Shown here piece after piece: positions 1-50,582 of a stretch of 50,582 nt of DNA. Under the pieces are notes generated by a model. The model was not told the DNA's origin. It saw only the letters and a program-made list of their open reading frames with translations, and searched no databases. Position numbers and translations under genes: made by a program. Numbering within the stretch: position 1 is the first letter of the stretch; every line of letters begins with the position of its first letter. The stretch is from NCBI GenBank assembly GCA_949285105.1, contig CASDXH010000006.1, positions 1 to 50,582 on the forward strand, written 5' to 3'. The stretch comes from an uncultured Mycoplasma sp. (lineage in GTDB: Bacteria > Bacillota_I > Bacilli_A > Mycoplasmatales > Mycoplasmoidaceae).

Positions 1-20
1 CAAGAAAATATTTAAAATAA

Positions 21-56
21 AAAAACTCTCAACTTATATTTTAAAGCCGAGAGTTT
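21..56 (-). terminator. Rho-independent terminator after the 67-aa minus-strand ORF
   Basis: On the minus strand an 8-bp stem (AAACTCTC / GAGAGTTT) is followed directly by a run of T residues. It lies just past the 34-bp repeat that ends the minus-strand ORF, so it would end that transcript. Confidence 0.7.
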
Positions 57-66
57 AATGTAACAT

Positions 67-100
67 TGAAGTGTTGCACTTCACATGTCAGTTAGGGATG
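67..100. repeat. 34-bp repeat, copy 1 (inverted relative to 20311-20344)
   Basis: This segment is the exact reverse complement of 20311-20344. It begins TGAAGTGTTGCACTTCAC and ends GTTAGGGATG. It contains a small palindrome, GAAGTG-TTG-CACTTC. It encodes the last residues and stop codon of the minus-strand ORF 81-284. The two copies face each other like terminal inverted repeats, but no target duplication is visible in the flanks. It may be a relic IS end; that is inference. Confidence 0.85.
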
Positions 101-284
101 ATTGAACTAGGTCATTAATAACGATTTCACCGTCTGAAGTAATATGAACATTTTGAGATCTTAATTCATTATTTATAATTGTGATTGATGAATACAAAAT
201 CAACATTATTGCATACACAACTGAAATAATAAATACAAACTTTGAGCCTTTTATTATTAATCTAAGTCTCTCAAATAATTCCAT
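81..284 (-). CDS. Hypothetical 67-aa single-pass membrane protein
   Basis: I do not recognise this protein. Residues about 15-37 form one hydrophobic segment after a basic N-terminus (ELFERLRLIIKGSK), which suggests a single membrane span followed by a short hydrophilic tail. A TATACT box lies about 30 bases upstream on the minus strand (313-318), and the Shine-Dalgarno match is weak. The last five residues and the stop codon come from the 34-bp repeat, so the original C-terminus may have been replaced when the repeat arrived. A terminator follows. It may be a remnant rather than an intact gene. Confidence 0.45.
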   Translation of the reverse strand: MELFERLRLIIKGSKFVFIISVVYAIMLILYSSITIINNELRSQNVHITSDGEIVINDLVQSSLTDM

Positions 285-368
285 ATTATCTCAGCTAGTA
301 CTATATATTTTAGTATAAATTGTTTACGAGTACATGATATGTTATGAAAATTTTTATTTTATATTCTA

Positions 369-390
369 GGTTAAGTAAAAAAACTTAACC
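369..390. promoter_or_regulatory. Inverted repeat overlapping the rpsP -35 region
   Basis: GGTTAAG and CTTAACC form a perfect 7-bp inverted repeat separated by eight bases. Its right arm overlaps the likely -35 element (TTAACC, 385-390) of the rpsP promoter. This placement would suit an operator, or it could be the 3' end of an upstream transcript. No binding protein can be named. Confidence 0.4.
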
Positions 391-413
391 AATATTTTAA
401 AAATGTGTATAAT
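385..413 (+). promoter_or_regulatory. Promoter of rpsP-trmD-rplS
   Basis: A perfect TATAAT -10 box (408-413) sits 17 bases after TTAACC (385-390, four of six matches to TTGACA). The start codon lies 27 bases downstream of the -10 box, with AGGAG at 429-433 as ribosome binding site. Confidence 0.65.
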
Positions 414-440
414 AATATTATTGATTGTAGGAGTAATTAA

Positions 441-815
441 ATGGTAAAAATTAGAATGACTAGAATGGGTAGACATAAACTTCCTTTCTACAGAATTGTA
501 GCTATGGATTCTCGTGTAAGACGTGATGGTGCTTATATTGAATCATTTGGAACTTATGACCCAGTTAATGATAAAGTTGTAATTAACGAAGAAGCTGTTT
601 TAAAATTTCTTCACAATGGTGCGCAACCAACAGATACTGCAAGAAACATCTTACAAAAACAAGGAATTTGAAAAAAGTTTCATGATCAAAAATTACAAAA
701 TAAATTAGCTAAACCTAAAAAAGAAAAAGTTGCAAAAACTTCAGCTAAAAAACCAGCTGCTGCCAAAAGCAGTGATGTAAATAAAAAAGCTGTTCAAGCA
801 AAAAAAACTAAATAA
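441..815 (+). CDS. rpsP: 30S ribosomal protein S16
   Basis: S16 is a small-subunit assembly protein that binds 16S rRNA. The N-terminus ([19 protein letters not shown]) is the standard S16 opening, and the core continues through [11 protein letters not shown] and the conserved [12 protein letters not shown]. An in-frame TGA at 669 is read as Trp, giving 124 aa. The last ~45 residues are a Lys/Ala-rich tail beyond the usual ~80-90 aa domain. AGGAG precedes the ATG at good spacing. The stop codon overlaps the trmD start as TAATG, so the two genes are probably translationally coupled. It is the first gene of the rpsP-trmD-rplS operon. Confidence 0.97.
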
Positions 816-1501
816 TGAAGTTTACAATTTTAACTTTATTTCCTAAAGTATTTGATCAATACATAAATAGTTCAATAATTAAAAAAGCTATTAACTCAAA
901 TGCTGTTGAAATAGAGATTATAAATTTTAGAAACTTTTCAAAAAATAGACACAACAAAGTTGATGACACTCCATATGGTGGAGGACCTGGAATGGTTTTA
1001 ATGCTTCAACCAATTGTTGATGCATTAAAAAAAGTTAAAACAAAAGATTCATTAACAATCTTGTTAACACCAAGCGGTTATCAGTTTAAAAATAAAATGT
1101 CAAAAGTTATTTCAAAATGTAAACACATTATTCTTATATGTGGACATTATGAAGGATTTGATGAAAGAATAAATAACTATGTTGATATTCAATTATCAAT
1201 TGGTGATTATGTGTTAACTGGTGGAGAACTTCCAGCTCTTGTTGTATTAGATGCAACAATAAGACAAATTGAAAATGTGATAAATAAAGATAGTTTATTA
1301 AGTGAATCATTTGAAAATAATCTTTTAGATTATCCAGTTTACACTAAACCATATGAATTTGAAGGAATGGTTGTTCCAGATGTTTTATTAGGTGGAAATC
1401 ACAAACTAATAAATGAATATAGATTTAATCAACAAATTGAAAAGACTAAAAAATTTAGAAATGATTTGTATCAAAAATATATCAAAGAAAAGAAAGGATA
1501 G
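815..1501 (+). CDS. trmD: tRNA (guanine-N1)-methyltransferase
   Basis: TrmD methylates G37 of tRNAs using S-adenosylmethionine, which prevents +1 frameshifting. The 228-aa protein has the SPOUT-family hallmarks: YGGGPGMVL near residue 57, LLTPSGYQF near 87, ICGHYEGFDERI near 110 and SIGDYVLTGGELPAL near 130, which together build the trefoil-knot cofactor site. There is no Shine-Dalgarno sequence. The start overlaps the rpsP stop by one base, so coupling is likely. rplS begins 3 bases after its stop. Length and gene order are typical for Firmicutes and Mollicutes. Confidence 0.97.
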   Translation: MKFTILTLFPKVFDQYINSSIIKKAINSNAVEIEIINFRNFSKNRHNKVDDTPYGGGPGMVLMLQPIVDALKKVKTKDSLTILLTPSGYQFKNKMSKVISKCKHIILICGHYEGFDERINNYVDIQLSIGDYVLTGGELPALVVLDATIRQIENVINKDSLLSESFENNLLDYPVYTKPYEFEGMVVPDVLLGGNHKLINEYRFNQQIEKTKKFRNDLYQKYIKEKKG

Positions 1502-1504
1502 AAA

Positions 1505-1888
1505 ATGGCAAACATTAACAAAGTTGATATTATTAAACATGTTGAGTCATCGCAATTAAAGCATGACATTCCAAATTTTGGTCCTGGAGATACAGTTGTA
1601 TTCCACAACAAAATTTTAGAAAACAACAAATTAAGAATTCAAAAATTTGAAGGTATAGTTTTAAGACGTAGAGGATCTGGACTTTCTGAAACTTGTATTG
1701 TAAGAAAAGAAAGTAATGGTGTTGGTGTTGAAAGAACTTTCCAATTACATTCACCACTATTAGAAAAAATTGAAGTTATAAGAAAAGGTAAAGTTAGAAG
1801 AGCTTACCTTTCATACATGAGAGAAAGATCTGGTAAATCAGCTAGAATTAAAGAAAAGAAAGCTAAAGAAGTTAAAGCTAAAAAATAA
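1505..1888 (+). CDS. rplS: 50S ribosomal protein L19
   Basis: L19 sits at the subunit interface of the large ribosomal subunit. The 127-aa protein has the family signature [20 protein letters not shown] and [12 protein letters not shown], then [20 protein letters not shown]. The last ~12 residues are a basic Lys/Ala tail. The ribosome binding site (AAAGGA) lies within the end of trmD. A clear terminator follows 18 bases after the stop, closing the operon. Confidence 0.97.
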
Positions 1889-1906
1889 TTTTTTATCAAT
1901 AAGTTT

Positions 1907-1937
1907 AACGATCATGAAAATGATCGTTTTTTATTTT
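1907..1937 (+). terminator. Terminator of the rpsP operon
   Basis: An 8-bp perfect stem (AACGATCA / TGATCGTT) with a six-base loop is followed by TTTTTTATTTTT. Confidence 0.9.
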
Positions 1938-1987
1938 TAATAACTTATTTGTGATATTTTATTAATGGTAGTTATTAAGGAATATAT

Positions 1988-3169
1988 ATGAACTTATTGT
2001 TAAAAATTATTGAAAAAGAACTTAAAGAATGATTAAAAGAAACAAGATGATGATTTCACAAACATCCAGAATTGAGTTTTAAAGAATTTGAAACTGCAAA
2101 TAAAATTGAATCATTACTAAAAGAATGAGGATATCAAGTTGACAGATCTCTTTCTAAAACAAGTATTGTTGCATCTATTAAAAATGGCGAAGGTAAAACG
2201 ATTGCCATAAGATCTGATATGGATGCTTTACCTTTAAAAGAAGAAACTGGTGCAACATATAAATCTGTTAATGAAGGTTGTATGCATGCTTGTGGTCATG
2301 ATGGCCATATCACTATGGCATTGGGTGCTGCAAAATATATTGCTGAACATAAAAGTTTTAAAGGAACAGTCATATTTATTTTTCAAGCAGCTGAAGAAAT
2401 TGGATCTGGTGCTAAAGAATTGATAGATAATGGTTTATTTCAAAAATATCATATAGATTTCATTGTAGGTCTTCATGGTATTAATAATGTAGCAATTGGC
2501 AAAAATGTTAAAGAAGGTACAATTTGTTTTTATTCAAAACATGATGCTATGATGGCATCAACAAACATCTTTGAAATTATTTTTAAAGGTAAGGGTGGAC
2601 ATGGTAGTTGTCCTGAAGAAACAATTGATCCAATCCCTGCAGCAATTGAATTTGTAAATAGTATTTACTATTTAAAAAATAGAAATATTCCATCACAAAA
2701 TAGATGTGTTTTATCTGTGTGTAATATTTCTTCAGGTAGTGCCACTGCTGGTAATATAATTCCAGATTATTGTACTGTTAAAGGAACTTTTAGAACAGTA
2801 GATGAAAATACAAGAAAATTATTGGAAGAAAAAATTAAAGACTATGCTATGTGTACTGCAGGAAAATTTGGATTGGTTTTAGGTTATAAATGTTTGGGCA
2901 ATGATGCTGTTTATAACAATTTAAAACTTAATGAACAAATAAAAGAAATAACTTTAAAAGAACTTGGACAAGATTATGTGAGCGAAACACAACAAATTAT
3001 GGGTGGAGAAGATTTTTGTTTCTATGGTCAAAAAATTCCATCTACATTTGCTTTTATTTCAACTGGCGATAAATGTCAAATCCATAATTCAAAATATGAT
3101 TTTGGCGATAATTCTTTAGTTTATGGTGTTACATATTTTGTAAACATTATTAATAATTTTCTAGTTTAA
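1988..3169 (+). CDS. M20-family amidohydrolase / metallopeptidase
   Basis: This is a 393-aa zinc hydrolase of the M20D group (hippurate or N-acyl-amino-acid hydrolase, carboxypeptidase-like), likely cytoplasmic and acting on N-acylated amino acids or small peptides. Metal-binding motifs are visible in order: IRSDMDALPL, HACGHDGH, the catalytic AAEEIGSGAKE, GLHG, GGEDFCFY and near the end IHNSKYDF. The lid/dimerisation domain lies between roughly residues 180 and 290. The first ~77 residues contain several TGA Trp codons, so the reading starts at the ATG at 1988, preceded by AAGGAA. The exact substrate cannot be told; peptide scavenging with the Opp system is plausible. Confidence 0.9.
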
Positions 3170-3203
3170 TGCTATACTAAATTAAGCATTTAAAGGAGAA
3201 GCT

Positions 3204-3392
3204 ATGGCTAAAGATGGAAAATTCCATATAATTGGATTTTTATGTGCGCTAATTTTTGGTTTCCTATTAGGTGGTATTGTATATATACTAACTAAAACAC
3301 TTAACCTTAAAAGTAGAATATGATTTATTCCTTTCTTTTTTATGCCACCAGTTATAGGTGCAATTATTTATGCACTTTCTAACAAAAGATAA
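3204..3392 (+). CDS. Small two-span membrane protein (62 aa)
   Basis: I do not recognise this protein. A strong ribosome binding site (AAAGGAG, 3191-3197) precedes the ATG. The product starts MAKDGKFHIIG, has a hydrophobic segment rich in Gly and aliphatic residues (about 9-30) and a second one (about 40-56) after NLKSRIWFIP, and ends SNKR. One TGA is read as Trp. It sits 34 bases after the amidohydrolase gene and may be co-transcribed. A long hairpin follows. Function unknown. Confidence 0.7.
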
Positions 3393-3422
3393 TTTTTGTA
3401 AAAATAATATATTTATAATAAT

Positions 3423-3460
3423 TAGGACATTGAAATAGATTATTCTATTTTAATGTCCTA
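3423..3460. terminator. Long hairpin after the 62-aa membrane protein
   Basis: TAGGACATTGAAATAG pairs with CTATTTTAATGTCCTA as a 16-bp stem with one G·T pair and a six-base loop. No clean T-run follows, so it may be a weak terminator, an RNA processing signal, or a relic mobile-element end. The motif TAGGACAT recurs at 50490 beside the insertion sequence. Confidence 0.6.
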
Positions 3461-3545
3461 GTTTAATCAATCTTTTATTATCTTATTTTTATAGTTTCTC
3501 AAATCAATATAAAAACAAATAATTTTAATTTAAAGGAAATAATAT

Positions 3546-5519
3546 ATGAAATTTGAATTGGTATCAAAATATAAACCAAGTGGTGATCAACCTCAAGCTA
3601 TTGAAAAAATTACTGATGGGTTTATAAATAAAAAACTTAAATCGCAAGTATTAGTGGGTGCAACTGGGACAGGTAAAACCTATACAATGGCTAATATCAT
3701 TAAGAATTTGAATTGTAAAACACTCGTAATGGCACATAACAAAACCCTTGCAGCACAACTTTATTCTGAGTTTAAAGAAATGTTTCCAAATAATAAAGTG
3801 GAATATTTTGTATCTGCTTTTGACTTTTATCAACCAGAAGCTTTTTTACCAAAAACAAATACATATATTGAAAAGAATTCACAAACCAATTCAGATATTG
3901 AAATGCTTAATATTTCAGCACTAAACTCTTTAACTGATAGAGATGATGTTATTGTAGTTGCAAGTGTTGCATGTATTTATGCTTCAACTCCTCCTGTTGA
4001 GTTTATGAAAAATAAATTGCACCTAGTGCTAAATCAAAAGATTAATATTAAAGATTTACAATATGCACTAGTTAATTTAAATTATCAAAGAAATGATGTT
4101 GATGTAATTCATGGAAAATTTAGCATTAAAGGAGATGTTGTAGAAATTGCTCCAGGGTTTACAGATGAATTTAATATTCGTCTATCATTCTTTGGTGATG
4201 AAGTTGAAGAAATAGCAATTATTGAACCTTTATCTAAAAATGTAATAAGAAAAGAAAAAGAGATAACTATTTGTGCAGCTGATCTTTACTTAGCAAATAA
4301 GGATACACTTGAAGAATCATTGTCAAGAATTGAAAGAGAATTACAACTTGTTCATCAAAACTTTAAAGATAATAATAAACTTATTGAAGCTCAAAGAATT
4401 TGAGAAAGAACAAACCATGATTTAGATTCATTTAGAGAATTTGGTTATTGTTCTGGTATTGAAAATTATTCAAGACATCTAGAGCTAAGAGAGGAAGGAG
4501 AAACACCTTATACTATTTTTGATTTTTTTGATGGTGACTGATTATTAATTGTTGATGAATCACATATGATGGTTCCTCAAATTAGAGGTATGTACAACAC
4601 TGATAGAAGTAGAAAAGAAACGCTTGTAGAATATGGTTTTAGATTACCAAGTGCATTAGATAATAGACCATTAAACTTTGATGAATTCTTAGGAAAAATA
4701 AATAAAGTTTTATATGTAAGTGCAACACCAAATGAATGAGAAATTGAAGAATCAAATGGATTTATTACAGAGCAAATAATCCGTCCAACTGGTCTTGTTG
4801 ATCCAATAGTTGAAATTAGAAAAGCTAAAGATCAAATAGTTGATATTGAAAATGAGTTAAACAAACAGATAGCAAAAAAACAAAGGACATTCATTACAGT
4901 TATGACTATAAGAATGGCTGAGGAATTAACCAACTATTTAAAAAACAAAAATATTAAAGTAGCTTACCTTCATAACGAATTAAAAACATTAGAACGTTAC
5001 AAGATATTAAATAATTTAAGAAAAGGTATTTATGATGTTGTGATTGGTATTAATTTATTAAGAGAAGGACTTGATGTTCCAGAGGTTTCATTAGTGATGA
5101 TTTTGGATGCTGATAAACCAGGATTTTTTAGAAGTGATAAATCATTAATCCAAATCATTGGTAGAGCAGCAAGAAATGCTGAGGGAAGAGTAATTATGTA
5201 TGCTGATGAAATGACAGATGCTATGAAAATAGCAATTGATGAAACAAACAGAAGAAGAAATATTCAAATGGAATTTAATAAAAAACATAACATAGTTCCA
5301 AAAACAATTATTAAACCGATTGCATTGGATTTAGATAGATCAGAAATTGAATTAGATTTTAATAGATTAAAAGATAAAACTAAAAAAGGTATGCAGATGA
5401 GAAAACAAACTATTGCTAACCTTAGAAAAGAAATGATGGAAGCTGCTAAAAAACAAGAATATGAAAGAGCAGCTTATCTAAGAGACATCATTATTGAACT
5501 TGAATCAAATAGTAATTAA
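3546..5519 (+). CDS. uvrB: UvrABC excinuclease subunit B
   Basis: UvrB is the damage-verifying helicase-like subunit of nucleotide excision repair; it is loaded by UvrA and recruits UvrC. The product is 657 aa when TGA is read as Trp, which is normal length. Visible features: Walker A GATGTGKT (38-45), the β-hairpin region ending FYQPEAFLP, the DESHMM motif II near residue 337, the helicase C-terminal motif [14 protein letters not shown], and a C-terminal UVR domain ([15 protein letters not shown]) that contacts UvrC. The RBS AAAGGA lies about 9 bases before the ATG. It appears to be a single-gene unit here, with uvrA and uvrC elsewhere. No damage to the frame. Confidence 0.97.
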
Positions 5520-5727
5520 TAATTTGATTGAGAGTACATAAAACTATTTAGTTAAATAGAATTTATACATTAATTAATCTGTACAACTTTATGTTGTGAA
5601 TTTTTTGTGTTTATAAGATTAGCAATCAATTTGAAAATGGTATCAATGAGAATAAAAACTATTGGAATGATCTAATATTAAGGATAAATTTCTATTAACA
5701 TGAAAAGATGAGTTATATAAATAAAAG

Positions 5728-5756
5728 TTCCCTTGTTAGTCTTGCTAACAAGGGAA
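5728..5756 (-). terminator. Terminator of the yaaA-trx-PHP minus-strand operon
   Basis: A perfect 12-bp stem (TTCCCTTGTTAG / CTAACAAGGGAA) with a 5-base loop. On the minus strand it is followed by CTTTTATTTAT, so it fits the end of the minus-strand operon, and it may also stop uvrB transcripts. The rest of the 260-base gap between uvrB and the PHP gene shows no gene I can support. Confidence 0.75.
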
Positions 5757-5779
5757 ATCATTTAAATAAAATAATTTAA

Positions 5780-6607
5780 TTATTTCTTAATTTTTATTGG
5801 AAGGTTTATTTCATCAACTATATTGTCCTTTAATCCTAGTTCAATTGCATAATCATAACAAGAGTTAATTAATGAGATATCAAGCAATTTAGTTTTGTGT
5901 AAATCGCATTCAACTCTTACTTTTGCTTTTGAACCTTTTACAAGTTTTCAAAATTTATTAACAGGGTAATAATATTCTTGTGGAGGATTAGTTTTATTTT
6001 TTACATAATAACCATTAACATTAAAACCAAGAGATACATTATATTTAATGGCTTTGTTAATTAATTTTTTATATTGTTTTTCAATTTTTTTATCTCAGTG
6101 TTTGTACATACGGATTATGAAATCAGGATGGGCTAAATGAATGAATAACTTTGATTTAAAACCTTCAAATGCTTGTTTTACATAGCATTTAGTTGCCTTA
6201 TAACTATCTTTAAAAACGTCAGTAAATTCTATTTGTTTTTCTAAATTGGAACCAAAGTGATGATTACCAAATATTGCAAAATCAAGATTGTATTTATTAA
6301 AGAAGTCAGAATAAAATTTATGATCTTTTTTATAATATTCAGATTCAACTGAAATATATAATTTAAAATTATCATCATTATATTTTTCTTGTAATTCTAC
6401 AAGTTCTTTATATAAGATTTCATTTCAATCTTTCATTGTAGGACGATATGGTCCATCTTTTTCATATGGAATGTGTTCTGAAATTGTGAATTCTTTAAAT
6501 CCCATTTCCTTTGCTTTTTTAATTAACCATTCAGGTTCTATATCAGAGTGATTACAATATTTTGTATGACCATGCACATTTGATTTTATTTTAAGATTGC
6601 CATCCAT
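5780..6607 (-). CDS. PHP-domain phosphatase (histidinol-phosphatase-like)
   Basis: This 275-aa protein has the metal-binding motifs of the PHP superfamily: HGHTKYCNHS (12-21), SEH near residue 44, ESEYYKKDHKF, GNHHFG, HLAHPDF and a closing ECDLH. It most resembles HisK/HisJ-type histidinol phosphatases. Mollicutes usually have no histidine biosynthesis and none is seen here, so the real substrate is probably another phosphate ester. Several TGA codons are read as Trp, the first after residue 60. AAGGGA precedes the ATG. It is the last gene of a minus-strand operon behind yaaA and a thioredoxin-like gene, beginning 3 bases after the latter's stop. Confidence 0.85.
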
Positions 6608-6610
6608 TAA

Positions 6611-6976
6611 TTATCCCTTAATAAAATTTTCAAAAGCTTTTTTAGTAATTACATTACTATGCTCTTTTATTAATTTATTTTTATCATATATTCTTATGGT
6701 TGGTACAACTTTAAGGTTTCATGGATTTTTGTTAAAACTATCAATTCAAACATCTTGGTTAACATCATCTATTTTAATGTAAATAACATTATTTATATTT
6801 AGTTCTCTAATTCAATAGATAACTTCTGGTACATTTTGTAAACAGTAAGGACATCAATCAGCATAAAAGATTGCTATGATTTTATTTTTGTTTTTTTCTA
6901 TAAAAAAACCAAAAGTATCAATATCAATAGACTTAACATTAATTATGTTTTTCATTATTTTATTCTTATTTTCCAT
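6611..6976 (-). CDS. Thioredoxin-like protein
   Basis: A short thioredoxin-fold protein with the active site FYADWCPYCLQNVPE; both cysteines are present and the usual Gly-Pro is replaced by Pro-Tyr. A cis-Pro is seen in VVPTIRIYDKNK. It probably reduces disulphides in the cytoplasm. The longest frame starts at 6976 (121 aa) and overlaps the yaaA stop; a second ATG at 6955 (114 aa) is also possible. Neither has a strong ribosome binding site, so coupling to yaaA is likely. Four TGA codons are read as Trp, including the one in the active site, so the standard code hides this gene entirely. Confidence 0.85.
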
Positions 6977-7739
6977 TTTTAATAAACACTAATTTATTTT
7001 CTGTAGACATTTCACTATTGTATTGATAACCATCAACATTAAATGATTTGATAGTATTCATATCAAGTTTATTTTTTAACGAAAGATAGTTGATTAGCTT
7101 TCCTCTAGCAATCTTTTTATAAGTTGCAATTGATTTAATTTTTCCATTGTCATTTACTAAGAAGTCAAAGTCAATAATTTTAAGTTTTTTATAATCTAAT
7201 GCTTGTGTATATTCTTTTGAACTTAGATTAATTACTGTTTTACCTAATTTTTCTAAATAATAATTTATATGTTCTTTTCAGTAGTTAACAAGTCTTGCAC
7301 CTTCAACCTGTATCTTTGATTCCATCATAAGCCTATAGTTTTTAATTTGATCAAGTGGTTTAACCAAACCATAATATGCAGACATTATGAATAAATTTTT
7401 GTTTAGGAATTTAATTTGATTAACTGTAACTTTGTCCCCAAGAATTTCTTTAAATACTAATCCGTGGTAATAAAAGATTGCAGGATATTGTTTTCCAATT
7501 TCAAATTGTTCAATGTTTCTTATTGTGTCTTTTAATAATGCTTTACCATTAACACTAAATTCATTTACTTGAAATATTTCATATAATACAAATTCATTTT
7601 CTTCTTTAATTGTTTTAATAAGCGCGTTGTTCACTATTGATGATTCTTTAATAAATTCTGGTGTTGTGAATTCAAATTTATCTCAGAGTTGTTTGTTATT
7701 TTCTTGCTGAGTTTTTGATGGGGAAACTAAAATTATCAT
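6966..7739 (-). CDS. yaaA: YaaA family protein (peroxide stress / DUF328)
   Basis: The 257-aa protein opens MIILVSPSKTQ, the signature start of the YaaA/DUF328 family. In other bacteria YaaA lowers free iron during peroxide stress and binds DNA. Further family features are the central YHGLVFKEI, SAYYGLVKPLDQIKNYRLMM and ARLVNYW segments and the IARGKLINYL segment near the C-terminus. AAGGAG lies ideally before the ATG. It leads a minus-strand operon with a thioredoxin-like gene, which fits a redox or oxidative-stress role for the unit. TGA codons near residues 22 and 155 are read as Trp. Confidence 0.9.
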
Positions 7740-7761
7740 AATGACTCCTTTATTTATTATT

Positions 7762-7790
7762 TGTATAATTTTATTCAATTTTCTTGTCTA
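7762..7790 (-). promoter_or_regulatory. Promoter of the yaaA operon
   Basis: On the minus strand TAGACA (7785-7790) and TATACA (7762-7767) are separated by exactly 17 bases. Each matches the consensus at five of six positions. The yaaA start lies 22 bases downstream. Confidence 0.65.
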
Positions 7791-7939
7791 TAATTCTACC
7801 ACTTAAATCATCATCAAAATGTTTTAAAGGGCAAATAAAAAATTATTTATTCAATATAAAAAAATAATTTTAAAATACAGGTTGTTTTAATTTTGTATTT
7901 TAAAAAACCAAAAATGTAATAATTTTCTCTATTGGAATG

Positions 7940-8082
7940 TATAATAAATCTAATAAATTAAGGATTAAAAAATGTTAGTTATTAGAAATGATATTAATAA
8001 TAATTCAAGACAACTAACAATTCAACACTGCTCATATAAGCCTTATAGATGCATGTTGAAAATGTTTTGTTTTTCTTTTTAG
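7940..8082 (+). CDS. 36-aa leader ORF upstream of the opp operon (CDS 7972-8082)
   Basis: A perfect TATAAT (7940-7945) is followed by AAGGA (7960-7964) and ATG at 7972; the 36-codon frame ends with TAG at 8080-8082. The peptide starts MLVIRNDINNNSRQL and has a Cys/Tyr/Phe-rich end. I recognise no family. Its 3' end lies inside an 11-bp hairpin, and a 17-bp hairpin follows before oppA. That arrangement suits a leader peptide or a small regulatory RNA with an incidental ORF. The listed span includes the -10 box. Both translation and function are inference. Confidence 0.4.
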
Positions 8083-8099
8083 TAAGTTAAAACAAAACA
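8063..8099 (+). other. 11-bp hairpin overlapping the leader ORF stop
   Basis: TGTTTTGTTTT (8063-8073) pairs with AAAACAAAACA (8089-8099). The leader ORF stop codon at 8080-8082 lies in the loop, so a ribosome terminating there would disrupt the stem. Confidence 0.55.
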
Positions 8100-8173
8100 A
8101 ATTAATAGATTATATTAATCCTGGTAGCGATACAAAGTTAATTAAATTCATTAAGTTGTTTTATAAATTGATT

Positions 8174-8212
8174 AATAAGGGCTTGTTACTAGAAAAGTAA
8201 TAAGCCCTTATT
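8174..8212 (+). terminator. 17-bp hairpin between leader ORF and oppA
   Basis: AATAAGGGCTTGTTACT pairs with AGTAATAAGCCCTTATT (one G·T pair) around a five-base loop. It is among the strongest hairpins in the window. Only TTCTATGTAT follows, so it is not a textbook terminator. It may end the leader RNA, protect the opp mRNA 5' end, or act in attenuation. Besides this, the leader ORF and the 11-bp hairpin, I see no gene in 7740-8274. Confidence 0.65.
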
Positions 8213-8274
8213 CTATGTATGGCTTTAAACAAAAATAAAGAAAGGAATATCAAGTTCGATTGATAAATACTGCT

Positions 8275-10755
8275 ATGAAAAATAACAAAAAGATCATGAC
8301 TAAAAAAATAAAATCAGCAGCTCTTTTAACAGTTGCTACACTTCCTATTGCTGTGACACTAGCAAGTTGTTCTTCAACACAATTTGATATTAATACTCTT
8401 AGATGAGCCACTGCAGTTAATATGTTCTCAAGTTCAAAAACTCCATTAGGTACAACATTTGTTGATTCACCATCTACTACATATTTCAATTCTGTATTTT
8501 TAAATCTAGTTAACTGACAAACAACAGGTGATTATAAGTTTGATGAGAAAGGTAATGCAACAGAAATCCCACAAGCTCATATGATTTTAGAAGGAGCAAG
8601 TGAAATTAAAATTCATTACAATGCTCAAAATAAAGTTAATAATGAGGATACGCAAGAAAATAGTACAACACCAACACAAGCTGACACAAAGAAATGAGTT
8701 CACGTTATTAATGACACTACTGTTGGAACAAATAGTGGTGCAATTGATTTAGATAAAGCGAAAAAAGCATTAGACTCTGCAACTTCTGTTGATTTTAAAA
8801 TAAGAAGTGGTCTTAAGTGAAGAGATAAAAATGGGAATGTAATGGGAGATGTAACAGCAAAAGATTTTTATGCTGGTATGCAAGGGTATTATAAATCTAC
8901 TCTTTATGGTTTAAATGCTAACAGTTATTTCTTTTCATTAGCAGGTATTGATCCACAAAAGACATTAATGACTGAACCTACTGGTGACACATTTACTTTT
9001 CAAATGACTTCAACTCCTTCAATCTATTTATTTGATATCATTTCCAAAGGTTATTTTGCAGCAATGCCTTATGATAATCCAGAAGTTAAACCTATATTAA
9101 GACTTGGTGATTCAGGGGACACTAACAACCCTATTGTGTTAACGAATGATAATAACAATAGAGTTATTGATCAAGTTAATACAAATTGAAATGCTGTTTT
9201 TGGTGGTGGTGAACAGCAAACAAATGTTGATATTTGAAGCGCAGGTCCATACTACATTAGAAATTCAACTTTACAGGATGTAGACTTTGTTAGAAATGAT
9301 TATTACTTTAATAATGTTAAAGGCGCTGGAAAAACTGAAGATAAAATTAAAAATGTAATTTTATTTTATGGAAATGCCTTTGGTAATAATGAAAAAATTT
9401 ATAGAGGTTATACAACTGGAGAATTAGATTATGCTCCAGTTCCAGCAGCACAACAATTAGAAGCTGTTAAAAAATATTCAGAAACTGGTTCGCTAAGACC
9501 AGTTACTGCAACAAAAACAACTCAGGGACAATTCATTGCATATAACACAGATATATATAATAGTAATGGAACATTAAAATCAAACATTGGTGCTGTTTAC
9601 GAAAAGTTTGTTAATAAATTTTTTACTGATGGATTAGCTATTAGAAAAGGGATCAATACTTTAATTAATTATGCAAAGCTTGCACAACTTGCATGAAAAC
9701 CGGGAAAATATGATGTTAGTATGTCAGCATCTCCTTATGGTTATTTATCTTATACAAAAGGTAATCAAACTACTCTTCAATATCAACAAATAAGAGAAGG
9801 TAAAACTGTAATCAATGGAGAAAAAATTACAGGTTTAATTGGCGATTATCAAGAACAAATTAAAAATATTAATAGTACTGGTTATTTGTTAACTGATAGC
9901 ATGACAGAAGAAGAAAAGAAAACATATGATGCAATGATTGCTGCTTTAAATAATATTGGAGCTACGCCTGCAACTCCATTAGAACTTAATTATAGAACTT
10001 TAGTTTCTTCATACACAAACGAACAAACAAAATACTTACAGGAATTAATTAATTCAATTAGTTCATTAACTGGTCAAAGAGTTAAATTCAATTTAATTAG
10101 TAGAACTAACCAAACTGTTGTTGAATATTTTTATAACGCTAATTCACCATTAGGTTCTTATTTATGAGGGCCAGATTACAATGCTGTTGGTACTTGAGTT
10201 GGTTATTACTTCCAATACAAGTTTGATAATGATGGATATCCAATTATAAGAAATAATAGCAAAAATACAGATATAGAAGTTGGTCTTGTAGCTGATACAA
10301 AAACACCTACTTTATGACCGCTTTTATTTAAGCAAATGCAAGAAGCTGTAAAAAAGACAAGTGGTAAAGTTGTTGAGAATGATCCAACTGAAGGTACAGG
10401 ATGAAGCTCAAAAGATGCCTGATTATCAAACCTTTGAAACTATTTAGTTGAGAGAGGTGGAATTAAGAAAAAAGGACAAGCAATCAATCTTAGTCTAGCA
10501 GCTGATCAATATACAGTAACTGATATCACAAGTGGTTTGAATTCGCAAATTGCAACATGAGGCGATTTAAATCAATACAACACTTATGCTTTAGTACAAT
10601 GAATTGATAATACATATCCATTCATTCCAAATTATGAAATGGGACTAGACTATAAATCGTTTAATGTTGTAAGACCAGAGTTTAATGTTTTACCATCATT
10701 AAATTCGACAACTAACTTTAAAGATTGATCTTTATCTAAAAAAGAAAATAATTAA
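8275..10755 (+). CDS. oppA: Oligopeptide ABC transporter substrate-binding lipoprotein
   Basis: OppA captures peptides at the cell surface and passes them to OppBC. The 826-aa product has a basic N-terminus and a hydrophobic stretch ending at a lipobox LAS-Cys (Cys32), so it should be lipid-anchored. The rest fits the SBP_bac_5 family as enlarged in mollicutes; it is recognised mainly by length, lipobox and position before oppBCDF, since sequence conservation in this family is low. A good AAAGGA (8241-8246) is too far from ATG 8275, so a TTG at 8260 or ATG at 8296 are alternative starts. Many TGA codons are read as Trp. oppB follows after 45 bases. Confidence 0.88.
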
Positions 10756-10800
10756 AAATAAAATGGTACTTATGAAATAAAATATGAAAGGGGGTAAATT

Positions 10801-12021
10801 ATGCTGAATTATATATTGAAAAGAATTGGTTTTGCATTGTTAGCATTATTTATTCTTATTACTTTAATATTTTTTCTAACGAATTTGCTACCAGGTTTTC
10901 CAATTGAAAAATCACAGCAAGAGTCTAATGAAGAATTCTTGAAAAGACTTGAAGGTTTGGGTTTAACTAAACCTCTTGTTGAACAATATGCTTTATTTTG
11001 ACAAAAATGAATTACCACAGGGCAGTTCGGTACAAACTATAGAGAAAGTATTTCTATTGAAGATAAATTTTTAAGAGTTATGCCATATACTATGGCTTTA
11101 GCTGGAATAGCTTTTGTTTTATCAGTTATTATTGGAGTCTTTTTTGGAGTGTTAGCTGCTGTTTATAGAGGAAGATGACAAGATACATTAATTAATGTTG
11201 TTTCTGTATTCTTCTTATCAGTACCATCATTTGTGGTTGCTACTTTCTTAATTAGATGAGCTGCTGATGGAGGTTGACCAATAACGTTCCCAGCAATTGA
11301 TAGTAGTTCATTTGATACAATTAAATTAATTAAAACTTCACTATTACCTATTAGTGCCTTAGTGTCTTCATTGACTCCAACTATTGTTTACTATACAAGA
11401 AATGAAATGGTGGATGTTTTAAACCAAGACTATGTTAAAACAGCATTATCGAAAGGATTAACTTATCCAACAGTGTTGTTTAAACACTGTTTAAGAAATG
11501 CATCAATTCCAGTTTTATCTGTAATAATTCCTTCATTCTTGATCGTTGTTGGTGGTTCAATTATTATTGAAAAATTCTATGGGGTTCCAGGTATTGCTAA
11601 CCAACTTGTTGATGCGGTACAACAAAAACAAATTTATCTTTTAATGTTCAATGCTTTAGTTATTTCAGGTATTTATTTTTCATTGCAGATTTTTGCAGAC
11701 GTCTTGTATACATTTATTGATCCAAGAATTAAACTTGCTAAATCAAATAGCTTAGCTTGATATATGAAATTATACAAATGAGCTCAAAGAAATATATGAT
11801 TCTTTAGCTGAGAAAAATTATTTAAAAATAAAAACTTTGTTGAAATCTATTCAAACTCATCTGAATATGACTACATTCAAAAAAATAGATTAATTAACAA
11901 CAAAAAACTAAACATAAATAAAAATGATTTATATTACTTGCAAATTGATCCAAATCTTAAATGAGCGGTAATTGGTAATCAAAAATACAAAATTATATTT
12001 AACCAGGAAGGAGAAATCTAA
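10801..12021 (+). CDS. oppB: Oligopeptide ABC transporter permease OppB
   Basis: An inner permease subunit that forms the peptide channel with OppC. The 406-aa protein opens MLNYILKRIGFALLALF, the classical OppB first span, and has about six membrane segments with a periplasmic-type loop after the first. The coupling (EAA) motif that contacts the ATPases is in TALSKGLTYPTVLFKHCLRN. The C-terminal ~75 residues after ADVLYTFIDPRIKLA form a hydrophilic extension that OppB proteins normally lack. A very strong ribosome binding site (AAAGGGGG) precedes the ATG. Several TGA codons are read as Trp. oppC starts two bases after the stop. Confidence 0.95.
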
Positions 12022-12022
12022 T

Positions 12023-13177
12023 ATGTTAACAGAACAACAAGCTTTAGAAATGAAATTAACACCAGAAGATTTTAAGCATGTTGATATTTATTCTAGAAAT
12101 AGATTAGATCAAATTTCTGGGAAATCAAATGGTTATTTAGTTTCAGTTTTGAAAAGATTTGCTAAAAATAAGTGAGCTTTATTTTTCTTTATTATTTTAT
12201 TAATAATAGTATTATTAGCGATTATAGTTCCATATGCATCACCTTATAGTGCATATGATCCAATATCAACAAATAGTTTTGCTACATCTTTAAGACCAAG
12301 ATGACCTGGTGGATTAATTAATGGTTATTATGAAACTTTAATGTCACCAACTTTTTATGATCAAATGAAAAGTGTGGAAGGATTTATTATTGGAACACCA
12401 AAGATGGTTGAGAATGGTGATTATTTAGTAACGATAAATCCTTATGCGCTGCCAGAACTTAAAAATGTTTATCCAATATTTGGTACTGATGCTAGAGGTG
12501 TAGATATTTGAACTAAAACATGACAAGCTGCTGCTATCTCATTACAAGTTGCAGTTGCAGTTGCTATTGTTTCAATAATTCTTGGAGCAATTTATGGTGC
12601 TATATCTGGTGCTTGTGCTGGTACAAAATATGACACTGTAGATACAGTTATGATGAGAATTGTTGAAATATTAAGTGGTGTGCCAACAATTCTATGATTA
12701 TTAATTCTTTCTTCAATTATTGTGATTGGTAATAATGCTGCAGGTACTGTTGATAACAATACATTATTAGTTTCACTTATTTGTATTATCTGAATGGGTC
12801 CAGCTATTACAACTAGAACATATATTTTAAAAACTAAAGATGCTGAATATATACAAGCTGTTAGAACACTTGGTGGTAGTCAACCAAGAATAATTTTCAT
12901 TCATATGCTTCCAAATATCTCTGGTAGATTATTAGTTAGATTTGTTAATATTATCCCTGCAATAATTTTCTATGAATCTACACTAGTATTTTTAGGTATT
13001 AAATCTAAATTTGATTTAGGTATTGGTACTTTAATTGATGAAGGTTATCAAGTTAGTGAATATATAACTCCTTTACTAGCACCATCATTAGTATTGGTTG
13101 TTTTAACACTTTCATCACAAATTGTTGCTAATGGTATAAATGATGCTATTGATCCAAGAGTTAGTGCAGGTAAATAA
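12023..13177 (+). CDS. oppC: Oligopeptide ABC transporter permease OppC
   Basis: Partner permease of OppB. The 384-aa protein has an N-terminal cytoplasmic stretch, a first membrane segment at residues about 51-72 (FFIILLIIVLLAIIVPYASP), a long extracytoplasmic loop, and about five further spans. The ATPase-coupling motif is AVRTLGGSQPRIIFIHMLPN, and the protein ends NDAIDPRVSAGK as OppC/DppC proteins do. The Shine-Dalgarno AAGGAG lies inside the end of oppB. TGA is read as Trp at several sites. oppD begins two bases after the stop. Confidence 0.95.
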
Positions 13178-13179
13178 AA

Positions 13180-14454
13180 ATGTTTAACAAAATAAAGGAA
13201 AAATTTTTACCAGGATATTTAAAATTAAAACCAGCAAGAGAAGAGTTAACAGATGACTATATAGTTAATATTCAAAACCTTAGTGTTTCTTTTAAGGTTA
13301 AGGCTGGGATGTTGCACGCTGTAAGAGAAGTATCTATCAAAATTAAGCGTGGGGAAATATTAGGGATTGTTGGAGAATCAGGTTCTGGAAAATCTGTTAC
13401 TGTTAAGTCTTTAATTGGTTTTAATGAGAATTCAAAAACTAAAGCAGATAACTTAGATTTTTCAGAATGAGATTTATTAACTGCTGATAAAACAAGTTGA
13501 AAATATATTAGAGGAAGTAAAATTGCATATATTCCTCAAGATCCGCTTTTATCTTTAAATCCAACTAAAAGAATAGGAAAGCAAGTTATAGAATCAATTC
13601 TTATAACTAAAAAAAGAAAACTACAACAAAAAATATTTGATCTTAAACAAGAATATAAAGTAGATAAAGATATTAATAAATTAAAACAAGGGATTGCAGA
13701 AGCTAAAGCAATATATAAAGCTCAAACTACTAAAAAAGCTGTTGAAGATAAATTGTATGAAGTTTTAGATTTTATTGGTATTAAAAATATTAAACAAAGA
13801 GTTAAAGATTATCCACATGAATTTTCAGGTGGGATGAGACAAAGAATTGTCATTGCAATGGCAATTGTAAGTGAACCTGATTTAATAATTGCTGATGAAC
13901 CTACAACTGCACTTGACGTTACAATTCAAGCTAAAGTTTTAGACATCATTAAAAAACTTAGGGATAAATATAATATTGCAATTGTTCTTATTTCTCACAA
14001 CATTGGTTTAGTTGCAAACTTCTGTGACTTTATTTATGTTATGTATGCTGGAAAAATTGTTGAACAGGGTTTAATTAAAGATATTTTTACAAACCCAAGA
14101 CACCCGTATACATGAGCTTTAATTTCTTCAATTCCAGATTCAAATAGCGATCAAGAATTGCAATCTATTCCTGGAACTCCTCCAAACCTTTTAATACCAC
14201 CAATTGGCGATGCTTTTGCTCCAAGAAATAAATATGCTATAAAAATTGATTTTGAAAAACAACCACCACTATTTACTGTTAATGGTTCTAAAACCCATAA
14301 AGCAGCAACATGACTTCTTCATCCAGATTCACCTATTAAAGGAATTCCTGCAAATGTTTTAGAAAAAATAAAAGTTGCAAAGAAATCAATCGAAATCAAA
14401 GAAGCTATAAAAGCTAAAAAGAACCAAAATAAAAATCTACAAGCTAATCAATAA
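13180..14454 (+). CDS. oppD: Oligopeptide ABC transporter ATP-binding protein OppD
   Basis: One of the two ATPases that power peptide import. In the 424-aa protein the Walker A GESGSGKS begins at residue 65, the Q-loop is in YIPQDPLLSLNP, the signature is FSGGMRQR, and Walker B is LIIADEPTTALD. The C-terminal peptide-transporter domain contains NPRHPYTW and GTPPNL. A Lys-rich helical insertion of ~60 residues (roughly 145-205) lies between the Q-loop and the signature and is not in standard OppD. The normally conserved Cys cluster of the C-terminal region is not evident. No clear ribosome binding site; the gene starts two bases after oppC, so coupling is likely. Confidence 0.95.
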
Positions 14455-14476
14455 ATAAAATAGGAAGGATTTACTA

Positions 14477-17032
14477 ATGAACAAAGAAAAAATAAATCAA
14501 GAACTTTCTTTGGATGAAAAACAAAATGTTTTAAGTAATAATGATGTTATCAACGTACCTAAAAAGGGTTTATTAAAAGTCAAAGACTTAAACATGATGT
14601 TCAAAATTAGAGGAACTTTTAAAAAGGCTTTAGATGATATTAACTTTACAGTTGATGAAGGTGACTTCTTTGGTATTATTGGTGAATCTGGTAGTGGTAA
14701 AACAACTACTGGTAAAGCAATTATAAGATTATATAATGCAACTGGTGGAACAATTGAATTTGACAATCAATTAATTTCCCAAAAAACTCTTGGAAGAAAA
14801 AGAAATAAATGAATGAGAAAAAACATACAAATGATTTTCCAAGATCCAATGTCTTCAATGGACCCAATTAAAAATGTTATGACAATTGTTTCAGAACCTT
14901 TAATAATTAATAGAATTGTCCAAAGTGAAACATTGGACTACATGAAAAAAGTTTGAAGAGTGAATAACTTTTTCCATTATAGATTTAATGAAATTAATAA
15001 AAACTCACTGTTTGAGTTTAATAGAAACTATTATAGCAACACTAATCAAATATATTTAAGTGGAATTGAAAAGATAAGTGGTTTAAATTTAGATTATTTT
15101 GACACAGTTGATACCTTAAATGAATATCTTGGTTCAATAGTTGATGATGTTGTAAGTGACTTAAAAGATAATGTTGAATTAGTATATAAACTTAATGATA
15201 AACAAAGTGATTTAATAAATGAGACATTTATTAAGTATGAAAATAATGATCTTGAAGAAATCGATGTTAGATTAGATGAAGCTAATAAAGAAATCATCAA
15301 GTGTAAAGAAAACGCTAAATATTCAGCTAAACAAAAAGATCTATTAGAGGAATTAAAAAACATTGAACAACAAATAGATCTTTTAAAATCAAAATACAAA
15401 AATATTTACAAATCACAATACAAAGGAATAAAGGATGGTCTTTTAAGAAAAGTTAAGTCTGATTGAAAAACAAGTTACCAACAAAAAATGTTATCAACAG
15501 ATAAAATCCAATATACTTACTTTTTATTCCAGGAAACTGCTTTTAAAGAAAAGTATGCAATTTTAAAGAAGATATACAGACTTAAATATTTGAATGAAAA
15601 AGAAATAAATAAAATTTCAGAAGTCTTAGATATTTTAACAACTCAAAGATATCAATCTCACCTTAATGAAATACTTGAAGTTCAAAATCAATTTAGCTCT
15701 AATCCAATAGAACAAAAAATTGACTATTTAAAATTCATCAAGGATAAAAAAGGTATGTTGCATACTTTGAAACCAAAAGTTAAATTATCAAATGTTGAAT
15801 TAGATCAATATGGTGAAAACTTAATTGAAACAATAACTATTGATGACTCAAGTTTAAATAGCATTAATATTAATGATCAAAAAATTGATGAGCTTATTGT
15901 TAAATCAAATACTGCTTCAAAAGTAACAGAAGATAAATTTAAAAACGAGATTAACAAAAGATATGCACAAGTAGTTAAACTTACAAAACTAATTAAAGAA
16001 AATGGCCCTAAAGGTTCAACAGATAGTATTTGAAAATCTAAACTTGAAAATGCAATTTCTAAAAAAGAAGAAGTTATTGAAGAAAGAAAACAAATCATTG
16101 CTGATTACAAGTTAACTTTAAAAGATAGAAAAATTGAGTTAAATAGTTTAAAACAAGAAATTAACTTATTAAAAAAAGAAGTAAGAATCAATAAAAATAA
16201 CTTCAAAAAAGTTATTAAAAATGCTCTTAACATTGTTTCTAAAAAAGAAGTTAATAACCAAAAAGGTTTTAAAGAAAAATTCAATACTTATAAAACAAAC
16301 ACAGGACTTAAAAAAGCATTACAACCAAAAATTCTTGCAATTAAATCAATTGAATTTGAAAAGAAACAATCTGTTCAAAGATTTATTATCAATACACTAC
16401 TTTATAATTCAAACAAATATACAGGACTTGTTTTATACTTATGAATTGTTAAAGCTTTAATTAAGGAAAAAGTTTTTAAAGCTTTAAGAGATGTTGGATT
16501 AAAACATGAACATGCTTATAGATATCCGCACGAATTTTCTGGTGGTCAACGTCAAAGAATTGTAATTGCAAGAGCTTTAATAACTGAACCAAAACTTATT
16601 ATTGCTGATGAACCAATTTCAGCACTTGATGTTTCAATTCAATCACAAGTTATTAACATCATGAAAAATCTTGCAAAAGAAAAAGGTGTTACATTCTTAT
16701 TCATTGCTCACGACCTTTCAATGGTAAGTTATGTATGTAATAAGATAATCATTATGCACAATGGTAAAATTGTTGAAAAAGGTGAAGTTGACAAAATCTT
16801 TAAAAATCCAATTCACCCATACACAAAATCATTATTTAAAGCAATTCCAGAATTATCTAGAATTCATGTTAATTTATCTTCATTTGATGAAGAATTGGAT
16901 TATGATAAAGACTATGGACCATTAAATAAACCAACATTCTTCAAAGTTCAAGATGATGAAGGTCACCAAGTATTTGGTACAGAAGGTCAAGTGTTACAAT
17001 GATTAGAACAACAAGAAACAAAAACTTTTTAA
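14477..17032 (+). CDS. oppF: Oligopeptide ABC transporter ATP-binding protein OppF with a giant insertion
   Basis: Second ATPase of the peptide importer, 851 aa instead of the usual ~320. Walker A (GESGSGKTTTGK) begins at residue 69 and the Q-loop is in IFQDPMSSMDP. The signature FSGGQRQR appears only near residue 687, followed by Walker B LIIADEPISALDVS and NPIHPYTKSLFKAIPEL. Between them lies ~550 residues of mostly charged helical sequence with coiled-coil character. Oversized OppF proteins of this length are known in the M. pneumoniae group. In-frame TGA codons are numerous; the true stop is the TAA at 17030, ten codons past an apparent TGA stop. AGGAAGG precedes the ATG. It overlaps the next gene by 34 bases. 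Confidence 0.95.
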
Positions 17033-17586
17033 AGACTGGTCAAACAGTATATGTAAATAAAGATCAACCAAGTTCAAAAAAATCTGATAATAAAAAAGTT
17101 TATCGTAATGTAAGAGAAGGAAAATATCCTATGGGGATATTTCCTTTTGTGATTATATGGATTATTTTTGTAGCTTGTATGTTAATATATTGTTTAACAT
17201 TAAATCCAGTTAAAGAAATTGATTTTGAAGGCAATCCAACAGGGATAGTAGAATATGTTCCAAGAAAATGACAGGACGGCTTGTGAATATCTAGTGGAAT
17301 AACACTATGTTTGAATTTCTTTTGATTAATTGGAAGGCAAAATTTTAATATCAATGTAAGATATGGAATGAGACGTATGTCACATAAATTAAGATTTGAT
17401 TATATTAAGTTTAACGAACCAAGAAATGATGAAGATTATTCAATTAATAGAGTTACAAATATTGATGAATATAAAGAGTATTTAAATGAAAGGACTCTTA
17501 GAACTAAATTGTTATTTTGAATTTCGTTTGGGTTACATACTGGTTTATTTATAATCGCAACTATTGTTGCTTTACTTGTTAAATAG
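16999..17586 (+). CDS. Membrane protein of unknown function overlapping oppF
   Basis: A 195-aa protein with three probable membrane spans: about residues 44-66 (FPFVIIWIIFVACMLIYCL), 95-112 and 170-192. A basic cytosolic loop lies between spans two and three (NVRYGMRRMSHKLRF). It resembles mollicute DUF3899-type membrane proteins, but I am not certain of that. The start lies 34 bases inside oppF in another frame, and the pair ends at a clean terminator, so it is the last gene of the opp operon. A role in the peptide transporter is possible from context only. Confidence 0.8.
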
Positions 17587-17591
17587 TTCTT

Positions 17592-17620
17592 ATACACCAA
17601 ACCACTTGGTGTATTTTTTT
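17592..17620 (+). terminator. Terminator of the opp operon
   Basis: ATACACCAA / TTGGTGTAT form a perfect 9-bp stem with loop ACCAC, followed by a T-run. Confidence 0.9.
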
Positions 17621-17787
17621 ATGTATATGAATTTTGTTTTATACAAGTATAGTCTTATTAAATGTATATTACTAAGCGAATGATTAATATAGGTTATATG
17701 GATCTAAAAATTTTGTTTTAAATTAGATTACTTTTATTACTAAAGGTTTTAATTCATATAAAATATTTTGGGGTTCTTGTAAAACAT

Positions 17788-18389
17788 TTAGTTAAAGAAT
17801 TATGCATTGGTTCTATTGGTGATATTTTAAAAATTAAAAAAAAGATATAAATAAATTTGATAGATTTGAAACTTGTTCACATTTAGAGTTTAGAGGTTAT
17901 ACCCCAGAATATCAAACATATGAATTTATATGTAAAAATTTTAAACAACATTCTCAAGTCATAATGATAAGAAATAGTGAATCCTTTGTTTTAAAAGATG
18001 AAAACAAGATTAACGAATTTATATTTCAAATAAGAAAATTTTTAAGTCTTGGGCAAGATAGTTTATTTTTGATTATATAAATAAAAATAAAGAAATTGAC
18101 ATTAATTTGTGTAAAAGATTAATTAATGAAGTTAAAAAAGTTGACAACACATGATATTGTTTTCATATGGCAATATGAAGTTCAAAATTATGATAAAGCG
18201 TTTAAAACTTTAATTGCATTAGGATTTAAAAGGGTTTTAACAAGGGGCGGAAAACACTTTTCTATTAAAAATATTGATAACCTTAAAAGACTTAGTGATT
18301 TATATGAAGATAAAATTGAAATTATTGTAGGTGGTAAAGTATATTTGAATAATTACAAATGAATTCATGACGAAAATAAAATTGAATAG
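17788..18389 (+). pseudogene. cutC: Decayed cutC (copper homeostasis CutC family)
   Basis: Pieces of a CutC-like TIM-barrel protein lie in successive frames. ELCIGSIGDILKIKK matches the family N-terminus. KFDRFETCSHLEFRGYTPEY and VIMIRNSESFVL follow in a second frame, then FDYINKNKEIDINLCKRLIN and WYCFHMAI in a third. The tail is YDKAFKTLIALGFKRVLTRGG and KIEIIVGGKVY. At least three frameshifts are needed: at the A-run near 17847, near 18065 and near 18165. No good start codon remains, and the end is shorter than in intact CutC proteins. I infer a recently inactivated gene. Only the piece 18126-18389 is an open frame with an ATG, and it has no ribosome binding site. Confidence 0.75.
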
Positions 18390-18562
18390 TTTTATGGAAA
18401 GAAAAATAATTGATGTATAAATGGTTAAAATAATTTGTATTACTAAAATAAACTTTAAAAACTATAGATATGTAGTCTATTAAATTAAGTTTTTCTTATA
18501 ATACATTATTTTTCTATCGTCACAATTAAGATAGAATATATGTGTATTTAGGAGGAATTTTT

Positions 18563-19426
18563 ATGTTAAAAAGGTGAGAAAAATATAGGATATTAGCTAC
18601 CTTTTCATTAATTAATAAATATTTTTGAAAAACAAAAATAGGTCCCATATTCTCTATAGTATTGCCTTTTATATTTATGGTGATCTATTTTGTTTTAGGA
18701 AGCTCAAGTGATTCTGGTGATAAATTAAGTTACTTCATCAATGGATTCCCAACTTATTTATCAATGAGTATTATTCCTTTATCAATTGTTACATTGCCTT
18801 CTATGAATATAGAATTTAAAAATTCTATACTTCTAAGAAAAATTAAAACTAGTGGAATAAATAAATTTGAATACAATTTAATTTGTATAATATACTTCTT
18901 TATTGCTAGTATATTATTCTCTATTATCACAATCATATTATTTGCACTTTTCTCAGCTAGTGATATTAGTAGATTAGGATCTATTAATTGAGGAACACTA
19001 ACTTATGGAATTATCTTTCTTTCATTAGTTAGTATCAGCTTTGGAATGTTTATATCAACATTCATTAAAACATCACTATCTTCGCAATTAATAGGTTTTG
19101 CAATATTTATTTTAACTTTAACTTTAAGTGGGCAGTTTATTCCTATACAAGTTATTTCTGGGGTTGAGGCGATAAAATATATTTCTTTGCTATCACCACT
19201 AAACTATGCAACAAATATATTTAATGTTGCATCACTAAATGCAATTAATGGTTCTTCTAATTTAATTTTTGATTTTAGTAATGACTTTATTTTTGCAGGG
19301 TTTAGTAACCAACCCATCACACTTTACAGTGTGTGACAAAAAGTTCTTTTTGTGTTTGTTCCATTTGTATTAATTGGTGCATTCGAGGCATTATCAATAT
19401 ATTTTTTTAAATGAACTGGAAGGTAG
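18563..19426 (+). CDS. ABC-2 type exporter permease
   Basis: A 287-aa membrane protein with six likely spans, beginning after a basic N-terminus (MLKRWEKYR) at about residues 30-53. It carries ABC-2-family features: the SMNIEFKNSILLRKIKTSG stretch before span three, and the late segment YISLLSPLNYATNIFNVASL. An excellent ribosome binding site (AGGAGG) lies just upstream. An ATPase gene follows 7 bases after its stop, so the pair makes one exporter. The substrate is unknown; families of this kind export drugs, lipids or peptides. The TATAAT at 18497-18502 may be its promoter. Confidence 0.85.
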
Positions 19427-19433
19427 TTAATTT

Positions 19434-20240
19434 ATGTTTTTAAAAGAATTCTGAAAAAAGATTAATTTAGAAAAACAACAAAAAAATGTACAAGAACTAG
19501 AATCAATTATAAATTATGAATCTAAAAATAATATTTTAATAGAAGTTAAAGATCTTTCAAAAGTTTATAAACAAGGTAAAAGAAAAGTTAAAAAGGTTTT
19601 TGAAAATATCAATTTAAATATCTATGAAAATGAAATAATTGCCTTAATTGGACCTAATGGTGCAGGTAAAACAACGCTTGTTGAAATAATATCTCAAATT
19701 AAAAAACAAACTAGCGGAACAATTAAATTTCATTACCAATCAGATGATGGAAAAGAAAATATAGGTGTTCAATTCCAAGACCTAGCTTTCCCTAGAGGAT
19801 TAACTGTAAAAGACTTTATTGACTTCCAAATCATGCTTTCTAAAAATAATATAAGTGCTGAGTTTTTAAATGAAATGTTAGCTACATTTCAGTTAGCTGA
19901 ATTTTTAAACTATAAGGTTTCAAAATTATCTGGTGGTCAACAACAAAGATTAAATGTTCTTATTGCTATGATGAATAAACCAAAGGTTTTATTTTTAGAC
20001 GAGTTTACAACAGGACTTGATATAGCAATTAAAAACGAGATTAAAAACTTTATTTTGAAATATGCTAAAGACAATAACATCACAATTGTTTTAATTAGTC
20101 ATGATATTGATATTATTGATCAAATGGCCCAAAGATTTGTTTTAATAACAAACAATAAAATTGTTGTGGACACAGATAAAGAAAACATTGAGAAAAGATT
20201 TAAAAGTGTTTCAAACTTCTTGTTTAATTACATAAAGTAA
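19434..20240 (+). CDS. ABC exporter ATP-binding protein
   Basis: The 268-aa ATPase partner of the upstream permease. Walker A is GPNGAGKTT, the Q-loop is in GVQFQDLAFPRGLT, the signature is LSGGQQQR, and Walker B is VLFLDEFTTGLD, followed by the H-loop LISHDID. The Walker B has DEF rather than the usual DEP. About 45 extra residues rich in Lys, Glu and Asn precede the ABC domain. It is read from the ATG at 19434 with one TGA Trp in FWKK. It is followed by the 34-bp repeat and a terminator. Confidence 0.9.
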
Positions 20241-20310
20241 AAGTTATTTAGATACTAATATAGATTAATTTATTAAATGAAGATAACACTCATTAATGAT
20301 AAGTTACCTG

Positions 20311-20344
20311 CATCCCTAACTGACATGTGAAGTGCAACACTTCA
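20311..20344. repeat. 34-bp repeat, copy 2 (inverted relative to 67-100)
   Basis: Exact reverse complement of 67-100. Its start reads CATCCCTAACTGACATGTG and its end GCAACACTTCA. It lies between the ABC exporter and a terminator hairpin; the final 11 bases form part of the hairpin's left arm. Matching stops abruptly at both borders. Confidence 0.85.
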
Positions 20345-20367
20345 TTCTCTTTGAATGAGGTGTTTTT
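20335..20367 (+). terminator. Terminator after the ABC exporter genes
   Basis: AACACTTCATTC pairs with GAATGAGGTGTT (one G·T pair) and is followed by TTTTTT. The left arm overlaps the end of the 34-bp repeat. Confidence 0.8.
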
Positions 20368-20374
20368 TGTATGT

Positions 20375-20403
20375 TTGTATTCAATTTTTATTTAATTTAT
20401 AAT
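20375..20403 (+). promoter_or_regulatory. Promoter of surface-protein unit 1 (A1-B1)
   Basis: TTGTAT (20375-20380) and a perfect TATAAT (20398-20403) are 17 bases apart. The A1 start is 40 bases downstream of the -10 box, after GGTGAT as the ribosome binding site. Confidence 0.65.
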
Positions 20404-20443
20404 ATATAAAGCAACATAAATAATTTTATAATTGGTGATCAAA

Positions 20444-23400
20444 ATGGTTAGAAAAATTAAAAGGATTTTTATATTTTCAACAGCATTAATTATTCCAACT
20501 ATTTCATTACCTTATACTACAATTAATAATAGTTTAACTAATGCATCATACAATAAAACAACTTTAAATGATGCTCAATTATTGACTAATAATATTAATT
20601 CATTAAAATATCCAACAGCGGGAGATGCAAATAATAATATTACACATCATGGTATTTTTAGAATTGTAAATTCTGATAGTCAAAAAAAGATTGTAATGAG
20701 TGGTTATAATTCAAATGTAATATGAGACTACAATCTATTAAACAATCCTTTACTAAGACAGATTTATACTAACTATAGACTAAAAACTATTTATACTAAA
20801 TATAACCCATACATGGATACTATTTTTGTATATGGGCATGCTACTAATGATCTTAATGCATCTGATAAACCTTATTTATTTCAAGTTAATGCAAGTAATG
20901 GAACCTCTTATTTAGTGAATAATTCAAATGCAAGCTCTATATTGACAAACTCTAATGGTTTACCAGCTAAAATTGATAGTCTAATTTTTGATAAGGAAGA
21001 AGCTACATTTATAGCTTTTGATTCTTCACAGGACTATAAAACAATTAATAACTTGACAAAAATATCTTATAAAAATTATTCGTCATTAGTTGTTAATGCA
21101 CAATATATTAAAAACTTTGCACAAGATACTCCAATAAATGGAAAAGCAGTTAGAGCTACAAAGATTATAAAAGCTGTTAACTTATATGATGGTTTCTTTG
21201 GACTTTATAAATATTATGAAGATTCTAAAGAAGGTACACAACCTGCAATAACAGAGAAAAAAATTGCTTTTTCTATTTTTGATTGACAATTAAGAAAATT
21301 ATCAACTGATGTAGTGGTATACAATGAATCTAGTGGTGGTGGTACAAATGTTGCCGCTATAATAAAAGATAATGCTAATAATTTTATTAATGATTCTTTT
21401 GTAATTCCACAAAGCAACGGAATGTTTCGTATATCCTTAAATATGATTGAACCTTTAATGTCAGGTTTTTATAATCAAAGTGCAACAAACTTTGGTTTTT
21501 CTAATAAATTAAGATATGTTGAATTTACACCTCCAACTAGTGGATCCCCATCTTCTTTAACTTTAAAAGAAGTTCCTATTAATGGTAGTAACCATATAGG
21601 ATCATTAAAATTAGATGCTGGAAATAATAAGATATATGCAGTAACTTATGCTGATCCTTCTAAACTAAATACTCCAAAATTATTTTCAATTGACACATCA
21701 ACTATGAACGCAATTGAAGTTACTGGATTTAATAATTCACTTTCAACTACATCTACTCTTGTTAATGTTTTTCCTTTACATAGTTCAGAAAATTTAGATA
21801 AACAAAAAACTTATTTAGTTAAACAAGTTGTTAATTTTGAAAATACAAACAATAGTAACATTACTTCAAGTACTACAATTTCTGGTCATAAATATTATTC
21901 AAGTGATGTTACAGGTAATGGAACAAGTTATACTGAAAATAATCAAAAAGAACTTTATGAATCTGCAATAAATGATGTCCAAGATGCTTTAAGTAAATCT
22001 GAATTAATTAAAAAACTTCCTACAGACATTTCTGAAAGTGATATTTTAAATCTAACAAAATTAATGGTTAATGGAACTGAAAATACTGAAATGCTACAAT
22101 CAAAAACTCTATTACCAGTTCCTAACACAAATAATGAGTTAGTAGCAGATAATGGTAATGGTACATTAAGAGTAAACATTGAAGTTAAAGTTAAGAATTG
22201 ATGAAACCCTACAAGTTCTTTTGTTATATTAAGAAAAGATATTCAGCTTACAGGTTTTAGTAAAACATTAGATCTTCAGTTTAAACTTATTACAAAAGAA
22301 ACAGATGATCCAACTAAATGGAAACAAATAGTTGAACTTAAAAAGAAACTTCCTTCTGAAGTAACTCAACAAGATATTATTGATAGCTTTACTAAATTTG
22401 GTGAAAAGCTTGGTTTAAAAGCTGAGAATGTAAAAATATATAATACAAAGGTTAATGCTCTTGAAGGAGAAACAACTCCTGCAAAAACATATATCAATGT
22501 TTTTGCAAACGATTCTAATGGAACATTGAGAATAACTTATGATTTAACTGAAATTTCTTCTCCAAGTATTGAACAAGAAAATTTAACTGGAAGTAGTATA
22601 TATGATGGTTTTGTTAAAACTTCTAAATGAACACAAGTAACTATTAATGATAATATATTTAAACAATTTAAAAATAAGTTGCCTTACCAAATTACTAAGC
22701 AAGAAATTATAAGTTCATTGAATTTTGGTTCAGCTTATAAAGCATCACCAGAGTATTGAACATTAACTTTTGATGATGAATTTGGAAGTGACCAATACAT
22801 TCAAAATATTATTGATGGAAAAATTAATTTCACTATTAAATACAATAGAGAATTAGACACTACTGTTCCAAGTACAGTAACAGATAACATACTAACTGTT
22901 GCAGTAAAAACTAGCAACGTATCTGGTAGTGGATTTATGAAGTTTAGTGATTATATGGAAGAAAATATTTACCTTGATGCAAACTTAGCTGATGTAAAAA
23001 CTTCATCATTAAAGCTAGAAGAAGTTACAGCTAATTTAAATTCTATTTTAGACCAAACAATTATTGTTTCAAATAATTGAGTTGATCCATCAAAGATTTA
23101 TACAGTCACTCAAAAAGAGGCAACAACTAATTCAGTAACTTATAACCTTGCTTTAAAGAGTGAATTCCCTTCAAATATTCAAGTTGTTGATGCTGAAGGA
23201 AAAGTGCAAAACTTAATAATTAATAACCAATGAATAACTAAGTTAAATACAATTAAACCAAATTACTTTACTGGTGTTAGCGAAATTAAATACAACATTA
23301 ATTTAATTGACTTTGATTGAAACTATGCAAGCATAAGCAAAGATAATTCAACTATAAGTATTCAAAATTTATATCAAGAATCAAATGCAGCTGATAGAGG

Positions 23401-24034
23401 ATATGACTATAGATTCTTATTGCCATCAGATTTCATTGATTCATTTGAAACAGATCCTATTAAAGGTAAAATTGGATTTCAAAATACATTTGGACTAATT
23501 AAACCTTATGCTACAAACCCAACGCGTTCTACATATTTAACTTCAAATAGAACAACTAGAAATATAGATCCAGGATATTATGAAATTGATAAAGTTACAT
23601 TAGTTCCAAATAATCAATTGGGAACAGTAATTGCAAACTATGTGATTAGATACCCAAATCTTCAAACAGCTTATGGTAACCCAGTGCTACTTTATCCAAC
23701 AATTAAGATTACTGGAATGAAAACACAAGGTATTGTATCAATTGATTATGCAACAATTATTACATCAGCTTTAGTTGTTTTAATTGTAATAGCTATTGGG
23801 GCATTAATTCTTATTAGAATAAGAAGAAATAAATTCCTTGGAAAGGACTTAAGAAATAAATATGATGAAGGGGTTAGAAACAAAATTATAGCAACTGGTG
23901 ATAACGATAATGAAGTTTTTAAACCTGTTAAAAAACAAGAATCTAAAGTATCTAAGATAATCAATATAGATAAATCAAAAGAGGTTAGAAAGAAAAACGT
24001 TGATCAAACAATTGATTTTTCTAAATTTGAGTAG
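20444..24034 (+). CDS. Large surface protein A1 (paralogue of A2)
   Basis: A 1196-aa membrane-anchored protein, probably extracellular. It has a basic, hydrophobic N-terminal signal segment without a lipobox Cys, one C-terminal membrane span (about 1103-1124, ALVVLIVIAIGALILI) and a ~70-residue basic cytosolic tail. The N-terminal ~450 residues look β-rich, with FVYGHATND and KPYLFQVNASNG-type strands. From ~510 onward modules start LP-x-x-(I/V)-(T/S) and contain D-x-x-GTLR, as in KKLPSEVTQQDIIDSF and NDSNGTLRITYDL. These resemble mollicute 'lipoprotein-associated type-17' domains. It matches the gene at 27409 in layout and in the segment before the membrane span. Starts at ATG 20444 after GGTGAT; an in-frame TTG at 20432 is less likely. 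Confidence 0.85.
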
Positions 24035-24065
24035 AAAATTAAATAGATTGAATTGGTATTAGAAA

Positions 24066-27000
24066 ATGAAAAAAACTATGAGAAATAAATTTAAAAAATT
24101 TGTACCTTTTGTTACAATAGGAGCTTTATTTCCTATAGTTTTTTCTTTTGTATCATCAATTGATAATCAGCATGTAAATAAAATTGATAATTCATATAAT
24201 GCTGCAAAAGAAGCAACTACATATAATTCAATTAATTCATTTAATGATTATCAGACAATTGCAAATGAATCTACAATGCAGTCTATATCTACACTTCAAG
24301 GATTTTTTGGAAAAACAAATGATAATAAAACAGTTGTTTTAACTTCATATGATGGAATAATTGTTTGAGAAGATAGAATTGTTAATAATTCTGATGTTGT
24401 AAATTATTACAAACAAAAAGGTATTAACGATATTTCAGCTTATAAAATGCATTCTTGAGCTTATACTGAAATTGGTACAAATAAATTACTATGTGTTTTA
24501 TTTGGAGATCAATCAAATAAAAATATGACAGTATTTGCTTACTCTATTTTTGATGGTAGATTATTTGGGGGACAAGATAATAGATTTACTAAGATAGTTG
24601 ATGTTAAAGATGGAAGTACAACACTTAATAGATTATCAAATGGTAATGTGGTAGCTTCAAAGTATGGTAAAGAAAAAGATGTTAAATATACTAGAACAGT
24701 TGTTACTATAAACAATAATGGATTATCTCAGATTTATGCAGTATCTGATCTTATTGATAATACTTTAGGTGCAACTGATGATGAAAGAGCAAAATACAAT
24801 GAAGCAACTTTCTTATACTTTTCAAGTGGTAAATTTGAATCTAACACTAATGTTGCTGTCTTTTTACGAAGTGATAATAAATACTTCACAATTGCAATTG
24901 ATGATAGTTTAATTCCCCTTAGAAATAATGGAACTAATATTGTTAAATATGATTCAAGTGTGACTTTTACAGCAGACACTAATGGGATATACAAAAGTAT
25001 CAATGATATTCCAAAATATGGTTTTACATTAAATCAAGATTCAAGTAGTTTCTTTATCTTAAACTTAATTGGTGGAAGTACAGAAGATAAGACAATTTTT
25101 TTAAATTTAAATGCACGTGTTTTAAGCGAAAAAGCCTGACTTAACCATAATGGAAATAAATTCCGTTATTCTAACTATGATTTTTCAAATAATAGCTTAT
25201 ATATCTCATATTACAAATCTCCTGATAGAACAAGAGTGATTAAATGAGATTTAAATAAAGACACTACAGGAAATGCTTCAACTGCTAATATTCCAGTTGA
25301 TGATACTTCAAACACCGAACAAATTGCAAACCCATTTTTAATTGCGCCAGTTGTTTCTAGTAAAAAGTATAACTTCACTCCGTATGTATATGTTAGTGAT
25401 AAACAAGATGATGTTCCAACTGCGGTTTTTGAAAGTGGACAATATCTTGCTAAATTTAAAATTCAATTTAATAAATGATATGATCCAGTGGCTGCTTTTA
25501 AAGGAGATACTGCTCTATATAAAAATAAAATTCCTTCAAATGTTAATAATAATGAGTTAGTTGGAAAACTAAGATTCAACTCTGGAAGTAACTCCATTGG
25601 TACCTATAGAGTTTCTATTCAAAATAAATCAGCTAATGATGACTATGGAACTTTAAGTGCAACTTATAAAGTAGATTCAACTAACTGATGAGATAGAACT
25701 ACTAGTTCAACATTCACTATCCCATTCTATGTGGATGGAATGTATAAAAAATCTAATATTAACTTTTCTTTTGTTACAAACAAAATAAATGCGACAATAG
25801 ACAAGTTCAACAAGATTGAAGAACTTAAGAGAACAAAATATGCAAAAGATATTACTAAAAAAGAAGTATTAGATAATTTCTTTGTTTACAACATAAAAGA
25901 TAAAGGGGATAATAAATTTACTATTACTGAAAACATGATTACTTTAACACCTGTTGGAAATGTTTTGAGAGTTAGAGTTACTTTACCAGTAAATTCATTT
26001 CCTTCTGGTACACCTGGAAATCTTTTAAACTATACTTATGAATTTACAGGGTTTAAAGATACAAGCGGATATACATTCCATTTCCTAACTAATGCTGAAC
26101 AAAAACAAAGTGATAATGTTAAATTATTAAAAAGTTCTAAATATCCTTCTGAAATTGAATACGATAGTAAAACAATGATTTTAACTGATAATGGTAAAAG
26201 AGATTTATTTAATAACTTTATCCAATTAGGTTTCTCTTACAACGCAAATTACTCTAGCTGAGAAGTTAAATTAAAATCTGTTGATAATGTTAATGGTACT
26301 TTGGTAATTGATTATATTAAATATGTTGACACAAGTGTTGGAGCAGATTTTCCAGAAGAATTAAAGAATGTATTAGGTAATACAACTTTAACTGAATTTA
26401 AGAAATTAACAGATAATTTTAAAACACCACCTAAAATGATAAAGTATGTTGGAAACCTTACTCCTCCAGGGCTTTGAAATGAATATCAAACTCTTTTAAA
26501 TAATGGTAATCCTGAACAATCAACTTTGATTAAAAGTCTAACTTATGGATTAGCTAATCCAAAAAACCTTGATATAAAAGTTACAAATTTGGGAACTTCA
26601 ACAAAAGATAAAAAGTTAAATCTTGAAATCAGTTTAAAAGATGATGCCATAACAAATTTAATAGTGAATGGTAAATATTTAACTTTAGACAAACAAACAA
26701 ATGATAGTCTTAAAAAATCTCTAAATGATGTTTATCCATATAATGTAACTTGAGAAATTGATTCGCAAAGTTATGTATTTGAATGAGATACAAACAATAA
26801 TAAAGAAGGAGTTACAGAAACTGACAACTCTTTATCAATTGATATAGAAAAAGCAAAGTATGATTTCATGAACTCAGATATGTATGTTGATGAAGTTAAA
26901 GACCAAGACTTACTTTCTTTATTTACATTACAAAATTATGAAATTTCTAAAAGTCCTGAAATTAGTAGAAACAGAGCTGCTGGAACTATAACAATAGTAT

Positions 27001-27287
27001 TTTCAATTAATCAAGTTGACCCAGGACAAGGGCAAACAAGAGTTGCAATATATAATGATGGTTCTGATAGTATTTCAGATAATCAAAAGATTATATTTAT
27101 TAAAAACTTCAAGATCCCTTTTAGTCCAGTTACTCAATACATACCAGCAATAATTTTAAGTATTGCTTTAGTAGTTTTAGTTTTAATTATTATGATGTTA
27201 ATTACTAAGAGTAGAACTTCAGTTATTGAAAACCCATTATCTAGAAAAAGAAAGAAATTTAAAAAACTTACTAGAATCAAAAAATAA
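24066..27287 (+). CDS. Large surface protein B1 (paralogue of B2)
   Basis: A 1073-aa protein 31 bases after A1. The N-terminus is a long signal segment (FVPFVTIGALFPIVFSFVSS) without a lipobox, and one membrane span lies at about 1025-1047 (IILSIALVVLVLIIMMLI) before a short basic tail. The extracellular part opens with FFGKTNDNKTVVLTSYDGII and MHSWAYTEIGTNKLL, which align closely with the gene at 30798 and only weakly with the A proteins. Later modules include YAKDITKKEVLDNFF, and the segment before the span reads NFKIPFSPVTQY. The ribosome binding site is weak, so coupling to A1 is likely. A good terminator follows. Role presumably surface interaction; not proven. Confidence 0.85.
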
Positions 27288-27300
27288 TTAAATCTGTTTT

Positions 27301-27340
27301 AACCTATGACTCTTATTGAGTTATAGGTTTTTGTTTTTTT
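27301..27340 (+). terminator. Terminator after surface unit 1
   Basis: AACCTATGACTC pairs with GAGTTATAGGTT (one G·T pair) around TTATT, followed by TTTTTGTTTTTTT. Confidence 0.9.
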
Positions 27341-27346
27341 AAGCAA

Positions 27347-27375
27347 TTGATATACTTATCAAAAAAAATTATAAT
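27347..27375 (+). promoter_or_regulatory. Promoter of surface-protein unit 2 (A2-B2)
   Basis: TTGATA (27347-27352) and a perfect TATAAT (27370-27375) are separated by 17 bases that include a run of eight A residues. A run of this kind can change length by slippage, so it is a candidate for phase-variable expression. GGTGATAT precedes the A2 ATG. Confidence 0.65.
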
Positions 27376-27408
27376 TAGTTAAAGTGTTATTTTTAACGGT
27401 GATATATT

Positions 27409-30400
27409 ATGAGGATTAAAAAGAAAAGAATATTATCTACATTAATATTAAGTGGTCTTTTAGTAACTTCAGTAGGTTTTTCTTTAAGTGGAAATTTAGC
27501 TTCAAACAGCTCAAATAGCTTAATCCAAAAGAATGCTAGCGTTACAAACCAAACAGAAGTTAAAAATAACTCAGTGATTCCAACTTTTGGTCAAGATAAT
27601 AAAAACCAGTCAAACATTACACCAAATGGAATTTTAAGTGTTCACAACAATGTTGTTAATTTAACTTTATATAATAATATTGCAGCTTGAAGTTTTAATA
27701 TTATGAATAGTAACTTCATGCTTCAATTAAATGGTGGTACAAGACCTAGTTCAATTTCAAATGTAGGTGTTAAGTATAACACTTATACCAAAAACACAAT
27801 TTTTGTTTATGGTGTTGGTCATTATCCAGCAAGTGGTGATAATCAGCAAGCAAAAAGTGTATCATTTCTATTTCAAATTAATTTGAGTTCTGGTACTCCA
27901 TATTTATTAAATAATAATTATTCAGCATCTATACTTACATCGACAAAAAATAGTAATGCTTTAAATAATTCCATTGACTGAGTTGTATTAAACCAGAATG
28001 ATGGGACGTTTTTTGTCTTTTCTAAATCTCAAAGTACAACACAAAAAACGATTACTAAATTTAGTTCAATAAATTATTCTAGTGTAAATATAGATAGTAC
28101 TAATTTAGTCACATTATTAAGTGGTAATAAATTAATTAATGTTGCAAATTTATATGGTAATTATTTTTCTGTTTCTACTGTAAGTAGTCAGCAAACTAAT
28201 GGTTCAAATAATGTAGATTTCTATATCCTTGACTTTAACTTGACTCAGCTCACTGCAAAACAAACAATTAATTCAACAAATAATGTTGAAAATTCAATAG
28301 CTGATCCAATAGCTTTTAGTAATTCAAATAGTTCTAATATTACAATTGTTTTGCCTTTTTTAACAGATGGTTTTACAAATGACATTGACGTTGCTAAAAA
28401 AATGAATATTTTTAGATTCAGTCCTAATGAAAATGATTCAACAAATAGCGGAAAAAAGAAAATAGAAATGGCTTCAATTGAAATAGGAAAATCAGAAAAT
28501 ACTGCAAATGGCGGTTCTCCTTCTAATCAATATGCTTATGGTTATAGAATTGATCAAAAAAACAAAAGACTTTTTGTTTCAACTGTTGATAACAATTCAC
28601 AAAAACTTTTTTGCTATATACTAGATGATTCTGGTAAGTATTCTACAGTTTATGAAGTTGCAAACTTTACATCAAATGGAGCAACTAAAGCTGGAGAAAA
28701 AAAACTTAGTAGTTTCTTTATAGTTAATGATATAAATGTTGATACAAACAGTTATTTAATTAGAGAAGAATTAACATTTGCTAATGGAACAAAAGATTTG
28801 CTATCTGCTGTTAATTACTTTAAAGGAAAAATTACTATAAACGGTAATGCTACTTTATCAGATGTTGGTGCTCTTGATGTTTATTCTTTAAAAGATATTA
28901 ATACTTCAATTAAAGAAGAAAAACTTGATCAGCATTTACCATCAGATCTTACTGAAGACAAACTTATTAAGATGGTTAAACTTGTTAATTCAAAAGGACA
29001 AGAAATTACAGGTGTTACTAAAACATTATCACCTTCATCTCCGAATATATTAAATGATACAACAGGTAGTATTAATGTAGTAATTCAATATTCTGTAAAC
29101 AATTGATGAAATCCAGCAACTTCAATTAGTTTTAGTTTTCCAATAGCTACAAGTGGTTTTTATACAAGAAATTCATTAAGTTTTAAATTGGTTAAAAGTG
29201 CTAATGATGATTCATCAAAATGAAATCAAATAAATGCACTTAAAAATAAGTTGCCATCAAAGGTGACAAAACAAGAGATTATGAAAAGTTTTTATGTAAC
29301 TGGTGCAAACCTTAAAATTAATGATACTCACATATCTATTACAACTACGCAAACAGATGGTAAAAAAAACCTTGATGTAGCAACCCAATCTACACCGATT
29401 CAAGTTATTGCAGATGATGATAATGGTACTTTATTAATTAATTACAATCTTACAAGTATATCTTCGTCAAATATACCAGTAGACAACATTATAGGTTCTT
29501 ATAGATACAGTGGATTTTTAAGAACAGGTGGATGAGATAAAGTAACTTTAAACACTAATATATTTAGTTCTTTAAAGAAAAATAAATTAGCTTATCAAAT
29601 AACTAAAAAAGAAATTATTGATTCACTTAATTTAAGTTCTTATTACTCTAGAGGTGAAGATGATTGAGAACTAATAATTGATAATGCAGATCAAACAACA
29701 GAACAATTTAAAGAAAACATTATTAATGGAACAATGAGTTTCACAATAAAATATAAAGCTACTAAAAATGGTGTTCCAGATAGCATTCCAGCTGAGAACT
29801 ATACAGTTAAAGTTGGGGGAACTGGAAATGCAGATGGAAATGGATTTATGACTCTTGGTGAATATGTTGGAAATAAGATTACACTAGATTCAAGGAGAAT
29901 GAATGAGTTAACTTCTTCAATGAATACTGAAGATATTAAAAATAGTATTAATAATATAATTAGTGATTATTCAACTGCAAAAAATAATTGGGTTGATGTA
30001 TCAAATCAGTTTAGTTTTACATTGGATAATAATCAATCAACAGACACTAAACTTGTTTTCACTGGTACTCCAAATAATGAACTAATCACAAACATAGATG
30101 TGATTTCAAATAACGATAAAGTTAAATTAAAACTTGATAAAACTTTTCAAGATAAATTGCTAGGAAAACAACCGAATCTATTTGATGACATTAAAAAGAT
30201 AGACGTCAACGCAAACATCACTGTGCACAATTGAAACCACGGTATTTCAAATTCAATAAATAATGTTACATATAGAGATTTATTTGCTGGTTCAAGTCCA
30301 GATAACATGAAATATAATTATGTTCTTCCATCTACATTTGTGGATTCTTTTGAGAACAATCAAGAATATGGAAAAATAGAATTTCAAAAAACTTTTAACT

Positions 30401-30777
30401 TATTAAAAGAATATTCAAAACTTAATGAATCAGGACAAATTGATAAAACTGATGTTATATATTATGAAATTAAATATGTACAATTAATTCCTGATAATGA
30501 AAGTGGTTTAGTCATTGTTAATTATACAGTTGAATATCCTAACATTAAAAACTCTAGTGGATTCACAGTAACAATAAACCCACAAATGGTAATATCTGGA
30601 TTTAAAACAACTGGACAAGTAAAAGGTGATTTAAATATTATCCTTCTTTCAGTTGTTATTAGCTTAGTTGTTTTAGCAATTTTCACAATTGTGATCATGA
30701 GAGTTAAGAGAAATAAATTTGTTAACGCGAACAAGAATAAAGGTATTAAATATAGTAAAATTAAGAAGGTAAAATAA
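27409..30777 (+). CDS. Large surface protein A2 (paralogue of A1)
   Basis: A 1122-aa protein with a basic N-terminal signal segment (RILSTLILSGLLVTSVGFSL), no lipobox Cys, and one membrane span at about 1076-1097 (ILLSVVISLVVLAIFTIVIM). Type-17-like modules are visible: LPSDLTEDKLIKMVKLV, LPSKVTKQEIMKSFYV and DDDNGTLLINYNL. The region before the span (LPSTFVDSFENNQEYGKIEF) parallels A1 (LPSDFIDSFETDPIKGKIGF). The N-terminal part shares TIFVYGVGH and FLFQINLSSGTPYLLNN with A1. It has diverged greatly from A1, so the duplication is old or under diversifying selection. First gene of unit 2. Confidence 0.85.
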
Positions 30778-30797
30778 TTTAATTTAAGGAGGCAAAT

Positions 30798-33700
30798 ATG
30801 AGAAATATATTTAAGAAAATTTTTCCATCTATTTTAGCTAGTAGCTTCATATTTGTCTCTTCTTTTTTATCTCTTAATATTTTTTTAAACAACAACAATA
30901 ATAAATATCAGTCACAAACAACAAATTCTAAAATAGCAGTTTCTCCAAAAAAAGTTACTAAAAATATTACTAATTTTTCCTCATACAATGCAATCGTTAA
31001 TGAACCCACTTTTGAAAACATCCAAACTAACTTAGGATTTTTTGGGAAGACAGAAGATAATAAAAGAATAGTTCTAACATCTTTAGATGGTCTTATTATT
31101 TGAGAATTAGATCTTGTTAATGACTCTTCACTTAAACAATACTATAATACTGTTTATTCAATTGATGATATTAGTACTTATCAAATGCATTCTTGAACTT
31201 ATATAGAATCCACAAAGAAACTTGTTGTTTTATTTGGGACATCTGATAATAAGAATATGTCTGTTTTTGCTGTTGATGCAGATTTTGGTAATCTATATCT
31301 TCCTTTTAAAGGAAACAATGGTGCATCAAATATCACTAGTAATATTGCTACAGTTAAAGATGGTTCTAATTTTGTTAACAAACTTTCTAATGGAAATATT
31401 TTTGTTTCAAAGAAAGGTGTTGAATCTCAAGTTATTGAAAATAGAACAATAGTTATGGTTTCAGATAGTGGTGTTGTTAGACTCGATCCTTCTTTCAACA
31501 TGATAACAACAAATGGTAATGATAAACTACTTTACATAATTCCTGGTAGAGCAAATAGTAATATTAATCTTGCTGTCTTTTTAGACACCTCAAATAAATA
31601 TAAAGCAACAGTTGTAAATAATGATTTATTAGGTGTTACAAATGGTAATAATGCTAGAATTGAAATTGATTTGGGCATAGTTTTTGAATCAGATACTTCA
31701 ACATTTGTAACTTATGATGAATTACCAAATTTTGGTTTTCGTTACACAAAAGACAGTACTTCAAATTCTTTTGTAGTTTCAACTGTTGGAACAAACTCAA
31801 ATGTAATTGTTGTAAACTATAATGGACAATCACACACTTTATCTAAGGGACCAAGTAAATCTCTTTCTACAAGAGATAGTGGTGATTATGCAAAATATAT
31901 TTCATATGACTTAACAAACAACAGATTATATATATCTAACTCAAAGTCAAAAAATGGGAACGTAGTTTCATATGTAGATATTGCAAATACTGGTTCATCT
32001 CTTAACTATAGAGTCGTGTTAAATAAACTAACTCCATCAGGTTCTGATGGAACAATTGATAATCCATTAATCATTGCTCCAATAAATGGTTTTAGCAATG
32101 CTAACCCTCCATTTGTTTTTATGGATAAAACTCAACAAAATAAATTATTTTCTATTAAATCAAATAACTTTGGAGTTATTGAACAAAGTCCATTAAAGTT
32201 TAATAAATGGAATGATCCTGTTGATGCATTTAAAAAAAATGCAATCTATAAAAACAAAATGCCTTCAAATATCCAGGCATCTGAACTAACAGGGTTTCTA
32301 ACTTTTGCTAATAACACATCAACTAATAATGGTGCTATTAATGTTTCAGTTTCATCAATTAGTGGAAACAATGACCTTGGAACATTAGATTATAGATATA
32401 CAGTTTCTTATACTAATTGATGAAATGGATCTAGAAATTCATTTGTTATTCCAGTACATATTGATGGGTTATATAACTACAGCAAAATTAATATAAATTT
32501 TGTGACAATTGATACTGAACAAAATAACACTAAGTTTGAGGCAATTAATAATTTAAAGAAAACTAAACGTGCAAGCCAAATTACAAAGCAAGAGGTTATA
32601 AATAATTTCTTTATTGCTGATATAAGAGATAAAAATGGTAATGTTTATAACGTGACACAAAATGATATAACTCTTACTACAGCTAATAATGACTATACAC
32701 TAAATGTAAGAATTAAATTAAGCAATGCAAGTTTCCCTACAGGAATTGCTGACAATAGATTAACTTTCTCACAGTCTTTTTCTGGGTTTTTATCACTAGA
32801 TGGTTATGAATCTCATTTCTTATCTTCTGTAGAACAAGATAGAAACCCAAATATTAGATCATACAAAGAAAGTAGATATGCAACAGATATCTCTAAGATG
32901 GCAGAAGATGCTGATAAAACAAAATTAAATAACGCAGGTAAAAAAGAAATATTAGATAACTTTGTTACACTTGGTACTATCTATGATAGAAATCCAGAGA
33001 ATTGAGAAATTAAAGTTTCTAATGCAAGTATCTACAATGGTCAATTAACAATTGATTATATTAAATATGTAAAACCTGATTTACCAGCAACATTCCCAGA
33101 AACTAAAAAAACAATTGTCAAATCTCCAGTTACTATATATGGTTTTAAAATTATTCAAGACAACTATAATATCAATTTAAGTATGGATAGTTATTATGGT
33201 GTTAAAAATCCAAGTGAAGTTTGAAAAGAGTGAGATGATGCTGTTAAAAATAATACAGATTTAAGAAACACAACTCTTGGTAACTATTTGAAATTTCCTT
33301 TAGTTGATGATTTAAAAAATTTATCTATAACAGCATCTAACTTAGATTCAGCTGATAAAGATAAAAAGCTTGATTTACAAATTTCTATTAAAGATAATGT
33401 TCCAACAAATGTTTATTTTGATGGACAACAAGTTAAATTTAACAATGAATTAAAAAATGCTATTAATAGTTCTTATCCAAATATTTATCCTTATAAAGTA
33501 AGTTGAAGTATTTCTACAAGAAATTATGATTTCTCATGAAATGTTCCAAGTCAAGAAGATGGAATTACTGTTTCAGTAAATAGATTAGAAGTTGATCTTG
33601 AAAAAGCAAACTCAATAGGAAACATTAATAAGAATATGTATGCTAACCAAGTAAGTGATGAAGATGTGATAAGTTTAATTTTGCTTGAAAACTATACAAT

Positions 33701-34232
33701 AGGTAATGATTTAAAAATTATTAAAAATAATACTTCAGGTGTAATTGTTGCTACATTCTCACTAGTGCAAATGGGGCAATTTACTTATGATAATGTACTT
33801 AACAGTTCAGCTAAACCATTAGACACTTCAGGACTTAACACTAAAACAATATTAATCACAAACTTTAAAATTCCTTTAAGTCCAATAACTCAGTATGCAT
33901 TAATCTTGTCTTTATCAATCACAGCAGTTGTATTATTTATTATCATTGTTTCTATAATCATTAAAAAAAGATATAGTCATTATTCTAATCCGTTGGTTAC
34001 TAACAACTTAAACCTTTCTAAACAAAAGCAAAAGATGGAAGGAAAACATGAAAGTAAAAAAGGATTAGACAAAGACTTCTTAAAACAAATTAAAGAAGAT
34101 GAAGAAGTAAGTTTTATTAGTAAAAAAGATGATGGTAATAAATCTAAAGATATTAAATTAAATTCATTTGCTAATTCAATAAAAGAAAAGAAAAATAGAA
34201 AGAATAAAAACAAATTCTTATCTAAATTCTAA
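30798..34232 (+). CDS. Large surface protein B2 (paralogue of B1)
   Basis: A 1144-aa protein 20 bases after A2, with a very strong ribosome binding site (AAGGAGG, 30786-30792), unlike B1. N-terminal signal segment IFPSILASSFIFVSSFLSLN, then FFGKTEDNKRIVLTSLDGLI and YQMHSWTYIES as in B1. The segment before the span is NFKIPLSPITQYAL, with the membrane span at about 1033-1055. The cytosolic tail (~90 residues) is much longer than in B1 and strongly charged (KHESKKGLDKDFLKQIKEDEE), ending in a Lys/Asn-rich stretch. It differs from B1 mainly in the middle of the extracellular part. Confidence 0.85.
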
Positions 34233-34258
34233 ACAAGGTTTTATCCCTTGTTTTTTTA
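34232..34258 (+). terminator. Terminator after surface unit 2
   Basis: AACAAGG pairs with CCTTGTT around a seven-base loop, followed by TTTTTTATTT. It begins at the last base of the B2 stop codon. Confidence 0.85.
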
Positions 34259-34324
34259 TTTATAAGAGTTTAACTATTTTTCTATATAATTTATAATTAA
34301 TAAGTATATAAATCAGGTAAAATT

Positions 34325-35458
34325 ATGAATTCTATAAATAAAAAAAACGAAAACAAAGAAAAAGTAATAAATGAAGTTAAAATAAATGAAAAAAATAAAG
34401 ACAATAAAAACAATAAAGACAATAAAAACAATAAAAACAATAAAAAGTCAAAAATAGAATTTATAAGTAAGTTTAAAAATGACGATGCTAAAGAATTAAA
34501 AAGAAATAAAATTATCAAAAAGATAAATTCTCTTTTTTCAACAGTGAATAGTTTAACTGGAAGTTCTAAAAAAGAGAATATGAAAAAAGCAAAGAAATCA
34601 TATAAAACTATTTTTAACCTTATAAGAAAACTTGAAAAGATAAAACTTAAAAGACAATTCTCTGCTTTGCCAAATGATATAGTAATTCAACTAACTGGTG
34701 TTTATAAATACTATAGTTCTCCAACAATGACAACAATGATTTTAAAAAACATTGATCTTATTGTTAAAAAGGGCGACTTTGTAGTTATCTTAGGTCCAAG
34801 TGGTTCTGGTAAAACTACATTAATGAACTTAATATCTGGTATTGATAAACCAACATATGGTGAAGTTAATGTTGCAGGATTTGAATTACATAATTTAAGT
34901 AATAATAACTTAACTGCTTTTAGAAAAGATGTTATAGGTTATGTGTTTCAAAGATATGGATTATTGCCAAACCTTACTGTTTTTGAAAATGTATTAATGG
35001 GTTCATATTTAGGTAAAGATACATACTCAGAACAAAAGTTTAAAGAAGACATTGATAAAAATATTGATGCTAAAAACTTTTATAGTGGAAAAGAAAATGA
35101 AATTATTTCCAAGATTATTGATACAGTTGGCTTAACTGAACAAACAAATAAATACCCATATGAGTTATCAGGTGGGCAAAAACAAAGAACTTCAATTGCT
35201 AGAACAATAGCAAAAAATCCTTTAATCATTTTTGGTGATGAACCAACAGCTGCTGTTGATGAAAAAATGTCAAAATCAATTATTGATTCTTTTGTCAGAA
35301 TAAATGATGTATTGAAAACTACAATAGTAATGATCACTCATGATGAGAGAATTGCTAATTATGCAAATAGGGTAATATATCTATTGGATGGTGTTATAAA
35401 TAAAGTTATAGAAAAAGAAAGAGGAGAGGTTATAGTTAATGAAACTAAAGAAGCTTAA
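34325..35458 (+). CDS. LolD/MacB-like ABC ATPase with Lys/Asn-repeat N-terminus
   Basis: A 377-aa ATPase of the lipoprotein-release/antimicrobial-peptide (LolD/MacB/FtsE) group. Walker A GPSGSGKTT lies near residue 157, LSGGQKQR is the signature, FGDEPTAAVDEK is Walker B, and the H-loop is in MITHDER. The first ~120 residues are non-homologous, starting with a hydrophilic repeat of Asn, Lys and Asp. DEPTAAVD replaces the commoner DEPTGALD. No permease gene is adjacent; it may be encoded elsewhere. The last 20 bases overlap secA, so it probably shares the transcript with secA and lies just after the surface proteins. A role in surface-protein handling is inference. Confidence 0.88.
   Translation: MNSINKKNENKEKVINEVKINEKNKDNKNNKDNKNNKNNKKSKIEFISKFKNDDAKELKRNKIIKKINSLFSTVNSLTGSSKKENMKKAKKSYKTIFNLIRKLEKIKLKRQFSALPNDIVIQLTGVYKYYSSPTMTTMILKNIDLIVKKGDFVVILGPSGSGKTTLMNLISGIDKPTYGEVNVAGFELHNLSNNNLTAFRKDVIGYVFQRYGLLPNLTVFENVLMGSYLGKDTYSEQKFKEDIDKNIDAKNFYSGKENEIISKIIDTVGLTEQTNKYPYELSGGQKQRTSIARTIAKNPLIIFGDEPTAAVDEKMSKSIIDSFVRINDVLKTTIVMITHDERIANYANRVIYLLDGVINKVIEKERGEVIVNETKEA
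34389..34446 (+). repeat. Short tandem repeat in the ABC ATPase coding region
   Basis: About nine units built on AATAAA alternating with GAC or AAC (such as AATAAAGACAATAAAAAC) encode an Asn/Lys/Asp repeat. The period is a multiple of three, so unit gain or loss would keep the frame. Confidence 0.8.
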
Positions 35459-38400
35459 AAAAAGAAGTAAGATACTTGTTAAAGCAAAAGTTATTGCTGA
35501 ACAAGTAGAAATGAACCGCGAAGAGTATTCTAAACTTTCCATTAGCGACTTAAAGATTAGAACAGATTATTTAGTTAATGGAATTCAAGAAAATAAATTT
35601 GGTATTGATGACATCGTTGTTGATGCTTTTTCTATTGCTAGAGAAATAATCTTTAGAGTTTATGGAATGTTAGCCTATCCTGTACAAATCATGGGTGCTT
35701 ATGTAGCACACTGTGGTGACTTTGCTGAAATGTATACTGGTGAAGGTAAAACTGTTACCATCATGTTAGTTTCATTTTTAAACGCTCTTGCAAAGCGTGG
35801 GGTACACGTTGTTACTGTTAATGAATACTTGGTTCAACGTGATGCTGAGATTGCATCAAAAGCTTTTGAACCTCTTGGAATAACCGTAGGTTATAACACT
35901 TCTCAACTTTCAAAAGAAGTTAAAAAAGAAATGTTCTCAAGAGATATCACATATACAACTAACTCAGAATTAGGTTTTGATTATCTTAGAGACAACATGG
36001 TAAGAAGTATTTCTGAAAAAGTTATTAGAGAATTATTCTTTGTTATTGTCGATGAAGGTGATTCTGTTTTAATTGACGAAGCTAGAACACCATTAATTAT
36101 TTCTGGTATGCCAAAAGAAGATTATTCGCTTTATTTAGATGTTGATAAAGTTGTATCTTCATTAAAACCAGAAGATTATTTTATTGATCTTGAATCAAAT
36201 ACTATTTCATTAACAGATACTGGTACTCAAAAAGTTGAATCTTTTTTCAATTTAAAAAATTTATATTCTGTTGAGTCAAGTGAAATTGTTCACAAGGTAA
36301 CAAATGCATTAGTAGCACACTATGTTTTTGCAAATGGTAGAGAGTATATTGTTAAAGGTAACAAGATATATTTAGTTGATCAGTTCACAGGTCGTGTGCT
36401 TGAGGGTAGAAGTTATAATGCTGGATTACAACAAGCTATTCAAGCAAAAGAAAGAGTTCAAATTGAACCTGAAAATGTTGTTATGGCAACAATTACTTAT
36501 CAATCGTTCTTTAGATTATATAAAAGACTTTCAGCATTTAGTGGTACAGCCATGACTGAAGCTGAAGAATTTTTAAAAATCTATAACATGGTTGTTGTTA
36601 GAATCCCAACCAATAAACCAATTATAAGAATAGATAAACCAGATTACATCTTTGGTACAAAAGAAGTTAAATGAAATCACGTTATTGAAGAAATTGTTAG
36701 ACGTCACCAAACTGGACAACCTATTCTTGTTGGTACTTCTTCAGTTACTGACTCTGAATTAATTCACCAAAGATTAAAAGAAATGAAAATTCCACACGAA
36801 GTTTTAAATGCTCGTGATAATTCAAAAGAAGCTGAAATTGTAAAAAGAGGTGGACAACTTGGAGCTATTACAATTTCAACAAACATGGCAGGTCGTGGTA
36901 CAGATATTAAAGTTGCACCAGAATGTTTAAAACTTGGTGGTCTATATGTTATTGGTACAGAGCGTCATGAATCTAGAAGAATTGATAACCAATTACGTGG
37001 TAGAACTGGACGTCAAGGTGATCCTGGTGAATCAAGATTTTTCACTTCACTTGAAGATAGTATCTTTAAAAGATTTGCAAGTGATAGATATGAAAAAGCC
37101 GCTCAAAAACTTGAAAACGAATTCCATGATTGGTCTTTCTTTACTTCATTTTTAAACAGAACTCAGAAAAAGATTGAAGGTTTAAACTTTGACGTTAGAA
37201 AAAACCTAATGGATTATGATCATGTTTTATCTTTACAAAGAGAACTTGTGTATAAACAACGTGATCAAATTCTATTAGAAACTAAAAACTTAGATATCAT
37301 CAATAACATGTCTAAAGAGTATGCAACTGATTTGGTATATCAAAACAAAAATGTTGATAACTCAGCAATCATTGATCATGTTAAATTGTGCGAATTAATC
37401 AATACTAAGTTTTTAAAGTTTGATTATTTTAAACCTGAAGATTTTGAAGGTTTGGTTTTAGCTGATGCTAGAGATATTTTAGTTAATATCTTTAATATAA
37501 TAGTTGAAACTAAAACAAATATCCTTAAACAAATTAATGCTTTAAATGTTATAGGTGAAATTTTACTTGTTAACTTAGATCAAAAGTGAACAACTCACAT
37601 TGATAAAATGACAAAACTTAGAGAAGGTGTTAACTTAAGATCACTTGAACAAAGAAGTCCTTTAAACATTTATATTGAAGATGGAAACAATCTTTTTGAA
37701 AAAATGAAAAGCGACATTGTAAGAGATGTTATTAATGGAATATGTGAATTAAATCTTCCAAATGAATCTAATGAGATATCTGAAGCATTACAAAAAAATA
37801 ATGTTAAAGATCTATCTAAAAAAAAAGTGAATGAGCTATCAATCCAAGAAAACAATCTGGATCTAAACAACTATGATAATGATTATCATGAAGAAGAGAT
37901 TGATGAACATGAATTATTTATAGAAACTCCACAAACTCCAGATAAGTTTAAAAATGTTGATCCAGAATCACTTGTACCAAATTATTTAATTGGTGAAGAT
38001 GGTGATGTTGTTAACATGAAAAACATGGAAGAAACATTACCAAATCAAGAAGAGCATTTAAACTCATATTATGAAAACTACATGGATGATACAGATTATT
38101 CAAGTTATGAACAATTTGATGATAATTTAAATAATAATGATTTCTATGAAGCTCAGCCAAACATTGAGGAATATAAAGATGAATATAAATTTAAATTTGA
38201 TGACATCTTTAAAAAATCACCTAAGAGTGAATTAATAGATGAATCTTATTCAAATAAACCATATCTAAGAATTAATGAAGTTTTAGAAGATGTTGTTAAT
38301 GATAGTGAAAAAGAAACATTAACAGATAGAGAATATATTCCTTTAGATAAATATATATCAAATCTTAATGATAATAATTTTGATTATCAAAACGCAACTG

Positions 38401-39023
38401 AACCAGAAGATGCATTAAATCAAGAAAATAATTTAGATAATGATATTCTTTATGATTATGAGTTAAATGACGATGAAATTTATACAAGTAAAAGAATTTT
38501 AGACCTAGAGTATGATGATAAATTAAAAGACCTTTCATTATGAGAAGATGAAAAGGCAAGACTTAATGTTTTATTTAATAATGGTGTTGATCAACCTCAA
38601 GAAGATATTGATGATTTTGATAGACTATTATTAGAAGATGATGGTACAAATACTTTTGTTGAAAGTATTGAAAACAAATCAATAACAGAAGCATTAACAG
38701 GAGATCAAGAAAAAGAAGTGGAAGCTCAACCTGAATTACAAAAACCAAATAAAGACACTTCATATTACAGTCCAGCATCATTATCAAAAATGATCATTGA
38801 TAAAGATGATCTAGTTGATATTCCAAAAGATCAATTAAAGAAAAATCCAAATACAGATGAAGTTGATTATGATACATTATTTAGTAGTTTTAAAATTGAA
38901 CCAAATCATTTAAAAAATGATACAGAAATCATTAAAGAAATTGTAAACAATAATAAAAAGATCATTAAAAATAAAAAAACTTTTAATCAAGAGATAATTG
39001 ATAATTTAAATGCAAAAAAATAG
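35439..39023 (+). CDS. secA: Preprotein translocase ATPase SecA with a long acidic C-terminal extension
   Basis: SecA drives proteins through SecYEG. The 1194-aa product contains a complete motor: the GEGKT motif near residue 101, YTTNSELGFDYLRDN, the Walker B region, LIDEARTPLIISG, GRVLEGRSYNAGLQQAIQAKE, STNMAGRGTDIKVAPE and QLRGRTGRQGDPGESRFF. The helical scaffold runs to about residue 773. The usual ~840-aa SecA would then end with a linker and a zinc motif; here ~420 residues rich in Asp, Glu, Asn and Tyr follow, with no Cys cluster. Walker B reads VDEGD where most SecA have VDEVD. In-frame TGA codons are read as Trp. It starts inside the upstream ATPase gene. Confidence 0.96.
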
Positions 39024-39098
39024 TTTTTGTTAATATATTGTATAATTATATTGAATGTTTTTTAAAATACATTTTGTGAAAGTGAGAATAATTAACCT

Positions 39099-40286
39099 AT
39101 GCAAAATAATAATATTATCAGACCTAAATTTTTAGTTTTTCCAGAAATTAAATATGCAGCTAAACATGTTGCTAATTTAGTTTTAGAACAAATAAAAGCA
39201 AACTCTCATTCAGTTCTTGGTTTACCAACTGGTGGGACACCTGTATTTGTTTATAAAGAACTTATTAACTTATATAATCAAAACAAAGTTAGTTTTAAAA
39301 ATGTAACTACTTTTAACCTTGATGAATATATCGGTTTAAGTGAAGCAGATTATGTTAATACTTATAGACACTTTATGAAAACTAACTTCTTTGACTTCGT
39401 TGATATTAATCCATCAAATGTTTATTTTCCAGCAAGTTATACAGATCCTGAAAATTGTGTTGCAGATTATACAGTGTATGACAATCTAATAGCATCTAAA
39501 AATTACATGGATTTATTAATCTTAGGTGTTGGTGAAAATGGACACATTGGTTTCAATGAACCATTTACAGATATCAACTCAAGAACACACCTAACTTCAT
39601 TAACTGAAAATACAATTAGAAACAATAGTCAATATATTGCTCTGAATACTAAAACTCCAGTTCAAGCTGTAACAATGGGGTTAAGTACAATCTTATCAGC
39701 AAAGAAAATTGTTTTAATTGCTTTTGGTGCCAAAAAAGCTAACGCTCTTAGTAAATTATTTTTTGCAAGAGACTTTGAACAAGAGTTTCCAATCACAAGT
39801 TTAATTAATAACCCAAATGTTACAATCATTTGTGATAAAGAAGCTGCAAGTGCAATTATGTCTAAAAGAATAGACCCTAATCAACAAAATGTAAATTATC
39901 CAGATAACTCATATCCAGCACAAAATAAAAACCTTAATAATTTTGCTACTCCAAATAATAATGTTGATCCAAACGTGAATAATAACTTTGGACAATATGA
40001 CCAATATGGAAACCAAAACTTCCAATATAGTGATGGTGGATATGATCAAGGTTACAATAACTTTAATCAACAAGATTACTATGGTTATGATAACCAATAC
40101 TATGATCAAAGTTGATATGATCAAAATTATAATGATCAATATGGACAAGATCAATATGGACAAGATCAATATGATAACCAACAATATGATAACTATCAAG
40201 ATGGACATTATAGTTATGATGATGGTTATAATGGTCAATATCCAGATCAAGAATACTATGATAACAATAATGGCGGTCAACAATAA
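39099..40286 (+). CDS. nagB: Glucosamine-6-phosphate deaminase with a Gln/Asn/Tyr-rich tail
   Basis: NagB converts glucosamine-6-phosphate to fructose-6-phosphate and ammonia. Core residues 1 to ~257 are typical: GLPTGGTPVFVYKEL, TFNLDEYIGL with the catalytic Asp, and LGVGENGHIGFNEPF with the catalytic His and Glu. The remaining ~138 residues, to 395, are a low-complexity tail with repeats such as YGQDQYGQDQYDNQQYDNY, absent from ordinary NagB (~240-260 aa). A TGA Trp codon at 40113 continues the tail, so under the standard code it would look shorter. The ribosome binding site GTGAG is modest. A terminator follows the stop. Confidence 0.95.
40134..40176 (+). repeat. 15-bp tandem repeat in the nagB tail
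   Basis: Perfect repeats of GATCAATATGGACAA (about two and a half copies) encode the DQYGQ units. The period is a multiple of three, so copy-number change keeps the frame. Confidence 0.8.
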
Positions 40287-40312
40287 TAATGGATTTATTC
40301 CATTATTTTTTA
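40285..40312 (+). terminator. Terminator of nagB
   Basis: AATAATGGA / TCCATTATT form a perfect 9-bp stem with loop TTTAT, followed by TTTTTATTTA. The stem begins inside the nagB stop codon. Confidence 0.9.
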
Positions 40313-40399
40313 TTTATACATATCTTTGTGTTACTTTTTAAATTAAATGCAGAGCCATAATATATAATAAACTTTGATAGTGTTAGGTGAGGTTTTAAT

Positions 40400-41524
40400 A
40401 TGAAAAGAAAATTTTTTGTTACAGCATATACTTTTGATGACTTATTGTTAGTTCCAAACTATTCATCAATTCTTCCTAAAGATACTAGTTTGAAAACTAA
40501 ATTAACTAAAAGAATTAGTTTAAATATTCCAATTGTTTCAGCTGCTATGGATACTGTTACTTCGTATGAAATGGCTAAAGTTATGACATTACTTGGCGGA
40601 GTTGGAGTAATTCATAAAAATATGTCTATTGAAGAACAATCTAACATTGTAAAAGAGTTAAAAAATTATGTTGTAGATACTGAAAAGTATCCAAATGCTT
40701 GTTTAACTTCAGATAATAAATTATTAACAGCTGCTGGTATTGGTGTTGCAGTTGATGCATTAGAAAGAGCTAGTGCTTTAGTTAATGCAGGAGTTGATGT
40801 TTTATTTATTGATTCAGCACATGGACATACTTTCAATGTGATTGAGCTTTTAAAAAAGCTTAAATCAATATATCCACAAGTTGATATAGTGGCAGGAAAT
40901 ATTGCCACAGGGATTGCTGCAGAACAATTAATTGAGGCTGGAGCTGATGCAATTAAAGTAGGTATTGGTCCTGGAAGCATTTGTACAACAAGAATTGTTA
41001 GCGGAATTGGTGTCCCTCAAATGACAGCCATTTTTGATTGTTATGAAGTTGCTTCAAAATATAATATTCCAATCATTGCTGATGGTGGAATAAGATACTC
41101 TGGTGATATAGTTAAAGCTTTAGCTGGTGGAGCTGATGTTGTAATGGTTGGTTCTTTACTTGCTGGAACAGATGAAGCACCAGGTGAAAAAATAATTATT
41201 AACAATAAAGAATATAAACAATACCGTGGAATGGGAAGTTTAAGTGCTATGCAAAAAGGAAGTGCTGACAGATACTTCCAAGCTAATAACCAAAAATTTG
41301 TTCCAGAAGGAATTGAAAGTTTAATTCCATATAAAGGAAAAACTGAAGATGTAATATATCAAATAACTGGTGGTATAAGAAGTGGATTGGCATATTGTGG
41401 AAGTGTTGATTTAAAAATGTTAAAAGAAAAAGCTAACTTTATTGTTCAAACAGTTAATGGATTAAAAGAAGCCCACCCACATGATTTAGAAATTATCAAA
41501 GAATCTCCAAACTATTCAAAATAA
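40400..41524 (+). CDS. guaB: IMP dehydrogenase lacking CBS domains
   Basis: GuaB oxidises IMP to XMP with NAD, the first step from IMP to GMP. The 374-aa protein opens [20 protein letters not shown], has [14 protein letters not shown], and carries the catalytic loop [13 protein letters not shown] with Cys195. The phosphate site ([21 protein letters not shown]) and the flap [19 protein letters not shown] are intact. Usual IMPDHs are ~490 aa with two CBS modules inserted; here [19 protein letters not shown] joins the barrel strands directly, so the CBS module is absent. TATAAT at 40363-40368 may be its promoter. guaA follows after 18 bases, forming a GMP-synthesis pair. Confidence 0.95.
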
Positions 41525-41542
41525 AATTAATGAGGAAACTTT

Positions 41543-43075
41543 ATGAAACATGATCTAGTTTTAATTTTAGATTTTGGTGGACAATATACACAACTTATTG
41601 CTAGAAGAGTTAGAGAGTGTAATGTTTATTGTCAAATTAAACCATTCGATATTGATATAAATGAAATTATTAGTTTAAAACCAAAAGCAATTATTTTATC
41701 TGGTGGACCAAGTGATGTTAATAATGATTTTGGTTACCAATTAAATAAGGACTTTTGAAATAAAATTAATGTTCCAGTTTTAGGAATATGTTATGGAATG
41801 CAGTTAATGGTTAAAAACAATGGTGGTGTAGTTTCAAATAATCATTCAACAGAATTTGGTAAAGTTGATATTGTCTTAAATAATAAATCAGAATTATTTT
41901 ATGATATTAATCCTAACCAAAAATGTTGAATGTCTCATAATGATTCAGTTGCAAACACAAATAATAAATTTGTAGTGATAGCAAGTACTAATAATTGTAA
42001 ATTTGCAGCAGTTAAACACATTGATAAAAAATGATATGGAGTTCAATTTCATCCAGAGGTTACTCACACTCCATTTGGAAAACAAATGCTTAATAACTTT
42101 CTTTTTCTAATAACTAATGTTAATCCAACATGAGAAGCAAAATCTATTATTGATGAACAAGTTACATTGATAAGAGAAACTATAAAAGATAAAAAAGCTA
42201 TTTGTGCTTTAAGTGGTGGTGTTGATTCACTAGTTGCTGCTACTTTAGTTTCTAAAGCAATCGGTAAGAATTTATTATGTGTATTTGTAGATCATGGACT
42301 ATTAAGAAAAAATGAAAAAGCTGAAGTTTTTAGAATGGTTAATAAAATTGGTTTAAATGTTAAATTTGTTAATGCAGAACAATTATTTTTAAATCAACTT
42401 AAAGGTGTGAAAGAACCAGAACAAAAAAGAAAAATTATTGGTAATCTTTTCATTAAGGTATTTGAAAAAATTAAAAGCGAACTTGATGACTCTTATCAAT
42501 TTTTAGTACAAGGTACAATTTATCCAGATATTGTTGAAAGTGGGAACAAAACAAATAAAACTATTAAATCTCACCACAATGTTGGTGGCCTTCCAAAGGA
42601 TATGAAATTCAAATTGGTTGAACCGCTAAAAGAATTGTTCAAAGATGAAGTTAGAAGTGTAGGACTTTTATTAAACTTACCTAAAGAAAATGTTTACAGA
42701 CAACCATTCCCAGGACCAGGACTTGGTGTTAGAGTAATTGGTGAGGTTTCTAAAGACAAGCTTGATGTATTAAGAGAAGCTGACTATATTTTTAGAAATA
42801 AACTTATGCAAACTTGTAGTAAACTACCATGACAATATTTTGCTGTCATTCTAGATAGTAAAAGTGTTGGGGTTGTTGGGGACAATAGAGCATATGGGTA
42901 TACAATTTGTTTAAGAGCTGTTGATACAGAAGATGCTATGAGTTGTGAATGAAGTAAAATCGACTTAAACCTGCTTGCAGAAATTAGTTCATTAATTACA
43001 AATAAAATTCCAAAAGTTAACCGTGTGGTTTATGACATTACAAATAAACCGCCTGGAACAATTGAATGAGAATAA
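41543..43075 (+). CDS. guaA: GMP synthase (glutamine-hydrolysing)
   Basis: GuaA aminates XMP to GMP using glutamine and ATP. The 510-aa protein, once TGA is read as Trp, has the full architecture: a class I glutamine amidotransferase with the nucleophile in LGICYGMQL and the catalytic His in GVQFHPEV, the ATP pyrophosphatase loop [14 protein letters not shown], and the dimerisation domain with [16 protein letters not shown]. It ends [10 protein letters not shown] as GuaA proteins do. The ribosome binding site GAGG is good. It follows guaB in one operon. Domains and length are normal. Confidence 0.97.
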
Positions 43076-43087
43076 TTGGATTACAAA

Positions 43088-43837
43088 ATGATTAATGCAA
43101 TTATTAAAAGTAATAATGGTAATTCTATAAATACAAATAATACTACAAGTTATTACACAGACGAAAGATATTATTATTTGGTAAATAACTTTATAGATAA
43201 GCAATTAAAACAAAATTCTAAATTGACATTTTTTGTAATTAGTTACATGTTTAGAAGTGGAAATTATAAACATTACACTTCTTCAATTAATAGCAAATCA
43301 ATTTGAATATGAATTGCTGATATATTTTGTTGATTGTGTATGATTGGTTTTTTTGTGTGTTTGATAACTGGAATTGCTACACCAATTGTCACTGCAATTA
43401 AAACTATTGATATAAACAAAATTATTACAACACCTTTAGCAATTGGATTATTGGTTATAACTATATTATGTTTTTTAGTAAGTAGTTTTTATATTTATAT
43501 AATGACAAAAGTTGTATCTAAAAATAAGACATTAACAATTCAAGATTTTGTAACTAAAAAAATTAATTATTTACTTAAAGTGTCATTTGTCTCAGATATT
43601 AAATCAACATTAAAAATAAATGAAAAACATCAAGAACAAATTGTACTTGATAATATTGATAAACTAGATGCTAAAACAAAATGAAATCTTTTGTGAATTC
43701 AAAACACACTTTATTCAATTTTTAAAAACTATAATATTATTTTGAAAATCAATAATTTATCTCAACAAGAATTTGATGAATTATCTCTTATCATTAAAAA
43801 CGATTTTAGTAACATTAAAATAGAAACTTTAAGCTAG
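43088..43837 (+). CDS. Hypothetical two-span membrane protein
   Basis: I do not recognise this protein. The 249-aa product has a polar, Asn-rich first ~75 residues, two hydrophobic segments (roughly 78-102 and 118-142), and a charged C-terminal part with a likely coiled coil. Several TGA codons, one immediately before the first span, are read as Trp. The ATG at 43088 follows a short GGA; a TTG at 43076 is possible but less likely. It starts 12 bases after guaA and could be co-transcribed. A terminator follows the stop. Confidence 0.7.
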
Positions 43838-43866
43838 CTAGATTACTCTAATGTGATCTAGTTTTT
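43838..43866 (+). terminator. Terminator before yqeG
   Basis: CTAGATTAC pairs with GTGATCTAG (one G·T pair) around TCTAAT and is followed by TTTTTATTG. Confidence 0.8.
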
Positions 43867-43938
43867 ATTGTACTTTGAAAATAAATCTATAATCTAATTG
43901 CAATTAATTTTGTTTATAATTAATAATTGGGGCAAGTA

Positions 43939-44532
43939 ATGAATTTTAAAACAACACTGTGATTAAACTATTTAAGACCAAATATTTTTGTCAAAGATAT
44001 TTCACAAATAGACATCCACTCCTTAAAAACAAATGGTATTAAGCTTGTGATTTGTGATTTAGATAATACATTAGTTCCACACTTTAACAAGTTTCCAAAT
44101 AAGTATGTTTTTGATTTTATAAACAAGATTAAAAGAGAAGGACTACTTATTATCATTGCTTCAAACAACACAAAGAAAAGAGTTACAACATTTGTTAACC
44201 AACTTCAAAAAACAATTAGCGTCGATGGTTTTTTATATAATTGTAAAAAACCATTTACAAGAAAGATAAGAAAAGAAATTGGTAAATTTAATATTACATA
44301 TAATGATGTTGTAGTTATAGGAGATCAATTCATTACAGATATTTTTCTTGCCAATAGGCTTAAATGTAAAAGCATTCTAGTATTACCAATGGTTGATTCA
44401 AATAAAAGTGTTTCTAGCAATTTGCTTTTAAAAATCTTAGAGAGCTTTATTTATAAAAAATTACAACATGAAAAATATATAGATAACAAATTTGATAATG
44501 GAAAGATAAATGATGAAATCGAATTATTATAA
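43939..44532 (+). CDS. yqeG: YqeG family HAD-IIIA phosphatase
   Basis: A 197-aa haloacid dehalogenase-fold hydrolase. The catalytic motif VICDLDNTLVPH has both Asp residues, motif II is in IIIASNNTKKR, and motif III is VVIGDQFITDI. This matches YqeG, a member of the phosphatase IIIA group that sits beside yqeH in Firmicutes. TGA is read as Trp in the N-terminus (TTLWLNYLRP). TATAAT at 43915-43920 may be the promoter of the yqeG-yqeH-nadD-mtnN cluster. Its end overlaps yqeH by 23 bases. Confidence 0.9.
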
Positions 44533-45601
44533 TAAAAAGTGTAAAGGGTGTGGACAGTTTTTTTCAGATGATATCAACAGCCCTTCCTATGTTGTTAATC
44601 CAAATGAAAATACATTATATTGCAAAAGATGTTTTCAAATTAAACACTACAAAAAAATAAATAATGAACGTGTTGATGAACAAAAAATTATAGAAGCAAT
44701 TAATAATATTGATATTAAAGATAATTTCTTAATTGTGGTTGTTGATCTATTTGATATTTATAACACCTTGATTGATCAATATAAGGATTATAAAAATAAA
44801 ATTATTGTTATAAATAAACTTGGGGTCTTACCAAAAAAATTTAATTCTAATATTACTTTAGAAAAAATTAGTAAAATAGTAGATTCTAAAAATATCTTAT
44901 ATAAAGACATAATTCTTTATGATTCAATTAACCATATTAACATCAATAGAATATACAAATATATTAATGAAGTATCTAGAACTAAAAAAATAACTTATGT
45001 ATTTGGAAAAACAAATACAGGCAAATCCTCTTTAATAAATGCTTTATTAAAACTAAATAAAGAAAAAGATCTTTTAACAGTTAGCCCATATAAAAACACA
45101 ACTCTTAATTTATCCAAAATAACAATAGAAAGAAATACTATAATAGATACACCAGGAATTCCAAATCAAGATTCACTTTTAAATCTTGTATCTGAAAAAG
45201 ATATAGATAAGATAAACAATAATACAAAGTTTGTCTCTAAGAACTTTCAAGTTAAAAACAATAACCAAACTTATTTTGTTGAAGGATTATGTTATTTGAA
45301 TGTTAAATCAATATATGATAATGCAAGTATTAACTTTTATATCAAACAAAACATAAAAGTTCACAGTACAAAGTTTGACAAAGTTAACAACGTTTTAAAT
45401 AACCAGAAAAAAATATTTAATATCAATTTGGTTCAAAAAAATTTAAAATTTATTAAACACTCATATAAATTAAATATAAATGTTAAGTACAATATTTTTC
45501 TTAATGGATTGTGTTTAGTATCATTGAAGAATGTTGAAATAATAGAAATATATTTACCTGAAAAAGTTAATGTTTATATTACAGACAACGCAGTAATATA
45601 G
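44510..45601 (+). CDS. yqeH: Ribosome-biogenesis GTPase YqeH
   Basis: YqeH is a circularly permuted GTPase required for assembly of the 30S subunit. The 363-aa protein starts with a four-Cys zinc finger (CKGCGQFF...YCKRCFQIKHY). The GTPase motifs come in permuted order: the NKLG (G4) motif in VINKLGVLPKK, then G1 GKTNTGKSSL, then G3 DTPGI. Two adjacent ATGs (44510 and 44513) are possible, with GGAAAG upstream. There is no in-frame TGA. It overlaps yqeG and lies 11 bases before nadD. This gene order matches Firmicutes. Confidence 0.93.
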   Translation: MMKSNYYNKKCKGCGQFFSDDINSPSYVVNPNENTLYCKRCFQIKHYKKINNERVDEQKIIEAINNIDIKDNFLIVVVDLFDIYNTLIDQYKDYKNKIIVINKLGVLPKKFNSNITLEKISKIVDSKNILYKDIILYDSINHININRIYKYINEVSRTKKITYVFGKTNTGKSSLINALLKLNKEKDLLTVSPYKNTTLNLSKITIERNTIIDTPGIPNQDSLLNLVSEKDIDKINNNTKFVSKNFQVKNNNQTYFVEGLCYLNVKSIYDNASINFYIKQNIKVHSTKFDKVNNVLNNQKKIFNINLVQKNLKFIKHSYKLNINVKYNIFLNGLCLVSLKNVEIIEIYLPEKVNVYITDNAVI

Positions 45602-45612
45602 AAAGGAATATT

Positions 45613-46656
45613 ATGAACAAGAAAAAACTTATTATCTTTGGAGGCTCATTTGACCCAATTCATAAAGGTCATTTAAAAATAGCTCTTAAAGCTTTTAAAA
45701 AAATAAAAGCAAATAAACTATTTTTTGTCCCTTGTAAAAACCATCCTCAAAACAAACATCTTAGTGCTAGTGATCAACAAAGAATTGATATGATTAAACT
45801 CATGATTAAGGGGATTAATAACTTTGAAGTTTGTGAATATGAACTAGGGTTAAATGATGTTTCTTATACGATAAATACAATTAACTACTTTAAGCAAGAA
45901 TATCAAGACTATGATTTGTATTTACTAATTGGGTATGATCAATTAAAAAATTTCAAATCATGACATGAGTATAAACAGATCCTTGAATCTGTTAAATTGA
46001 TTTGTCATAAAAGAAAAATTGAAAAGGATGCAATCATTCCAGAAGATATTCCTTTTATTAAAATTGGATTTACAAATATAGATGCTAACTCTTCTTCATT
46101 AAAGATTTATCCCAAAAGTAAATTTCTTGATAAAGAGGTTGAAAAATATATTAATGAAAATGGAGTATATGCAATTGACCGTTTAAAAACTGTAATGGGT
46201 GAATATAGATTAGAGCACTCAATTAGAGTAGCAGATCTTGCAAGAAAAATAGCCAAAGAAAATAAATATTATACTTTATTAAATAAAGCTTATGTTGCAG
46301 GACTTTATCATGATTATGCAAAAGAATTTAAAGAAGATGTAATTTTAAAATATGCTAGAAAATTAAAGATTAAAAAATTTCCATCATGAAAAGTTCTTCA
46401 TGGCCCAGTTGGAGCTTATATTTTAAGAAAAAGATATAACATTGATGACTATCAAATTTTAACTGCAATTAGAAATCATGTTATTCCAGAAGATAAATCT
46501 ATTCTTGTTAAAATTATTTATTGTGCAGACAAATTAGATGTTAGAGTAGATGGTGAATTACCAGAAAGAAATAAATTAATTAAAATCTGTAAAAAAGATA
46601 TTAATGAAGGTTTTGATTTAGTTGTAAATAAATTAAAGGAAATATATGGAAACTAA
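45613..46656 (+). CDS. nadD: Nicotinate-nucleotide adenylyltransferase fused to YqeK HD phosphohydrolase
   Basis: A 347-aa two-domain protein. Residues 1 to ~190 are NadD, which makes NAD precursor from nicotinate mononucleotide and ATP: GGSFDPIHKGHLKIA is the nucleotide motif and a Ser-rich loop (DANSSSLKI) replaces the usual ISST. From ~195 comes an HD domain of the YqeK type, the bis(5'-nucleosyl) tetraphosphatase: LEHSIRVADLARKIA, AGLYHDYAKEF, HGPVGAYILRKRY and IIYCADKLDVRVDG. Such fusions are known in mollicutes. TGA is read as Trp at two points. The end overlaps mtnN by 11 bases. Confidence 0.93.
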
Positions 46657-47365
46657 GATCATTGGTATCATTATTGCTTTAGAAAATGAACTATATCAAT
46701 TTAAATCAATCTTTGAAAAAGGTTTTAATGTTCATGTTTCGCTAGAACAAAAGTTTTATATCACATATCATAACAATAATATGTTTGTGTTTTGTTTTTC
46801 AGGAATAGGAAAAACAAATGCAGCAATGACTGCTTCTAACTTGATAAAAACATTTAATCCCAATGCGATAATTAATTTAGGTTCTTGTGGCTCATGTTTT
46901 AAAGATACATCAATAAAAGATATTTATTTAATAGATGATTTTTATTTTTTAGATGTTGATGCAACCGCTTTCAAATATGAATTGGGTCAAACTCCTAAAG
47001 AGTCACCATACTTTACATCAAGTGCTTTAACAAATGAAAAAATATTAAAGATTTTAAATGATCACAATATAAACATTAAAAAAGGTAAGTGTGGTACAAG
47101 TGATAGTTTTATCAATAAATTAAATTTTGAAAAAGTTAAAAATAAATTGTTTTCATTGGTAAGTTGTATTGATATGGAATCAACTTCAATAGCACAAGTT
47201 TGTTTTAAAACAAAAACATTATTTTCAAGTATTAAAATTGTTTCAGATAATTTAAACAATAGTGTTGTAAATAATGATGTTCAGTTTCAGGAAAATTTAA
47301 GTGATATATCAAAAATGCTGACTAACATTGTTACTTTGATCATTAATAATATTGTTATAAATTAA
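46646..47365 (+). CDS. mtnN: 5'-methylthioadenosine / S-adenosylhomocysteine nucleosidase
   Basis: MtnN splits adenine from methylthioadenosine and S-adenosylhomocysteine, salvaging adenine and clearing methylation by-products. The 239-aa protein has FSGIGKTNAAMTASNLI, INLGSCGSC, GTSDSFI, the substrate-binding CIDMESTSIAQVC and the catalytic Asp in IVSDNLNN. AAAGGA precedes the ATG, inside the end of nadD, so the two are coupled. It is the last gene before a terminator. Confidence 0.92.
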   Translation: METKIIGIIIALENELYQFKSIFEKGFNVHVSLEQKFYITYHNNNMFVFCFSGIGKTNAAMTASNLIKTFNPNAIINLGSCGSCFKDTSIKDIYLIDDFYFLDVDATAFKYELGQTPKESPYFTSSALTNEKILKILNDHNINIKKGKCGTSDSFINKLNFEKVKNKLFSLVSCIDMESTSIAQVCFKTKTLFSSIKIVSDNLNNSVVNNDVQFQENLSDISKMLTNIVTLIINNIVIN

Positions 47366-47371
47366 TTATTA

Positions 47372-47440
47372 TTATCTTCAATCATGTATTTCTAAGAACA
47401 TATAGTTCTATATCATGAATGACTGAAGATATTTTTTATT
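47372..47440 (+). terminator. Terminator after mtnN
   Basis: TATCTTCA pairs with TGAAGATA around a structured loop (internal AGAAC / GTTCT stem), followed by TTTTTTATTTA. The remaining 180 bases up to the next gene show no ORF; they probably hold its promoter. Confidence 0.75.
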
Positions 47441-47620
47441 TATATAGATTAATAAATTAACTTAGATTACTATAAAAAAAGGTACTTTTTGCTTAATAAA
47501 ACATAAAATTTTATTATATAACATAATTTTGGATTTTTAACACAAAAATGATTTTTAATATTGAAAATGGATTTTTTTAAACTTATAATAATTTATGTAT
47601 AGTGTTATCGAGGTATATAT

Positions 47621-50083
47621 ATGGACTATAAAAAACTAATTGTTTCTGAAGACAATAAATTGGTTCTAGAAGATTACAACTTAACTAGCGACGATGCTGA
47701 AATTCTAGATATTAACAAATCGTTAAGAGATGTAGCTACTGATGAAGAACTACAAAATTTTATTAAAGAGAATGCTATAGATCAATCAAAAGTTTACTTT
47801 ATATGTGTTAAAGAAGATTTTGGAACAAATGAACAAATCATTGAAAATATTCCGGATGTTAAAAATGTTTACAAAGTAATTAAAAAAGTATTCAAAAAAA
47901 ATAAAAATGTCTACTTCTTTGTTTACAACACATACTTAAAAAACGATATAGCTTTAAACCCTTCATTAGAAACTCCATCAATTTTTGATGCTCAAAATCC
48001 AGAAGTTAGCGATGTTGATAACTATGATGAAACAGCTAACTATCCAGAACAAAATGATTCTTATAACAAAGAAGAATATCAAGATAATTATGATGGACAA
48101 GATCAACAATACTATGAACAAGCAGAAGATAGTATTGTAAATCAAGGTTTTGATGCTAATGAAAATGCTGATGAAGTTTATGCTCAAGTTAACCCTGAAG
48201 AAGAACAATATTATGATGGTAATGCTGACACATATGATAATAGTGAAATCCAAAAGGATGACTTAATGCAAAATGAAGAAGATGTTCAATTTGTAAATGA
48301 TGAAATCTTAGCTGATGATATTGTAGTTCAAAATGATTTTGATAATGGAATAACTTCTCAAGAAAACTTTGATGATGTAATAGATGGTAACTGAGATGAC
48401 AATGTTGAAATTGTAAATCAACCAAGCGAACCAGAAGTTATGTTTGCAAGTGAAACACCAGCTGAAATCATAGAACCATCAGAAGAAGAGGATTTAAATA
48501 TTATTGATCAAACTCAATCAGATGAAAATATTGATTGAAACAACATCGAAGTAATCGAGACAGATGAAAACCCTGATCAAGAAATTGTTGAAGTTGAAAC
48601 TATTCCTGTTGATATGGTTGATTCAACTAATAATGATTCTTGAGGGGACATGGAATCTTCTAACAATGTATTTGAAAACGATATCATTGTATCTAACCAA
48701 AACAAAACTCCTGATGAAATCAAGTCTTTTGATACATTAGAAAGTCTAACTGAGATAACAGATAGTTCTGTTAGAGATGGCTCTAATGAAATTTCAATTC
48801 CAGAATCATACTTTGACTCTGAAAATGAAAATCAACTTTCTTATGAAGATTACAATGAATTCCAAAATGATTATGAACTTAATGTTCATGCACTAAAATC
48901 AATCTATGATTTTATTTGAAGAATGTTAGTTTTAAACAACTACAACTTAAAATTAAATGATCTATTATATTTAGCTGTTAATAACTTAGATGCTTTCTCT
49001 ATTGGACAAAGTGACTTTGTAAGACAAACAGCTAACAAAGCAGAATCACTATTTGATTTAATTTTACAATTAGACATTAAATTAGAATTTAACAACTCAT
49101 TATTCTACATTTACTTAGCTGAATTCTTTGCAATTAGATCAAACAAAATAGTTGTTAACCAAAAATTTTTAAATACATTATCAATCTGAGTTGATAAATC
49201 TTCTAAAAACAAATTTGTACAACAAATTGAACAATTTGTTAACTATAGTACTGTTTACAACAAAAAAATTATCTTCTCATATTTTGTTGAGTTAGCTAAC
49301 TTTATTAAAGGATGTATTCCATCAATTAAACCAAGTCTATCTTTGGTTGATGTTCACAGAATTTTAAGTAACAAATCTAAAAAAGTTAGAGAAGGAAATG
49401 TATTTGGATTTATTGTTGACAAAATTAATGAAGTGTTTGTTAAAAACGGAATCACTATTGAATCTGAATTAATTGACACTCCTGATAGTATTTTTGCAGA
49501 TGAAAATGAAAAATACTCAGATGATGTTGAACAAAACTGAAAAACACAACTTTGTGAATTATACAAAAGACTTGTATTAAATATTAGAAACTACGTGTTA
49601 TCTAAAGGTAATAATGAAATGGATATCTTTAACATCTACATTGATATTAAAGATCTAAGAATGTATCATTCACCACTAGGAGATGCAACTGCTTTATCTC
49701 CATCAACTATTCAATCACTTGAGTATGACAAAAATTATATTACTATAGGTGATGCATTTAACAGAACAAGTTCAATCGTTCCAAGCCAAAATTCAGAAAT
49801 TGATTATGATAACTTTAGCAACTATATTGCACCAGCTATTGATGCAGCTAATAGTAATTTTGGCTCACCAGAATTAACAAATGGAGATGAAATTATGGAA
49901 AAAAAATATATTGATGAAACACTTATTCAACCAGCTGTTCCAAGATTTAGTGCAGCTGAATTAGAAGATTCTATGTCTAAAAGAATAGAAGAATACGAAA
50001 AGAAAATTAAACAAAACATTGAAAGAATAGAAGCTGAAAGAAAACAACTTAGAGAAAAAATGGAAGCTTTAAAAAATCTATAA
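47621..50083 (+). CDS. Large acidic protein of unknown function (820 aa)
   Basis: I do not recognise this protein. The first ~115 residues look folded (KVYFICVKEDF, KNVYFFVYNTYLKNDI). About 120-425 is a long acidic, Asn/Gln/Asp/Tyr-rich, low-complexity region with NYDGQDQQYYEQ and many EE and DD runs. About 428-640 is helical and hydrophobic-amphipathic (HALKSIYDFIWRMLVL). The last ~45 residues form a clear charged coiled coil (RIEEYEKKIKQNIERIEAER). There is no signal sequence or membrane span. GAGG precedes the ATG. The layout resembles scaffold or cytoskeletal proteins of mycoplasma attachment organelles, but no specific family signature, such as an EAGR box, is visible; that link is speculation. 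Confidence 0.85.
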
Positions 50084-50087
50084 TACT

Positions 50088-50225
50088 ATGAAAAATAATT
50101 ATAGAAAGTCACTATCCAATTTATCTACAGTCGAAATTGATAAGCACTATTATGAGAGAAAAATTTCTTTTCAAGAAGAGTTAAAAACGCTTAGAAAAAA
50201 AACATCCAAGCATTCAGAAATTTAG
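50088..50225 (+). CDS. Small basic ORF (45 aa)
   Basis: A 45-codon frame starting 4 bases after the acidic 820-aa protein: KNNYRKSLSNLSTVEIDKHY, then a helical charged end (FQEELKTLRKKTSKHSE). It has no good ribosome binding site, but could be translated by coupling. It is opposite in charge to its acidic neighbour and could partner it; this is speculation. It could also be chance. Confidence 0.35.
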   Translation: MKNNYRKSLSNLSTVEIDKHYYERKISFQEELKTLRKKTSKHSEI

Positions 50226-50258
50226 AATATTATTTAGTAAAATGAACTGAATTAATAC

Positions 50259-50297
50259 AAAAAGTGCAATACTCAAAAAATGGGTGTGCACTTTTTT
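50259..50297 (+). terminator. Terminator after the 45-aa ORF
   Basis: AAAAAGTGCA pairs with TGCACTTTTT, with an inner short stem; the right arm itself supplies the T-run. Confidence 0.75.
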
Positions 50298-50503
50298 GCT
50301 TTATCCATAGCTATTATATTTTAAAAGAATACGATGATAGTTTATAGAAATGGTTAAGTTATAATTAGACAAAATCATCCATAACTGGTATAAATTTTTT
50401 AATTTGGTTTAATATAAAATCTGTTGATGCAATAACTATTAAGTCATTAAGATAGAATATCAAGTTTAAAAAACTTTTAGTTTATAAACTAGGACATCAA
50501 AAT

Positions 50504-50533
50504 GGGACACTCCAGAAAAAAGGAGTGTTTTTT
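50504..50533 (+). terminator. Hairpin upstream of the edge transposase ORF
   Basis: ACACTCC pairs with GGAGTGT, followed by TTTTTT, and the right arm contains the AAAGGAG ribosome binding site of the next ORF. It would block read-through and also sequester the ribosome binding site on long transcripts, a trait common at IS ends. Confidence 0.55.
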
Positions 50534-50534
50534 A

Positions 50535-50582
50535 ATGAGTAAACAATTAAGTAAAAATGAATGACTATATTATTTTGATTTG
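50535..50582 (+). CDS. Probable IS3-family transposase OrfA, N-terminal fragment
   Basis: The frame begins MSKQLSKNEWLYYFDL and runs off the window. Such a Lys/Trp/Tyr start, L-(S/T)-K-x-x-W-x-x-x-F-x-L, is typical of the helix-turn-helix OrfA of mollicute IS3 elements. AAAGGAG lies 8 bases upstream. The IS left end is probably close to the TGGGACACTCC at 50503. With only 16 codons visible the family call is tentative. Confidence 0.45.

Follow-up and report, generated by a model that had tools for sequence, protein, structure and literature searches.

What is the function of a gene cluster that encodes giant surface proteins in the repeated order A-B-A-B? This question is raised by four genes of an uncultured Mycoplasma sp. 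The window, meaning the whole stretch of DNA that was analyzed, covers 50,582 nucleotides (positions 1 to 50,582 of contig CASDXH010000006.1, assembly GCA_949285105.1). The host genome is that of a mollicute, with a size of 1.06 Mb in 67 contigs and 26% G+C. A sequence-only reading of the window had proposed that a whole A-B unit was duplicated and that A and B act as an obligate pair, perhaps a two-component surface complex. Herein, profile and protein searches were applied to 10 genomes of the genus (Malacoplasma) and 320 genomes of the order.

Gene layout and transcription signals

The cluster (20444-34232) consists of four large genes in the order A1-B1-A2-B2, all on the forward strand and arranged head to tail. 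A1 (20444..24034) encodes 1196 aa, B1 (24066..27287) 1073 aa, A2 (27409..30777) 1122 aa, and B2 (30798..34232) 1144 aa. The reading frames were taken under translation table 4, in which UGA encodes Trp; under table 11, A1, B1, A2, and B2 are broken into fragments. The intergenic gap is 31 bp between A1 and B1, 20 bp between A2 and B2, and 121 bp between B1 and A2. A third pair, B3-A3, lies elsewhere in the same genome (G000) with the gene order reversed, and the gene count of this genome is three A and three B.

A terminator-like hairpin with a T-run was found by scanning directly upstream of A1 (20336..20371, forward strand), where it would end the preceding transcript. It is followed by a promoter-like sequence, TTGTAT-17-TATAAT (20375..20403, forward strand), which was read from the sequence; its -35 element is weak, and it was therefore missed by the promoter scan. 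Similarly, a hairpin with a T-run was detected by scanning after B1 (27301..27336, forward strand), followed by the A2 promoter TTGATA-17-TATAAT (27347..27375, forward strand), an 11/12 consensus match in the scan. A further hairpin with a T-run after B2 (34231..34260, forward strand) parts the cluster from the ABC-ATPase and secA genes. In the related genome G022, the hairpin and T-run at 20336-20371 are retained, the A1 promoter lies inside an almost identical block, the hairpin arms and T-run after B1 are kept, and the A2 promoter is identical. The stem of the hairpin after B2 has changed in G022 in a compensated manner, with both sides of the stem altered. The sequence-only reading had given each unit its own promoter-like sequence (20375, 27347) and terminator (27301, 34232), and these assignments and its gene coordinates were correct. 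Because the gaps within the units are 20-31 bp and a promoter and a terminator lie between the units, two bicistronic transcripts, A1-B1 and A2-B2, are likely.

Architecture and relationship of the A and B proteins

All four proteins are predicted to share a common build, with an export signal, a propeller-like head, four Lipoprotein_17-like modules, a C-terminal transmembrane (TM) helix, and a basic tail. In A1, the head (about 20624-21913) is followed by modules at 21956-22270, 22292-22624, 22622-22948, and 23420-23731, a TM helix (23729-23830), and a basic tail of 67 aa. In B1, the head (24231-25469) precedes modules at 25470-25754, 25779-26066, 26085-26411, and 26826-27116, a TM helix (27120-27230), and a basic tail of 18 aa. 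The corresponding parts of A2 are the head (27589-28848), modules at 28882-29172, 29197-29529, 29530-29859, and 30286-30615, the TM helix (30616-30714), and a basic tail of 20 aa. Those of B2 are the head (30975-32201), modules at 32202-32483, 32508-32801, 32823-33158, and 33579-33872, the TM helix (33876-33977), and a basic tail of 84 aa.

The type-17 modules suggested by the sequence-only reading were confirmed as Lipoprotein_17 (PF04200) by a domain search. At the gathering threshold of 22.4 bits, A1 (22.8), B1 (24.7), and A2 (31.2) pass, and B2 (19.4) falls just under. A module profile, seeded from the B proteins of the window and then iterated, finds four modules in each window protein. 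With this profile, nearly all complete A and B members have three consecutive modules and one just before the membrane. The exceptions are two G023 B proteins and one G022 A protein, which have the first three modules only, and some M. penetrans-type B proteins, which have five. Hydropathy indicates that the members have one TM segment near the C-terminus and, after it, a basic tail of 11-103 residues. Four such modules per protein give A and B their likeness to the Lipoprotein_17 proteins of mollicutes; unlike these, the A and B proteins of the window have no lipobox Cys (no Cys within the N-terminal 140 residues of A1, A2, B1, and B2) and carry the C-terminal TM anchor instead. The propeller-like head lies outside the Pfam family PF04200.

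The N-terminal ~410-440 residues are rich in strands. The AlphaFold2 model of B1, built from eight sequences, is of low confidence (mean pLDDT 66.6). Its best PDB matches listed by Foldseek are almost all beta-propeller proteins (E to 1e-7), with low TM-scores, and structure comparison by VIA gave propellers with Z 8-10 for model residues 55-300. For A2, the model is poor (mean pLDDT 46.1) and likewise draws propellers among the matches listed. The A and B head may be called 'propeller-like', but no more than that, as blade-level detail is beyond such low-confidence models. The matches included prolyl oligopeptidase propellers; these do not point to a peptidase, since Pfam finds no catalytic domain. 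Searches of PDB sequences with the A and B profiles gave no significant match, and a search of NCBIfam gave no match to A or B. Pfam matches beyond Lipoprotein_17 were weak, occurred in single members only, and were taken as chance. No He_PIG family member was found in the window's genome. The searches brought up no family model and no publication with a name for A or B beyond Lipoprotein_17, in a literature survey that lacked key papers on the M. penetrans organelle.

The four proteins were then aligned all against all by Smith-Waterman, with 60 shuffles as reference. A1 and A2 share 34.4% identity (Z 81), and B1 and B2 share 38.7% (Z 141). The four A-B pairs reach 25-27% identity (Z 13-21), far below the A-A and B-B values and still beyond chance. 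The traits that the sequence-only reading had seen in common between 20444 and 27409 (A) and between 24066 and 30798 (B) are thus borne out by identities of 34% and 39% against 25-27%, and no A-B pair aligns as well as the A-A and B-B pairs. When the A profile was aligned with the B profile by hhalign, the probability was 100, with E 1.7e-53 over 934 columns. On this comparison, A and B are full-length homologues, that is, ancient paralogues from one ancestor and not unrelated partners. The earlier view that A and B differ holds insofar as they form two separate families, but it overlooked their full-length homology and common architecture.

Duplication and distribution in the genus

Separate trees of A and B show the same pattern. 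In both trees, the A3 or B3 copies of G000, G022, and G023 form a clade, and the copies of G024 and G025 form a clade or clades of their own. The two further copies of G023 group as the sister lineage of ((1),(2)) from G000 and G022. The splits A1/A2 and B1/B2 therefore lie on one and the same branch, after the G023 split and before the G000/G022 split. In G023, A and B were each duplicated independently, on the branch leading to this genome. Mirrored trees are what duplication of a whole unit predicts. Together with the four-gene order and regulatory spacers conserved in G022, they uphold the proposed duplication of the A-B unit. A distance-matrix mirror test of A against B gave r 0.99, or 0.88 without the closest pair; this value is confounded by shared species history and is blind to which A pairs with which B, and the tree topology was relied on instead.

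In G022, the order A1-B1-A2-B2 is preserved together with the ABC-ATPase, secA, and nagB genes downstream, and the spacing of 20-31 bp between A and B is retained. Its upstream neighbors are not those of the window, and a sequence resembling a tRNA directly precedes A1 in G022 (L044, about 8440-8515; window 20241-20340). These two features indicate that the cluster has a rearrangement breakpoint at its left edge. The B3-A3 pair is adjacent in three genomes.

Between orthologues of G000 and G022, dN/dS is 0.17-0.29, which indicates that the genes were kept functional under purifying selection. Of the large domains, the A1 head evolves fastest (0.40) and the membrane-proximal half slowest (0.14). 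This pattern fits a retained surface protein with the head facing outside. For the paralogues, the dN/dS check met dS values of about 1.1-1.2, close to saturation. In G022, B2 and B3 contain in-frame stops (G022:C1:539085-542513 and 896643-900008; L044/L045, L046). These copies may be pseudogenes, switchable genes, or assembly errors, and the stops suggest that single B copies are dispensable.

The order-wide search of 320 genomes found complete A genes only in 5 of the 10 genus genomes (G000, G022, G023, G024, and G025), and full-length B genes were found in the same five. The A:B gene ratios in these genomes are 3:3, 3:3, 3:3, 3:6, and 1:2. Neither A nor B was matched in G027. In G026, G028, G029, and G030, B-like proteins, termed X, occur without A. 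The X family (L058-L065) has 800-880 aa and is partly arranged in tandem arrays. The X proteins have the same head and plan (B profile match probability 100, E 4e-44, 600 columns); unlike A and B, they have a shorter stalk, in which two modules or none can be detected, hardly any tail, and no A partner. In a secA tree rooted at the midpoint only, the five genomes with A do not group as a single clade; on this tree, the X lineage would have lost A.

The adjacency of A and B is less regular. G024 has a tandem array of three A genes at 1059-1070 kb, next to pyrimidine genes. Its six B genes are located at 242-249 kb and, adjacent to lysS, at 1125-1144 kb (neighbor names were read from the sequences). 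The B-only arrays of 2, 3, and 1 genes are apart from the A-only array of 3. The one A gene and both B genes of G025 each lie on a separate contig, far from the contig ends. G023 has one A alone, about 8 kb downstream of secA. Of the proposed obligate pair, co-occurrence in the same 5/10 genomes stands. Constant adjacency fails: the A genes of G024 and G025 are not linked to the B genes, and wide separation of A from B in related genomes is the very result that the sequence-only reading had named as refuting its proposal. A catalase gene is present in the window's genome, G022, and G023. Catalase has been reported from M. iowae and from no other published mycoplasma (PMC4367981), and the window is accordingly placed in the M. 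iowae group. Linkage of A and B characterizes the M. iowae line and is no general rule; the general rule is that both occur in the same genome.

Further large surface-type proteins (893-1126 aa) were seen in G025 at L054:13772-20000 and L056:1818-8373. The L054 proteins carry Lipoprotein_17-like modules; the L056 proteins are directly upstream of the A gene and give no module match.

Possible function and neighboring genes

M. penetrans has humans as its host, and M. iowae is a poultry pathogen. Both adhere and glide via a polar attachment organelle (PMC9282661; PMC4367981). Gliding molecules show 'no obvious similarity' between species; for such Malacoplasma species, this applies to the comparison with M. 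pneumoniae and with M. mobile (PMC9282661). In M. genitalium, the Nap is a dimer of P140-P110 heterodimers, formed by two related propeller-headed single-TM proteins that are encoded side by side, and the heterodimers bind sialylated receptors (PMC7280502).

The A-B pair resembles P140-P110 (MgpB/MgpC) and P1-P40/P90 of M. pneumoniae in several respects. Two adjacent genes encode large, anciently related surface proteins with an N-terminal beta-propeller head (propeller-like in the low-confidence models of A and B), one C-terminal TM helix, and a short cytoplasmic tail, in an organism group with an attachment organelle. Unlike the Nap, which has a small C-terminal domain, A and B have a stalk of four Lipoprotein_17-like modules, occur in several pairs per genome, and are unlinked in some species.

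The favored reading, to which we give a probability of roughly 0.4, sees in A and B a two-subunit adhesin complex that works like the P140-P110 Nap without being its sequence homologue. It is placed first because the plan is shared with the Nap, and because M. penetrans and M. iowae still adhere and glide in a genus with P1_N in none of its 10 genomes. The A-B adhesin would probably fill the place of the P1-type adhesins, which are missing from the genus. In this mechanism, the duplicated two-gene operon would give two paralogous membrane-anchored Malacoplasma surface proteins. Each would be exported, project its head on the four-module stalk, and be anchored by the C-terminal TM helix with the basic tail in the cytoplasm. 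A and B may form a heteromer that uses its heads to bind ligands on the host surface. Such binding would serve attachment, and perhaps also gliding, at the attachment organelle, comparable to P140-P110 in M. genitalium. The pairs A1-B1, A2-B2, and B3-A3 would be variants of one complex, perhaps with different ligands or antigenic faces. The more specific claim, that A and B are the two subunits of the attachment/gliding adhesin of Malacoplasma (M. penetrans, M. iowae, and relatives), convergent with P1/Nap, made of propeller heads on Lipoprotein_17 stalks, and present as several isoforms per cell, is somewhat less probable. Points counting against an adhesin complex are the unlinked A and B genes in two genomes, the varying ratio, the stops in G022 B genes, the low-confidence head models, and the missing sequence homology to P140/P110. 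If the adhesin reading is confirmed, two-subunit propeller-headed adhesins would have arisen twice in one bacterial family. The candidate set is small and well bounded (three genes of each family here; three A genes with six B genes in G024), which makes the question of the gliding molecule directly testable.

The main rival, ranked only slightly behind the adhesin reading and itself a serious if tentative possibility, takes A and B as two branches of an expanding Malacoplasma surface family. The proteins would act alone in ligand or antigen diversification, and their adjacency would be a by-product of tandem duplication. The separate A-only and B-only arrays of G024, the single copies of G025, the stops in G022 B copies, the B-like X proteins without A in four genomes, and the presence of further Lipoprotein_17 surface families in the same genomes all agree with such a family. 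However, independent branches do not account well for the mirrored trees with parallel duplications on the same branches, nor for A being found only where full-length B is found, with G027 lacking both. The B3-A3 pair kept adjacent in three genomes and the conserved 20-31 bp A-B spacers in G022 also count against such a family.

That A and B are divergent P1/Nap members whose recognizable sequence similarity was lost is improbable. The two systems share an overall plan, in which a related pair of genes encodes proteins with a propeller head, a stalk or C-terminal domain, a single TM, and a short tail (PMC7280502), and they occur in the same bacterial family. A seven-bladed propeller with a crown and a sialic-acid site also marks the P1/Nap family; of these features, the models of A and B support, at low confidence, a propeller-like head. 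However, P1_N (PF12378) and MgpC (PF05220) are absent from A and B and were matched in 0/10 genus genomes, and the positive control found P1_N in 11/11 genomes of the genus including M. genitalium (g10). Similarly, hhalign of the A and B profiles with two M. genitalium-type proteins from G079 gave a probability of at most 1.3. Membership in the P1/Nap family by sequence is thereby rejected, and the stalk of Lipoprotein_17 modules also speaks against this origin. Nap chains are absent among the 50 Foldseek matches listed for each of the B1 and A2 models and among the 50 VIA rows listed for B1, and these listings decide neither for nor against such an origin.

Least probable of all is a role as receptor or substrate-capture proteins for the neighboring ABC transporters (the ATPase at 34325 and the ABC-2 pair at 18542-20240), for although ABC genes flank the cluster in the window and propellers can bind small ligands, terminators bound the cluster on both sides, the ABC-2 genes are not upstream of it in G022, and a 34325-type ATPase is beside no other A/B locus examined.

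Several neighboring genes have unusual extensions. The LolD/MacB-type ABC ATPase (34325-35458) has a charged N-terminal extension of ~115 residues and no adjoining permease gene. SecA (35439-39023) has 1194 aa in total with a long acidic C-terminal extension, and its open frames are about 1195-1411 aa in 10/10 genus genomes. The glucosamine-6-phosphate deaminase (Glucosamine_iso, 39099-40286) has an extra tail of ~150 residues rich in Q/N/Y/D/G, which is retained in G022 (80% identity over the match) and resembles a low-complexity tail and not a part of the enzyme. Finally, an acidic protein of 820 aa (47621-50083) has a charged, coiled-coil-like end and no Pfam match.
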